Assembly: GCF_022429625.1 (NCBI RefSeq)
Contig: NZ_CP092483.1
Location: 2,294,001 to 2,358,000, forward strand
Length of the DNA stretch: 64,000 nt
Source: Devosia lacusdianchii
GTDB taxonomy: Bacteria > Pseudomonadota > Alphaproteobacteria > Rhizobiales > Devosiaceae
Reading direction: 5' to 3'
Positions within the stretch are counted from its first letter, which is position 1; each line of letters starts with the position of its first letter. Shown here one piece after another: positions 1 through 64,000 of this stretch. Position numbers and translations under genes: made by a program. Below the pieces are notes generated by a model. That model was not told the DNA's origin. It made no database searches and saw only the letters and a list, made by a program, of their open reading frames with translations.

Positions 1-555
1 GGCCTTGATTGCCGCAGTCACCTGCTCGACCGGCTCCATGCCATCGACGGTCCGCAACAGACCCTCTTCGGCATAATAGGCCACCAGAGGAGCGGTTTGC
101 TCCTTGTAGACATTGAGGCGCTTGCGCAGCACTTCCTCATTGTCATCAGGGCGGGCCGTGCCCGACTCCTTGGCGCGCTGGTTCACCCTGCGCACCAGTT
201 CATCGGCATCGGCCTTGATCTCGATGACGGCATCGAGCTTCACGCCCTTGTCGATCAGCATCATGTCGAGCGCTTCCGCCTGGGCAATGGTGCGCGGGAA
301 GCCATCGAGAATGAAGCCTGGCTTGCAGTCTTCGGCATCGAGCCGCTCGGAGACGATGCCGTTGACGATCGCGTCGGATACGAGATCGCCCCGGTCCATG
401 ACTTCCTTAGCCGCCAGACCCATCGGCGTCTTTGCCGCAATGGCCGAGCGCAGGATATCGCCCGTCGAGAGCTGGGGAATGCCGAAAGCCTCGATCAGAA
501 TCTTGGCCTGGGTACCCTTCCCCGCCCCTGGCGGTCCGAGCAGAATCAATCTCAT
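1..555 (-). CDS. adk: Adenylate kinase, 3' end cut by window edge
   Basis: Interconverts ATP plus AMP and two ADP in the cytoplasm. The reading frame starts at the ATG complementary to 553-555 and stays open for 185 codons to base 1, so only the last few residues and the stop are missing. The P-loop GPPGAGKGT is at residues 7-15, and an AMP-binding DGFPRT motif follows. The LID segment is the short form ([13 protein letters not shown]) with no zinc cysteines, as in alphaproteobacterial short adenylate kinases. The start overlaps the secY stop by 4 bases (ATGA), so the two genes are translationally coupled at the end of the spc-type operon. Confidence 0.96.
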
Positions 556-1889
556 CGACGCTTGCCTCCTCCAAGACGGGATTTCTTGACCAGCCCCTCA
601 TATTGCTGGGCGATCAGATGGCTCTGGATCTGGCTAACCGTATCCAGCGTCACCGTCACCATGATCAGCAGCGATGTGCCGCCGATGAACTGGCTCACCG
701 CGAGCTGGTTGTGCACGATCTCGGGAATCAACGCCACCACCGTCAGGTAGATAGCACCAATCACCGTAATGCGCGTCAGCACGTAGTCGATGTGCTGAGC
801 GGTCCGCTCACCCGGACGAATACCTGGAATGAAGCCGCCAGAGCGCTTGAGGTTGTCGGCCGTCTCGGTCGGATTGAAGACGATCGCCGTATAGAAGAAG
901 GCGAAGAAGATGATGAAGAAGGCAAACAGCGCAAGATAGAGCGGCTGTCCGCGACCCAGCAGAGCCGTGGTCACCTGCAGCCATTGCGGCGCGTTACCCT
1001 GCGCCGCGAACGACGCAATGGTGGCCGGCAGCAGCAGCAGCGACGAACCGAAGATCACCGGGATAACGCCCGAGGTGTTGAGCTTCAGCGGCAGATGCGA
1101 AGTGTCGCCCTGGAACATCTTGTTGCCAACCTGGCGCTTTGGATACTGAATCAGCAACCGGCGCTGGGCTCGCTCGAAGAAGACGATGGCGGCAATAACC
1201 ACCAAAGCCAGGATGAAGATGCCGAAGCCAGCAAAACCGTTGATCGCGCCGGTACGGGCAAGATCGATGGTCTGCACCACCGTGGTAGGCAAGTTGGCGA
1301 CGATACCGGCGAAGATGATCAGCGAAATGCCGTTGCCGACGCCGCGCGAGGTGATCTGCTCACCCAGCCACATCAGGAACATGGTGCCGCCAACCAAGGT
1401 AATGACCGTGGAAATGCGGAAGAACCAGCCCGGATTAAGCACGACGCCTTGGCTCGCCTCAAGACCGACGGCAATGCCATATGCCTGCACAGCGCAGAAC
1501 ACGACGGCCAGATAGCGGGTATACTGGTTCATCTTGCGACGGCCAGCTTCACCCTCTTTCTTGAGGGCTTCGAGGCGCGGCGATGCCGTAGCAATGACCT
1601 GCACCACGATCGAGGCAGTGATGTAGGGAATGAGGTTCAGCGCAAAGATCGCCATGCGCTCGACAGCGCCACCTGCGAACATGTTGAACATGCCGATGAT
1701 GCCCTGCTGCGACTGCTCGAACGTCGCGCGGAAGGCGTCAGGGTCGATACCCGGAACCGGAATGAAAGTGCCCAGACGATAGACAAGCAGCGCCCCCAGA
1801 GTGAACAGGATGCGCTGCTGCAGGGCTTTCGCCTTGGAAAAGGTCGAGAAATTTAGATTACGTGCGAGCTGTTCGGCTGCGGACGCCAT
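552..1889 (-). CDS. secY: Protein translocase subunit SecY
   Basis: Central channel of the Sec translocon in the inner membrane, working with SecE (33660-33857) and SecG. The protein has 445 residues, the usual length, with about ten hydrophobic segments. The plug-region start ([11 protein letters not shown]) near residue 40 is characteristic. It lies 129 bases after rplO, an unusually large gap for this operon, and that gap contains an intrinsic-terminator-like hairpin. secY-adk expression may therefore be lowered relative to the ribosomal genes or have its own start site. Confidence 0.98.
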
Positions 1890-1972
1890 GTATCGCTCCC
1901 TATGGCTTCAAGGCCAGGTGCGCTCGGAGCGCTGGAGGACGCAGATGCATCTGCATCCCAACGCAACAAACC

Positions 1973-2008
1973 AAAAAAAGGCGCACCCAACCCGAGGCCG
2001 GATGCGCC
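1973..2008 (-). terminator. Intrinsic-terminator-like hairpin between rplO and secY
   Basis: Read on the minus strand, GGCGCA pairs with TGCGCC around an inner CC/GG pairing. Seven T residues follow immediately (complement of 1973-1979). It lies 10 bases after the rplO stop. Form and orientation fit a Rho-independent terminator or attenuator at the end of the ribosomal gene run, before secY. Confidence 0.75.
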
Positions 2009-2018
2009 AAGGCCGGAA

Positions 2019-2519
2019 TTAACCGGCGTATGGGGTCTTCTTCCACGGCGCCTTGGCCGGGATGATATCGATCTTGCCGCCAGCAGATTCAATAGCGGCA
2101 GTGGCACCGGCCGTGGCGTAGTTGACGTTGAAGGTCACCTTCTTGGCCGTGAAGCCTGCCGAACCGATCAGACGGACGCCGTCCTTCGGACGACGGATCA
2201 CGCGAGCCGCGATCAGCGCCGCAACGTCGATCACCGCCTTGGGGTCGAGCTTGCCTGCGTCGATATAGGCCTGCAGGCGATCGATGCGGACCTCGTTCCA
2301 GTTGCCTGGGTTGAGTGCATTGAAGCCACGCTTCGGCATACGCATGTGAAGGGGCATCTGGCCGCCTTCAAAGCCGTTGATGGCAACGCCCGAGCGAGCA
2401 GTCTGGCCCTTGCCGCCACGACCACCGGTCTTGCCCTTGCCAGAACCAATGCCGCGGCCGATACGGATGCGGGTCTTGGAGGAGCCGGGATTATCGCGAA
2501 GTTCGTTCAAACGAGTCAT
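2019..2519 (-). CDS. rplO: 50S ribosomal protein L15
   Basis: Large-subunit protein that binds 23S rRNA late in assembly. It has 166 residues. The N-terminus is basic and Gly-rich (GRGIGSGKGKTGGRGGKGQ), typical of the L15 extension that threads through rRNA, followed by the globular domain with GFEGGQMPLHMRMPKRGF near residues 50-67. It follows rpmD by 15 bases in the spc operon order. It is the last ribosomal gene before the terminator-like hairpin that precedes secY. Confidence 0.98.
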   Translation of the reverse strand: MTRLNELRDNPGSSKTRIRIGRGIGSGKGKTGGRGGKGQTARSGVAINGFEGGQMPLHMRMPKRGFNALNPGNWNEVRIDRLQAYIDAGKLDPKAVIDVAALIAARVIRRPKDGVRLIGSAGFTAKKVTFNVNYATAGATAAIESAGGKIDIIPAKAPWKKTPYAG

Positions 2520-2534
2520 ATGATCGTACTCCCC

Positions 2535-2726
2535 TTACTCGCCGACAACGCGGACGAGATGCGGGAGCTTGTTGATCATGCCGCGAACTTCGGGCGTATC
2601 GATCAGCTCGCGCTGCTTGTTCATCTTGTTGAGCCCGAGACCGATGAGGGTCGCGCGCTGCACCTTGTCGCGGCGGATCGGCGAACCGATCTGCTGCACG
2701 GTGATCATCTTTTTCTTCTCAGCCAT
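2535..2726 (-). CDS. rpmD: 50S ribosomal protein L30
   Basis: Small 63-residue large-subunit protein with the single-domain L30 pattern ([10 protein letters not shown], then [21 protein letters not shown]). L30 is absent in some bacteria but usual in alphaproteobacteria. It sits between rpsE and rplO as in the classical spc operon, 23 bases after rpsE. Confidence 0.97.
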
Positions 2727-2749
2727 GACTTATCTCCAGAGCTGGGCGA

Positions 2750-3283
2750 TCAAGCTTCGACCGCAGTCTCGCCACGGCGAGCCTGAAGTTCCGAAACCTT
2801 GAGGCCACGGCGGGAAGCAACCGAGCGAGGGCTATCGACGCGCTTGAGCGCATCGAAGGTGGCCCGCACCATGTTGTAGGGATTGGCAGTGCCCTGCGAC
2901 TTGGCAACGATATCGTTGATACCAAGCGTCTCGAACACGGCGCGCATCGGACCACCGGCGATGATGCCGGTACCCGGAACGGCAGCACGCAGGATGACCT
3001 TGCCGGCGCCGTGGCGGCCAGCAACGTCGTGGTGCAGCGTACGCGCATCGCGCAGCGGCACGCGGATCATCTGGCGCTTGGCCTGCTCGGTCGCCTTGCG
3101 GATCGCTTCGGGAACTTCACGGGCCTTGCCGTGACCAAAGCCAACGCGGCCCTTCTGGTCGCCGACAACGACGAGTGCGGCGAAGCCGAAGCGACGACCA
3201 CCCTTGACCACCTTGGCCACGCGATTGATGTGGACCAGGCGATCGACGAATTCGCTTTCGCGTTCTTGAACGTCTCTGCTCAT
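2750..3283 (-). CDS. rpsE: 30S ribosomal protein S5
   Basis: Small-subunit protein at the mRNA entry and decoding side. It has 177 residues, with an N-terminal double-stranded-RNA-binding-like domain ([17 protein letters not shown], residues 18-34) and a C-terminal domain with [15 protein letters not shown]. The beta-hairpin loop where spectinomycin-resistance changes arise (VKGGRRFGF) looks ordinary. It follows rplR by 23 bases. Confidence 0.98.
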
Positions 3284-3306
3284 AATGTTTCTTTCCTTGT
3301 CCGTGC

Positions 3307-3669
3307 TTAGAACTGCAGGCCGCCCTCACGGGCAGCGTCTGCAAGGGCCTTTACACGGCCATGATAGATGTACGACCCACGATCGAAGATCACTTCAGCA
3401 ACGCCGGCCTTGGTGCCGCGCTCTGCGATCAGCTTGCCGATCGTTGCAGCGGCTTCGGCGGTACCGCCGTTCTTGACCTTGGACTTGATGTCCTTGTCGA
3501 GCGTCGAGGCGGCAGCCAGGGTACGACCCGTGGTGTCGTCGATGATCTGGGCGTAGATATTCTTGTCCGAACGGAAAACCGACAGACGCGGACGACCGAA
3601 GGCACGAGCCTTGAGCGCCTTGCGGACACGAGCCTTGCGGCGTTCCGCACCTTTTGCACTGATAGCCAT
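3307..3669 (-). CDS. rplR: 50S ribosomal protein L18
   Basis: Binds 5S rRNA together with L5 and L25 and brings it into the central protuberance. It has 120 residues. The basic N-terminus ([11 protein letters not shown]) and the C-terminal [24 protein letters not shown] are the L18 signature. It lies 12 bases after rplF in conserved spc order. Confidence 0.98.
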
Positions 3670-3681
3670 TGCAGGCGCTCC

Positions 3682-4215
3682 TTACTTCTTCTTGCCTTCT
3701 TTGCGGAAGACGAACTCGCCAGCATAGCGAACGCCCTTGCCCTTGTAGGGCTCTGGCTTGCGCCACGCGCGAATGTTCGCCGCAACCTGGCCAACCTGCT
3801 GCTTGTCGATACCGGTGATGACGATTTCCGTCGGCGCCGGGACAGCGAGCGTGATGCCCTTGGGGGCTTCGTAGATGACTTCGTGGCTGAAACCAAGCGA
3901 CAGCTTGATATCCTTGCCCTGCATGGCGGCGCGATAGCCAACGCCCTGGATCGCCAGCTTCTTTTCGAAGCCAGCCGAAACACCGGTGACCATGTTCTGG
4001 ATCAGTGCACGGGTAGTGCCCCAGGCAGCACGAGCCAGACGCGAGTCATTAGCCGGAGAGATAACGACGCCATCGGCGCCATTCTCGGCATTGACCACAT
4101 CCATGAGCTCGATGCTCAGTTCGCCCTTCGGGCCCTTGGCGGTGACGGTACGACCATTGATCGTGACCGTAACGCCGCTCACCGGTGCAACCGGTTTTTT
4201 GCCAGTACGTGACAT
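3682..4215 (-). CDS. rplF: 50S ribosomal protein L6
   Basis: Protein near the GTPase-associated region of the large subunit. It has 177 residues with two repeated alpha/beta halves. The C-terminal signature [14 protein letters not shown] is present and the tail is lysine-rich. It follows rpsH by 52 bases, one of the larger gaps in this operon, with no clear signal in it. Confidence 0.98.
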
Positions 4216-4267
4216 TCTAATTCAATCCTTGAGTAATCGTCTTACCGCGGATCCAAGGCCAAAGGCC

Positions 4268-4666
4268 TTAGAACACGCGGCAGAGTACCTCGCCACCAAC
4301 GTTGGCAGCCTTGGCTTCGTGGTCGGCCATCACACCCTTGGGGGTGGAGAGGATCGAAACACCGAGGCCATTGGCAACCTGCGGAATATTCTTGACCGAA
4401 GCGTACACACGACGGCCGGGACGCGAAACGCGCTCGATCGTGCGGATGACCGCCTCGTTATCCGAGTACTTCAGTTCGATTTCGTACTCGGAAGCACCGT
4501 TCTCGAACTTGGTCTCCGAGTAGCCGCGGATGAAACCCTCGGACTGGAGAACGTCCAGCACGCGACCACGCAGGGTCGACGCCGGCGTCGAAACGGAATT
4601 CTTGCGACGCATCTGGGCGTTGCGGATGCGGGTCAGCATGTCGCCGATCGGATCGGAAAAGCTCAT
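4268..4666 (-). CDS. rpsH: 30S ribosomal protein S8
   Basis: Early-binding protein of the central 16S rRNA domain. In Escherichia coli it is also the translational repressor of the spc operon. It has 132 residues, begins [15 protein letters not shown] and ends with the family signature [18 protein letters not shown]. Whether the repressor site on the rplE mRNA is conserved here cannot be judged by eye. It follows rpsN by 12 bases. Confidence 0.98.
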
Positions 4667-4678
4667 CTTCGGTTCTCC

Positions 4679-4984
4679 TTACCAGCTCGACTTCACGAGA
4701 CCCGGTATCTGGCCCAGGTTGCCAAGCTGGCGCAGAGCGATACGGCTCAGCTTCAGCTTGCGATAGTAGCCACGGGGACGACCCGAGACTTCACAGCGAT
4801 TGCGCACACGAACCTTGGCCGAGTTACGCGGCAGTTCGGCCAGCTTGAGCTGGGCGGCGAAGCGCTGATCCATCGGGATCGACTGATCCTTGGTCTGCTT
4901 CTTCAAAGCGGCGCGCTTGGCAGCATACTGCTTTGCGAGCGCAGCGCGCTTGTTGTTCTTAACGATGGAGCTGGTCTTTGCCAT
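4679..4984 (-). CDS. rpsN: 30S ribosomal protein S14, zinc-independent form
   Basis: Small-subunit head protein. It has 101 residues and only one cysteine ([16 protein letters not shown]), so it is the long form that does not use the four-cysteine zinc ribbon. It lies 12 bases before rpsH and 30 bases after rplE in the normal order. Confidence 0.98.
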
Positions 4985-5014
4985 ATCCTGATCCTCTTTC
5001 CCTTCCCTGTCCGC

Positions 5015-5572
5015 TTACTGGCGGAACGGGAAGTTGAATGCCTTGAGCAGCGCACGAGCTTCATCATCGGACTTCGCGGTCGTAGCGATCACGATATCCA
5101 TGCCCCAAACCTGATCGATCTGATCGTAGTTGATTTCGGGGAAAATGATGTGTTCCTTGATGCCCATAGCATAATTGCCACGGCCGTCGAAGGAGTTCGG
5201 GTTCAGCCCGCGGAAGTCGCGAACGCGCGGCAGCGCGATGTTCACGAGACGGTCAAGAAACTCGTACATACGAGTCTTGCGCAGCGTAACCTTCACGCCC
5301 AGGGGCATGTCTTCACGAACCTTGAAGCCGGCGATCGACTTGCGAGCATGAGTGATAACCGGCTTCTGGCCAGCAATGCGCTCGAGCTCGGCAGCGGCCG
5401 TCTTGACCTTCTTGGTATCATTGACGGCCTCGCCAATGCCCATGTTCAGGACGATCTTGTCCAGACGCGGCAGCTCCATCACGTTCTTGTAGCCGAACTG
5501 CTCACGCAGGGCGGCCTTGATCGTGGTGTCGTATTCGGTCCGGAGACGCGGAATGTAAGCGGTCTCAGCCAT
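5015..5572 (-). CDS. rplE: 50S ribosomal protein L5
   Basis: 5S-rRNA-binding protein that contacts P-site tRNA. It has 185 residues, with the L5 signature [17 protein letters not shown] near residues 36-52 and [18 protein letters not shown] near the C-terminus. The start overlaps the end of rplX by 8 bases, which suggests translational coupling. Confidence 0.98.
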
Positions 5573-5876
5573 CGATCGAATCTCCGGTCGATTTTGCGAC
5601 GCGCGTCTTCACGCCGTCCTTGATCTGGAAACCGACGCGGCTGGGCTTGCCATCCTTGTCGGCGATCGCGAGGTTCGACAGGTGGATCGGCGCTTCCTTG
5701 GTGAAGATGCCGGCATCGGTCGACGCGGTCTGCTTGGTGTGGCGGCGCACAAGGTTGATACCCTGGACAGTCGCGCGAGTTTCGGTCGGGAAGACCTGCA
5801 GGACTTGGCCGGTTTTGCCCTTGTCCTTGCCAGCCAGGACGACGACCTTATCGCCCTTCTTGATCTTGGCAGCCAT
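5565..5876 (-). CDS. rplX: 50S ribosomal protein L24
   Basis: Assembly initiator of the large subunit. It has 103 residues with an N-terminal KOW motif ([21 protein letters not shown], residues 4-24). It overlaps rplE at its 3' end. Its start shares one base with the rplN stop. Confidence 0.98.
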
Positions 5877-6244
5877 TACAGCACCTCGGGTGCGAGCGAA
5901 ATGATCTTCATGTGGTTCTTGGCGCGGAGCTCGCGCGGAACCGGTCCGAAGATACGAGTGCCGATCGGCTCTTTCTGATTGTTGATCAGAACCGCGGCAT
6001 TCTTGTCGAAGCGGATCACGGTGCCATCGGGGCGACGGATGTCGAACGCGGTGCGAACGACCACGGCCTTCATGACCTGGCCCTTCTTCACGCGACCACG
6101 CGGGATAGCATCCTTCACGGAAACGACGATGATATCGCCGACCGAAGCGTACTTACGGTGCGAACCGCCAAGTACCTTGATGCACATGACACGACGAGCG
6201 CCGGAATTGTCGGCGACATCGAGATTGGACTGCATCTGGATCAT
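5876..6244 (-). CDS. rplN: 50S ribosomal protein L14
   Basis: Subunit-interface protein of 122 residues. I use the internal start [16 protein letters not shown], which matches the family N-terminus. The frame is open 24 codons further upstream, but that extension is not L14-like and lies inside rpsQ. The chosen ATG overlaps the rpsQ stop by 4 bases. The signature [20 protein letters not shown] is present. Confidence 0.97.
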
Positions 6245-6498
6245 GGCTTGGCGCTTTCCTGCTCGGCCGCACCCTGAACCAGCGTCCAGCGCTTGTTCTT
6301 GGAAATCGGCGCACATTCTTCGATCCAGACAACCTGCCCGACCTTGGCCAGATTGGCTTCGTCGTGAGCATGGTACTTCTTGGACCGGCGAACGGTCTTC
6401 TTCATCACCGGATGCGTGAAACGGCGCTCAACGCGCACCACGACCGTCTTTTCATTGGCGTCAGAGACCACAGTCCCCTGCAAAACGCGCTTTGGCAT
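6241..6498 (-). CDS. rpsQ: 30S ribosomal protein S17
   Basis: Early 16S rRNA-binding protein with an OB fold. It has 85 residues and begins [21 protein letters not shown]. It has a C-terminal tail of about ten residues beyond the common core. It is 12 bases after rpmC and overlaps rplN. Confidence 0.97.
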
Positions 6499-6510
6499 GG
6501 TCGCGGCTCC

Positions 6511-6705
6511 TTACTTCGCTGCGTTCTTTTCGGCCAAGATCGTCTTGATCCGCGCGATGTCGCGGCGGACCTTTTTGACCTCGGTCGGCTTTTCCAGCTG
6601 CTGGGTAGCGCGCTGGAAACGCAGGTTGAACTGTTCTTTCTTCAGGTCGACGAGCTGGTCCTTCAGTTCGTCTGCGGTCTTGCTCCGCACATCACTGGCT
6701 TTCAT
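6511..6705 (-). CDS. rpmC: 50S ribosomal protein L29
   Basis: Small helical protein at the peptide exit tunnel, close to where trigger factor and SRP dock. It has 64 residues with the two-helix pattern and the signature [19 protein letters not shown]. It follows rplP by 11 bases. Confidence 0.97.
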
Positions 6706-6716
6706 GCTCGTTGTCC

Positions 6717-7130
6717 TTAGTCGGCAATGCGGGTGACAACCCGCGTCATGATCGGGAGCTTCATTGCGCCGAGGCGCAGGGCTTCCTTGGCAACGTCCTC
6801 GGGGACGCCGTCGATCTCGAATACGATACGACCGGGCTTCACGCGGGCGGCCCAGAGTTCAACCGAACCCTTGCCCTTACCCATACGAACTTCGGTCGGC
6901 TTCTTGGAAACCGGCAGATCCGGGAAAATCCGGATCCACACGCGGCCCTGGCGCTTCATTTCGCGGGTGATCGCGCGGCGGGCCGCTTCGATCTGGCGAG
7001 CAGTCACGCGCTCGGGCTCGGTCGCCTTCAAGGCATACTGGCCGAAAGCCAGCTCGGTACCGCCCTTGGCAACGCCATGGATGCGGCCCTTGTGAGCCTT
7101 GCGGAACTTGGTCTTCTTAGGTTGCAGCAT
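6717..7130 (-). CDS. rplP: 50S ribosomal protein L16
   Basis: Protein contacting A-site tRNA and organising the peptidyl-transferase region. It has 137 residues, begins [19 protein letters not shown] and contains [26 protein letters not shown], split around residues 60-86. It follows rpsC by 15 bases. Confidence 0.98.
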
Positions 7131-7145
7131 AATGAACTAACCTTC

Positions 7146-7886
7146 TTATGCGCGTTCGCGGTCACGGTCGCCGCGCTCACGACGCGGTTCGCGTTCAGCG
7201 CGCTGGCCACCCATGTCGGCGCCTTCGGTGGCGCGACGTTCATGGGCAGTGGGATCATGCTCAAGGACTTCGCCCTTGAAGATCCAGACCTTGATACCGA
7301 TGATGCCGTACGTGGTCTCGGCTTCGGCAGTGCCGTAGTCGATATCAGCACGCAGCGTGTGCAGCGGAACGCGACCTTCGCGGTACCATTCGGTACGAGC
7401 AATGTCGGCACCACCGAGACGGCCACCAACGTTCACGCGGATGCCGCCGGCGCCCATGCGGATCGCCGTCTGCACGGCGCGCTTCATGGCGCGACGGAAA
7501 GCCACGCGGCGTTCCAGCTGCTGGGCAATGCCCTGGGCAACCAGCGTCGCATCGGTTTCCGGCTTGCGCACTTCAACGATGTTGATGTGCACTTCGCTGT
7601 CGGTGAACTTCTTCACCTTGGCGCGGATCTTGTCGATGTCGGCGCCCTTCTTGCCGATCACGATGCCCGGACGAGCAGTGTGGATCGACACGCGGCACTT
7701 GCGGTGCGGGCGCTCGATGACGATCTTCGAGACCGCGGCAGCCTTGAGGTCTTCCAGCAGCATCGTGCGGATCTTCAGGTCTTCCTGAAGCAGCGAGCCG
7801 TATTCGCCCTTGTTGGCGAACCAGCGGCTGTCCCACGTGCGGTTGATGCCGAGGCGGAAGCCGATTGGATTGATCTTCTGGCCCAT
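7146..7886 (-). CDS. rpsC: 30S ribosomal protein S3
   Basis: Head protein at the mRNA entry channel with helicase-related Arg and Lys residues. It has 246 residues: an N-terminal KH domain ([16 protein letters not shown], about residues 63-78), a C-terminal domain, and a charged tail of about 30 residues rich in Arg, Glu and Asp. Such tails are common in alphaproteobacteria. Its start abuts the rplV stop by a one-base overlap. Confidence 0.98.
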
Positions 7887-8266
7887 TATGCGGCCTCCTC
7901 AACTTGCCGGACGATGATCGTCAGATGCGAGAATGGCTTCTCGATGCGCGACGACCGACCACGGCCACGAGCGGTGAAACGCTTCATTACAAGCGAATTA
8001 CCAACAAAAGCTTCAGCAACGACGAGAGCGTCGGTGTCGAGACCATGGTTGTTCTCGGCGTTGGCAATGGCGCTCTCGAGCACCTTCTTGACCTGGCCGG
8101 AAATGCGCTTGTGGCTGAACTCGAGTTCGGCCAGAGCCTTCTCGACCTTCTTGCCGCGGATCAACTGAGCCAGAAGGTTGAGCTTCTGCGGGCTGATGCG
8201 CAGCATGCGCAGCACAGCCTTGGCTTCGTTGTCCTTGAGCGCGCGCTGGGTTTTTGGCTTGCCCAT
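7886..8266 (-). CDS. rplV: 50S ribosomal protein L22
   Basis: Exit-tunnel protein whose extended loop, together with L4, is a macrolide-resistance site. It has 126 residues from the chosen start [16 protein letters not shown]. The open frame extends 23 codons upstream into rpsS, but that part is not L22-like. It contains [19 protein letters not shown]. It starts one base after the rpsS stop codon ends. Confidence 0.97.
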
Positions 8267-8267
8267 C

Positions 8268-8546
8268 TTACTTCCTCTTGGCCTTCTTGTCGGCCGCGTG
8301 ACCGTAGTAGGTACGGGTCGGTGCGAACTCGCCAAACTTGTGGCCGATCATGTCTTCGGTGACGCTGACCGGAACGTGCTTCTGGCCATTATGCACGCCG
8401 AAGGTGATACCCACGAACTGCGGCAGGATGGTCGAACGGCGGCTCCAGATCTTGACCACGTCGTTGCGGCCAGACGCGAGGGCCTTCTCGGCCTTCTTGA
8501 GCATGTAGCCGTCGACGAACGGCCCCTTCCAGATTGAACGGGTCAT
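8268..8546 (-). CDS. rpsS: 30S ribosomal protein S19
   Basis: Head protein at the A-site finger and subunit bridge. It has 92 residues, begins [15 protein letters not shown] and contains [17 protein letters not shown] and [15 protein letters not shown], the complete S19 signature. It follows rplB by 3 bases. Confidence 0.98.
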
Positions 8547-8549
8547 GGC

Positions 8550-9389
8550 TTACCTGCCCTTCTTCACGTGACGCGAGCGAACGATGAACTTGTCCGTCGC
8601 CTTGTTGCTGCGGGTCTTCTTACCCTTGGTCGGCTTGCCCCACGGGGTAACCGGGTGACGGCCACCAGAGGTACGGCCTTCACCACCACCATGCGGGTGA
8701 TCGATCGGGTTCATGGCCACGCCGCGAGTGACGGGCTTGCGACCCAGCCAACGCGAACGACCGGCCTTGCCGAGCGACGTGTTGGAGTGATCCTGGTTCG
8801 ACACGGCACCGACGGTAGCAAGGCACGAGCCATGCACGCGGCGCTGTTCGCCCGAGTTCAGGCGAAGGATCGCCCAACCCTGGTCGCGACCGACATACTG
8901 GGCATACGCGCCAGCCGAACGGGCAACCTGGCCACCCTTGCGGGGCTTCAGCTCGATGTTGTGCACGATCGTACCGACCGGCATACGTTCCAGCGGCATC
9001 GCATTACCCGGCTTCACGTCGACGGTCTGCATCGACGAGATGACCTTGTCGCCGGCCGACAGACGCTGGGGCGCAACGATATAGGCGAGTTCGCCGTCTT
9101 CGTACTTCACCAGAGCGATCCAAGCCGTACGGTTGGGATCATATTCCAGGCGCTCGATCGTACCAACGACGTCGAACTTGACGCGCTTGAAGTCGATCAG
9201 GCGATAGGTGCGCTTGTGACCGCCACCGCGATGGAACGAGGTGATACGACCACGGTTGTTGCGGCCACCGGACTTGGAAAGACCTTCGGTCAGAGTCTTG
9301 ACCGGCTTGCCCTTCCACAGTTCCGAACGATCGGTCGTGATAAGCTGACGACGGCCTTCGGAGGTGGGATTATAAGTTTTCAGAGCCAT
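8550..9389 (-). CDS. rplB: 50S ribosomal protein L2
   Basis: Highly conserved protein needed for subunit association and peptidyl-transferase structure. It has 279 residues, with an OB and SH3-like core and the conserved [14 protein letters not shown] near residue 226, which contains the histidine linked to peptidyl-transferase activity. It lies 18 bases after rplW. Confidence 0.99.
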
Positions 9390-9407
9390 TTTGTTCTGTC
9401 TCTTCCC

Positions 9408-9701
9408 TTAGAGGCCGGTCGAAATATCGATCGACTGGCCGTCGATGAGGGTCACGATCGCCTTCTTGACGTCGTTGCGCGTGCCAAGCTGACCACGGAA
9501 GCGCTTCACCTTGCCCTTGCGGACCAGAGTGTTCACTGCCTTGACCTTGACCGAGAAGAGCTGCTCGACGGCAGCCTTGATCTCGGTCTTGCTGGCATCG
9601 ATCGCCACGTCGAAAACGACCTGGTTGTGTTCCGAAGCCATCGTCGACTTTTCAGTCACGACGGGGTTACGGACGATGTCGTAAGCGCTGAGCTTGTTCA
9701 T
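9408..9701 (-). CDS. rplW: 50S ribosomal protein L23
   Basis: Exit-tunnel rim protein and main docking site for trigger factor and SRP. It has 97 residues and contains [14 protein letters not shown] at the N-terminus and the RNP-like pattern [17 protein letters not shown]. Its start overlaps the rplD stop by 4 bases. Confidence 0.98.
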
Positions 9702-10318
9702 GCGAACCTCGCTTCCAGCGCTTCGAGCGCTGCCTTGGTCAGGACGAGCTTGTCGCGCTTGAGGATCGACACAACGTTGATCCCCTGCACCGGCAGCACG
9801 TCGATATGCGGGATGTTGCGTGCGGCCAGAGCGAAGTTCTGGTCGACGGCGCTACCATCGATGATCAGCGCGTTGGTCCATTCCAGCTTGCCGAAGGTCG
9901 CCAGCATGCTGGCAGTCTTGGCTTCCTTGGTGGCAACGCTGTCGACGACGACGAGCGAGCCCGACTTGGCTTTGGAGGACAGCGCATGCTTGAGAGCAAG
10001 AGCGCGGACCTTCTTGGGCAGGTCGATGGCATGGCTGCGCGGGGTCGGACCGAATGCACGGCCACCACCACGGAACTGCGGAGCCTTGCGATCGCCATGG
10101 CGAGCGCCGCCCGAGCCCTTCTGCTTCACGAACTTCTTGCCCGTGCGCACGCCTTCCGAACGATGCTTCACATCGTGCGTACCGGCCATTGCCTTGAGCT
10201 GCTGGTAGCGAACCATGCGGTGCAGGATGTCCTGACGGACTTCCAGACCGAAGACGTCGTCGGCGAGCTGGATCGAGCCAGCGGCCTTGCCGTCGAGGGT
10301 TGTGACCTTGAGTTCCAT
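9698..10318 (-). CDS. rplD: 50S ribosomal protein L4
   Basis: Tunnel protein and, in enterobacteria, autoregulator of the S10 operon. It has 206 residues. The tunnel loop ([22 protein letters not shown], about residues 65-86) is present and looks ordinary. It begins directly after the rplC stop with no gap. Confidence 0.98.
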
Positions 10319-11020
10319 TTAGTTACCTTCCCCCGCGACTTCAGCGGCGGCCTTGAACGAGCCCGGGAAGGCAGCGCCCTTGGGGGCCGGCTTCTTCACC
10401 GCGTCCTTGATCATGATCCAAGCGCCCTTGGCGCCCGGAACCGAACCCTGGATCATGATCAAACCGCGCTCGACGTCGGTCTTGACGACCTTGACGTTCT
10501 GCGTGGTGATGCGACGATCGCCCATGTGGCCCGGCATCTTCTTGTTCTTGAAGGTCTTACCCGGGTCCTGACGACCACCGGTAGAACCGATCGAGCGGTG
10601 CGAAACCGACACGCCGTGCGTTGCACGCAGGCCGCCGAAGTTCCAGCGCTTCATACCACCGGCAAAACCCTTACCGATCGAAGTACCGGTGACGTCCACC
10701 AGCTGGCCTTCGACGAAATGGTCAGCCTGAAGCTGCGCGCCGACTTCGATGAGGTTGGCTTCGTCAACGCGGAATTCCGCGACATGACGCTTGGGCTCAA
10801 CCTTGGCAACGGCGAACTGGCCGCGCTCGGCTTTCGTCGTGTTCTTTGCCTTGGCCTGGCCAGCGCCAAGCTGCAGGGCAACGTAGCCGTCCTTGTCAGC
10901 GGTCCGCTGGCCCACCACCTGGCAGTTCTGCAGGCCCAGCACCGTCACAGGAACGTGCGAGCCGTCCTCTGCGAAAATGCGGGTCATGCCCAGCTTCTGT
11001 GCGATCAATCCAGAACGCAT
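10319..11020 (-). CDS. rplC: 50S ribosomal protein L3
   Basis: One of the first proteins in large-subunit assembly. It has 233 residues, begins [16 protein letters not shown] and contains the conserved loop [17 protein letters not shown] and [15 protein letters not shown]. It lies 84 bases after rpsJ, with no obvious structure between them. Confidence 0.98.
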
Positions 11021-11104
11021 CGGTTATTACCTTCTCTATTGGCGCCGTACCGGGTCATGGTTTCAGAGGACCCTTTTTGCGGTAGGCGCGGAAACTTCTT
11101 GTAC

Positions 11105-11413
11105 TTAGAGCTTGATTTCGACGTCGACGCCGGCGGCGAGATCGAGCTTCATCAGTGCATCAACCGTCTGAGGGGTCGGGTCCACGATGTCCAGGAGACG
11201 CTTGTGGGTCCGGATCTCGAACTGCTCACGCGCCTTCTTGTCGATGTGGGGCGAGCGGTTAACGGTAAACTTGTCGATTCGCGTCGGCAGCGGGATCGGA
11301 CCGCGAACCTGCGCGCCCGTACGCTTGGCCGTCGACACGATCTCGCGCGTGGAAGCGTCGAGAACGCGATGGTCAAACGCCTTGAGGCGAATGCGAATAT
11401 TCTGACCGTTCAT
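11105..11413 (-). CDS. rpsJ: 30S ribosomal protein S10 (NusE)
   Basis: Small-subunit protein that, with NusB, also forms part of transcription antitermination complexes and contacts NusG (33091-33621). It has 102 residues, begins [19 protein letters not shown] and contains [19 protein letters not shown]. It is the first gene of the S10 group. It follows tuf by 67 bases with a strong hairpin between. Confidence 0.98.
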
Positions 11414-11440
11414 CTTTGTAAATCCTGACGAAAATGGATC

Positions 11441-11465
11441 GCGGCGCGCTATTCGCGCGCCGCGA
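11441..11465 (-). promoter_or_regulatory. Perfect 10-bp GC stem-loop between tuf and rpsJ
   Basis: CGCGGCGCGC at 11441-11450 pairs perfectly with GCGCGCCGCG at 11456-11465 around a 5-base loop. On the minus strand only a weak T run (TTTT, five bases after the stem) follows. It could be a weak terminator, an attenuator or an RNA-processing site separating the str genes from the S10 genes. Confidence 0.6.
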
Positions 11466-11480
11466 ATGTCTCAATGAGGC

Positions 11481-12671
<1,191 letters not shown>

Positions 12672-12727
12672 CGCTTCTCTCCGTATTCGTTAGCCCTGCG
12701 GCCAACCTTGAGTTTCAGTTTATTGTT

Positions 12728-14818
<2,091 letters not shown>

Positions 14819-14830
14819 TGGGCGCTCCTA

Positions 14831-15301
14831 CTACCAGCGGTAGTGCGAGAAGGCACGGTTGGCGTCAGCCATACGGTGCGTATCTTCGCGCTTCTTGACG
14901 GCCTGACCACGGCCATTGAGGGCATCCATCAGCTCACCCGAAAGACGCTCGCGCATGGTGTTCTCACCACGCTTGCGGGCAGATTCGATGAGCCAGCGAA
15001 TGGCCAGGGCCTGCTGACGGTCAGCACGAACTTCAACCGGAACCTGATAGGTAGCACCACCAACACGGCGCGAACGGACTTCAACCGCAGGGCGGATGTT
15101 GTCGAGCGCGGTGTGGAACACGGTGACCGGGTCCTGCTTGACCTTGGCTTCGACGATGTCGAACGCACCGTAGACGATGCTTTCGGCGGCCGACTTCTTG
15201 CCGTCCTTCATGAGCGAGTTCATGAACTTGGTCAGGACGAGATCGCCATACTTGGCGTCGGGAATAACGTCGCGTTTTTCTGCGCGGTGACGACGGGACA
15301 T
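14831..15301 (-). CDS. rpsG: 30S ribosomal protein S7
   Basis: Nucleates assembly of the 16S rRNA 3' domain and lies at the E site. In Escherichia coli it represses the str operon. It has 156 residues, begins [20 protein letters not shown] and contains the signature LVTKFMN-type segment ([16 protein letters not shown]). It is 12 bases after rpsL. Confidence 0.98.
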
Positions 15302-15313
15302 ATCTCGATCTCC

Positions 15314-15685
15314 TTACTTCGGACGCTTCGCGCCGTACTTCGAACGGCGCTGCTTACGGTCCTTGACACTCTGCGTGTCGAGAACGCCGCGGAGCACGTG
15401 GTAACGAACGCCGGGAAGGTCGCGAACGCGGCCGCCACGGATCAGGACCACGGAGTGCTCCTGCAGGTTGTGGCCTTCACCCGGGATATACGAGATCACT
15501 TCGCGCTGATTGGTCAGGCGAACCTTGGCAACCTTACGCAGAGCCGAGTTCGGCTTCTTCGGGGTCGTCGTATAAACGCGAGAGCAAACGCCGCGCTTCT
15601 GCGGATTTGCTTCCATGGCCGGAACCTTGTTCCGCTTTGGCTTGCTGGCGCGTGGTTTGCGGATCAGCTGATTAATGGTGGGCAT
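15314..15685 (-). CDS. rpsL: 30S ribosomal protein S12 with arginine at position 88
   Basis: Decoding-centre protein of 123 residues from [12 protein letters not shown]. An in-frame ATG 7 codons upstream is possible, but the S12 family starts here. Lys43 in [12 protein letters not shown] is the usual residue. At position 88 the sequence reads [13 protein letters not shown], with Arg (codon CGC) where Escherichia coli and most bacteria have Lys88. In Mycobacterium tuberculosis and Escherichia coli, K88R is a streptomycin-resistance change. It is the first gene of the block and has a long untranslated leader. Confidence 0.98.
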
Positions 15686-15997
15686 TGCGCTCTTTCCATC
15701 GTCCAAAATTTCGGTGCCGCCGATTGAGCGGCCCCTTAGTTCTTGTTTGTCGCCCCTCCGAAACCGGAAGCGCTCCTGTGCGGTCTAGACAAAGCAAACC
15801 AAAACGGCGCTCATCCGACCCGATTAGGGGTACGGCGGCGCCTTAATTGCAGCGGACCACCCCCAAAGGCGGGCAGTCATGCGCACAAGGATTTTGCGTC
15901 GTCTAGTTACCCGACAGTGTGTTTGAGTGTCCTGGATGCCCGCACAAGATGGCAGGAACCCGGTGTGACATTCACGACCGACCGCTAAGGTAGGCGC
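15686..15997 (-). other. Untranslated leader of the str operon
   Basis: About 310 bases with no convincing gene on either strand between the candidate promoter and rpsL. If the promoter call is right, this is a long 5' leader. I see no standard riboswitch or clean terminator in it. The stretch from 16027 to 16245, between the divergent genes, also holds no gene that I can support. Confidence 0.4.
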
Positions 15998-16026
15998 TGT
16001 TTAGAGCCGACTCTCCTGCGCGTCAA
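15998..16026 (-). promoter_or_regulatory. Candidate sigma-70 promoter for rpsL
   Basis: On the minus strand, CTTGAC(G) has its -35 hexamer TTGACG at the complement of 16021-16026. Exactly 17 bases later comes TAAACA at the complement of 15998-16003. The CTTGAC -35 is favoured by alphaproteobacterial housekeeping sigma factors; the -10 is only a partial match. Confidence 0.45.
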
Positions 16027-16245
16027 GGATTCTTTCGTGAAAAATCCGCGATGGAGCCATGCACAGACTTGCAATGACTTTGCGAGAGTGTCTTGGAACT
16101 TCGCATGTCTTTCCCCTGCCCTCCTCGACCGGTGCGCTGAAGTATCACCTTCTCGCCCCAATCGAAATGTGTAGGATCGGGCTCCATCGGCCAGCCTTGT
16201 ACACGATAGGTGACCGGCCCCAGAATCCGACGAGGGAGAAGCGCG

Positions 16246-16716
16246 ATGAAGCTCACTACGATGATTGCCGGTGGAGCTTTAGCTCTGGCCCTGACGGCAC
16301 CCGCCCAGGCACAGACCTTGTTGACCGGCGCCGACACCGACGAGATTCTCAACGCCGCCCGCGGCTATGGTGCGGCGACCCTTTCAACGCAGAGCAATGG
16401 TGATCCGCAGATCAATGGCAAGATCAACGGCATCAGCTACCAGGTCTATTTCCGCAACTGCACCAACAACACCGACTGCGAAGACCTGAACTTCTATGTG
16501 GGTTTCCTGGACCTCAAGCCCACACTCGAGGTCATCAACGACTGGAATTTCAATAAGCGCTTCAGCCGCGCCTATCTCGACCAGGACCAGGATGCCTGCG
16601 TGGAAATGGACCTCGACATGGTCAAGGGCGTCACAGCCGAGTATCTCGATTCCCAGTTCGGGCTTTGGAGCATGGTCGTCGATCAGTACTCAGAACATGT
16701 CGGCTACGGTTTGTGA
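16246..16716 (+). CDS. Secreted YbjN-domain protein
   Basis: Protein of 156 residues. The start MKLTTMIAGG is chosen because GAGGGAGAAG lies just before it and a signal peptide ending AQAQT (about residue 23) follows. The mature part resembles the YbjN family: ILNAARGYGAATL, a two-Cys segment (NCTNNTDCED) and INDWNFNKRFSRAYLD. Family members are often annotated as sensory-transduction regulators, but the biochemical role of exported ones is unknown. It is a single-gene unit, divergent from the rpsL promoter and closed by a perfect terminator. Confidence 0.8.
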   Translation: MKLTTMIAGGALALALTAPAQAQTLLTGADTDEILNAARGYGAATLSTQSNGDPQINGKINGISYQVYFRNCTNNTDCEDLNFYVGFLDLKPTLEVINDWNFNKRFSRAYLDQDQDACVEMDLDMVKGVTAEYLDSQFGLWSMVVDQYSEHVGYGL

Positions 16717-16737
16717 CCTGCCGCCGATGGCGTCATG

Positions 16738-16766
16738 AGGGGCCCGTTCGGGCCCCTTGCTTTTTG
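16738..16766 (+). terminator. Rho-independent terminator of the YbjN gene
   Basis: GGGGCCCG at 16739-16746 pairs perfectly with CGGGCCCC at 16749-16756, followed by TTGCTTTTT. It ends just before the stop codon of the convergent esterase gene. Confidence 0.85.
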
Positions 16767-16768
16767 CG

Positions 16769-17860
16769 CTATTCGACGAGCCGGAACGCCACGAACTGGG
16801 TGAACTGCCCATCCGGGTTGAAGTTGTTATCCGATGCAATGATGAGCGTCTTGGCGCCGTCGATCTCGGGGCCGATCGCCACCGCTTCCACATTATCGAT
16901 GTCGAGGCCGAAGTCGCCCTCCCCCAGCCTGGCGAACGGCGTCTTGCTGACAGGCGTGAAGGTCTGGCCGGCGAGGCTGACCACCCCGCTCACATCCGTC
17001 GCAGCGCCGATCTCGACCTTGTAGAGATTGATCTCGTTGCCAATGCCAGAGCCGAACGACCGCTCGACCACCAGTAGTGACCCGTCGTCCAGTGCCAACA
17101 GGTCGGAGACGCCGTTATCGTTGTAGTTGGGCTCCTGCGTCGCCTTGGCGAAGATCGGGCCCGTCTCGTAGACATACTCAGCGCCGGCCTTGCCGGTCAT
17201 CGCGTCGAACGTCAGGATTCGCGACGGGCTGCCCGCTTCCAACGTGGCCTTGGGGCCGTCCTGCGCCAGGGCATTCTCGCTGACGGCATAGACCGTAGCG
17301 CCATCGCTGGAAAGGCTCAGCCCTTCGAAGCCGAGATTGGCATGCGTGCCGCCGGTGCCGTCGGCACTGGTGAGGAAGTAATCGGGCACGGCAAGGCTGC
17401 GCAGCATGGTGCCATCGAGCATGGCTTCGAAAATGCCGGGGCGGCCCGAGGCATCGCTTTCGCTCGACCAGAAGAAGCTGCGCTTGGTTGGCGAATACTG
17501 GATCGCTTCGGGGTCGATGCCCTTGACGGCAAACGCATTGCCGTCCAGCCCGCGAAGGATAGTGCTGCCCACGATATCGACACCGCGGAAGCCGTCGGCG
17601 TCGATGGCAAACCTGAGGCGGTAGTACCGCGCCGGACCGCGCTCGGAACGATCGTCTGAAATCGCCAGATAGCTGCCATCGGCAGGATCGGGGCTGAGGC
17701 CGGAAATGCCACCGAACTCTAGGCCGTTGATCTTGAGGCCGGTCGGCAGAACGATCTCGCCGATCAGTTCAAGTGCGGGGGCGGCATCCTGCGCTGCAAC
17801 CGGGCAGCCAATCGCGATAGATGCGGCGAGTGCGGTCGCCGCCAGTGTTTTGGTCGTCAT
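16769..17860 (-). CDS. Exported esterase-like protein of the phytase-like family
   Basis: Protein of 363 residues with a signal peptide (MTTKTLAATALAASIAIG, cleavage near AAQDA at about residue 24). The rest matches the esterase-like-activity-of-phytase family (PF13449 type): GGISGLSPDPADGSYLAISDDRSERGPARYYRL near residues 50-83, GLDGNAFAVKGIDPEAIQYSP, and a C-terminal IDNVEAVAIGPEIDGAKTLIIASDNNF. The fold is expected to be a beta-propeller, secreted or periplasmic; true substrates are unknown. A second, divergent member lies at 18477-19778. Confidence 0.8.
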   Translation of the reverse strand: MTTKTLAATALAASIAIGCPVAAQDAAPALELIGEIVLPTGLKINGLEFGGISGLSPDPADGSYLAISDDRSERGPARYYRLRFAIDADGFRGVDIVGSTILRGLDGNAFAVKGIDPEAIQYSPTKRSFFWSSESDASGRPGIFEAMLDGTMLRSLAVPDYFLTSADGTGGTHANLGFEGLSLSSDGATVYAVSENALAQDGPKATLEAGSPSRILTFDAMTGKAGAEYVYETGPIFAKATQEPNYNDNGVSDLLALDDGSLLVVERSFGSGIGNEINLYKVEIGAATDVSGVVSLAGQTFTPVSKTPFARLGEGDFGLDIDNVEAVAIGPEIDGAKTLIIASDNNFNPDGQFTQFVAFRLVE

Positions 17861-17936
17861 CGTCTTTACCCTCCAAGACCCGACACGGGGACGGAATTAG
17901 TAAAGCGCTTTACTAAGACGAATATGTGTCAGCGCG

Positions 17937-18380
17937 CTATTTCTTGCCCGCGCGCATGGCCTCGACGACCTTTTCGATCCTCCGCCGGCGGGTCTCGGGC
18001 GTCTTTGCATCATTGACCGACAGCACGTGCCGCAATTTGTTGCTGTAGGACAGGGACTCAAAGAATGCCCTGGCGGGAGCGTCGCCGGATAGCGCGGCGG
18101 CGAGGTCGTCCGGGACGACCACCTCGCGCGGCTCGGTATCAAGCGTCAGATCAATCTCGACGGCGTCGCCACCCCGGATGCCGGATTCCAGGCGGCGCTC
18201 GGCGCTAAGCGGGATCAGGAACTGCCCGCCCATCACGGCGATCGACGACCGATAGCTATAGGTGCCAATGGTCACGACCACGGCCGGTTTCTTGCCGCCG
18301 GCCAGGCCCTCGACCACCTCGACCGGCACCTCGATGCCCGTATTGTTGCCCATCTGCAGGATAGTGGTGCTGAACTTCAT
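17937..18380 (-). CDS. YdeI/OmpD-associated family protein with DUF1905 domain
   Basis: Cytoplasmic protein of 147 residues. The start MKFSTTILQMGNN is chosen because GGAGAGAG precedes it; the frame is open 19 codons further but without a site. Residues about 1-80 match the DUF1905 barrel (GIEVPVEVVEGLAGGKKPAVVVTI). Residues about 90-147 match the YdeI/OmdA helical tail (AARAFFESLSYSNKLRH-like, KTPETRRRRIEKVV). Enterobacterial relatives have been tied to bacteriocin or polymyxin protection, but no function can be assigned here. It lies between the two esterase-like genes. Confidence 0.8.
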   Translation of the reverse strand: MKFSTTILQMGNNTGIEVPVEVVEGLAGGKKPAVVVTIGTYSYRSSIAVMGGQFLIPLSAERRLESGIRGGDAVEIDLTLDTEPREVVVPDDLAAALSGDAPARAFFESLSYSNKLRHVLSVNDAKTPETRRRRIEKVVEAMRAGKK

Positions 18381-18441
18381 GGCTCTCTCCTCGTGCATTC
18401 GTAGACAACGACGAACGTAGGCACAAGGAATCGACAAAATA

Positions 18442-18465
18442 GGAAAAGGGGCCTGAAGGCCCCTT
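18442..18465 (-). terminator. Terminator of the second esterase-like gene
   Basis: AAGGGGCC at 18446-18453 pairs with GGCCCCTT at 18458-18465 around a 4-base loop. On the minus strand it is followed by TTTTCC. It lies 12 bases after the stop of the gene at 18477. Confidence 0.8.
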
Positions 18466-18476
18466 CCCTGTTAGCC

Positions 18477-19778
18477 CTACTCGGCCTTTAGGAAGTCCGC
18501 GACTTCAAGCAGGATGTACTCGTTGTCATCGGCACGCCCTGCCTCACGGCCGGTGGAGCCGGGATAGTTGTTGTCGTTGGCGACCACGATAGTGGTTTCA
18601 TCGACACGATCCACATCCTCGATCGTGACGAAGGGGAAGGTGAACACGCCGTCCACAGTGCCGCGCGGCGCAATCCCGCCCGGATCCTTGATCGCCATCA
18701 GATCGATATAGGCGATCTTCTCCAGAACGCCGCTTTCGTCGACGCGCTCCAGGTCGATGAGGTAGATGCGCTTGAACGCAGCCGCCTTCTCGCGACCGTC
18801 ATCGCCTTCATTGTTATCGCGCTCGATCACCAGCCCACGGGTGCCCTCGATGATGTTGAAATCGCCGATGGCATTGCCGGCATCGTCGAGCGGATAGTAG
18901 CGAACCTTGTCCGACCACGTCGCATCGGCAACGTTGAACTCCAGCATACGAATGACCGGCTTGCCATCGATAAGCTCGAGAGCACCTGCTGCCTCGTCAT
19001 AGAAGGCCTTTTCGAGCAGTGGATAGAGCGTGGTGCCGTCCATGGATTGGGCCATGCCTTCATATCCACCCGAGCGACCGGTATTCACCCCCGTCACCGC
19101 AACACCTGCAGCAGGCGTGGCGACGAACTGGTTGTCTGGGGTCTTGTAATCGACGCCGCTCGGATTGGTGGCGACCACCTGAAGCACCACACCATGCGCA
19201 TCGACTTCGATTAACCAGGGGCCGAACTCGTCGCCGATCCAGAAGTGATCGCCAACGGGCTGGATCGATTCCGGATCGAAATCAGCGCCGGTGAGATAGC
19301 GGGTTTCGCTGTGTTCGGTGACAACAGGGAATGGGACGACGCGGTTCGGATCCCTGAGGAACACAGTCCGCTCAAGCGCAACCTTGCCCGTGGCCCAGTC
19401 CATCTTCATGAAATTGAAGATAAGCATGGCGTCAGACGAGTTGGCCTTGGCGCCAAAGCCGTTGTCGGTGAGAAAAACGAAACGGTCATCGCCCAGCGAA
19501 CGAACACCGGACATGCCCTGTACGGGCTGACCGGGGAACGGCATGGCAATGCCGGAGGCAGGATTGGCCCAGCCATACGGCGTCTCCACGCGCTTGCCAG
19601 AGGTAAAGCGCCCTGACATCGACAGGCCATAGGGCGCATCAGCGGGGGCCGGCACGAAGGTCTGGGCAGGCAACTGGGCATGCGCCTTGAGAGTGGCATC
19701 GAACTGAACGGGCTGGGCATAAGAGGCTGGGGACAGCATCGTCACAGCTAGCGCGGCAAGCAGCGTCGTCTTGGTCAT
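18477..19778 (-). CDS. Exported esterase-like protein of the phytase-like family (second copy)
   Basis: Protein of 433 residues with a signal peptide (MTKTTLLAALAVTMLSPASYA, about 21 residues). It shares with its neighbour the family pattern PGQPVQGMSGVRSLGDDRFVFLTDNGFGAKANS, DFDPESIQPVGDHFWIGDEFGPWL, GYEGMAQSMDGTTLYPLLEKA and a terminal TTIVVANDNNYPGS. It is about 70 residues longer than the first copy. It is probably periplasmic or secreted; a phosphatase or phosphodiesterase role is only suggested by the family name. Confidence 0.8.
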   Translation of the reverse strand: MTKTTLLAALAVTMLSPASYAQPVQFDATLKAHAQLPAQTFVPAPADAPYGLSMSGRFTSGKRVETPYGWANPASGIAMPFPGQPVQGMSGVRSLGDDRFVFLTDNGFGAKANSSDAMLIFNFMKMDWATGKVALERTVFLRDPNRVVPFPVVTEHSETRYLTGADFDPESIQPVGDHFWIGDEFGPWLIEVDAHGVVLQVVATNPSGVDYKTPDNQFVATPAAGVAVTGVNTGRSGGYEGMAQSMDGTTLYPLLEKAFYDEAAGALELIDGKPVIRMLEFNVADATWSDKVRYYPLDDAGNAIGDFNIIEGTRGLVIERDNNEGDDGREKAAAFKRIYLIDLERVDESGVLEKIAYIDLMAIKDPGGIAPRGTVDGVFTFPFVTIEDVDRVDETTIVVANDNNYPGSTGREAGRADDNEYILLEVADFLKAE

Positions 19779-19896
19779 GATCGTCTCCGAAGCGAGGAAG
19801 CCATCCTGCTGCTAGCGTGGCTACGTGTCGGCTCGGCTACGGCCAAATGGCAGTTCGTTGACAATGCACCGGAGACTCCGAGCTAGCCCGGCCCGC

Positions 19897-19926
19897 TTGA
19901 CAGTACAGCAATTCGACTCCTACATA
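19897..19926 (+). promoter_or_regulatory. Promoter of the membrane protein/GNAT/TetR operon
   Basis: A consensus -35 TTGACA at 19897-19902 is followed after 18 bases by TACATA at 19921-19926. The transcription start would fall in or next to the TetR-type operator at 19926-19939, about 20 bases before the first start codon. Confidence 0.6.
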
Positions 19927-19939
19927 CCAACCGGTCGGT
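19926..19939 (+). promoter_or_regulatory. TetR-type operator
   Basis: ACCAACC/GGTCGGT is a 14-bp inverted repeat with one mismatch per half, of the kind bound by AcrR/TetR-like repressors. It starts at the last base of the -10 box. The operon it would control ends with a TetR gene (21109-21684), so autorepression is the simplest reading. Confidence 0.6.
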
Positions 19940-19949
19940 TTCGAGAGAG

Positions 19950-20501
19950 ATGATGATCCAAATACCTGCTTGGCTGCATGACGTGCTTGGCGCTGCTCAG
20001 CGGCCAGGCGACCTCGTGCTGATCGCAGCCTTCGGCCTTGGCGCTTCAAGCACGCTCGTGGCGCTCTACCCCGAGGTCTTCCAAGGGGTTCCGGCGTGGC
20101 GTGCGGCGCTGGCAATACTGCTGATACTCGACATTGCTGCGGGCTGCATCGCCAACCTCACGACCGGAACGAACGACCACCACGCCGCCCACCCCGGCAG
20201 CCGATGGGTGTTCATCGCCATCCACGTCCACTTGCCGATCGTCGCCTTGCTGCTCAATCTCAACATGCCCGCGACTCTCGCCATCTGGGCCTTCACCATC
20301 GCCGGCGCAGTGCTGGTGAACCTGTTGCGCCCGGGGGCCACCCAGCGCGTCGTTGCGGGAACCGCTTTCGGTATCGGCGCCTTTGGCACAGTGATCGGCC
20401 TGGACGGTTCTCCCTTCACGGTATGTGTCGGCCTGCTCTTCATGCTCAAGGTGCTGGTGCATTTTGCCGTCGATCACCGGGCGGACGGGCGCGGTTCGTG
20501 A
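19950..20501 (+). CDS. Multi-pass membrane protein of unknown function
   Basis: Protein of 183 residues with about five hydrophobic segments (near residues 22-40, 50-68, 85-103, 107-125 and 135-165). I do not recognise the family. A GAGAGAG lies just before paired ATG codons at 19950 and 19953, so either could be the start. It carries the polar loop TGTNDHHAAHPGSRW between segments two and three. It is the first gene of a three-gene operon and overlaps the next gene by 4 bases (GTGA). Confidence 0.7.
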   Translation: MMIQIPAWLHDVLGAAQRPGDLVLIAAFGLGASSTLVALYPEVFQGVPAWRAALAILLILDIAAGCIANLTTGTNDHHAAHPGSRWVFIAIHVHLPIVALLLNLNMPATLAIWAFTIAGAVLVNLLRPGATQRVVAGTAFGIGAFGTVIGLDGSPFTVCVGLLFMLKVLVHFAVDHRADGRGS

Positions 20502-21112
20502 CCGTCACCCTCGGCAAAATCGCCCGGACGCATCGCGAAAGCGCGCTTGCGCTTATGGTATCGGCCTTCCTGGACGACCCATTGTTCCTTGCGATGTTCG
20601 GGCAGGACGAACACAAGGCCAGGGCGTTCCTCGAGTTCATGTTCGACATGAACACGCTATTGGACGGCGAGATGTTAGGCGCGTTTGACCGCAGCGTCCT
20701 GGTTGGCTGCGCATTGATGGACCGCCCCCAACAACCGCCCTCGCTTCGTTACGCGACAAGATTGACCATGGCTCTGCTCCGCTTCGTGCCGCTCGCGCTG
20801 ACGCTCGGAGCGGGAAAGGTCGCCACGCTCAACAAGTACATGGTCGAAACGCGAAAGGGGCCGGCATGTGGCCGGTACGCCTACCTCGCCATGGTTGGCA
20901 TCGATCCGGGCCGGCAGGGTCGCGGCATCGGTCGACGGCTTGTTGAAGCAGCCGTCGCCCAGGCTGCCGCCTGGAATGCCGACGGCCTTGCGCTCGACAC
21001 CGAGAACCCGGCAAATATCCGCCTCTATGAAAAGCTGGGCTTCATTTCGGGTCGGACACTCGATCTGGGTGCGTTCACCAGCTTCTGCATGTACCGAGTG
21101 ATTGAGCCATGA
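20498..21112 (+). CDS. GNAT-family N-acetyltransferase
   Basis: Protein of 204 residues from a GTG start that overlaps the upstream stop. The frame has no better start until an ATG at 20555. The acetyl-CoA motif A is clear: LAMVGIDPGRQGRGIGRRL (about residues 128-146), followed by LDTENPANIRLYEKLGF. The substrate is unknown. It is translationally coupled to the membrane protein before it and to the TetR gene after it (ATGA overlap). Confidence 0.8.
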   Translation: MTVTLGKIARTHRESALALMVSAFLDDPLFLAMFGQDEHKARAFLEFMFDMNTLLDGEMLGAFDRSVLVGCALMDRPQQPPSLRYATRLTMALLRFVPLALTLGAGKVATLNKYMVETRKGPACGRYAYLAMVGIDPGRQGRGIGRRLVEAAVAQAAAWNADGLALDTENPANIRLYEKLGFISGRTLDLGAFTSFCMYRVIEP

Positions 21113-21684
21113 AAGACGCCCGGACCACCATTGTCACGCAGGCTCTCAAGCTCTTCCTGGAGCACGGCTATGACGGGATGAGCCTGAGTGAATTGACCAG
21201 GGATACCGGCCTCTCCAAGGGTGCGATCTACCATCACTTCAAGGACAAGGACGACCTGTTCACGGCAGCAATAGAGCAGTTCTTCCTGCAATTCCTACCG
21301 GTGCAGGCCGATCAGCAGCCGCCGACGGATTTCGAGGGCACGGTCAAGTCCCTGGTCGACGGCTATGCCGCCATGCTCGCGGCAGTGGACGAGGTAACGC
21401 CAGATCGCCTTGCCTACTTCAGGTTCATCCTGGCGATAGCGCCCAAAATCCAGCCGCAACTGCGGGAGCGCATGAATGCGGTTCGCAACCACCTCATTGC
21501 GACGCTTTCGGCCGAGGCCACCGCCGGGCGGCTGAAGTCAGATCGGCCCGCCACCATGCTGGCAGACCAGATACTGGGCTTGATAGAGGGCGCCAGCCTC
21601 TTGGCCGCGATCGCCGGCTGCTCCGACCCAGCCGAGTCCATGCGGGAGACGGTCATGGATTTTGTGGCCACGCTCTTGCGCTGA
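21109..21684 (+). CDS. TetR/AcrR-family transcriptional repressor
   Basis: Protein of 191 residues. The N-terminal helix-turn-helix reads MSLSELTRDTGLSKGAIYHHFKDKDDLF (about residues 24-51), and a ligand-binding helical domain follows. The 4-base overlap with the acetyltransferase and the palindrome on the operon promoter suggest autoregulation by an unknown ligand. A bidirectional terminator follows. Confidence 0.9.
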   Translation: MKDARTTIVTQALKLFLEHGYDGMSLSELTRDTGLSKGAIYHHFKDKDDLFTAAIEQFFLQFLPVQADQQPPTDFEGTVKSLVDGYAAMLAAVDEVTPDRLAYFRFILAIAPKIQPQLRERMNAVRNHLIATLSAEATAGRLKSDRPATMLADQILGLIEGASLLAAIAGCSDPAESMRETVMDFVATLLR

Positions 21685-21688
21685 AAAA

Positions 21689-21715
21689 GAAAGGGGACCT
21701 TTCGGCCCCCTTTCC
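21689..21715. terminator. Bidirectional terminator between tetR gene and rpoC
   Basis: GAAAGGGG at 21689-21696 pairs with the CCCCTTTC end at about 21708-21715 around a GGCC-containing loop. T-rich bases follow on both strands (TTTCTTTTT on the minus strand after rpoC). It serves the two convergent units. Confidence 0.8.
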
Positions 21716-21738
21716 CTCAATTCAACAATGCGACAGCC

Positions 21739-25923
<4,185 letters not shown>

Positions 25924-26001
25924 CAATTCTCTCCTCTTTCCATCCGGAGGGGCCAACTGGCCCGCTCCTTCAGGAAGTGAATGGGGGTAGGAAGTGCCGG
26001 A

Positions 26002-30144
<4,143 letters not shown>

Positions 30145-30493
30145 GAAAGCTCCTGTTTCTTGCGATTTGTCTCGGAGGCAGATATCCAAAAATCCGACTA
30201 TCAGCCGTCGGGTCTCGGGATATTTGCCCTGTAATTCAAACAGTTAGGCTCAGCGACGCCTAGATACCCTCCCGAGCCGAATGGAAGGACAGGCAAGACA
30301 ACGTCAAACACCCCATGGTCAAAAACCATGAGGTTCCGTGGACGTCAGCGTGCCTCAGACATCGAAATCGTCATATGTTCCGCAAATTGGCGCCAGGAAC
30401 CCATCCAATCGGTCCGGCGAATCATCCCGTTAAGACAGGATGCGAAATGGCACATAGAGCGCCATTTCGCAAATTTCAAGGCAGAAAATCGAA
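30145..30493 (-). other. rplL-rpoB intercistronic region
   Basis: About 350 bases with no gene that I can support. Besides the strong hairpin annotated at 30442-30472, it holds a smaller one, CATGGT at 30314-30319 with ACCATG at 30325-30330. This matches the classical arrangement in which the rplL-rpoB spacer attenuates transcription and is processed by RNase III. Confidence 0.6.
30442..30472 (-). promoter_or_regulatory. Perfect 11-bp stem-loop after rplL
   Basis: TGCGAAATGGC at 30442-30452 pairs perfectly with GCCATTTCGCA at 30462-30472, with a 9-base loop and no U tract after it. Position and form suit an RNase-processing site or partial attenuator that sets rpoBC expression below that of rplL. 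Confidence 0.65.
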
Positions 30494-30871
30494 TTACTTG
30501 AATTCGACCTTGGCGCCGGCAGCCTCAAGCTTCTTCTTGATGTCTTCGGCTTCAGCCTTGTTGACACCTTCCTTGACAGCCTTCGGAGCAGCCTCAACCA
30601 GAGCCTTGGCTTCGCCGAGACCCAGGCCAGTGATGGCGCGGACTTCCTTGATGACGTTGATCTTGTTGTCGCCGAAGGAGGCGAGGATCACGTCAAATTC
30701 AGTCTTTTCTTCAGCAGCCGGGGCAGCAGCACCACCGCCAGCGGCAGCAGCAACAGCAACCGGAGCGGCGGCGGAAACGCCCCACTTTTCTTCCAGGAGC
30801 TTCGACAGTTCCGAAGCTTCCAGAACGGTCAGGGCAGACAGGTCGTCTACAAGTTTGGCGAGATCAGCCAT
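30494..30871 (-). CDS. rplL: 50S ribosomal protein L7/L12
   Basis: Stalk protein present in several copies per ribosome that recruits translation GTPases. It has 125 residues: an N-terminal dimerisation helix pair ([18 protein letters not shown]), an Ala/Gly hinge around residues 36-52, and a C-terminal domain with [22 protein letters not shown]. It lies 65 bases after rplJ. Confidence 0.98.
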
Positions 30872-30936
30872 TTGATAAATCTCTCTTTTAGGTGTTCAGT
30901 TCAAACCAGATGTGATCCCCGAAGGGACCGATGGGG

Positions 30937-31458
30937 TTACGCTGCTTCGTTGCTCTTTTCCGCGTGAGCGGCCAACACACGAGCGATGCCACCAGCCGGC
31001 GCAACGATGACCGAAGCGATACGGGTCGCGGGCTGCTTGAGCATCCCGGCGAGCGTGGCGCGCAGTTCGTTGAGCGAAGGCATGGTCGCCAACGCCTTGA
31101 CGCTGTTCGCGTCAAGCGCGGTCTTGCCCATGGCGCCACCAAGAACGACGTATTTCGTGTTCTTTTCAGCAAACTTTGCCGCAATCTTCGGCGCAGTCAT
31201 GGGGTCGGCCGCGTAAGCGATCACGATCGGGCCGGTGAACAGGCCCGAGATGTCCGCGTGGTCGGTTTCCTTAAGAGCAAGCTTGGCAAGACGGTTTTTA
31301 GCGATCTTGACCTGACCACCGGCACCCTTCACCTCACGGCGAAGCGATTCCAGATTGGCCACGGTCAGACCGGTATTTTGCGCAAGCACGATCGACCCAG
31401 CACCCGCGAGGGCTGACTGAAGCGATGCGACAAGCTCACGCTTTTCCGCTCTTTCCAC
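30937..31458 (-). CDS. rplJ: 50S ribosomal protein L10
   Basis: Base of the ribosomal stalk, binding L12 dimers through its C-terminal helix. In many bacteria it represses its own mRNA. It has 173 residues from a GTG start (VERAEKRELV). I prefer this to an ATG 5 codons upstream because GGAGA lies six bases before the GTG and inside the longer version. It contains VAKNRLAKLAL-type residues and GLFTGPIVIAYAADP. Confidence 0.95.
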   Translation of the reverse strand: MERAEKRELVASLQSALAGAGSIVLAQNTGLTVANLESLRREVKGAGGQVKIAKNRLAKLALKETDHADISGLFTGPIVIAYAADPMTAPKIAAKFAEKNTKYVVLGGAMGKTALDANSVKALATMPSLNELRATLAGMLKQPATRIASVIVAPAGGIARVLAAHAEKSNEAA

Positions 31459-31736
31459 TGCTAGTCTCCACATTAAGCCTGGCGAAAGTCAGCCGGGCCA
31501 TTGCCAATTGCTGCCCTCCGATCTCCCGAAGGAGGAGAGGAGCAACGGTTTAACGCCTGTCAACCGTGCTGCCCGAAAGGGCAACTGGCCTGGTTCGAAC
31601 CACAATCACCCTGCCCTGGCGGACAGGAAATTCTGGTTGTCACCCCATCTATGCTGGCGTCGGTAGACATTAAGCTGACCCAGATTGATCAGCACCGGCA
31701 GTCTCGGACAGGACTTATGCCCTCCCGAGGGAAGGC
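31459..31736 (-). promoter_or_regulatory. rplJ leader, candidate L10 autoregulatory region
   Basis: About 280 bases between the rplA terminator and rplJ with no gene. Visible minus-strand hairpins include TGCCC-UUUC-GGGCA (31570-31583), a 12-base palindrome TGGTTCGAACCA (31591-31602) and CTCC-UUCG-GGAG (31523-31534). The position matches the known L10 leader, which binds the L10-L12 complex, but I did not verify the kink-turn by alignment. Confidence 0.5.
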
Positions 31737-31762
31737 AAAACCGGGCGGTCGAAACCGCCCGG
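31737..31762 (-). terminator. Intrinsic terminator or attenuator after rplA
   Basis: On the minus strand CCGGGCGGT and ACCGCCCGG form a perfect 9-bp stem capped by a UUCG tetraloop, then TTTTGCC. It lies 5 bases after the rplA stop and separates rplK-rplA from rplJ-rplL. Confidence 0.8.
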
Positions 31763-31767
31763 AATTC

Positions 31768-32460
31768 TTAGAGAGCCGAAGCCGGCTCCACATGCACGCC
31801 CGGGCCCATGGTCGAAGACACAGCAACGCGCTTCACATAGGTGCCCTTGGCGCCAGCAGGCTTGGACTTCAGAACAGCGTCGGTGAACGCCTTGATGTTC
31901 TGCAGCAGGGCTTCTTCCGAGAAGGAGACCTTGCCAACGCCAGCATGCAGGATACCGGCCTTTTCGACACGATACTCGACAGCGCCGCCCTTGGCAGCCT
32001 TGACGGCACCAGCGACGTCTGGGGTAACCGTGCCAACCTTGGGGTTCGGCATCAGGTTGCGCGGGCCCAGGATCTTACCCAGGCGACCGACCAGCGGCAT
32101 CATGTCCGGAGTAGCAATGCAACGATCGAAGTCGATCTTGCCAGCCTGGATCTGTTCCATCAGGTCTTCGGCGCCAACGATGTCAGCACCAGCCTTGCGG
32201 GCTTCGTCAGCCTTGGCATCCTTGGCGAACACGGCGACGCGGACGGTCTTACCCGTGCCGTTCGGCAGGTTCACGACGCCGCGGACCATCTGGTCGGCGT
32301 GACGCGGATCAACGCCGAGGTTGATCGCGATCTCGATGGTCTCGTCGAACTTGGCAGAGGCGCGAGCCTTCACCATCTTCACGGCTTCATCGAGCTTGTA
32401 GAGCTTGTTGCGGTCGATGCCCTCACGGGCCTTGGTGATCTTCTTACCGACGTGTGCCAT
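31768..32460 (-). CDS. rplA: 50S ribosomal protein L1
   Basis: L1-stalk protein moving deacylated tRNA out of the E site. It represses the rplK-rplA mRNA in Escherichia coli. It has 230 residues, with [21 protein letters not shown] near residues 51-71 and [14 protein letters not shown] near the middle. It lies 4 bases after rplK. Confidence 0.98.
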
Positions 32461-32464
32461 TCAA

Positions 32465-32893
32465 TCAGCCCTCGACCTGAATGCCCATGGAACGGGCAGA
32501 GCCGGCGATCATCGACACAGCAGCGTCGATATTGTCGGCGTTGAGATCCTTCATCTTCTTCTGGGCGATATCGCGCAGCTGAGCCACGGTGATCGTACCA
32601 GCCGATTCTTTGCCCGGCAGCTTGCTGCCCGACTTGAGGTTGACGGCCTTCTTGATGAAGTAGGTGACCGGCGGCTGCTTCATCTCGAAGGTGAAGCTCT
32701 TGTCGGCATAGGCGGTGATCACGACTGGAATGGGCGAGCCCTTTTCCATTTCCTGCGTGGCGGCGTTGAACGCCTTGCAGAATTCCATGATGTTCAGGCC
32801 GCGCTGACCGAGAGCCGGCCCGATCGGCGGGGACGGCGTCGCGGAGCCCGCGGGCACCTGCAGCTTTACGTAGCCAACGATTTTCTTTGCCAT
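32465..32893 (-). CDS. rplK: 50S ribosomal protein L11
   Basis: Protein of the GTPase-associated centre, needed for RelA activation and the site of thiostrepton action. It has 142 residues with the proline-rich N-terminal domain ([26 protein letters not shown] in pieces) and a C-terminal rRNA-binding domain ([20 protein letters not shown]). It lies 197 bases after nusG. Confidence 0.98.
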
Positions 32894-33030
32894 AATCGTC
32901 TTTCAGTTTGTGAAGTTGGCGTGCTTGCGCAACGCCGACTAAAATTGCCCGCTGTCATGCGGACCGTTTGACGCTGTGGTCCGAAGGTTGTCCGGATGCT
33001 TGGCAGCAACCGCCCTCTCCCACAGATTTG

Positions 33031-33048
33031 CTGCCAGCGTGCTGGCAG
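33031..33048 (-). promoter_or_regulatory. Short inverted repeat between nusG and rplK
   Basis: CTGCCAGC at 33031-33038 and GCTGGCAG at 33041-33048 form an 8-bp hairpin in the 197-base nusG-rplK gap. There is no U run on the gene strand. The role is unknown; it could be a processing site or part of an L1/L11 leader. Confidence 0.35.
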
Positions 33049-33090
33049 TTTTCTTGCAGAATGCCTGGGGCAATCTGCAGGAATTGCTGA

Positions 33091-33621
33091 TCAGACCTTC
33101 TCGACCTGACCGTATTCGAGCTCCACCGGAGTGGGGCGACCGAAAATCGACACTTCCACCTTGAGGCGGGCGCGTTCCTCGTCGACCTCTTCCACGACGC
33201 CATTGAAGCTGGCGAAGGGACCGTCCGACACGCGTACATTCTCGCCCACTTCGAACGAGACGGAAGGCTTTGGATGCTCCACGCCTTCCTGCACCTGCTG
33301 CAGAATGGCCATGGCTTCCTTTTCAGAGATCGGCATCGGCTTGTTGTCCGAACCGAGGAAACCGGTGACCTTGGGCGTATTCTTGATCAGGTGGAATGCC
33401 TCGTCGGTCATATCCATCTTGACCAGGACATAGCCCGGGAAAAACTTGCGCTCGGCATCGACCTTGCGGCCGCGACGGATCTCGACGACCTTCTCGGTCG
33501 GTACAATCACGTCTTCAAACAAATGCTCGAGCTTCTTCTGAGCAACCTTCTGGCGGATGTCTTCCGCCACCTTGCGCTCGAAGTTCGAGTAAGCCTGAAC
33601 GATATACCAGCGTTTGGCCAT
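33091..33621 (-). CDS. nusG: Transcription elongation factor NusG
   Basis: Binds RNA polymerase and couples it to Rho or to ribosomal protein S10. It has 176 residues: an N-terminal NGN domain (KRWYIVQAYSNFERKVAEDI, then FFPGYVLVKMDM) and a C-terminal KOW domain (VGENVRVSDGPFASFNGVVEEVDEER, near residues 125-150). It lies 38 bases after secE. Confidence 0.98.
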   Translation of the reverse strand: MAKRWYIVQAYSNFERKVAEDIRQKVAQKKLEHLFEDVIVPTEKVVEIRRGRKVDAERKFFPGYVLVKMDMTDEAFHLIKNTPKVTGFLGSDNKPMPISEKEAMAILQQVQEGVEHPKPSVSFEVGENVRVSDGPFASFNGVVEEVDEERARLKVEVSIFGRPTPVELEYGQVEKV

Positions 33622-33659
33622 GCCGCGTCGCCGCTCCTAATATTCTAGTTCCAGACCGC

Positions 33660-33857
33660 TTACGCGCGGATCGACAGCATCAAGCCAACCAACCAGGAAA
33701 TAACCTGATCGGCAGCCAGGAAGAAAAGGCTCGCCGCGATGACCAGCACGATGACCATGACCGTCGAGATCAAGACCTCGTTGCGGCTCGGCCAAGTGAC
33801 CTTTGAGGTTTCCTGCCGCACTTGCTGCAGGAACTGGATGGGGTTCGGTCGGGCCAT
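33660..33857 (-). CDS. secE: Protein translocase subunit SecE
   Basis: Short single-span form of the translocon clamp subunit. It has 65 residues from MARPNPIQFLQQVRQE, with the signature KVTWPSRNEV followed by one long hydrophobic helix. An ATG 13 codons upstream is in frame, but its extension is not SecE-like. A good promoter match lies about 75 bases upstream. Confidence 0.95.
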   Translation of the reverse strand: MARPNPIQFLQQVRQETSKVTWPSRNEVLISTVMVIVLVIAASLFFLAADQVISWLVGLMLSIRA

Positions 33858-33932
33858 AGGCGAATCTACTCTTTGGCGTTTTTGGTGCAAAACCAAAGGC
33901 CGCGCAGGAATCCCGCACGGCTGGAATGTGGG

Positions 33933-33961
33933 TATCTAGAGAATCTTCGGGTCAAATGCAA
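33933..33961 (-). promoter_or_regulatory. Candidate promoter of secE-nusG
   Basis: On the minus strand TTGCAT (complement of 33956-33961) and TAGATA (complement of 33933-33938) are spaced by exactly 17 bases. This places a start site about 70 bases before secE. Confidence 0.5.
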
Positions 33962-34114
33962 CAGGGGCAAACCAGATTCCGATATGCCGCCGAGACGCAC
34001 CCGCGAATCAAACGTTAACGATTAGTGCAGACAACGTCGAATCCGTCTTGCCTTGCCGCTCGTGATGGCATTTGATCAAATTGCGACGAAAAGGTGGCGG
34101 CGGGAGGCGGTGCC

Positions 34115-34396
34115 ATGGCTTTCGGTGAAACGTCCTTTGAAGTCAAAGCCTGCGAGGTCCGGTACTACGGACCGCACGCGACCATTCCTGGCCGCGTAAC
34201 CGGCGTTGTGCGGGTCCGCATCGAAGAACGTTTCATGGGCAATCTCAGCAATTACCACCTCGATCTGAAGGTGAAAGCCGACGTCGGCAGCGTGTCTTCG
34301 GCCGAAGTACGCACGGCCCTGCTGGCGCACGCCGCCCATCAGCTCAATCGCCTCAAGGCTCGGCACAGCGAAAAGCTGCCGGTAGCCGCCGAGTAA
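34115..34396 (+). CDS. Hypothetical protein, 93 residues
   Basis: I do not recognise the family. The start at 34115 is chosen for the GGGAGG at 34102-34107. The protein has no signal peptide or membrane segment. It has a mixed beta-strand N-terminal half (YYGPHATIPGRVTGVVRVRIEERF) and an amphipathic C-terminal helix (RTALLAHAAHQLNRLKARH). It heads a run of plus-strand genes inserted between secE and tRNA-Trp. Confidence 0.65.
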   Translation: MAFGETSFEVKACEVRYYGPHATIPGRVTGVVRVRIEERFMGNLSNYHLDLKVKADVGSVSSAEVRTALLAHAAHQLNRLKARHSEKLPVAAE

Positions 34397-34460
34397 CGCA
34401 ACCGCTTTTGATTTGCCCTTTTCCTCCGCAAGGCCCAGCCTGCGGATGGAAGGACACACC

Positions 34461-34721
34461 ATGTCAAAACTATTCGCGATCGCGCTGGGGATCATTGTCG
34501 GTTCAACCAGTCTGGCCCATGGCGCCTGCCCCGCGGCGGTGCCCGGCTCGACGGCTGAGGCTATCCGGGCAAACGAGCAGCGCATCCTGTGCCTGCAACG
34601 CGAGATCGCCGAAGCGGCCGAGCAACGGCAGTTCGAGATGAAGCTGCTGACGATCGAAAACTCCATCCAGAAACTGGAGTTGGACCGGCGGTTCGACCAA
34701 CTGAACTTTGAGGTTCCGTGA
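34461..34721 (+). CDS. Small exported coiled-coil protein, 86 residues
   Basis: The start has GGAAGGA upstream. A signal peptide of about 22 residues (MSKLFAIALGIIVGSTSLAHG) is followed by a helical region rich in Gln, Glu and Arg (IRANEQRILCLQREIAEAAEQ and onwards) that should form a coiled coil to the C-terminus. Two cysteines (residues 23 and about 44) could pair in the periplasm. The function is unknown. Confidence 0.65.
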   Translation: MSKLFAIALGIIVGSTSLAHGACPAAVPGSTAEAIRANEQRILCLQREIAEAAEQRQFEMKLLTIENSIQKLELDRRFDQLNFEVP

Positions 34722-34866
34722 TCGGCTGGGGCCAATGCGCACAAGTTAAGCCTGCCATTTAAGGCGCCGCTAACCCGGCTCCTGGACCTCATCCATATGA
34801 ACGATGCGGCGGTCCCCGCCCAGTCTCCATAGTGCCCACACCTGTCGGCCACCATGGAGATCCGCA

Positions 34867-36132
34867 ATGCTCAGCAAGACGATCAAGGCCCGCATCGCTC
34901 GGGATATCGATGTCGACGCCCTCCAGCTCTACCGAGCCAAACCGTCCTACGGCGACCGTGTGTCGACCGAGATACGCGTTGATCCCGGCCTGCTCGGCGA
35001 CCAGATCGACCGCTCCAGATTCCGTATTCTGCCGCCGATCGATCGCCTGGGGAAGTTGCTCGAGGGCAAGCTGAGAAACGACGGCGTCGGCTTCGCCATG
35101 CAAATCAACGATAATGGCGCCCACGCCTATTCGGCGGCGCAGGGTTGGGCCCGTAATGCCGCAATTGCAGCAAACGACAAACGCGCCTGGGACTCCAATA
35201 CGCGCCAGCACATTGCCAGCATATCCAAGTTCTTCTCGGCGGCGATGATCTTGCCGCTGCTCGCCCGTAAGGGCATTCCGCTGACCGCGCGCATAGCCGA
35301 CTACCTCCCCGCACACTGGAAGCTCGGCCAACTGGCGACCTGGGCGACGTTCCATTCGGTCTTGGGCCACAACGCCTTTTTCGAATCCAACATCACCTAC
35401 GACGAGATCAAGCGTCACCTTGAGATCACCGCCATGGGCATCGCCATCCCATGGCACTATTCCAACACCAATTATGCGCTGGCTCGCCTGCTGATCCCGG
35501 TCATTAACGGCACACTCGACCGCAACGTCAATTATGGCGCGGCATTCAACATGCCGCAGCTCAATGACGTGTTCTGGGACGTGCTGACGCGCAAGCACTT
35601 CAACCAATATGCGCAGGACAACTTGTGGTCCAAGATGGGCATTCGGCATGCCCGGCTGAGCTCACTGCTGGGGTTGCGCCGCCTCGCGCCGTTCAACCAA
35701 CTGCAGGAGATCGCCAACAACGCGCTGTCCTACCCCCTGCCGCTCACCGCCAGCTCGATCGGCGAGGACATCACCGAAGACATGACCGGCTCCGCAGGAA
35801 CCGTTGGCTGGCACTTGAGCGTCAACGAGCTATTGCAGGCGGCGCATCATATTCGTCGCGGCACCGTCATCAGCCGCACCCAGCTCCGGCTCATGCAGAA
35901 GGAAGGTTATGGCAGCTTTGCCATGGCAACCGACAATGGCGGCACCATCAATTATCACGACGGCGCGTGGTCGGGCGCGGCAGGACATGTGTCGATGCTG
36001 GCCTTGCTCCCGGGCCGCCGCGAATTGGCGATCCTCTCCAACAACAAGCGCGACAACAAGGGCCAGGGCCTGCAACTGCCCAGCCTGCGAGACCACGTGC
36101 TGTCGGCCTACAATGAGGCGCTGAGGCCGTGA
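34867..36132 (+). CDS. Serine hydrolase of the beta-lactamase/transpeptidase-like family
   Basis: Protein of 421 residues. The start MLSKTIKARI follows a GGAGA site; another ATG nearby is out of frame. The class C beta-lactamase-type motifs are present: SISK at 118-121 (nucleophile Ser118 and Lys121), YSN at 198-200, and a C-terminal GHVS in WSGAAGHVSMLAL in place of the usual KTG/HTG box. No signal peptide is visible, unlike penicillin-binding relatives, so it may be a cytoplasmic esterase or peptidase. It is more likely to be an EstB-like hydrolase than a true beta-lactamase. Confidence 0.75.
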   Translation: MLSKTIKARIARDIDVDALQLYRAKPSYGDRVSTEIRVDPGLLGDQIDRSRFRILPPIDRLGKLLEGKLRNDGVGFAMQINDNGAHAYSAAQGWARNAAIAANDKRAWDSNTRQHIASISKFFSAAMILPLLARKGIPLTARIADYLPAHWKLGQLATWATFHSVLGHNAFFESNITYDEIKRHLEITAMGIAIPWHYSNTNYALARLLIPVINGTLDRNVNYGAAFNMPQLNDVFWDVLTRKHFNQYAQDNLWSKMGIRHARLSSLLGLRRLAPFNQLQEIANNALSYPLPLTASSIGEDITEDMTGSAGTVGWHLSVNELLQAAHHIRRGTVISRTQLRLMQKEGYGSFAMATDNGGTINYHDGAWSGAAGHVSMLALLPGRRELAILSNNKRDNKGQGLQLPSLRDHVLSAYNEALRP

Positions 36133-36203
36133 CACCCTAAGGCTCTCGCCTATTCGCGGATTCTCAATGAGTCAGCGTTAGAGGGTTGAGCCAGGGGGAA
36201 CAC

Positions 36204-36431
36204 ATGAACTCGAAGTCGCGCACCTACTGGTCAGGCTACATCAGCAACCTATCCGTCGGCATCGGTGGAGGCGGCGCCATCGGCATCATGCTAGCCTTCA
36301 TGCAGGGCGGAAATCCCGACCTGCTCGTGGCAACCTTGCTGATTGGGCTCTGGCTTGTCTTTATGGTTTTCCTGAGCTTCTGCGGCCACAGGGTTCTGAC
36401 CGGCAAGTGGCGTTCGACAAACGTGCAGTAG
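36204..36431 (+). CDS. Small membrane protein, 75 residues
   Basis: The start follows AGGGGGAA. Two hydrophobic segments are visible (about residues 15-34, glycine-rich SVGIGGGGAIGIMLAFM, and 41-62, LLVATLLIGLWLVFMVFLSF), with a short basic tail. The family is not recognised. A transmembrane hairpin with both ends in the cytoplasm is likely. Confidence 0.6.
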   Translation: MNSKSRTYWSGYISNLSVGIGGGGAIGIMLAFMQGGNPDLLVATLLIGLWLVFMVFLSFCGHRVLTGKWRSTNVQ

Positions 36432-36890
36432 CCGCCGGCAGCACAGAGGCGCCGCCCGGTATGCGGCCAGCGCCGAGTTCAGGGCAGAACTCTGAACCCG
36501 CTTGCGGACAAGGCGGAGCACCTGAACTTGGAACTGGGCGCGTCGCTCGGGCGACATGCTGAGGAAATTCTGACCAAAAGGGGAAATGCTCAACGGCGAA
36601 ATTCTTGTGCTGTACCTGTTGCAGGGTTCCAAGGGACTTTCCCGCCAGTGTCAAAACGCCCGAAGGCTTGTTCGAGCTTTCGCTGCGGTCTGAGAGGCAG
36701 TCGTAATCGGCTAGAGGCGCAATACACACGCATCGTCAACGCTACGTTTGATGAGGCCCCAGACAAGGTCCGCCATATGGGTGGCTGCACTGGCGCTGAT
36801 TATGCGCCGATGCTGCACCAGTGACATGGACATAAAACGGCCCGCCGCCGATATTTGTGCTGAAGCGTCGTCAGCATAAGAGCAACGTCA
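36432..36890. other. Gene-free stretch
   Basis: About 460 bases in which the open frames on both strands look like random coding (no recognisable motifs, no ribosome sites). One small inverted repeat (GTTCAG/CTGAAC near 36478-36498) is visible. I see no RNA gene or mobile-element remnant. Confidence 0.4.
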
Positions 36891-37250
36891 TTGAGCACAG
36901 CACCACTGACAAAGACCTACCTGGCCACCAGCTACGCTATCGCCGCGCTACTTCTGGCAGCTGCGACATGGCTGACATGGGAATGGCATTGGGCGATTAG
37001 GCTTGTGCTGCTCGCTTATCTGCTGCCTGGCACAGCCTTGTTTCCAATCGCCCGCCTGCCCGCCGAGTCGCTCGTCGTTGCAACGGCTTTGTGGTCACCT
37101 GTAGAACTGACCGGGCTCATCGCCTTTGTGCCGCGAGCGCTTGTTTATCTCGTGGTTTGGGGCGCCTGGATCGTGTTTGCCCCAATCGGCGGTATCATGC
37201 TCTGGTCGGCCCAGCAGCGCGCCCCGGAGCAAAGCGCGAGCCATCGCTGA
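36891..37250 (+). CDS. Putative small membrane protein, 119 residues
   Basis: The frame opens with TTG at 36891 and encodes three or four hydrophobic segments (about residues 12-30, 34-52, 60-78 and 82-107), separated by few charged residues. The ribosome site is weak (AAGAGCAA), so the start is uncertain. I do not recognise the family. The membrane-like composition makes chance coding less likely, but the gene call is tentative. Confidence 0.45.
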   Translation: MSTAPLTKTYLATSYAIAALLLAAATWLTWEWHWAIRLVLLAYLLPGTALFPIARLPAESLVVATALWSPVELTGLIAFVPRALVYLVVWGAWIVFAPIGGIMLWSAQQRAPEQSASHR

Positions 37251-37290
37251 TCGCGAGCGACAAGTATCAACAATTTCAATTGATTGTGCC

Positions 37291-37366
37291 TGGCAGGGGC
37301 TGGGGGACTCGAACCCACGACCCTCGGTTTTGGAGACCGATGCTCTACCAACTGAGCTAAACCCCT
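37291..37366 (-). tRNA. tRNA-Trp (CCA anticodon)
   Basis: A 76-base cloverleaf on the minus strand. The 7-bp acceptor stem starts AGGGGTT and pairs with AGCCCCT (one G-T pair). The D arm is TAGCTCAGTTGGTAGAGC, the anticodon loop CTCCAAA has CCA, and the T arm contains GGTTCGAGTCC. The CCA end is encoded. In most alphaproteobacteria this gene sits directly before secE; here 3.4 kb intervene. Confidence 0.97.
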
Positions 37367-37379
37367 TCAGGCGAGGGTG

Positions 37380-37408
37380 TGTCTAATGGCAAAGTCCGAC
37401 TTTCGCAA
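37380..37408 (-). promoter_or_regulatory. Candidate promoter of tRNA-Trp
   Basis: On the minus strand TTGCGA and TAGACA are 17 bases apart. The -10 box ends 13 bases before the mature tRNA 5' end, a normal spacing for a tRNA promoter. Confidence 0.5.
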
Positions 37409-37423
37409 GACCCTTCCGGGGCG

Positions 37424-37831
37424 TTAGCTCCAGATGTGAGGCAGCAGCGGAATGACCATGACCGCGTTGCCGATCAGGCTGAGAAGGTAGCAAACCGAAC
37501 GCCATGGTGTGAGCCCCTTCATGTAGCAGATCAGATGGCCGGAGCGTGCGAGCAAATAGAGCCCCGCACCGGCCAAAGATAACCAGCCCTGCTCGCCGTA
37601 GACGATCGAGAGGACGGCGAGCACGAGGAAAATCGGCAGCGTCTCTAGGAAGTTTCCGAGCGCCCGCCGTGAGCGGGCGAGTTCGCGGCTGGGCGCGGGG
37701 AGATTGTCGCGCGGGCCCATCTGGGCAGCGGCGCCAACCTGATCGACCAGGTACTTTCCCGGCAGTTGCACCTGGACGACGAGCAGTGCGAGTACGAGCA
37801 GAATAATCAGCAGCATCAATAGTCTCACCAT
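37424..37831 (-). CDS. MAPEG-family membrane protein
   Basis: Protein of 135 residues with four hydrophobic segments. The MAPEG pattern is clear: GPRDNLPAPSRELARSRRALGNFLETLPIFL, in which the RA..NF.E segment is the glutathione-binding signature of the family. Bacterial members are inner-membrane proteins, some with glutathione transferase or peroxidase activity, most uncharacterised. The gene stands alone, upstream of tRNA-Trp on the same strand, and the ribosome site is weak. Confidence 0.8.
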   Translation of the reverse strand: MVRLLMLLIILLVLALLVVQVQLPGKYLVDQVGAAAQMGPRDNLPAPSRELARSRRALGNFLETLPIFLVLAVLSIVYGEQGWLSLAGAGLYLLARSGHLICYMKGLTPWRSVCYLLSLIGNAVMVIPLLPHIWS

Positions 37832-38016
37832 GAATCAGGTGGAGAACCGGTAGCAGACCGGTATCGCGTCGAGTAGCGCAAAGGATCATTGGACGCTGCG
37901 GCGTGTTCGCCATTTACAAGCCGTGAGCCGTGGCCAATAAATGTGACGCGAGTTCATGGAAGCTTCGGCGGCGCCGACAACGGTCACTCAGGGGCAAATG
38001 CCCCGGAAGGATATCA

Positions 38017-38604
38017 ATGCGTCTTCTGCTGGCTCTGGCCATTCTGGTTCTCTCTCCCACCCTGGCTTTCGCCCATACCGGCGTCGGGCACACAGCCGGG
38101 TTCTTCCACGGCTTCGAGCACCCCATCGGCGGGATCGACCACGTGCTGGCCATGGTTGCCGTCGGCGTCTTCGCCTATGTGATGGGCGGGCGGGCACTCT
38201 GGCTGGTGCCGCTTTCCTTCGTTGCCATGATGGTGGCCGGATTTGCCCTCGGCATCGCCCAGGTCGAGATTCCCTTTGTTGAACTGGGTATCGCTCTGTC
38301 GAGCGTCGTTATCGGCGCGGCAGCGGCGCTGGGTCGGCCTATGCCCACCGCGGGGGCCATGGCGCTGGTTGGCATGTTCGCGATCTTTCACGGCCATGCG
38401 CACGGGGCAGAAATGCCCGCCGATACCAGTGGGCTAACCTACGCGGCAGGCTTCGTGACAGCCACCGCCCTGCTCCATCTGATCGGAATCGCAGCCACCT
38501 TTGGCGTCGCCAAGATTATCGGAAAGTATGGCAAGCTCGCCGCGCGGATTGGCGGCGCTGCATTTGCGCTGGGCGGCATGGGCGTGCTGGCCGGCTGGTT
38601 CTAG
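38017..38604 (+). CDS. HupE/UreJ-family metal permease-like protein
   Basis: Protein of 195 residues preceded by GGAAGGA. A signal-like first segment (MRLLLALAILVLSPTLAFA) precedes the family signature HTGVGHTAGFFHGFEHPIGGIDHVLAM, rich in His. Five or six more hydrophobic segments follow, with a second His cluster FHGHAHGAEMP in the middle. Relatives move nickel or cobalt for hydrogenase or urease. No such enzyme is next to it here, so the metal is unknown. Confidence 0.85.
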   Translation: MRLLLALAILVLSPTLAFAHTGVGHTAGFFHGFEHPIGGIDHVLAMVAVGVFAYVMGGRALWLVPLSFVAMMVAGFALGIAQVEIPFVELGIALSSVVIGAAAALGRPMPTAGAMALVGMFAIFHGHAHGAEMPADTSGLTYAAGFVTATALLHLIGIAATFGVAKIIGKYGKLAARIGGAAFALGGMGVLAGWF

Positions 38605-38624
38605 CTATCTACGAGAAGACCGAT

Positions 38625-38651
38625 CCGGAAGGGGTTGCCATGCCCCTCCGG
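38625..38651 (+). terminator. Terminator-like hairpin after hupE gene
   Basis: CCGGAAGGGG at 38625-38634 pairs with CCCCTCCGG at 38643-38651 (one bulge). It lies 20 bases after the hupE stop and before tRNA-Gly. No T run follows, so termination strength is doubtful. Confidence 0.4.
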
Positions 38652-38686
38652 CTCGCGCTAATGCCTTTCGCGTCGGTTTCGACCGG

Positions 38687-38760
38687 GCGGGTATAGCTCA
38701 GTGGTAGAGCAGCAGCCTTCCAAGCTGAATATGCGGGTTCGATTCCCGCTACCCGCTCCA
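38687..38760 (+). tRNA. tRNA-Gly (TCC anticodon)
   Basis: A 74-base cloverleaf. The acceptor GCGGGTA pairs with TACCCGC, the D arm is TAGCTCAGTGGTAGAGC, the anticodon loop CTTCCAA has TCC, the T arm contains GGTTCGATTCC, and the gene has an encoded CCA end. Confidence 0.97.
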
Positions 38761-38868
38761 ATTTCCAGCTTTGACGTGAGACGGCGTCGATGACGCGCAG
38801 TGGCTGTCCGAAGCCAGCCAGCATTCGCAGTCACGCGTGTGTCACACCCCGGGTAGAAACTCCCTCCC

Positions 38869-39552
38869 GTGCAGCGCGCGACGGCGAAGAACTCCACCGC
38901 AGAAAACTTGCAGGCAGCTTGTGAAGAGCTGCTGCGTATTGCTGCGCATCCCGATGAAGTTACCGTCCGCAGTATCGCCCGGCGCGCGGGAGCCAGCGTC
39001 GGGGCGATCAGCTATCATTTCGGCAGCGTCGAGCAGCTGATCTTTTCGGTCGCGCAGCGGGTCTATCTACGCCTCAACGCCGAGCGACTGACCCTGCTGC
39101 ATGCGGCGGTCCAGCGCGCACATCCGGCACCAGTGCCGCTGGAAGACCTGATTGTCGCTCTCGTCGGCCCCTCGATACGCTGGAGCCTTGATTCCACGTC
39201 CAGGTATAGCGTCATGCGGCACATGACGACCTTGGCCCAGGCCAGCGATCACCCCGAGATCTTTCGCTCGATGATAGAGGATGTGGAACACCACCTGCTG
39301 TTCATTCCGCATTTTCGCAAGATCGCGCCGTGGCTGGATGAGGTCGATATCGGCTTTCGCATCTCATGCCTGCTCGGCGTCCGGTCGCAGATGACGCGCA
39401 GCCGCGATCGCACTGATGAACTGACCGGTCATCGCCTCGACCTGGACGATCCCGAACTGGTTCTGGCACAAGTGGTGGCGGCGACGGCGCCAATGTTCAC
39501 CGCGCCCGCCGCGCCCAAGTCGAACACCGTTCCAAACTCGTCACGTCACTGA
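38869..39552 (+). CDS. TetR-family transcriptional regulator
   Basis: Protein of 227 residues if the GTG at 38869 is the start; there is no clear ribosome site, and internal starts are possible. The DNA-binding part reads VTVRSIARRAGASVGAISYHFGSVEQLI (about residues 32-59). The C-terminal domain resembles TetR regulators with DUF1956-like helices (RHMTTLAQASDHPEIFRSMI). It lies 44 bases before the first metallophosphoesterase gene in the same direction and may control that cassette. Confidence 0.8.
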   Translation: MQRATAKNSTAENLQAACEELLRIAAHPDEVTVRSIARRAGASVGAISYHFGSVEQLIFSVAQRVYLRLNAERLTLLHAAVQRAHPAPVPLEDLIVALVGPSIRWSLDSTSRYSVMRHMTTLAQASDHPEIFRSMIEDVEHHLLFIPHFRKIAPWLDEVDIGFRISCLLGVRSQMTRSRDRTDELTGHRLDLDDPELVLAQVVAATAPMFTAPAAPKSNTVPNSSRH

Positions 39553-39596
39553 GACGACGGCCGATTAGGTCCTGTTCCGTCAACGGAGCCAGACCG

Positions 39597-40451
39597 ATGG
39601 GCGAAACGACCTTCATTCACCTGACCGACCTTCATGTCGGCAATCCCGCAGTGGTCGATGACCACCTGTTCAGCGATACCTCGGCTACCCTCGAGCGCGT
39701 GCTCGAGATGATCGGCATGATGGACCAGACGCCGCAATTCATCATCGCCAGCGGCGACCTGACCAATCGCGGCGATGTCGACAGCTACCTCCAGCTCAAG
39801 GCCATCATGGCGTCGATCGACCTGCCGGTAATCTATGCCATCGGCAATCACGATACCCGCGCCGGCTTTTACCAGGGGATTCTTGAACGGAACACCGATC
39901 TCGATGCACCCTATGATCACGACAGGATCGTCGCCGGCATCCACGTTATCACGCTCGATACCACCACACCCGGCCAGATCGGGGGCAGTCTCGAACCCGA
40001 ACAATTCGCCTGGCTGGAGGCGGCGCTCGATGCCCATCCCGCGCTACCCAAGCTGATCGTTGCCCACCACGCGCCCGCGCTCGGCGATACTCCGCCCTGG
40101 GATCATTGGCGGACGATCGAATTCGGACAATCCCAGCAATTGGCCACCCTGCTCAAGGGCCGCAATATTCTTGCGATCCTCTCTGGCCACATCCACCACG
40201 ACCGGTTCTCGGTGTGGCATGGCATCCCGGTCATTGTCGGCATGGGTCAGCATGCGGCCACCGACATCCTGACCAGCAACGTCTTGCGCATGGTGGAGGG
40301 CGCCTCATTCGGCATCGGCACCATCCGTCGCTCCGGCCTCACCATGGCGCTGGTGCCGCTGCCGCAGACGCGTGCCGAGCTCAACCGCTACGACCTCAAA
40401 CTCCTTCGACAGAAGCAGGAAACTGCCCTGGCCGAAGCCGCCGCCAGCTGA
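39597..40451 (+). CDS. Metallophosphoesterase, GpdQ/CpdA type (copy 1)
   Basis: Cytoplasmic protein of 284 residues (no signal peptide), preceded by GGAG. All calcineurin-like metal motifs are present: D11-x-H13, SGDLTNRGD with Asp54 and Asn57, GNHD at 83-86, HH at 157-158 and GHIH at 197-200. The family includes cyclic-nucleotide and glycerophosphodiester phosphodiesterases. It is the first gene of a cassette with a solute-binding protein and a tyrosine-phosphatase-type enzyme, so a phosphodiester brought in by an ABC importer is the likely substrate (inference). A paralogue is at 43281-44156. Confidence 0.85.
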   Translation: MGETTFIHLTDLHVGNPAVVDDHLFSDTSATLERVLEMIGMMDQTPQFIIASGDLTNRGDVDSYLQLKAIMASIDLPVIYAIGNHDTRAGFYQGILERNTDLDAPYDHDRIVAGIHVITLDTTTPGQIGGSLEPEQFAWLEAALDAHPALPKLIVAHHAPALGDTPPWDHWRTIEFGQSQQLATLLKGRNILAILSGHIHHDRFSVWHGIPVIVGMGQHAATDILTSNVLRMVEGASFGIGTIRRSGLTMALVPLPQTRAELNRYDLKLLRQKQETALAEAAAS

Positions 40452-40468
40452 CACCCAGGACCAATCCC

Positions 40469-41767
40469 ATGATCAAGCGCACGTTTCTCAAACTGCTGGC
40501 CGCCGCCAGCCTGGGCTACACCGCCCTTTCCGGCGTTGCCTTCGCCCAGATGGCCGATGCCATCACCGAGCCGGTGACCATCACGTTTTACAACTACAAC
40601 CTCGCCACAGCGAGTGCCGGCGCCGATGCCACGCGCGAGCTGATCGCCCAGTTCGAAGAAGAAAATCCCAATATCAAGGTTGAAGCGATCGGCGTTCCGT
40701 CCAACGAGATCGTCACGCGCCTCCAGGCCGACATGGCCGCCGGCCAGCAACCCGATATTGCCCAACTGGTTTTCCGCGACCTGATCTACATTGCCAGCGA
40801 CCTGGGCGCCAATGCGCTTGAGGACATGGCCGGCCCCCAAGCCTATGCCGATCTCACCGACGGCATGATCCCGCGCGGGCTCGACCTGGGCAAGGTCGAC
40901 GACAAGACCTATGGCCTGGCCTATACCTTCTCGACCCCGATCCTCTATTACAATGCCGACCTCTTTCGCGCCGCCGGTCTCGACCCGGAAAACCCACCCA
41001 AGACCTGGGCCGAGGTCAAAACCGCCGCGGAAGCCATCGTCGAAAACACAGATGCGGAAGGCTTCTTCCCCGGCGCCTATGGTCCGGCCGACGGCACCTT
41101 CGTCTATCAGGCCATTTTGATGTCCAACGGCGGCAAGGTCCGTGATGGCAATACGCTGACCTTTGCCGATCCCGAGGGCATCGAGGCCGTGCAGATGCTG
41201 CGTGACATGGTCGATAGCGGCGCCCATGCCCGCATTGACCCGGCCAATCCGAGCGAGGCCATGGCGGCCGGGCAACTGGGCATGTTCCTCTATACCAGCG
41301 CAGTGCAAAACAGCCTTTCGACCGCCTCGGAAGGCAATTGGGAGTTGCGCGTCGCCGCCATGCCCGCGTTTGGCGACAAGCCGACCGCGCCCACCAATTC
41401 GGGCAGCGCGCTCTATACTTTCTCCAAGGATCCGATCAAGCAGCGCGCCTCCTACGAGCTGATGAAGTTCCTGACCTCGAGATACGGCTACACGATCATC
41501 ACCAGCAAGATCGGCTATCTGCCGCTGCGTCTCGATATCGTCGACGATCCCGCATTCCTCGGCCCCTGGACAGCCGAGCACCCACTGATCCGCCCCAATC
41601 TCGAACAGCTCTCGCGCCTCACCCCCAATGTCGCCTTCCCCGGCCCCAACTATCGCCAGGCCGAAGCAATGATGAAGGACGCCGTTACCGAAGCCGTGCT
41701 GGGTGAGGGCGATGTGGCCGAAGTCCTCACCAGCGCGCAGGAAAACGCGCAGGGGCTGATGCCCTGA
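40469..41767 (+). CDS. ABC transporter solute-binding protein, UgpB-like (copy 1)
   Basis: Exported protein of 432 residues with a signal peptide of about 26 residues (MIKRTFLKLLAAASLGYTAL). The mature part is a family 1 extracellular binding protein (PVTITFYNYNLATA, LQADMAAGQQPDIAQ, YGLAYTFSTPILYYNADLFRAAGLDPENPPKTW in pieces, RASYELMKFLTS). This group includes UgpB for glycerol-3-phosphate and sugar-binding proteins. No permease gene follows in this copy; it may share the transporter at 45526-49175. A stem-loop follows the stop. Confidence 0.9.
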   Translation: MIKRTFLKLLAAASLGYTALSGVAFAQMADAITEPVTITFYNYNLATASAGADATRELIAQFEEENPNIKVEAIGVPSNEIVTRLQADMAAGQQPDIAQLVFRDLIYIASDLGANALEDMAGPQAYADLTDGMIPRGLDLGKVDDKTYGLAYTFSTPILYYNADLFRAAGLDPENPPKTWAEVKTAAEAIVENTDAEGFFPGAYGPADGTFVYQAILMSNGGKVRDGNTLTFADPEGIEAVQMLRDMVDSGAHARIDPANPSEAMAAGQLGMFLYTSAVQNSLSTASEGNWELRVAAMPAFGDKPTAPTNSGSALYTFSKDPIKQRASYELMKFLTSRYGYTIITSKIGYLPLRLDIVDDPAFLGPWTAEHPLIRPNLEQLSRLTPNVAFPGPNYRQAEAMMKDAVTEAVLGEGDVAEVLTSAQENAQGLMP

Positions 41768-41774
41768 TCGTTCC

Positions 41775-41796
41775 GGGCGCGGGTATTCCCGCGCCC
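41775..41796 (+). promoter_or_regulatory. Intercistronic stem-loop after solute-binding protein 1
   Basis: GGGCGCGGG at 41775-41783 pairs perfectly with CCCGCGCCC at 41788-41796 around TATT. No T run follows, and the next gene's ribosome site lies 15 bases on. It probably protects the upstream message from 3' decay. Confidence 0.65.
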
Positions 41797-41822
41797 ACCC
41801 TCCCGACAAATTGGAGGCAGCC

Positions 41823-42557
41823 ATGACTATGGCAGCGATGCGTCATTGGCCTTTGCCTGACACCCACAATGTTCGCGATCTCGGCGGCTACGCTCGCAAG
41901 AGTGGCGGGAACACCCAGTGGGGCCGCCTGCTGCGTGGCGAAGCGCTGCATCCCCTGAGCCAGGATAGCATCGACCATCTCGTCGCGCAGAACCTTGCAC
42001 TAGTGATCGATCTGCGCGGCCCGCACGAAACCGGCCACACGCAGCATCCCTTTCGCGATCATGCCGGCGTCGCCTACCGCAACATTCCGCTGTTCGACGT
42101 GCTGTCCCCCATCGCCATGGCGAAACCGCCCTTCGACATGACGCAGCGCTATCGCGACGCGCTGGACAAATGTGGGCCACGGCTGGCCGAGGTCTTCCGC
42201 GCCATCATCACTGCATCGCCCGGCGTAATCCTCTTCCATTGCACCGCCGGCAAGGATCGCACCGGCATCGTCGCCGCCCTGCTGCTGCTGCTTGCCGGTG
42301 TGGAGCGCAACGACGTCGCCGAGGACTATGCCCTCACCGCCGCCGCCGCTGGCCTGATCGCGCCATTGCGCGCGCGGGCCTTGGCAGCGGGTGGCGAACC
42401 GGATCATGTCGACCGCATGCTGGCCAGCGATGCTGCGACAATGCTGGCCATGCTCGACCACCTCGATGTCCGCCACGGCGGCATCCACCGCTACCTGGCG
42501 GAGATCGGCCTGGCGCCTGGCGACGTCGACAAACTGCGTGACCGGCTATGCGCCTGA
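41823..42557 (+). CDS. Tyrosine-protein-phosphatase-type enzyme (copy 1)
   Basis: Protein of 244 residues, no signal peptide. The start is chosen for TTGGAGG just upstream. The catalytic loop HCTAGKDRTG has Cys140 and Arg146, preceded by HNVRDLGGY at residues 15-23 and IDLRG near 62-66. This is the Y_phosphatase3 group, whose members include phosphoinositide and broad phosphomonoester phosphatases (LipA of Listeria, MptpB). Its place in a transport cassette fits a metabolic phosphatase better than a signalling one. A paralogue is at 47311-48045. Confidence 0.85.
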   Translation: MTMAAMRHWPLPDTHNVRDLGGYARKSGGNTQWGRLLRGEALHPLSQDSIDHLVAQNLALVIDLRGPHETGHTQHPFRDHAGVAYRNIPLFDVLSPIAMAKPPFDMTQRYRDALDKCGPRLAEVFRAIITASPGVILFHCTAGKDRTGIVAALLLLLAGVERNDVAEDYALTAAAAGLIAPLRARALAAGGEPDHVDRMLASDAATMLAMLDHLDVRHGGIHRYLAEIGLAPGDVDKLRDRLCA

Positions 42558-42562
42558 TCGCT

Positions 42563-43132
42563 TCAGGCCGCGATGGCCGCCCAGCACATGGCGGCAACAA
42601 GGTCACGGTCATCCTTCGACAGGGTGGATGCCGTCAGCCGGCGTCGGCGCAGCGTGTTGCGGATCGAGCCACGCACAAAGCTGATGATCATCGTCGCCGG
42701 ACCCGGGCGCACCACGCCGTCGGCCTGTGCCAGCTCGATCATGGCAATGCCGTGGGCCACGAAGGGCGCAAACACCGTTATCGCGTCATTCAGCGCTATC
42801 AGCGGATTGTTGTCGAGATAATCGAACAGGCGCGCCCGCTGCGCGTCCTGCCAGATGAAGTCGATATAGTCGCCGATATACTGACGGACCCGCATTTCCG
42901 GCGTGCTGGCAGGATCGGCCGGCGTCATCAGGCTCTCGATCATCTCTGCGGTCGTGCGTTCGTAGACGCCCAGAACCAGGGCTTCCTTGGACGCGAAGTA
43001 ATTGTAGAGCGAGCCGGTCGCTACGCTCGCCTCTTCGGCAATCGCCGACATCGAGCACTGCAGTCCGTTGCGAACGATCAGGCGCGCAGCCGCGGCCAGA
43101 ATACGCTCGCGCTTATCGAGAACGGCATCCAT
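42563..43132 (-). CDS. TetR-family repressor between the two cassettes
   Basis: Protein of 189 residues. The helix-turn-helix reads CSMSAIAEEASVATGSLYNYFASKEALV (about residues 25-52). It is convergent with phosphatase 1 and divergent from metallophosphoesterase 2. A perfect 18-bp palindrome lies 5 bases before its start codon, so it almost certainly represses itself and possibly the divergent ABC operon. Confidence 0.88.
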   Translation of the reverse strand: MDAVLDKRERILAAAARLIVRNGLQCSMSAIAEEASVATGSLYNYFASKEALVLGVYERTTAEMIESLMTPADPASTPEMRVRQYIGDYIDFIWQDAQRARLFDYLDNNPLIALNDAITVFAPFVAHGIAMIELAQADGVVRPGPATMIISFVRGSIRNTLRRRRLTASTLSKDDRDLVAAMCWAAIAA

Positions 43133-43136
43133 CTAC

Positions 43137-43154
43137 TGAATGAACCTTCATTCA
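43137..43154. promoter_or_regulatory. Perfect TetR operator palindrome
   Basis: TGAATGAACCTTCATTCA: 8-base arms, fully complementary, two-base centre. TGAATGA-type arms are common among TetR-family operators. It sits directly upstream of the divergent repressor gene at 42563-43132. Confidence 0.75.
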
Positions 43155-43163
43155 TCTGTCATC

Positions 43164-43184
43164 GAGACACGTTAGCTGTGTCTC
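43164..43184. promoter_or_regulatory. Second inverted repeat in the divergent control region
   Basis: GAGACAC at 43164-43170 and GTGTCTC at 43178-43184 form a perfect 7-7-7 inverted repeat, 9 bases from the TetR palindrome and of different sequence. It could be a second regulator's site on the operon promoter or a leader hairpin. Confidence 0.45.
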
Positions 43185-43280
43185 CATCGTCGCACAAGTC
43201 GCTTTTAGAAAATCAAGGCGAAACAGTCAGTTACAGCAGAAGTAGCGGTCTGGGCCGCTGCCGGAGCAAGGAGAACGCTC

Positions 43281-44156
43281 GTGTCCGAAACCATCACTTT
43301 CGTGCATCTCACCGATCTGCATATCGGCAATCCGGCCGTGCAGGATGATCATCTCTATTCCGACACTAGCGCCACGTTGCGGGCCATCCTCAGCGAGATC
43401 AAGACGTTGGTGCCGCAGCCAAAATTCATTGTCGCCAGCGGCGACCTGACCAATCGCGGCGACCAGGCAAGCTACGACAACCTCAAGGCCATTCTGGCCG
43501 AAGCCGAGCTCGACATGCCAGTGCTGTTCGCGCTGGGCAACCACGACCGTCGCGACGGCTTCTACCCCGCCATGCTCGGCCGCACCGACAACGTCCGCGC
43601 ACCCTACGACCACTCTCAAGTCATCGCCGGCGTCCATATCATCGTGCTCGATTCCAGCGTGCCTGAGAAAGTCGGCGGCGATTTCGAACCTGGTCAGATC
43701 GAATGGCTCAAGGCCGAACTCAGCAACCATGCCGACTTGCCCAAACTGATCGTCATGCACCACGCACCCTCGCTCGATGCTGACCCGGCGATGGAATGGG
43801 AATCGATGTCGATCGCCGGCACCGAGGCGCTGCGGCAGGCTGTCGAAGGCAAGCACGTCATCGGCATTCTTTCCGGCCACATCCATTTCGACCGCGTCTC
43901 CAATTGGTACGGCATTCCGGTGGTCGTCGGTATCGGCCAACATGCCGCCACTGACGTAACCTGGCTGCATGAAGGCCTGCGCATGCTGTCGGGCGCCTCC
44001 TATGCCATCGGCATGCTGCGCCCGTCGGGCCTCTCTATCACCTTTGCGCCGCAGCCGGCCGAACGTCGCGAGCTCAACAGCTTCACCTGGGCCGGCATGG
44101 CAGAAATGCTGAAGAAATACCAAGCCGACACCGCCGCCGTTGCGGCCGCCGAATGA
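43281..44156 (+). CDS. Metallophosphoesterase, GpdQ/CpdA type (copy 2)
   Basis: Cytoplasmic protein of 291 residues from GTG, with AAGGAGAA upstream. The metal ligands match copy 1: D12-x-H14, SGDLTNRGD, GNHD at 86-89, MHHAP and GHIHFD. It is closely related to the protein at 39597-40451 over its full length. It heads the complete ABC operon running to 49175. The stop overlaps an alternative start of the next gene. Confidence 0.85.
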   Translation: MSETITFVHLTDLHIGNPAVQDDHLYSDTSATLRAILSEIKTLVPQPKFIVASGDLTNRGDQASYDNLKAILAEAELDMPVLFALGNHDRRDGFYPAMLGRTDNVRAPYDHSQVIAGVHIIVLDSSVPEKVGGDFEPGQIEWLKAELSNHADLPKLIVMHHAPSLDADPAMEWESMSIAGTEALRQAVEGKHVIGILSGHIHFDRVSNWYGIPVVVGIGQHAATDVTWLHEGLRMLSGASYAIGMLRPSGLSITFAPQPAERRELNSFTWAGMAEMLKKYQADTAAVAAAE

Positions 44157-44173
44157 ACAGGAAACCTTTCAAC

Positions 44174-45463
44174 ATGCTTCGCACGACAATCCTTGCCGGC
44201 TTGCTGGCCCTGTCTGCGGCTGCGCCAGTGCTAGCCCAGACCATGGCCGCGGCGGTCGACCAGCCCGTCACGATCCGATTCTACAACTACAACCTCGCCA
44301 CTGCCGGTCTCGGCGCCGAGGCGACGCAGAAGTTGATCAACGAATTCATGGCCGCCAACCCAAATGTCACCGTTGAAGGCGTTGGCTATTCCAGCGCCGA
44401 TGCCAGCCGCATCCAGGCCGACATGGCCGCTGGTCAGCAGGTCGATCTGGTCCAGACCGTGTTCAGCGATCTCGATTTCTCGGTCAGCAACTTCGGCGCG
44501 CAGGCGCTCGAGGACATCGTTCCGACCGGCGAGCTGGCGGCTCATCTCGAAGGCATGCATCCAAACGGCACCAAGCTGGGCGTGCTCAACGGCAAGACCT
44601 ACGGCCTGGCCTACACCTTCTCCACGCCTGTGCTGTTCTACAACGCGGACCTGTTCCGTCGGGCCGGGCTTGATCCCGATAGCCCACCCAAGACCTGGGC
44701 AGCTGTCAAGGAGGCAGCTCTTGCCATCGAGGGCAAGACTGACGCCGAAGGCTTTTCTGGGGGCATCCTCGGCGTCGGTGCCGCTGATTGGCTGTTCCAG
44801 GGCGTCGTTCGCTCCAACGGCGGCGAAGTCATCTCGCGCGACCGCACGACGTTGAAGTTCGCCGAACCGGAAGCCGTCGAGGCAGTGCAGATGCTGCGCG
44901 ACCTCGGCGATGCAGGCGTCTATGAAACCTATGAAGGCCTCGGCGCCGTCGAAGCCATGTCGGCCGGCAAGCTCGCCATGTATCTCCAGACCAGCGCGCT
45001 CCAGGGCGGTCTCGTGGCCGGTGCTGCCGGCAATTTCGAGCTGCGCTCGTCCACCATGCCGCAGTTCGGCGACAAGCCGACCCGCCCCAACAATTCGGGT
45101 TCGGCTCTCACCATCCACACCACTGACCCGGTCAAGCAGCGCGCTGCCTGGGAGCTGATGAAGTTCCTGACCTCCGAGCACGGCTATACCGTCATCACCT
45201 CGGAAATCGGCTACCTGCCCTTGCGCCCAGCCATCGTCAACGATCCGAAATATCTCGCTGGCTGGATCGCCGAGCACCCGCTCGTCGCGCCCAATCTCGA
45301 GCAGCTCGACCGTCTCGAGCCCTGGGACCCGATGCCGGGCCCGAACTACCGCCAGATCGTCAAGACAATGATGGATGCGGTGGAAATGTCGGTCTTCGGC
45401 GGTGCCGATGTTGCGGCAACCCTGGCCGATGCGCAGGCCAATGCCCAGGCGCTGATGCCGTAA
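44174..45463 (+). CDS. ABC transporter solute-binding protein, UgpB-like (copy 2)
   Basis: Exported protein of 429 residues from MLRTTILAGLL, with AGGAAA upstream; an ATG 7 codons earlier overlaps the previous stop (ATGA) and is possible. The signal peptide ends near VLAQT. The sequence tracks copy 1 through FYNYNLATAGLGAEAT, IQADMAAGQQVDL, YGLAYTFSTPVLFYNADLF, RAAWELMKFLTS and the shared C-terminal ANAQALMP. It is probably the primary binding protein for the permeases that follow a stem-loop. Confidence 0.92.
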   Translation: MLRTTILAGLLALSAAAPVLAQTMAAAVDQPVTIRFYNYNLATAGLGAEATQKLINEFMAANPNVTVEGVGYSSADASRIQADMAAGQQVDLVQTVFSDLDFSVSNFGAQALEDIVPTGELAAHLEGMHPNGTKLGVLNGKTYGLAYTFSTPVLFYNADLFRRAGLDPDSPPKTWAAVKEAALAIEGKTDAEGFSGGILGVGAADWLFQGVVRSNGGEVISRDRTTLKFAEPEAVEAVQMLRDLGDAGVYETYEGLGAVEAMSAGKLAMYLQTSALQGGLVAGAAGNFELRSSTMPQFGDKPTRPNNSGSALTIHTTDPVKQRAAWELMKFLTSEHGYTVITSEIGYLPLRPAIVNDPKYLAGWIAEHPLVAPNLEQLDRLEPWDPMPGPNYRQIVKTMMDAVEMSVFGGADVAATLADAQANAQALMP

Positions 45464-45467
45464 CCTC

Positions 45468-45499
45468 TTGGTCCGCCACTGCACGGAATGGCGGACCAA
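45468..45499 (+). promoter_or_regulatory. Intercistronic stem-loop after solute-binding protein 2
   Basis: TTGGTCCGCCA at 45468-45478 pairs perfectly with TGGCGGACCAA at 45489-45499 (11 bp, 10-base loop), starting 4 bases after the stop. There is no U run. It resembles the stabilising hairpins between binding-protein and permease genes that give high binding-protein output. Confidence 0.7.
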
Positions 45500-45525
45500 A
45501 CTCTCACTTCCGAAAGGAGCGCGCC

Positions 45526-46446
45526 ATGGCGCCGGCTTCGGCTACTCAACCCAGACTTCGGCGCATGACCCAGTCGCGCGTGGCGCCCTGGATTTATCTG
45601 GCGCCCGCGCTCATCACCCTTGTGGTCTGGATCTATTGGCCCCTGGTCGACGCCGTTCGGCTGAGCTTCTACCAGTGGAACATGCTGCCCAACTCGCCGC
45701 AGCTGTTTGTCGGCTGGGAGAATTACCAACGCATCTTCTCGCTGCCCAAATTCTGGCAGGCTCTGCGCAATACCGGTGTCTATATCCTCGGGCTGCTGCC
45801 CCTGGCGGTACTGATCCCGTTGGTCATCGCCATCTACACCCACGACCTGCCCAAGCGCTCGCGTAACATCTACCGCGCTATCATCTTCGTGCCGATGATC
45901 ATCGCCCCCGTCGTTGCCGCCGCCGTATGGCGTTGGTTGCTCGATCCCGGCTACGGCCTTGCCAACCAGATACTCAAGGGTATGGGGCTCGACCCAGTCA
46001 AATTCCTCAGCGACCCCCGTATCGCCATCTGGACCGTCATCGTCATCACCGGCTGGAAGCTGATGGGCTTTTCGACCCTGATCCTCGCCGCCGCCAATGC
46101 CAACATAAATCCCTCGCTGATCGAAGCCGCCCGAATGGACGGCGCCAGCAAGTGGGAAGTCATTCGCGACGTGCGCTTGCCCTTGCTGAGCTCGACGGTG
46201 CTGTTCCTCGTGGTGATGACCATCCTGCTCGGCGCGCAGTGGAGCTTCACCTACATCAACGTGCTGACCGGTGGCGGCCCCTTGGGCGCGACCACCAACA
46301 TCTACTACCTGCTCTGGGATTTCGGCTTCTCTACTATGTCGGTGGGTTGGGGCTCGGCCTCGGCGGTCATCCTTTTCCTTGGCTTCGGCCTCATAGCCTT
46401 CGTGCTGTTTCGCCTGATCGACAGGTATTCCTTCCATGACAACTGA
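45526..46446 (+). CDS. ABC transporter permease, UgpA/MalF type
   Basis: Inner-membrane protein of 306 residues with six predicted spans, preceded by AAAGGAG. The cytoplasmic EAA loop that docks to the ATPase reads EAARMDGASKWEVIRDVRLPLL (about residues 202-223 in one stretch). It overlaps the second permease by 11 bases. It forms the pore with that protein and takes substrate from the binding protein at 44174. Confidence 0.95.
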   Translation: MAPASATQPRLRRMTQSRVAPWIYLAPALITLVVWIYWPLVDAVRLSFYQWNMLPNSPQLFVGWENYQRIFSLPKFWQALRNTGVYILGLLPLAVLIPLVIAIYTHDLPKRSRNIYRAIIFVPMIIAPVVAAAVWRWLLDPGYGLANQILKGMGLDPVKFLSDPRIAIWTVIVITGWKLMGFSTLILAAANANINPSLIEAARMDGASKWEVIRDVRLPLLSSTVLFLVVMTILLGAQWSFTYINVLTGGGPLGATTNIYYLLWDFGFSTMSVGWGSASAVILFLGFGLIAFVLFRLIDRYSFHDN

Positions 46447-47311
46447 TGCGCTCGCCCGCCCCGCGCTGCGCCGGCCGGCCACCCTGCGCCGGATTTCCGC
46501 CCAGTCCGGCCTTAACACCGCCGCCGGTCATGTGCTGATGGTGCTGCTGTCGATCTTCTGCCTGTTTCCGGTTTACTGGATGCTGGTCAGCTCCTTCCGG
46601 CCGGCCAATACGCTGTTTGAAACCAGCCTCTGGCCGACGCAGGCGTCGCTCGACAATTACACCACGGCCATCGACGCCATCCCGATTGCCCGGATGCTGG
46701 CCAATACGCTGGTCTTCTCGGCCGTCTCGACATTGCTTCAACTGCTGACCGGGATTCTGGCCGCCTTCGCCTTCGCCCGCTGGAAATTCCGCTTCGAGAA
46801 GCTGGTCTATACCGCCGTCGCCCTCACCTGGCTGGTCCCCTTCCAGGTTGTGATGATCCCCAATTACCTGCTCATCGCGCAGATGGGTCTGCTCGACAGC
46901 GTCATGGCACTGATCCTGCCCAATCTGGCTTCAGCACTGGCCATCATGCTGCTGGCCCAGGCCATGCGCGGCTTCCCGCGTGAAGTCATCGAGGCGGCGC
47001 GCATGGATGGCGCCGGCAACTGGCGCATCCTGTGGGAAGTGCTGGTCCCAAATCTCAGCGGCACCATCGCCTCGCTCGCCATCCTCATCTTTATTTCGAC
47101 CTGGAACGAGTATTTCTGGCCGCTGCTGCTGAGCCGCACCGCCGAAAACAGCGTCATCCAGATCGGCATTCAAATGTTCATGACCGCAGAGGGCAACCAA
47201 TGGGGGCCGCTAATGGCAGCCTCTACCCTGGCCAGCCTGCCGGTCCTCGTCATCTACGTCGTCCTGCAACGGCAGGTCGTCCAGTCCTTCATGAAATCCG
47301 GAATTCGCTGA
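46436..47311 (+). CDS. ABC transporter permease, UgpE/MalG type
   Basis: Protein of 291 residues with six predicted spans. The EAA loop is EAARMDGAGNWRILWEVLVP (about residues 186-205), followed by the MalG-type ending with STWNEYFWPLLLS. It overlaps its partner permease by 11 bases. Its stop shares a base with the next start (TGATG). Confidence 0.95.
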   Translation: MTTDALARPALRRPATLRRISAQSGLNTAAGHVLMVLLSIFCLFPVYWMLVSSFRPANTLFETSLWPTQASLDNYTTAIDAIPIARMLANTLVFSAVSTLLQLLTGILAAFAFARWKFRFEKLVYTAVALTWLVPFQVVMIPNYLLIAQMGLLDSVMALILPNLASALAIMLLAQAMRGFPREVIEAARMDGAGNWRILWEVLVPNLSGTIASLAILIFISTWNEYFWPLLLSRTAENSVIQIGIQMFMTAEGNQWGPLMAASTLASLPVLVIYVVLQRQVVQSFMKSGIR

Positions 47312-48045
47312 TGCAAACCCCGCAAACCCGCCACCTGCCAATCCCCGGCACGCACAATGTCCGCGACCTCGGCGGCTACCCCGCTGCCGGCGGCCACACG
47401 CAGTGGCGACGCCTCCTGCGCGCCGATGCCCTCCATCGCCTTGATGAGGCCGGGATCGGCGAACTGGTCGCGTCCGGCGTCAGCACCGTCATCGATCTTC
47501 GCCATGGCGACGAACTGGCCCACCAGCCAAACCCCTTCCATGGTCACGCCACGGTCTCCTACCACAACGTGTCTTTGCTCGAGGGCCTGTCGCCAAACCT
47601 GATGGACGAGGGCGACCTGCTGCTCGGGCTCTACAAGATGGCCCTGCTGCAGCGTCAGCCGGCTCTGGCTGAGGTGTTGCGTATCATAGCGGAGGCCCCG
47701 CCCGGGGCCGTGCTGTTCCACTGCACCGCAGGCAAAGACCGCACAGGCATCGTCGCAGCGCTCCTGCTTGGCGTTGCCGGGGTCGAAGCCGGTTTGATCA
47801 TCGACGACTATGCGCTCACCGCTGGCCTCATCGCGCCCATCGTCGCCGATATAACCGCCGGTGCTGTGGCGCGCGGAGCCGATCCCGAGAGCTTCAAGCG
47901 CTTTCTCGCCTCCGAACCCGAAACCATGGCGGCCACCCTGGCCTTCATCGACGCCGAGTTCGGCTCGATGCCTGCCTATCTCGGCCGGATCGGTCTCGAC
48001 GACGCCACCATTGATCGCCTGCGAAACCGTCTGTTGGGAGAATGA
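47311..48045 (+). CDS. Tyrosine-protein-phosphatase-type enzyme (copy 2)
   Basis: Protein of 244 residues, no signal peptide. HCTAGKDRTG carries Cys138 and Arg144; HNVRDLGGY is at residues 15-23 and STVIDLRHGDEL near 58-69. Both the length and the position of HNVRDLGGY match copy 1 (41823-42557). It is embedded between the permease and ATPase genes with 1-base and near-4-base junctions, so it is expressed as part of the importer. This supports a role in processing the imported compound. Confidence 0.88.
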   Translation: MQTPQTRHLPIPGTHNVRDLGGYPAAGGHTQWRRLLRADALHRLDEAGIGELVASGVSTVIDLRHGDELAHQPNPFHGHATVSYHNVSLLEGLSPNLMDEGDLLLGLYKMALLQRQPALAEVLRIIAEAPPGAVLFHCTAGKDRTGIVAALLLGVAGVEAGLIIDDYALTAGLIAPIVADITAGAVARGADPESFKRFLASEPETMAATLAFIDAEFGSMPAYLGRIGLDDATIDRLRNRLLGE

Positions 48046-48047
48046 CC

Positions 48048-49175
48048 ATGGCCAATCTCGCCATCACGGACGTCAAGAAGAGCTATGACGGCAAGCCCGT
48101 CCTCCACGGCATCGACGTGACCATCCCGGACGGTCATTTCGCCGTCATCGTCGGTCCCTCCGGCTGCGGCAAGTCAACCCTCCTCCGCATGATTGCCGGA
48201 CTTGAGGACATCACCTCGGGCACCATCGCGATCGGTGGCACGGTAATGAACGACATCGAGCCATCCGATCGCGGCTGCGCCATGGTGTTCCAGAACTACG
48301 CGCTCTACCCGCACATGACCGTACGCCAGAACATCGCCTATCCCCTGCGCATCGCGAAACTGCCCGCCGCTGAGCGGGACAAACGCGTGGAACAGGCCGT
48401 CAAAATCCTCGACCTCACGGAGTATCTTGACCGCCGTCCGGCTCAGCTTTCGGGTGGCCAGCGCCAGCGCGTCGCCATGGGCCGCGCCATCGTGCGTGAA
48501 CCCGACGTGTTCCTCTTCGACGAGCCCCTCAGCAACCTCGACGCTCTGCTGCGCGTGCAGATGCGCATCGAGATCAAGCGCCTGCACAAGCGCCTCAACG
48601 CCACCTCGATCTTTGTCACCCACGACCAGGTCGAAGCCATGACCCTGGCCGATACGCTCATCGTCATGAATGGTGGCCGGGTCGAGCAAATCGGCTCCCC
48701 CGCCGAAATCTACCGCAGGCCTGCCTCAGTCTTCGTCGCCGGCTTCATGGGCGCTCCTGCCATGAACCTGCTGCCCGCCACCGTGAGCAATGATGGCGAC
48801 GTCACGCTCGACCTGCTCGCCGCCAACGCCCCGATCGGACGCGCACCCCTAGCCCAGGGCAGCCTGATCACCCTTGGCATTCGCCCCGAAGACATCGCTC
48901 TCTCGCCGCAGGCGAACCAGGGCCTTGCCGCCAGCGTCGAACTCGTCGAAGAGCTCGGTGGCTCCCGCGTGGCCTATTGCAAACTCTCAGGTAAGGAGGT
49001 GGCCGTCGTACTGCCGCCAGGCGACGAGGACTACGAAGGCAAGACCGTTTGGCTTACCCTCCGCAGCCAGGCGCTGCATGCCTTCGACCGCGTCACCGGC
49101 GAGCGCATCGACGTGCGGTTCGCCGACCCATCGAACAGGTTTACCAACGCGCGCGAAACGCACGAGTCCGCGTAA
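48048..49175 (+). CDS. ABC transporter ATPase, UgpC/MalK type
   Basis: Protein of 375 residues from MANLAITDVKKSYDG. The ATG two codons earlier overlaps the upstream stop, but GGGAGA is spaced better for this start. Walker A GPSGCGKST is at 36-44, LSGGQ at 134-138, Walker B DVFLFDEP at about 153-160, and a C-terminal TOBE domain is present. It energises the permeases at 45526-47311 and may also serve binding protein 1. Confidence 0.95.
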   Translation: MANLAITDVKKSYDGKPVLHGIDVTIPDGHFAVIVGPSGCGKSTLLRMIAGLEDITSGTIAIGGTVMNDIEPSDRGCAMVFQNYALYPHMTVRQNIAYPLRIAKLPAAERDKRVEQAVKILDLTEYLDRRPAQLSGGQRQRVAMGRAIVREPDVFLFDEPLSNLDALLRVQMRIEIKRLHKRLNATSIFVTHDQVEAMTLADTLIVMNGGRVEQIGSPAEIYRRPASVFVAGFMGAPAMNLLPATVSNDGDVTLDLLAANAPIGRAPLAQGSLITLGIRPEDIALSPQANQGLAASVELVEELGGSRVAYCKLSGKEVAVVLPPGDEDYEGKTVWLTLRSQALHAFDRVTGERIDVRFADPSNRFTNARETHESA

Positions 49176-49229
49176 CCGCCGACGGCTCCCGGCGGCAATC
49201 AACAGCCGGGACCACCCATACTTTGAAGG

Positions 49230-49679
49230 TCACGCGTCGCTCTGGCTCTTGATCAGGGCCTCGAGCATGTCGAGCAGCTTTTCCATTTCCGCATGGCCAT
49301 ACCGCGCTTCGAGCTCGGTATAGATGGCGCGGCGCTCGGGCGAGACTTCCTCGATCAACGCCATGCCGGCCGGAGCAATGGCCAGCTGAACCCGCCGACC
49401 ATCGTCCTCGAACTTGCCGCGCGTGATAAAGCCGCGATCCTCCAGCGCCTTGATGATGCGCGTCAGGCTGGGCGCCAGGATAGAGGCGCGCTCGGCGACT
49501 TCCGTCGCATCGAGCGGGCTCGATTCGCCGAGCACACGGATGACGCGCCATTGCTGCTCGGTTACATCGTGCCGCGCCAGCATGGGCCGGAATCTTGACA
49601 TCACGGCTTCGCGCGCCCGCAGGAGCGACATGGGCAGGGAACGGCGCGTATTGTGCGGCAGCAAGACGACCTCCGGCAT
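49230..49679 (-). CDS. hpaR: MarR-family repressor HpaR of the homoprotocatechuate pathway
   Basis: Protein of 149 residues. The N-terminal NTRRSLPMSLLRAREAVMSRFRPML is the HpaR hallmark, followed by the winged helix (DATEVAERASILAPSLTRIIKALEDRGFI) and wing GKFEDDGRRVQLAI. HpaR in Escherichia coli represses the meta-cleavage operon and is released by the aromatic substrate. It is transcribed away from hpaF, with a palindrome in the shared control region. Confidence 0.9.
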   Translation of the reverse strand: MPEVVLLPHNTRRSLPMSLLRAREAVMSRFRPMLARHDVTEQQWRVIRVLGESSPLDATEVAERASILAPSLTRIIKALEDRGFITRGKFEDDGRRVQLAIAPAGMALIEEVSPERRAIYTELEARYGHAEMEKLLDMLEALIKSQSDA

Positions 49680-49791
49680 GTCGGGCGGCTGGAAGGCAGG
49701 ACTGCCCCCTTGCGGCTATAGCGCTATCGGCCCTGCCAAGGCAACGGGGCCACCCTGCCCCAGATGCCTGCCAGAGGCCAAAAATCCATGC

Positions 49792-49820
49792 TTGACCTCT
49801 GCTCGCCAATTATTTAACAC
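49792..49820 (+). promoter_or_regulatory. Candidate promoter of the hpa operon
   Basis: TTGACC at 49792-49797 is followed after 17 bases by TAACAC (49815-49820), or after 16 by TTAACA. The -10 lies inside the palindrome at 49811-49828, so a bound repressor would block polymerase. Confidence 0.5.
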
Positions 49821-49828
49821 GTTAAATA
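49811..49828. promoter_or_regulatory. Candidate HpaR operator
   Basis: TATTTAACACGTTAAATA: two perfectly complementary 8-base arms around a 2-base centre, 33 bases before hpaF. Its A/T-rich, MarR-like form and location between hpaR and the catabolic genes mark it as the likely HpaR site. A near copy occurs at 56836-56853. Confidence 0.75.
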
Positions 49829-49860
49829 GATTGATTGCAACCGAACCTGAGGAGGGCGCG

Positions 49861-50247
49861 ATGCCGCATCTCTCCATCGAATATTCTGCCAATCTAGACG
49901 GCCATGTCGAGATGAACGCCTTTTGCCCGCTCATCAGGAAGACCATCCTGGAAAACGGCCCGTTTGAAATCGGCGCCGTGCGCGTACGGGCCTTCAGAGC
50001 GGATGCCTGGGCGGTTGCCGACGAACTGCCGGAGAACGGCTTTCTCGATATGTCCTTCCGCATCGGCCAGGGCCGAACGGCGGAAGAGAAGGAGCGCGTG
50101 GGCGCGGCGATCTTTGCCGCTGCCAGCAACTTTCTCGCCCCTCTTTTTACCACACCTCATTTCGCTCTCTCGCTCGAAATTCGGGAAATCGACGCGGCGC
50201 TGAGCTGGAAGAAGAATGCCATTCATCCGCGGCTGCGCGGAAAATAA
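49861..50247 (+). CDS. hpaF: 5-carboxymethyl-2-hydroxymuconate delta-isomerase
   Basis: Isomerises 5-carboxymethyl-2-hydroxymuconate in homoprotocatechuate breakdown. It has 128 residues, begins MPHLSIEYSANL (the penultimate proline becomes the catalytic N-terminal Pro after Met removal) and contains FRIGQGRTAEEKERVGAAIF. A strong GAGGAGGG precedes it. It is the first gene of the hpa operon, 10 bases before hpaE. Confidence 0.92.
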   Translation: MPHLSIEYSANLDGHVEMNAFCPLIRKTILENGPFEIGAVRVRAFRADAWAVADELPENGFLDMSFRIGQGRTAEEKERVGAAIFAAASNFLAPLFTTPHFALSLEIREIDAALSWKKNAIHPRLRGK

Positions 50248-50257
50248 CGGAAACCAA

Positions 50258-51775
50258 ATGTCTGATTTTGCGGAAAATCTGAAGAAGGCCGAGCGCTACC
50301 TTGCGCGGTTCAAGGCTAAAGCTGTGCTCAACCATATCAATGGCGAAGCGGTGCCGGCGCTCGACGGCGCGGTTTTCGAGACGATTTCGCCGGTCGATTT
50401 ACAGCCGCTCGCGAAGGTCGCCCTGGGCAAGGCGGCTGATATCGATCGCGCGGCCAAGGCAGCCAAAGCGGCTTTTCCCGCCTGGGCGACAATGAGCGGG
50501 GTAGCGCGCAAGGCGCTGCTGCACAAAATTGCCGATGCCATTGAGGCGCGGGCCGAGGAAATCGCCTTGGTCGAATGCATGGATACCGGCCAGTCGATCA
50601 GATTCATGGCCAAGGCAGCCTTGCGCGGTGCGGAAAATTTCCGCTTCTTTGCTGACCGTGCGCCCGAGGCACGCGATGGTGCCGCGATCCGCGGACCCGG
50701 CCAGCTCAATGTGACGAGCCGCAGCCCGATCGGCCCCGTCGGCATCATCACGCCCTGGAACACCCCGTTCATGCTCTCGACCTGGAAGATCGCGCCGGCT
50801 TTGGCTGCGGGCTGCACCGTGGTGCACAAGCCGGCGGAATTTTCGCCGCTGACAGCGCGGCTGCTGGTGGAAATCGCCGAGGAAGCGGGTCTGCCCAAGG
50901 GTGTGTGGAACCTCGTCAACGGTTTCGGCGAAGACGCCGGCAAGGCACTGACCGAGCACAAGGATATCAAGGCGATCGGCTTTGTCGGCGAGAGCCGCAC
51001 CGGCTCGCTGATCATGAAGCAGGGCGCCGATACCCTCAAGCGCGTGCATTTTGAACTGGGTGGCAAGAACCCGGTTATCGTCTTTGCCGATGCCGACCTC
51101 GAACACGCCGCCGATGCCGCCGTGTTCATGATCTACTCGCTCAATGGCGAGCGCTGCACCTCGTCTTCGCGTCTTCTGGTCGAAGCCTCGATCTATGAGC
51201 GGTTTACCGCCATGGTGGCGGAAAAGGCCCGGCGCATTCCGGTCGGCCATCCGCTCGACCCCAAGACTGTTGTGGGTCCGCTGATTCATCCCGAGCACGA
51301 AAAGAAGGTGCTCGACTATATCGCCGTCGGCCAGGCCGAGGGCGCGACCCTGGCGGCCGGGGGTGAAAAGCAGGCGGGACCGGGCGGCGGCTGCTATGTG
51401 ACGCCAACGCTCTTTACCCAGGTGCGCAACGACATGCGCATTGCCCAAGAGGAGATCTTTGGGCCGGTACTCAGCGCTATTCCCTTTGCTGATGAGGCCG
51501 AGGCGCTCGCAATAGCCAATGACGTGCCGTACGGGCTGACTGGCTATCTCTGGACCGCGGATGTGACGCGCGCGCTGCGCTTTACCGACGCGCTCGATGC
51601 GGGCATGATCTGGGTCAACTCAGAAAATGTCCGCCATCTGCCGACGCCGTTTGGCGGGGTCAAGAATTCCGGCATCGGCCGCGATGGCGGCGACTGGTCG
51701 TTCGACTTTTACATGGAAACCAAGAACGTTGCCTTTGCGACCGCGCCCCACGCGATCCAGAAGCTCGGCGGCTAG
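50258..51775 (+). CDS. hpaE: 5-carboxymethyl-2-hydroxymuconate semialdehyde dehydrogenase
   Basis: NAD-dependent oxidation of the ring-cleavage semialdehyde to the dicarboxylate. It has 505 residues, with ALDH motifs PWNTPFMLSTWKIAPALAAG (166-185), catalytic Glu266 in FELGGKNP and Cys300 in NGERCTSSSR. NSENVRHLPTPFGGVKNSGIGRDGG near the end is characteristic of HpaE. The starting MSDFAENLKKAERYL fits the family length. Confidence 0.93.
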   Translation: MSDFAENLKKAERYLARFKAKAVLNHINGEAVPALDGAVFETISPVDLQPLAKVALGKAADIDRAAKAAKAAFPAWATMSGVARKALLHKIADAIEARAEEIALVECMDTGQSIRFMAKAALRGAENFRFFADRAPEARDGAAIRGPGQLNVTSRSPIGPVGIITPWNTPFMLSTWKIAPALAAGCTVVHKPAEFSPLTARLLVEIAEEAGLPKGVWNLVNGFGEDAGKALTEHKDIKAIGFVGESRTGSLIMKQGADTLKRVHFELGGKNPVIVFADADLEHAADAAVFMIYSLNGERCTSSSRLLVEASIYERFTAMVAEKARRIPVGHPLDPKTVVGPLIHPEHEKKVLDYIAVGQAEGATLAAGGEKQAGPGGGCYVTPTLFTQVRNDMRIAQEEIFGPVLSAIPFADEAEALAIANDVPYGLTGYLWTADVTRALRFTDALDAGMIWVNSENVRHLPTPFGGVKNSGIGRDGGDWSFDFYMETKNVAFATAPHAIQKLGG

Positions 51776-51810
51776 ACCCGGCCGCCCGTTCAGCTGCAAT
51801 CAGAGCGCAC

Positions 51811-51836
51811 CGGGGCAAGGCAAGTATCTTGCCCCG
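51811..51836 (+). promoter_or_regulatory. Stem-loop directly before hpaD
   Basis: CGGGGCAAG at 51811-51819 pairs perfectly with CTTGCCCCG at 51828-51836 (8-base loop), in the 74-base hpaE-hpaD gap and ending 1 base before AAGGAGG of hpaD. It may act as an mRNA-processing or stability element; the ribosome site itself is left free. Confidence 0.55.
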
Positions 51837-51849
51837 CAAGGAGGAAAGC

Positions 51850-52830
51850 GTGCCGCTACCGACACCCAATCTCTACCCCGCCTTCAATATCATCCGCCTC
51901 AGCCATGTCGAACTGGCCGTGACCGATCTTGCCAAATCGCGCGCCTTCTATGTCGACACGCTCGGCCTGCAGGTGACTGACGAGACCGCCGACACCATTT
52001 ATCTGCGGGCTCTTGAAGAACGCGGTCACCACTGCATCGTGCTCACGAAGGCCGAACAGGCCGAAGCCCGCGACCTCGGCTTCAAAGTGTTCAGTGAAGA
52101 CGATCTCGACAAGGCGGCGCATTTTTTCAAGGGCAAGGAATTGCCGGTCGAATGGGTCGAGCGCCCGCATCAATCGCGCACGTTCCGTACTCGTGACCCG
52201 CACGGGATTCCGCTTGAATTCTACGCCAAGATGGAACGGCTGCCGCCGATCCATCAGAAGTATGCGCTCTACAAGGGGGTCAAACCGCTTCGCATCGACC
52301 ACTTCAACTGCTTCTCGCCCGATGTCGACGCATCGGTGGCCTTTTACAATGAACTCGGCTTCCGGGTGACCGAATATACAGAGGACGAGGTCAGCAAGAA
52401 GCTCTGGGCTGCCTGGACCCATCGCAAGGGCGGCGTGCACGACATTGCCTTTACCAATGGCCGGGGCCCGCGGCTGCACCATGTCGCCTTCTGGGTGCCG
52501 ACACCGCTCAATATCATCGACCTGCTCGACCTGATGGCGACGACCGGGTGGCTCGCCAATATCGAGCGTGGCCCGGGCCGGCATGGCATTTCCAATGCCT
52601 TCTTCCTCTATGTCCGCGATCCCGACGGGCACCGCATCGAAATCTATTGCTCCGATTACCAGACGGTCGACCCCGATCTCGAACCCATTCGCTGGGACCT
52701 CAAGGACCCGCAGCGCCAGACGCTGTGGGGGGCGCCGGCCCCGCGGTCCTGGTTCGAGGAAGGCAGCGGCTTTGCCGGGGCCGAAATCGTACCGGCAGTG
52801 CTGGATGCCCAGCCCATTATTGCGCCATGA
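51850..52830 (+). CDS. hpaD: 3,4-dihydroxyphenylacetate 2,3-dioxygenase
   Basis: Fe(II) or Mn(II) extradiol dioxygenase opening the ring of homoprotocatechuate, the first step of this cluster. It has 326 residues from a GTG with AAGGAGG six bases upstream. It is a two-domain vicinal-oxygen-chelate fold. The metal ligands His151 (RIDHFNC), His211 (LHHVAFWV) and Glu264 (HRIEIYC), and catalytic His197 (GGVHDIA), line up with His155, His214, Glu267 and His200 of the Brevibacterium enzyme with a constant small offset. Confidence 0.94.
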   Translation: MPLPTPNLYPAFNIIRLSHVELAVTDLAKSRAFYVDTLGLQVTDETADTIYLRALEERGHHCIVLTKAEQAEARDLGFKVFSEDDLDKAAHFFKGKELPVEWVERPHQSRTFRTRDPHGIPLEFYAKMERLPPIHQKYALYKGVKPLRIDHFNCFSPDVDASVAFYNELGFRVTEYTEDEVSKKLWAAWTHRKGGVHDIAFTNGRGPRLHHVAFWVPTPLNIIDLLDLMATTGWLANIERGPGRHGISNAFFLYVRDPDGHRIEIYCSDYQTVDPDLEPIRWDLKDPQRQTLWGAPAPRSWFEEGSGFAGAEIVPAVLDAQPIIAP

Positions 52831-52839
52831 GCAAGTAAG

Positions 52840-54309
52840 ATGAGCAAAACTCTCGCTGATCCCAGCCTCTTACGACAGGCCGCCCTGGTGGGCGGCATCT
52901 GGATCGAGGCCGCCAAAGACAATGCCGTTGCCGTCAACAATCCGGCGACGGGCGAACTGGTTGGCCTCGTGCCCAAACTCGGCGCCAAGGAAGCGCGCGA
53001 GGCCATCGAGGCGGCGCGCCTGGCGCAGATCGAATGGGCCCAACGCACGGCCAAGGAGCGCTCGGGGATATTGCGGCGCTGGTTCGAGCTGATGATGCAG
53101 AGCCAGGACGATCTCGGCCTGATCCTGACGCTCGAGCAAGGCAAGCCGCTGGCCGAGGCCAGGGGCGAGATTGCCTATGGCGCAAGCTTCATAGAGTGGT
53201 TTGCCGAGGAAGCCCGGCGCATCTATGGCGACCTTGTGCCCGGCCACCAGCGCGACAAGCGCATCATGATCATGAAGCAGCCCATCGGCGTGGTTGGGGC
53301 AATTACACCGTGGAATTTTCCCAATGCCATGATCACGCGAAAGGCCGGGCCGGCACTGGCCGCAGGCTGCGCCATGGTGCTGAAGCCCGCTTCACAGACG
53401 CCTTTTTCGGCCATTGCCCTGGCGGTGCTGGCCGAACGGGCCGGATTGCCGCCGGGTCTTTTCAGCGTGCTGACGGGTTCGGCCGCTGAAATCGGCGCCG
53501 AGATGACGTCGAACCCGGTGGTGCGCAAGATCACCTTTACCGGCTCGACCGAGATCGGCGCGCAATTGATGGCCCAGAGCGCTCCCAGCATCAAGAAGCT
53601 GGGACTGGAGCTGGGTGGCAACGCACCTTTTATCGTCTTTGACGATGCCGACCTCGACGCCGCTGTGGAAGGGGCACTGATCGCCAAATTCCGCAACAAT
53701 GGACAGACCTGCGTCTGCGCCAACCGCATCTATGTGCAGGAAGGGGTTTATGACGCCTTTGCCGAGAGGCTGAAAACGGCCGTGGCAAAACTCAAGATCG
53801 GCAATGGACTTGAAGACGGTGTGATCCTCGGGCCGTTGATCGACAAGAAGGCCGTTGCGAAGGTCGAGGAGCATATTGCCGATGCTGTCGCCAAGGGTGC
53901 GAGCGTGGCGCTTGGCGGCAAGCCGCATGCTCTGGGCGGCACTTTCTTTGAAACCACCATCCTTACTGGGGTGACGACGGACATGGCCGTCGCCCGCGAA
54001 GAAACGTTCGGGCCGCTGGCGCCGCTTTTTTCCTTCAAGGACGAGGCCGATGTCATCGCCCAGGCCAATGACACCGAATTTGGCCTCGCCTCCTATTTCT
54101 ACGCCAATGACCTCGCCCGCGTCTGGCGCGTCGCCGAGGCGCTCGAATATGGCATGGTCGGGGTCAATACCGGGCTCATCTCCACTGCCGAAGCGCCCTT
54201 TGGGGGCATCAAATCCTCGGGTCTCGGGCGCGAAGGTTCCAAATACGGCATCGAGGAATTCTGCGAGATCAAATATGTCTGCCTCGGCGGCATTGGGGGG
54301 ACGAACTGA
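52840..54309 (+). CDS. gabD: Succinate-semialdehyde dehydrogenase, GabD type
   Basis: Protein of 489 residues with catalytic Glu257 (LELGGNAPFIVF) and Cys291 in NNGQTCVCANR, the NADP-type GabD pattern, plus NTGLISTAEAPFGGIKSSGLGREGS near the end. It lies between hpaD and hpaG and would oxidise the succinate semialdehyde made by the aldolase HpaI, completing conversion to succinate for the TCA cycle. Substrate assignment rests on family and context. It overlaps hpaG by one base. Confidence 0.88.
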   Translation: MSKTLADPSLLRQAALVGGIWIEAAKDNAVAVNNPATGELVGLVPKLGAKEAREAIEAARLAQIEWAQRTAKERSGILRRWFELMMQSQDDLGLILTLEQGKPLAEARGEIAYGASFIEWFAEEARRIYGDLVPGHQRDKRIMIMKQPIGVVGAITPWNFPNAMITRKAGPALAAGCAMVLKPASQTPFSAIALAVLAERAGLPPGLFSVLTGSAAEIGAEMTSNPVVRKITFTGSTEIGAQLMAQSAPSIKKLGLELGGNAPFIVFDDADLDAAVEGALIAKFRNNGQTCVCANRIYVQEGVYDAFAERLKTAVAKLKIGNGLEDGVILGPLIDKKAVAKVEEHIADAVAKGASVALGGKPHALGGTFFETTILTGVTTDMAVAREETFGPLAPLFSFKDEADVIAQANDTEFGLASYFYANDLARVWRVAEALEYGMVGVNTGLISTAEAPFGGIKSSGLGREGSKYGIEEFCEIKYVCLGGIGGTN

Positions 54310-55187
54310 TGCCCGACTATGGACGCCTCGCCACGGTGACTGCTGGCGGCGCAACCCGCTATGGCCTCGTCAGGGATGATGGCTTTGTCGATCTCAGCGC
54401 CCGGTTCGGCCAGCAATGGTCAAGCTTGCGCGAGGTGATCGAGGCAGGTGCCCTGGGGCAGCTGGTCGAGGCGGGGCGGTCCCTGTCGACCGATTTTGTC
54501 CTTGATGCCGTGACCTACCAAATCCCCATTCCAAGCCCGGAAAAGATCATTTGCGTGGGGGTCAACTATCCCGACCGCAATGAGGAATATAAGGACGGCC
54601 AGGCGGCGCCCTCCAATCCGTCTCTGTTTCCGCGCTTTCCTCGCTCGTTTGTCGGCCATGGCGTGCCGCTCAACCGGCCGCCTGAATCCCCGCAGCTCGA
54701 CTACGAGGGCGAGGTGGTTCTGGTGATCGGCAAGGGCGGTCGGCGCATTGCCGAGATAGACGCTCTCGACCATGTCGCGGCACTTAGCCTTTGCAACGAG
54801 GGCACGATCCGCGACTGGGTGCGTCACGCCAAGTTTAACGTGACGCAAGGCAAGAACTTCGACGGCACGGGCGCTATCGGGCCGTGGCTCGTACCCTATG
54901 TCGAGGAAAGCCAGATTGCCGATATTGCGCTCACGACGCGCGTCAATGGCGAGTTGCGCCAGGACGACCGCACCAGCCGCATGATCTTCGGGTTCCGCAA
55001 GCTGATCAACTATATCTCGACCTTCGCCACCCTCGTACCCGGCGACATGATCGTCACCGGCACGCCGACCGGAGCGGGTGCGCGGTTCGAGCCACCGATC
55101 TGGCTCAAGCCGGGCGATGTCGTCGAGGTTTCGGCGACCGGACTCGGCACGCTGCGCAATCCGATTGCCGACGAGGTATTGGCATGA
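54309..55187 (+). CDS. hpaG: Fumarylacetoacetase-family decarboxylase/isomerase HpaG
   Basis: Expected to decarboxylate 5-oxopent-3-ene-1,2,5-tricarboxylate and perhaps isomerise the product. It has 292 residues, a single FAH domain, with KIICVGVNYPDRNEEY near residues 79-94, the metal site LDYEGEVVLVIGKGGR and the closing MIVTGTPTGAGAR. In Escherichia coli HpaG has two fused FAH domains; here only one such domain is encoded besides HpaH. It overlaps hpaH by 4 bases. Confidence 0.85.
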   Translation: MPDYGRLATVTAGGATRYGLVRDDGFVDLSARFGQQWSSLREVIEAGALGQLVEAGRSLSTDFVLDAVTYQIPIPSPEKIICVGVNYPDRNEEYKDGQAAPSNPSLFPRFPRSFVGHGVPLNRPPESPQLDYEGEVVLVIGKGGRRIAEIDALDHVAALSLCNEGTIRDWVRHAKFNVTQGKNFDGTGAIGPWLVPYVEESQIADIALTTRVNGELRQDDRTSRMIFGFRKLINYISTFATLVPGDMIVTGTPTGAGARFEPPIWLKPGDVVEVSATGLGTLRNPIADEVLA

Positions 55188-55984
55188 CGCCGGAAGAGAT
55201 CGAAGGCCTTGCCGAACGCCTGTTCGAGGCCGAGCGGACGCGGACCCAGACCAGGGTGCTCAGCCTCGAATTTCCCGAGGCCAATATGGACGACGCCTAC
55301 GCGGTGCAGGCGGCGCTGATCCGGCGCAAGCTCGCCGCGGGCCGCAAGGCCAAGGGTTGGAAGATCGGGCTGACCTCGAAGGCCATGCAATATGCGCTCA
55401 ATATCGACATTCCCGATTCCGGGGTCTTGCTTGATGACATGTTCTTCCCCGACAGCGCGACAATCCCGGCGGATCGCTTCATCCAGCCACGGGTGGAGGC
55501 CGAAATCGCCTTTGTGATGAAAGCGCCGCTCGAGGGGCCCGACGTCACCATTTTCGACGTGCTCAACGCCACCGACTATATCACGCCAGCGCTCGAAATC
55601 CTCGATACGCGCGTGCAGCGGGTCGACCCCGAGACCAAGAAGGCGCGGACCATTTTCGACACCATCTCCGACAATGCCGCCAATGGCGGGATCGTCATGG
55701 GTGGGCGCCCTGCCCGGCCGCTCGACGCCGATATGCGCTGGATCGGCGCTATTGTCTCGCGCAATGCCGAAATCGAGGAAACGGGGCTCGGGGCCGGCGT
55801 GCTCAACCATCCGGCCGCCGGGATTGCCTGGCTCGCCAATCGGCTGGCGCAATATGGTTCTTCCATTGCAGCCGGTGATGTCGTGCTGTCGGGCTCGTTC
55901 ATCCGCCCGGTCGAGGCCCGGCATGGCGATACGATCACCGCCGATTTCGGCCCCTATGGCACTGTCAGCGTCTATTTCGCCTAG
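55184..55984 (+). CDS. hpaH: 2-oxo-hept-4-ene-1,7-dioate hydratase
   Basis: Adds water to the enoate before aldol cleavage. It has 266 residues of the MhpD/HpaH hydratase family: [23 protein letters not shown] (in pieces, about residues 60-82), [11 protein letters not shown] and [12 protein letters not shown]. It is coupled to hpaG by an ATGA overlap and followed by hpaI after 10 bases. Confidence 0.9.
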
Positions 55985-55994
55985 GAGAACCAGG

Positions 55995-56798
55995 ATGCCG
56001 GCTCCCCGGAACGCCTTCAAAAGCGCCCTGCAAAAACATGAAAAGCAGATCGGCCTCTGGCTTGGCCTTGCCAATGCCTACACCGCCGAGATTTGCGCGG
56101 GTGCGGGCTTTGATTGGCTGGTCGTCGATGGGGAACATGCGCCTAACGACCTGCCGATAATGGTCGCGCAATTGCAGGCAATAGCAGCGTCAGGCGTGAG
56201 GCCAGTGGTGCGTGCGCCCATCGGGGAAACCTGGATCATCAAGCAATTGCTCGATATTGGGGCCCAGACCATTCTGGTGCCCATGGTGGAGAGTGCCGCG
56301 CAAGCGCGTGAACTGGTAAGAGCGGTGAATTACCCACCCATGGGTATTCGCGGTGTCGGCGCGGCCATGGCGCGCGCCTCGGCTTTCAACCGCATCCCTG
56401 ATTATCTCACCACCGCCAATGACGAAGTGTGCCTGGTGGTCCAGCTCGAAAGCCAGGTGGGGCTCACCGCGCTCGAAGAGATCGCCGCCGTCGAAGGCGT
56501 AGAAGGGATTTTCATCGGCCCTTCCGACCTGGCCGCCGATATGGGCTATCTCGGCCGGCCGGGCGAACCGGCAGTGCAGGCGGCGGTGGAAGACGGCATT
56601 GCCCGTATTCTCAAAGCCGGCAAGCCGGCGGGCATCCTGACCGCGGATACAACACTTGCCGCGCGCTATCTCGAACTGGGCGCGAGCTTCGTAGCTGTCG
56701 GCACCGATGTCACTCTGTTCTCGCAGGCGACCTCGGCTCTAGCCGCCAAGTTCAAGACCGCAGGCGCGGGCTTATCCAAGGCCACAAGCGGCTACTGA
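55995..56798 (+). CDS. hpaI: 4-hydroxy-2-oxoheptanedioate aldolase
   Basis: Class II, metal-dependent aldolase splitting the hydroxy-oxo acid into pyruvate and succinate semialdehyde. It has 267 residues, with [33 protein letters not shown] (in pieces, about residues 20-52), [29 protein letters not shown] and the metal Glu in [10 protein letters not shown], followed by [24 protein letters not shown] precedes the start. It is the last gene of the hpa operon. Confidence 0.93.
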
Positions 56799-56835
56799 GC
56801 GGCATCTCCCCGGGGAAGAGTACTGCTTGCCCTAT

Positions 56836-56853
56836 TACTTAACGTGTGAAATA
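56836..56853 (+). promoter_or_regulatory. Second HpaR-like operator, before the amidohydrolase operon
   Basis: TACTTAACGTGTGAAATA matches the reverse complement of the hpaF-side palindrome (49811-49828) at 16 of 18 positions. A consensus -35 TTGACA starts 3 bases after it (56856-56861); a convincing -10 is not clear. It lies about 80 bases before the amidohydrolase start. Confidence 0.6.
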
Positions 56854-56932
56854 TATTGACAGCCCACTCCACCAAGTAGAAGCTACTGTTTGGAGGCTGG
56901 TTCAAATAGTGAACCATTAGAGGACGTTACCG

Positions 56933-58591
56933 ATGTCGACCAAGCCTGCGGACCTCATTCTGACCAATGGACGGATCTATACCGTCGACGCGGCCGAGCC
57001 GTGGGTCGAGGCTATCGCCATTGCCGACGGACGCATTCTGGCGCGCGGCAGCGCGACGGAAATGAGCAAACTGGCTGGCGCGGCTACCAGCATTGTCGAC
57101 CTCGATGGCCGTCTCGCGTTGCCCGGCATTGTCGACGTGCACAATCACGTCGTCATGGGCGGGCAATCGGAGCTTTTTGAGCTCGCTTTGCCCCGCGATG
57201 CCCGGCTCGACACGATCATTGCACTGGTGCGGGAGGCCGCGGAAAAGGCCGAGCCCGGCCAGTGGATTCTGGGCGCTGCCTGGGGCGCCGACGCCATTGC
57301 GGAGTTGGATAACTCGACTGCGCTCGCCGCGCTCGATGCGGCAAGCCTCGGGCACCCGGTGTGTCTCCGCGACGAGACGGCGCATAATCGCTGGGTCAAT
57401 AGCGAGGCAATGCGCCTTTCCGGCATTAACGAAACGACGCCCGACCCGGATATGGGCTCGTTCGGCCGCGATGCCACGACCGGCAGGCTCACCGGCATGA
57501 TGATCGAAGCCGCCTCCGGCATTGTCGAGCGGGTGGCGAGCACGCATTTTACCGAAGATATGGGCATTGCCGCCGCTGCGCAGGCGATCAAGACGCTCAA
57601 TTCCTATGGCGTCACCGGCTTTCTCGAGGCCGCATCAATGCAATCGGTCATGGCGGCGGTGCATGGGCTCGACCAGCGCAATGCGCTCAGCGCCTGGGCC
57701 GTGATGGCCATGCCGGCCATTGAGCCGAACTTCCTGTTTGGTCTTGCCGGCGACGAACTTTTTGCCCTGCGCGAAAACTATCGCGGCGCGCATGTAAAAC
57801 CCGATTTCGTCAAGATATTCCTCGATGGCGTGCCCGGTGCGCGGACGGCGGCCTTTCACGAAGCTTATCTCGAAGACCCGATCCATGGCTGCTGCTTCCG
57901 CGGCAAAACCATGGTGACCTATCCCGACCTCGTGCGCTGGCTGGGCAAGTGCGAGGCCCAGGGGCTGGCGGTGAAAATCCACTGCGCGGGTGATGCGGCC
58001 GTGTCGCAGGCGCTTGATGCCATCGATGTGGTGCGCAGCTTCAATGGGCCGACCGATCTCGTCCATCACATCGCCCATGCCTCCTACATCCATCCCGACG
58101 ACTATCCACGCTTCGCTGAGCTGGGCGTTGCCGCCGATCTCTCGCCGATGATCTGGTATCCGACGACCTTTCTTGAAGGGCATCGGGCGGTGATGGGCTC
58201 GGAGCGCGCCGAAAAATTCTGGCCCAATGCAGATCTCATCAAGGCGGGTGCCCTGCTCGCGGGCGGTTCGGACTGGCCTGTCATTCCCAACCCAGATCCG
58301 TGGAACGGCATCGAGGGGCTTGTTACGCGCGAAAATCCCTCTGGGGCTTTTGCTGGCCAGGCGCTGTGGAAGGAACAGGCGGTCGACGTTGCGACAGCGG
58401 TTGCCATCTTCACCATCAATTCAGCCAAGGCCATCGGCATCGAGGCGCTGACCGGGTCACTGACACCGGGCAAATCGGCCGACATCATCGTGCTCGACCA
58501 GAATATTTTCGAGGTTGCGGCCAACCGGATTTCCCGCACCCAGGTGCTCACGACCTATTTTGAAGGTCGCGCCGTGTTTGAGCGGGCTTGA
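56933..58591 (+). CDS. Metal-dependent amidohydrolase of the YtcJ-like family
   Basis: Protein of 552 residues with AGAGGA upstream and no signal peptide. The amidohydrolase TIM-barrel ligands are visible: HNH at 70-72 (VDVHNHVV), a Lys in KIFLDGVPGARTAAF, His in KIHCAGDAA and HHIAHASYIH, and Asp in AGGSDWPV. Members cleave amides, formamides or related C-N bonds; the substrate here is unknown. The HpaR-like site upstream and the importer downstream suggest release of an aromatic or phenylacetate-type compound. It lies 3 bases before the COG0523 gene. Confidence 0.85.
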   Translation: MSTKPADLILTNGRIYTVDAAEPWVEAIAIADGRILARGSATEMSKLAGAATSIVDLDGRLALPGIVDVHNHVVMGGQSELFELALPRDARLDTIIALVREAAEKAEPGQWILGAAWGADAIAELDNSTALAALDAASLGHPVCLRDETAHNRWVNSEAMRLSGINETTPDPDMGSFGRDATTGRLTGMMIEAASGIVERVASTHFTEDMGIAAAAQAIKTLNSYGVTGFLEAASMQSVMAAVHGLDQRNALSAWAVMAMPAIEPNFLFGLAGDELFALRENYRGAHVKPDFVKIFLDGVPGARTAAFHEAYLEDPIHGCCFRGKTMVTYPDLVRWLGKCEAQGLAVKIHCAGDAAVSQALDAIDVVRSFNGPTDLVHHIAHASYIHPDDYPRFAELGVAADLSPMIWYPTTFLEGHRAVMGSERAEKFWPNADLIKAGALLAGGSDWPVIPNPDPWNGIEGLVTRENPSGAFAGQALWKEQAVDVATAVAIFTINSAKAIGIEALTGSLTPGKSADIIVLDQNIFEVAANRISRTQVLTTYFEGRAVFERA

Positions 58592-58594
58592 GCC

Positions 58595-59629
58595 ATGGTG
58601 GAGGTGACCGGCAAACCGCTCGTTCCAGTGACGTTGGTTACCGGCTTTCTGGGCAGCGGCAAAACCACGCTGCTCAACCGCCTGCTCTCCGAGCCGGCGC
58701 TCGATGGCACCGTTGCCATCATCAATGAATTCGGCGCCATCGGGCTCGATCACCTTTTGGTAGAAGTGACCGAGGAGCGCTTTGCCCTGCTCGACAATGG
58801 CTGTGTCTGCTGCACGGTACGCGACGATCTGGTGAAAACGCTGAAACGCCTGCCCGAGCGGCAATCGCTAACCCGCGTCATCATCGAGACCACGGGCCTC
58901 GCGGATCCAGCGCCGATCCTCCATGCGCTGATGGCCGAGCCGGAGCTGGCCGCCGCCTATCGCATCGATGGCGTGGTGACTACGGTAGACGCCGTCAATG
59001 GCCTCGACACGCTTGCCCGCCACGCCGAAGCGCGCAAGCAGGCTGCCGTGGCGGACCTGCTGCTCCTCACCAAGGCCGATATTGCGACACCCGAAGCGAT
59101 TGTCGCGCTGCATACGGCGCTAGCCGGTATCAATGGCACGGCGATCCGCCGGGCGGCCGAGCATGGCGCGGTGCGGATGGACGAGGTTCTGGGTGCGGGC
59201 AATCCGCGCCATCTCGACCATGCGCTTGCCTCGACAAGCGAGGCTGGGCACACCTGCACCGATCCCGCCTGCAACCATGCCGGGCACGCTCACCACCTCT
59301 CCGATATTGTCAGCCACGCCTTCATCATCGACGCGCCCGTGGAATGGGCGCGCCTGCGGCAATGGCTCGACCATTTCGCCGCGCTCAAGGGCGCCGACAT
59401 GCTGCGCATGAAAGGGCTGGTCGCCATTGCCGAGCACCCCGAAGCACCGCTGGTGCTGCACGGGGTGCAGCACATCTTTCACCCGCCGCAAAAGCTTGCT
59501 GCCTGGCCTTCGGCCGACAGGCGTACGCGGCTGGTGTTCATCACACGAAATATTCCGCGTGAGACCATCGAACGAACCCTCAAGAAGTTCGTCGGGGTCT
59601 CGCCGGTTGAGATCAGAAGTGCCGCCTAG
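58595..59629 (+). CDS. COG0523/CobW-type GTP-dependent metallochaperone
   Basis: Protein of 344 residues. The Walker A GFLGSGKTT is at 17-25, the metal motif GCVCC at 69-73, and a His/Cys-rich insert HTCTDPACNHAGHAHH is near residues 218-233. The C-terminal CobW domain ends with GVQHIFHPP. The family delivers zinc or other metals to partner enzymes. Immediate linkage (3 bases) to a metal-dependent amidohydrolase suggests that enzyme is its client. Confidence 0.88.
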   Translation: MVEVTGKPLVPVTLVTGFLGSGKTTLLNRLLSEPALDGTVAIINEFGAIGLDHLLVEVTEERFALLDNGCVCCTVRDDLVKTLKRLPERQSLTRVIIETTGLADPAPILHALMAEPELAAAYRIDGVVTTVDAVNGLDTLARHAEARKQAAVADLLLLTKADIATPEAIVALHTALAGINGTAIRRAAEHGAVRMDEVLGAGNPRHLDHALASTSEAGHTCTDPACNHAGHAHHLSDIVSHAFIIDAPVEWARLRQWLDHFAALKGADMLRMKGLVAIAEHPEAPLVLHGVQHIFHPPQKLAAWPSADRRTRLVFITRNIPRETIERTLKKFVGVSPVEIRSAA

Positions 59630-59663
59630 GAAGCGGCGCACTGAGTAAAGGGAAGGGAAAAAC

Positions 59664-60839
59664 ATGAAACGCCTTATTACGCTTTCCGTACTGGCCGGCT
59701 CGACCTGCCTCGGTCTTGCGGCCATGACGAGCGGCGCTGCCGCTGCCGGTCCGACTTGTGACGGCGGCGTCATCCAGCTGGGTGGTGTGTCCTCGGTTAC
59801 GGGTCCGGTGGTGTTTGCCGAAGTGCCGGACGCAGCCAAGGCCACGTTCGACCAGATCAATGCCAATGGCGGCATCAATGGTTGCAAGATCGAATATACC
59901 ATTGCCGACGACAAGGGTGACCCGCAGGTTGCCGCCCAGGCCGCTCGCGACCTGATCGACAACAAGGGCGTCGTCGCCATGGTGGGCGCCGGCTCGCTGC
60001 TCGAATGCGCTGTGAATGCCGGCACCTATGCCGACAATAATGTGATGGCCGTGCAGGGCCTCGGCGTCGATGCCGCCTGCTTTGCCAGCCCCTCGGTCTC
60101 CCCGGTCAATGTCGGCCCCTTCACGCTGACAACGGCCATGCTGCAATTCGCCGATACGCAGCTCAAGGACGAAAAGCTCTGCGCCTTCTTCTACATCGCT
60201 GGAGGCACGGCCGAGGCTTATTCCAATGCCATCAAGCGCTGGGAAGAGATTTCGGGCAAGACCATCCACGTGCTCGACCTCACCTTGCCGGTGCAGGGCG
60301 ACCTGACCGCCTATGCGCTCAAGGCTCGTGATGCCGGTTGCGACGCCGTGCTGACCAACCAGGTCGAGCCGCAGATCGTGCAGTGGATCAACACCATTGA
60401 TGCCCAAAAACTCGAAGGCATCGACTGGCTGTTCCTCGCTCCCGGCTATTCTGAAGGCGTGGCATCGGCCCTCGCCAGCAGCCAGCAGCCGATCTATGTC
60501 GGCACCGAGTGGGAGCCCTATACCGAGGCGTCCGACGCCAACAAGGACTGGGCCGCAGCCATGGACGCCGCTGGCATGAAGAAAACCGCCTTCACCCAGG
60601 GCGGTTATCTCGCAGCCACCATCATGGCCGACGTGATCAAGTCGATCGAGGGCCCCGTGACCCGTGAATCGGTTACGGCAAAGCTCAAGGAGGGCGTCGA
60701 GATGTCCTATCCGATCATCGGTTCGGCCTATAAGTTCGGTGATGCGCCGTCGCACTCTTCCATGCAGGCGACCAAGGTCATGCAACTCGAGGCCGGTGCC
60801 TGGACGCTGAACACGCCCGACTGGGTTATTCTGCCCTGA
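59664..60839 (+). CDS. Branched-chain-amino-acid-type ABC solute-binding protein
   Basis: Exported LivK/Peripla_BP_6-like protein of 391 residues with a signal peptide ending near AAAAG (about residue 28). Mature motifs include IQLGGVSSVTGP, DQINANGGINGCKIEY and LIDNKGVVAMVGAGS. Cysteines at several sites could form disulfides in the periplasm. Members bind amino acids, amides, urea or aromatic acids, so the Liv label does not fix the ligand. A long stem-loop follows. Confidence 0.9.
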   Translation: MKRLITLSVLAGSTCLGLAAMTSGAAAAGPTCDGGVIQLGGVSSVTGPVVFAEVPDAAKATFDQINANGGINGCKIEYTIADDKGDPQVAAQAARDLIDNKGVVAMVGAGSLLECAVNAGTYADNNVMAVQGLGVDAACFASPSVSPVNVGPFTLTTAMLQFADTQLKDEKLCAFFYIAGGTAEAYSNAIKRWEEISGKTIHVLDLTLPVQGDLTAYALKARDAGCDAVLTNQVEPQIVQWINTIDAQKLEGIDWLFLAPGYSEGVASALASSQQPIYVGTEWEPYTEASDANKDWAAAMDAAGMKKTAFTQGGYLAATIMADVIKSIEGPVTRESVTAKLKEGVEMSYPIIGSAYKFGDAPSHSSMQATKVMQLEAGAWTLNTPDWVILP

Positions 60840-60860
60840 GGGCTGATCGCCCCTACTGAA

Positions 60861-60897
60861 CAGGTGGCCCCGCGCTCAATGCAGTCGGGGCCACCTG
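60861..60897 (+). promoter_or_regulatory. Intercistronic stem-loop after the Liv-type binding protein
   Basis: CAGGTGGCCCCG at 60861-60872 pairs perfectly with CGGGGCCACCTG at 60886-60897 (12 bp, 13-base loop). No T run follows and the permease gene begins 25 bases later, so it is more likely an mRNA-stability hairpin than a terminator. Confidence 0.7.
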
Positions 60898-60922
60898 CAG
60901 AACCTAGCCATCTGGAGACGCG

Positions 60923-61792
60923 ATGAACTCGCTCCTGACACCCGCCGTGGCCGGCCTGTCGGCCGGCGGCGCTTATGCCATCCTCGGCGTCTGCGCCATC
61001 TTCACCTACCGGCTCGTCGCCGTGGTGAACTTCACCGGCGCTGCAATCGGTGCTGCCGGCACCTTCGTCATGGTCGCCCTGACCGAACACAGCATGCCGC
61101 TCTTTCCAGCCGTCATCATCGGCATTCTGGCCGGTGCGCTTGTGGGCATGGCCATTGGCGGCGTGATGACCAAGTGGTTTTCCGGCGCTTCCGCCACCAC
61201 CAAGGCGGCCGTCACCGCGGCGCTGCTGGTTGGCATCATCGCGCTCGGCCTGCGCCTCACCGGTGGACAGCGCCCGCATCTCTTCCCCGATCTCGTTTCC
61301 GGCTCGGCCTTCCGCTTCGCCGGCGTCGAGGTGACCTGGGGCTCGGTGCTGACGGTGACACTGGCCGTGGGCCTGACCATTGCCTCGGATCTGTTCCTGG
61401 CGCGGACCCGGACGGGCCTGCAGATGCGGGCGCTCTCCGAACGCCCCATGGCGGCCGAGTTGATCGGCATCCGGGTGCGCGTCCTGGCCCTCGCCGTCTG
61501 GGGCATCATGGGGGCGGTCACCGCCTTTGCCATGATGATCATCGCCCCGCTGCGCTCGCCCGATTTCATGTCATTGAGCCTTCTGGTCGTGCCGGCGCTG
61601 GCCGCTGCGCTGATCGGCGCCTTCCGCTCGTTCCGTGCTGCTCTTCTGGGTGGCGTGCTGATCGGCATTGTCGAGGGCATGGTGTCGGCACTCGAATTCG
61701 GGGCGCGCTTCCGCGGCGTTGTGCCCTTCCTCGTCATCCTGATCGTTCTTCTGTGGTCGCAACGTGGAGCCCGCTGGGATGCCGCACGCTAG
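60923..61792 (+). CDS. ABC permease, LivH type
   Basis: Inner-membrane protein of 289 residues with about eight hydrophobic segments. It begins MNSLLTPAVAGLSAGGAYAILGV and contains LSERPMAAELIGIRV, the LivH cytoplasmic loop (residues about 171-185). TGGAGA precedes the start. It overlaps the fused permease-ATPase gene by 14 bases. Confidence 0.9.
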   Translation: MNSLLTPAVAGLSAGGAYAILGVCAIFTYRLVAVVNFTGAAIGAAGTFVMVALTEHSMPLFPAVIIGILAGALVGMAIGGVMTKWFSGASATTKAAVTAALLVGIIALGLRLTGGQRPHLFPDLVSGSAFRFAGVEVTWGSVLTVTLAVGLTIASDLFLARTRTGLQMRALSERPMAAELIGIRVRVLALAVWGIMGAVTAFAMMIIAPLRSPDFMSLSLLVVPALAAALIGAFRSFRAALLGGVLIGIVEGMVSALEFGARFRGVVPFLVILIVLLWSQRGARWDAAR

Positions 61793-63494
61793 CACTCGGG
61801 CGGCCCTTTCGACCGCCATATCCATCGCGGTTGTCGCCGCACTGATCTATTTCCTCCTGCCCAAATACTGGGTCTATATCATCACGCCGGTCTTCATCGT
61901 CGGCGTTACACTGCAAAGCCTCGGGCTCGTGACCGGCCGCACCGGCATGATCTCTCTGGCGCAGATGTCCTTTGCCGGCGTCGGCGCCTGGGTCACGGGC
62001 TATCTCAACGTCGCCCAGTTCCCCGGAGGGCTCATCGCCTGGATGATCATCGGCGGCCTTGCGGCCGTGCCGGTCGGCATTGCCATCGGCCTTCCGGCAC
62101 TGCGCCTGCGCGGGATCAATCTCGCCATCGTCACGCTGGGCTTTGCGGCCGCCTTCGACTCGGTGCTCGGCACCATCACCTATCCCGGCCAGACGGCTTT
62201 CCTCAAAGTGGCGCAGCCGGCCTGGTTCAAGGGCGACTATGGTTATTTTGTCCTGGTGGTTCTGGTCTACATCACCATCGCCGTGACGCTAGAGTATGTC
62301 AGCCGCTCGCGGCTAGGCGCTTCCTGGCTCGCCGTCCGCCATTCGGAACGCGCAGCCGCCGCGCTGGGGGTTTCCGTACCCAAGGCCAAGCTTTCCGCCT
62401 TTGCCCTCTCCGCCTTCATCGCCGGTGTCTCCGGCGGTCTGCTCGCCGGCTACCTCGGCACGCTAGTGGCGGACAACTTCAACATGATGCAGTCCCTGGC
62501 CCTGTTTGCCGTGGCAACCATGGCCGGCGCACATCTGACACAGGGCGCCATTATCGGCGGGGCGCTGGTCACGCTCTTCCCCGAACTCCTGCGCCGGCTC
62601 AACCTGCCGCAGGACGTGGGCAGCGTGTTCTTCGCCCTCGGCGCGGTGCAGGCGCTTTCGACAGGCGAAACCATCGCGGAAACCTGGGCCCGTCTGTTCC
62701 GCAAGGTGGTGCCCCGGCGCAAGGGGGCCGACCTGACCGGCGCGGCCAGCGGGCTCGCGCCGGCGACCAGGCACGCCACGGGCATTGCCCTCGAGGTGAA
62801 GGACGTTACGGTCCGCTATGGCAATGTGGTAGCGCTTGACGGGGTCAATCTCACGGTGCCGGCGGGAAAAGTCGTCGGGCTCATCGGTCCCAATGGCGCT
62901 GGCAAGTCGACCATAGTCGATGCGATTACCGGATTTTTCCCATCCTATAGGGGCTCGGTCCTGCTGCATGGCACGGCCCTTGAGGGCAAGTCGGCAACGG
63001 CGCGGGCCCTGTTGGGCATTCGTCGCACCTGGCAGACAACGCGAATTGCGGCTGAACTGACCGTGGGCGAATATATCAGGCTCGCAGCCGGTCCCATCAG
63101 CCATACCGAACTGACCGCGGTGCTCGACTGGATCGGGTGCCCCGGACCGGACACGCCGATTGCCTCTGTCGATGCCGGTACCCGCCGTCTGCTCGACGTG
63201 GCTGGCGTGGTGGCGGCGCGTCCGCCCGTTATCCTGCTCGATGAGCCCGCTGCCGGCCAATCCTATGCCGAAGCGATCCGGCTTGGGGCGCGCATTGCCG
63301 AAATCCCGGAGAAATTCGGTTCGGCCGTGCTGCTGATCGAACATGATATGGACCTGGTGCGCCGCGCCTGCTCGAGCGTAACCGTGTTCGATTTCGGCCG
63401 CGTCATCGCCTCGGGACCACCGCAACTGGTGCTCGCCCTGCCCATCGTCCAGAAAGCCTATATGGGCATCGAGCCGGAAGGAGCGGTCGCATGA
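61779..63494 (+). CDS. Fused LivM permease and LivG ATPase
   Basis: Protein of 571 residues from ATG 61779; a GTG 5 codons earlier is possible. Residues about 1-310 are LivM-like: repeated hydrophobic segments, LVTGRTGMISLAQMSFAGVGA and VRHSERAAAALGV. Residues about 330-571 are a LivG-type ATPase with Walker A GPNGAGKST at 370-378 and Walker B VILLDEPAAG. The usual LSxGxxR signature is changed to SVDAGTRR (463-470), keeping only the Gly and Arg. It couples by ATGA to livF. Confidence 0.88.
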   Translation: MPHASTRAALSTAISIAVVAALIYFLLPKYWVYIITPVFIVGVTLQSLGLVTGRTGMISLAQMSFAGVGAWVTGYLNVAQFPGGLIAWMIIGGLAAVPVGIAIGLPALRLRGINLAIVTLGFAAAFDSVLGTITYPGQTAFLKVAQPAWFKGDYGYFVLVVLVYITIAVTLEYVSRSRLGASWLAVRHSERAAAALGVSVPKAKLSAFALSAFIAGVSGGLLAGYLGTLVADNFNMMQSLALFAVATMAGAHLTQGAIIGGALVTLFPELLRRLNLPQDVGSVFFALGAVQALSTGETIAETWARLFRKVVPRRKGADLTGAASGLAPATRHATGIALEVKDVTVRYGNVVALDGVNLTVPAGKVVGLIGPNGAGKSTIVDAITGFFPSYRGSVLLHGTALEGKSATARALLGIRRTWQTTRIAAELTVGEYIRLAAGPISHTELTAVLDWIGCPGPDTPIASVDAGTRRLLDVAGVVAARPPVILLDEPAAGQSYAEAIRLGARIAEIPEKFGSAVLLIEHDMDLVRRACSSVTVFDFGRVIASGPPQLVLALPIVQKAYMGIEPEGAVA

Positions 63495-64000
63495 GCGCGC
63501 TCGCTATCGAGAACCTTGTCGTCAATCGCGCCGGCATTCCGGTGATGCGGGGCGTCAATCTCATCGCCAAGGCCGGCGAAATCAGTGTGCTGCTCGGCTC
63601 GAATGGCGCCGGCAAGACCACGCTGCTCGAGGGCATTTCGGGTGTCATTCCCGCCAATGGGCGCATTGCGCTCGATGGGGTGGACCTCACCCGCAGCCTG
63701 GCTGGCCACCGCGCCCGCGCCGGGCTCAGCCATGTCGAGCAGGGACGCACCGTGTTTGGCGAGATGACCACCGAGGAAAACCTTCGCGTGGCGCTCCATC
63801 CCAATGCCAGCCTCGACCAGGCCTATGCGCTCTTTCCTGAACTGGTGCAGCGGCGCACGGTGCTGGCCGGCATGCTCTCGGGCGGCGAGCAGCAGATGCT
63901 GGTCATTGCCCGCTCGCTGGTGGGTCTACCCAAGGTGGTGCTGATCGATGAAATGTCGGCCGGGCTCGCTCCGGTCGTTGTCGGGCGGTTGATGAGCGCG
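63491..64000 (+). CDS. ABC ATPase, LivF type, cut by window end
   Basis: The first 170 codons are visible. Walker A is GSNGAGKTT near residues 36-44, HVEQGRTVFGEMTTEENL is the LivF Q-loop region, and the intact signature LSGGEQQML is near residue 133. Walker B reads VVLIDEMSAGLAP, with Met where LivF proteins usually have Pro. It would pair with the fused LivG domain, giving one complete and one altered signature per ATPase dimer. Confidence 0.9.
   Translation, partial: MSALAIENLVVNRAGIPVMRGVNLIAKAGEISVLLGSNGAGKTTLLEGISGVIPANGRIALDGVDLTRSLAGHRARAGLSHVEQGRTVFGEMTTEENLRVALHPNASLDQAYALFPELVQRRTVLAGMLSGGEQQMLVIARSLVGLPKVVLIDEMSAGLAPVVVGRLMSA

Follow-up and report, generated by a model that had tools for sequence, protein, structure and literature searches.

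Gene content of the Devosia locus

The window analysed is a stretch of 64,000 nucleotides of the Devosia lacusdianchii genome (contig NZ_CP092483.1, positions 2,294,001 to 2,358,000 of the forward strand). Genes for a metallophosphoesterase (MPE), a binding protein (SBP) and a Cys-phosphatase (PTP) occur in it twice in the order MPE-SBP-PTP, and profile matches to both sets agree with what had been read there from the sequence alone. As that reading also had it, the second set includes two permeases and an ATPase, with the PTP gene inside the transporter operon. The features are:

38828..38845, plus strand: Pho-box-like direct repeat CAGTCACGCGTGTGTCAC of lineage 1, 42 bp before TetRup
38869..39552, plus strand: TetRup, TetR-family regulator of lineage 1 (PF00440 and PF17939)
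39597..40451, plus strand: MPE1, putative class III metallophosphoesterase of lineage 1 (PF00149, 58.5 bits; tree)
40448..41767, plus strand: SBP1, UgpB-like, lineage 1 (SBP_bac_8, 126.5 bits)
41811..42557, plus strand: PTP1, Y_phosphatase3 Cys-phosphatase of lineage 1 (PF13350, 190.9 bits; tree)
42563..43132, minus strand: TetRmid, TetR-family regulator of lineage 2, divergent from MPE2 (PF00440)
43137..43154, no strand: palindrome TGAATGAACCTTCATTCA, predicted TetRmid operator (conservation across loci)
43145..43162, plus strand: Pho-box-like repeat CCTTCATTCATCTGTCAT of lineage 2, overlapping the right half of the operator
43281..44156, plus strand: MPE2, lineage 2 (PF00149, 61.6 bits; alignment)
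44153..45463, plus strand: SBP2, lineage 2 (SBP_bac_8, 98.1 bits)
45526..46446, plus strand: permease 1, UgpA-like (BPD_transp_1, PF00528)
46436..47311, plus strand: permease 2, GlcU/UgpE-like (BPD_transp_1, PF00528)
47311..48045, plus strand: PTP2, lineage 2 (Y_phosphatase3, 196.3 bits)
48042..49175, plus strand: ABC ATPase, UgpC/MalK type (NF008653)

The scores of SBP1 and PTP2 were taken on longer frames (40106-41767 and 47032-48045, respectively); the true start of SBP1 is probably the ATG at 40469, and that of PTP1 is probably an internal ATG. The two TetR genes are additions to the earlier gene list. An open frame of 266 aa at 42548-43348 (plus strand), opposite the TetRmid gene, had no family match and was not taken as a gene.

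The ATPase scores 518.2 bits against NF008653 (UgpC; cut-off 432), a model of subfamily type. Both permeases stay under the cut-offs of their models: permease 1 gives 120 bits with NF007852 (cut-off 335), and permease 2 gives 140.7 bits with NF040932 (cut-off 340) and 131.1 bits with NF008210 (cut-off 297).

The metal-binding motifs of the MPE are nearly invariant over 88 rows (DxH in 87, GD in 86, GNHD in 88, HH in 87, GHxH in 87), as expected for a class III (calcineurin-like) phosphodiesterase, to which class both MPEs are assigned on these motifs. MPE1 and MPE2 reach neither the SpdA equivalog NF050112 (81.3 and 80.1 bits, cut-off 400) nor the CpdA equivalog NF008359 (69.6 and 72.6 bits, cut-off 225). 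PDB relatives of MPE1 include relatives of Rv0805, and 2dxl and 3d03, listed as 'phosphohydrolase', are a distant relative of MPE2. The PTP alignment has the CX5R signature in all 69 rows, 64 of them as HC..GKDRTG and five with Asn for His. With PF13350 over its cut-off, the CX5R signature and a PtpB-like fold, both PTPs fit the PtpB/Y_phosphatase3 family, and in a genome-wide PF13350 search they were the only matches. No paper was found in the open-licence literature for PDB entry 8dhi. As judged by eye, the SBP has a signal peptide and neither phosphatase has an evident one, in line with the cytoplasmic location previously proposed for both enzymes.

Two operon lineages and their distribution

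Identity between sets 1 and 2 is 53% for the MPE (269 columns), 57% for the SBP (407 columns) and 50% for the PTP (246 columns). Quick trees under LG+G4, those of MPE and PTP carrying a warning about long branches, part each of the three proteins into lineage 1 and lineage 2 across genera (SH-aLRT 98-100); a recent tandem duplication is rejected on this ground. The placing of L061 and L099 is not clean, and L044 and L059 each carry a second SBP that lies nearer lineage 1. The duplicated cassette of the sequence-only reading is therefore not borne out: both lineages are old and occur apart in other genera, and sets 1 and 2 belong to two old operon lineages that stand side by side here.

Each lineage has its own permeases in other genomes; the lineage-1 set of the Devosia window no longer has its transporter and adjoins a complete lineage-2 operon. 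The same arrangement recurs, permease-less lineage-1 sets (TetR-MPE-SBP-PTP) lying directly upstream of the lineage-2 operon or its permeases in 12/12 named loci. Outside this count is L145 (genome G003), where a PTP1-like gene is accompanied by nothing more than a short remnant of SBP1. In Rhizobium sp. Leaf306, SBP1 occurs together with type-2 permeases, without SBP2.

Gene content, linkage, lineages, and the conservation of sites and residues were obtained directly. The locus comparison dropped segments below 35% identity and minus-strand matches other than TetRmid; L143, L146 and L149-L151 are the same records as L036, L030, L066, L034 and L064, and were counted once. Anchored on the MPE, to which a few genomes contribute two loci each, the SBP gene is adjacent in 66 of 76 named loci, that is, in 66/66 outside an Agrobacterium-type group of 10; the PTP gene is present in 62 of these 66, and no more than 37 have an ATPase gene linked. 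The PTP gene is truly absent in L038. No substitute phosphatase was seen among the genes scanned beside L060, L097, L155 and L167, nor was a hidden PTP found there at E 5. On plasmids, anchored on the SBP, the MPE is linked in 18 and the PTP in 16 of 19 loci (from 23 records with SBP; H2, H5, H6 and H7 left out). Linkage, which it had been proposed to check, is thus kept across Hyphomicrobiales and also in Rhodobacterales and Actinomycetota, in the last with gene order shuffled. In Embleya, an MBL-fold protein that resembles RNase Z and cyclic-nucleotide phosphodiesterase, with scores below the cut-offs, precedes the SBP at the place expected for the MPE.

Among 77 clustered loci, no conserved extra catabolic gene was found beside the module. 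Two of the clusters, 8 (16 loci) and 25 (6 loci), consist of frames that run antisense to PTP and MPE, their members in the window being placed by coordinates, and clusters 9-24 represent the neighbourhood that the Agrobacterium-type loci have in common. In L059 and L144, a single operon carries both MPE and SBP in duplicate, which is what a diesterase fitted to the bound ligand would lead one to expect. Two PTP-anchored marine plasmid records without a CUT1 importer were examined, and both have the MPE-PTP pair behind an Opp/Dpp-type (oligopeptide-type) importer.

Carriers are soil, plant-associated and marine bacteria. In the genus, 15 of 75 genomes carry the promoter element, and the SBP was found in 3 of 297 genomes of the order, with at most five candidates scored per genome. 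The module also occurs on plasmids, some typed as conjugative, and beside TniB/TniQ-type transposase genes.

Candidate regulatory sites and ligand contacts

TetRup and TetRmid cluster members are found in 35 and 31 of 77 loci, respectively. The palindrome before lineage 2 is probably a TetR operator, judging by its conservation: it is kept within three mismatches in 31 of 32 loci, 27 of them exact. Its own genome has one exact site and one with two mismatches; in each of 10 other genomes it is the sole site within one mismatch, and a wider TetR regulon is rejected on this count. A D. equisanguinis-like genome (G343) has two combined elements and, by name, two loci. The lineage-1 upstream pieces have no operator match within four mismatches (best five), so that a single regulon for both operons is rejected as well.

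The Pho box consensus consists of two CTGTCAT direct repeats with a 4-nt spacer (PMC3131613). Elements resembling it are present upstream of both operons, a point that the sequence-only reading had put forward for checking. At the best of eight offsets tried next to the operator, the lineage-2 repeat shows two or three mismatches in 29 of 31 loci; 28 loci share one offset, L063 having it four bases further, and the downstream half reads YTGTCAY in 28 of 31. A conserved TA lies at 43173-43174, 10 bp after the repeat. The lineage-1 repeat has two mismatches to CTGTCAYN4CTGTCAY; of 10 further lineage-1 loci from Devosia, 7 have their best site at 39-43 bp, with 0-4 mismatches. Sites with up to three mismatches occur in 16/39 lineage-1 upstream pieces vs. 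24/780 random, mostly coding, pieces; their positions vary outside Devosia. Upstream of the genome's own ugpB, the best Pho-box match is no better than four mismatches. A sigma-70 promoter scan of 38600-49600 gave no site, with a mean of 2.5 in shuffled sequences, and was uninformative.

For E. coli UgpB we use mature numbering; the residue letters were checked against the K-12 gene, and W169/W172 also against a PDB title. The roles of these residues in contacting phosphate and glycerol have been described (PMC12718374). Three of the four phosphate-contact positions (Ser121, Ser/Thr247 and the GYLP-Tyr) are kept in 20/20 SBPs, position 247 being Thr in 18; Tyr42 is found in none. The three together occur in 0/14 other UgpB-model SBPs of the genome (14 of 16 further matches to the model). 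This lends partial support to the earlier proposal of an importer for a phosphodiester. The glycerol contacts Glu66, Trp169 and Arg374 are found in 0/20. Trp172 is kept in 12/20, including SBP2, and is Phe in eight, including SBP1. Two Gly columns are candidates for a further glycerol contact: the first is gapped in 20/20, and the second has Gly in 19/20 and is uninformative, because Gly also occurs in 9/14 control SBPs. With the UgpB equivalog NF008211 (cut-off 411 bits), the SBPs of the window score only 67.9 and 64.0 bits, while a UgpB encoded elsewhere in the genome scores 531.6. The predicted structure of SBP2 (mean pLDDT 89.9) has an oligosaccharide-binding protein as its top structural match.

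A putative phosphodiester import module

We consider it likely that the locus encodes a module that imports and hydrolyses a phosphodiester other than a simple glycerophosphodiester, substrate-inducible and Pho-activated, its activities being predicted ones. Substrate class, reaction order, regulation and transporter sharing are what we infer. The periplasmic SBP would bind the compound through the phosphate-contact positions common to UgpB-type proteins, and the CUT1 permeases with the UgpC-type ATPase would import it; in the cytoplasm, the MPE would cut the diester first and the PTP would then take off the remaining phosphate. Two conditions are predicted to be required for expression: phosphate limitation, with PhoB at the Pho-box-like repeat, and substrate, with TetR released from an operator whose sequence runs into the upstream half of the repeat. 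In Devosia, SBP1/MPE1/PTP1 would most likely feed the lineage-2 transporter, giving two ligand specificities on one channel. Our confidence is slightly lowered by the absence of the PTP in L038 and by the ATPase being linked in 37/66 loci. The sequence-only reading thus keeps its linkage, location, phosphate contacts and Pho-box-like element, and loses the duplication, the glycerophosphodiester substrate and the lack of a characterised counterpart; its other example of a substrate, an inositol phosphate, is neither favoured nor disfavoured by these data.

A second Ugp system for glycerophosphodiesters (glycerophosphocholine, -inositol and the like) would account for the UgpB-like SBP, the UgpA-like permease, the UgpC-type ATPase, the Pho-box-like element and the Trp172 kept in 12/20 SBPs, and 2dxl/3d03, which we take to be GpdQ, also counts for it. 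It is nevertheless distinctly improbable, considering that Glu66, Trp169 and Arg374 are missing in all 20 SBPs, that another gene of the genome codes for a UgpB scoring above the curated cut-off, and that glycerol-3-phosphate as product needs no dedicated phosphomonoesterase. Salvage of 2',3'-cyclic nucleotides or short oligonucleotides, with the MPE opening or cleaving them to yield a mononucleotide that the PTP dephosphorylates, is one form of the preferred explanation with the substrate named. We regard it as somewhat unlikely, since the module has no conserved nucleoside-catabolic neighbour and we know of no PtpB/Y_phosphatase3 proteins that are nucleotidases.

The family names (CpdA-like, tyrosine phosphatase) and the oligosaccharide-binding top match of the SBP would fit an ordinary sugar importer with regulatory phosphatases, acting in cyclic-nucleotide turnover or in protein or lipid dephosphorylation. 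This is unlikely in view of the MPE-PTP pair behind an unrelated importer, the joint doubling of MPE and SBP in L059 and L144, the phosphate-contact positions and the Pho-box-like site. Use of man-made phosphodiesters, e.g. dialkyl phosphates, as a recent catabolic trait would suit the patchy, plasmid- and transposon-borne distribution, but two deep lineages, present in several families, seem to predate such compounds and make it very improbable.

As for characterised counterparts to the proposed phosphodiester module, the closest logic is that of agrocinopine catabolism on the Ti plasmid of C58, with the importer AccABCDE, the phosphodiesterase AccF and the phosphatase AccG (PMC4526662). Like the module, acc has a phosphodiester importer of the ABC type with a periplasmic binding protein of its own, a cytoplasmic phosphodiesterase, a putative phosphatase, repressor control and a plasmid location (PMC4526662). 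It differs in its AccA-type rather than CUT1 importer and in AccR rather than TetR plus a Pho-box-like site. The likeness is one of logic only, AccF and AccG presumably belonging to families other than MPE and PTP. The Opp-type variant of Pseudosulfitobacter is nearer to acc in architecture than the CUT1 module; its PDB relatives at E<=1e-25 number 27, and no entry among them bears the name AccA.

UgpBAEC-UgpQ of E. coli K-12, which is under Pho regulation, likewise combines a CUT1 importer, a UgpB-like SBP, a UgpC-type ATPase and a phosphodiesterase gene. Unlike the module, it has a single glycerophosphodiester phosphodiesterase, UgpQ, with no phosphatase gene beside it, and a UgpB whose Glu66, Trp169 and Arg374 the module SBPs do not share. 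A Thermus dinucleotide (U3G)-binding protein (PDB 7c0f series) is a UgpB-type SBP with a phosphodiester bound; it shares the Ser and Thr positions with the module SBP, at 22-23% identity in structural alignments. XanT-XanP of Xanthomonas is also dedicated to uptake and hydrolysis of a sugar phosphodiester, xanthosan (PMC12807533), by means of a TonB-dependent transporter and a 2H-phosphoesterase, both missing from the module. No description of the module was recognized in the open-licence literature; one may still be in print.

More tentatively, and with rather less confidence than an even chance, the locus may exemplify a widespread, mobile phosphodiester-salvage module in which MPE-PTP serves two unrelated importer classes, SBP-MPE pairs are exchangeable cartridges that set the specificity of a common transporter, the promoter, with its TetR operator fused to a Pho box, acts as an AND gate of phosphate limitation and substrate, and the substrate is an environmental phosphodiester that is opine-like or otherwise unrecognized. 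Dissolved organic phosphorus contains many diesters without known users, for which the module offers a specific, testable importer and two-enzyme set, and the promoter element is a handle for finding further copies. If the proposed function is true, two binding proteins would share one CUT1 transporter, and bacterial 'tyrosine phosphatases' of the PtpB type would gain a role outside protein signalling.

Two operon types meeting in the window

All the genes that the sequence-only reading had assigned to a duplicated cassette of a class III metallophosphoesterase (MPE), a UgpB-like solute-binding protein (SBP) and a Y_phosphatase3 Cys-phosphatase (PTP) were found where it had placed them. The paralogues of the two sets share 53% (MPE), 57% (SBP) and 50% (PTP) identity, and PTP1 and PTP2 are the only PF13350 matches in the whole genome, a single contig of 4,355,240 bases. 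Of the relatives listed with a name, the majority are Devosia. Two regulator genes flank parts of the module:

38869-39552, + strand: TetRup, TetR regulator of lineage 1
42563-43132, - strand: TetRmid, divergent TetR regulator of lineage 2

Named species genomes were scanned with an MPE alignment, and the best 80 of 197 relatives gave 76 loci, a few genomes contributing two. Annotation by tblastn resolved two operon types. Type 1 (TetRup-(ABC)-MPE1-SBP1-perm1-perm2-PTP) occurs in Rhizobium, Neorhizobium, Mesorhizobium, Microvirga, Aquibium and others. Type 2, with TetRmid on the opposite strand, reads MPE2-SBP2-perm1-perm2-PTP2, accompanied in most loci by the ATPase gene (ABC), and occurs in Devosia, Chelatococcus, Brucella/Ochrobactrum, Rhizobium, Microvirga, Bartonella tamiae, Paracoccus and others. 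With the Agrobacterium-type group excluded, the ATPase gene is linked in only 37 of 66 loci, so the remaining loci have to use an ATPase encoded elsewhere.

In quick trees, the PTPs of the two types formed separate clades (31 and 38 rows, SH-aLRT 98), and the type-1 rows formed a clade of their own for SBP (41 rows, SH-aLRT 100), MPE (41 rows, 99) and each permease (29 rows, 99). MPE1, SBP1 and PTP1 of the window grouped with type 1, while MPE2, SBP2, PTP2 and both permeases grouped with type 2. Because its two sets fall in separate clades, the window locus is the junction of two old sister operons, type 1 being present there without permeases or ATPase. Downstream (49414-55187) lies an apparent homoprotocatechuate (meta-cleavage) cluster, with CHMI, two aldehyde dehydrogenases, a glyoxalase-type dioxygenase and an FAA hydrolase; such genes are not conserved next to the module.

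Linkage and mobility

Among the MPE-anchored loci, with 10 Agrobacterium-type loci set apart, MPE adjoins SBP in 66 of 66, and PTP is present in 62 of 66. A contig end truncates only one of the four PTP-less loci (L076); L038, L060 and L097 have no PTP although the sequence runs on. The Agrobacterium-type loci (L047-L053 and L055-L057, around 10001) hold a solitary MPE2 orthologue (65-70% identity) adjoining an ABC-exporter pair. In L053, the sole annotated one, the ABC genes are fused exporter half-transporters, and an Na/Pi cotransporter and an Exo_endo_phos protein are nearby. Clustering of the locus genes found no further gene conserved with the module.

The SBP-anchored plasmid search matched 23 records, 10 of them typed conjugative; in the 19 on which the linkage counts are based, MPE is present in 18 and PTP in 16. 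The MPE of Dietzia (L157) lies ~5 kb upstream, beyond an IS21 insertion, and that of L159 was recognized via annotation and Pfam. Actinobacterial loci, with RpiR or TetR regulators, have shuffled orders: ABC-SBP-PTP-MPE-perm-perm (Arthrobacter, Microbacterium), PTP-MPE-ABC-SBP-perm-perm (Rhodococcus pyridinivorans) and ABC-SBP-MPE-perm-perm (R. erythropolis). Embleya has neither MPE nor PTP at its SBP locus; directly 5' of the SBP, in the expected place of MPE, is an MBL-fold hydrolase (L168, 5940-6845) resembling RNase Z/cyclic-nucleotide phosphodiesterases below curated cut-offs. The annotation of Rhizobium gallicum R602 (L171, 6923-8219) splits the SBP into two parts that overlap, probably owing to a frameshift.

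On four marine plasmids of Sulfitobacter/Pseudosulfitobacter (L154, L162, L163, L164), TniB/TniQ/Mu-type transposase genes adjoin the module, and in L163 and L164 the same transposase gene set stands on both sides. Within the order, where at most five candidates were scored per genome, the SBP family was found in 3 of 297 genomes; besides the window's, one has MPE and PTP and one MPE only. A second UgpB-like SBP of the window's genome (G000:C1:1093948-1095234; 321 bits, below cut-off) retains four of four phosphate-contact positions and Arg374, with Glu66 replaced by Asp.

A predicted operator and a Pho-box-like repeat

The palindrome TGAATGAANNTTCATTCA between TetRmid and MPE2, the predicted operator of TetRmid (43137-43154), is exact in 27 of 32 type-2 loci and within one mismatch in 30; it has three mismatches in Bartonella (L063) and is missing from L066. 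It is the sole exact site in the window's genome, which has one more with two mismatches, and all 10 other genomes scanned likewise have no further site at ≤1 mismatch.

In the window and many other loci, its right half is overlapped by CCTTCATTCA(C/T)CTGTCAT, which fits the arrangement of a Pho box, in which a 4-nt spacer separates two 7-nt repeats (consensus from PMC3131613). A match to CTGTCAYN4CTGTCAY with ≤3 mismatches lies beside the operator in 29 of 31 loci (22 with two mismatches; exceptions L067 and L100, and a different offset in L063), and the downstream half YTGTCAY is present in 28 of 31. Across 17 hand-chosen representatives, the TGTCA columns and a TA 10 bp past the box reach 1.2-1.7 bits; the columns from offset 50 on, another conserved patch included, average 0.54 bits. 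A second conserved patch, GCRCAAG (window 43192-43198), lies 55-61 bp past the operator start; across 17 representative loci of type 2, the final four columns of this patch score 1.2-1.7 bits. Of 75 genomes in the genus, 15 have the combined element.

Upstream of TetRup, Pho-box-like sites (≤3 mismatches) occur in 16 of 39 lineage-1 pieces versus 24 of 780 random, mostly coding pieces taken from these loci. Ten Devosia lineage-1 loci other than the window's were compared, and in 7 of them the best site is 39-43 bp upstream of TetRup. Genome-wide, the pattern at ≤1 mismatch gave 12 sites versus 2 for the reversed control. Read by eye, one precedes a CpdB-type phosphodiesterase/nucleotidase gene and another (one mismatch) lies 44 bp before a third metallophosphoesterase-like gene (L183, G000:C1:3599751); most of the others have no recognizable phosphate gene downstream. 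Upstream of the genome's own ugpB, the best match has at least 4 mismatches.

A probably shared transporter and a recurring enzyme pair

Of the 76 named loci, 12 have a permease-less type-1 set (TetR-MPE-SBP-PTP); 11 of these sets precede a type-2 operon and one directly precedes type-2 permeases. In the latter locus, that of Rhizobium sp. Leaf306 (L071), TetRup-MPE1-SBP1-PTP1 leads into Devosia-like permeases (86%) and an ATPase, with no SBP2. In Devosia psychrophila (L066, the same record as L149), SBP2 and the greater part of MPE2 have been lost and SBP1 and the permeases retained. Losses of this kind are understandable if SBP1 works through the type-2 transporter. Independently of these cases, Rhizobium mayense (L059) and G025 (L144) have both MPE and SBP doubled within one type-2 operon, and a Pelagibacterium MAG (L044) has SBP alone doubled.

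A plasmid search with PTP2 matched 66 records, 47 of them Pseudosulfitobacter; among the 50 matches listed, the module with a CUT1 importer, the class of the window's, was found in one of the 47. The two plasmids of another kind that were analysed, from Pseudosulfitobacter pseudonitzschiae (L172, 2136-8741) and Sulfitobacter alexandrii (L173, 2122-8747), encode an SBP_bac_5 protein, two permeases and two ATPases (with an oligopeptide C-terminal region in the one scanned), followed by MPE and PTP, whose genes overlap by 4 bases and whose products share 41-45% and 40-49% identity, respectively, with the window's. L173 also has ugpB and an Na/Pi cotransporter near this oligopeptide-type importer. 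The recurrence of this pair behind an importer of an unrelated class is the strongest argument that both MPE and PTP act on the imported compound.

We found no published account of an MPE-SBP-PTP module in the open-licence literature. Its logic is shared by agrocinopine catabolism and, more loosely, by xanthosan use, as described in PMC4526662 and PMC12807533, respectively. The module is real, conserved and partly mobile and, judging from the predicted functions, would be a variant on a known plan that combines an importer with a phosphodiesterase and a phosphatase.
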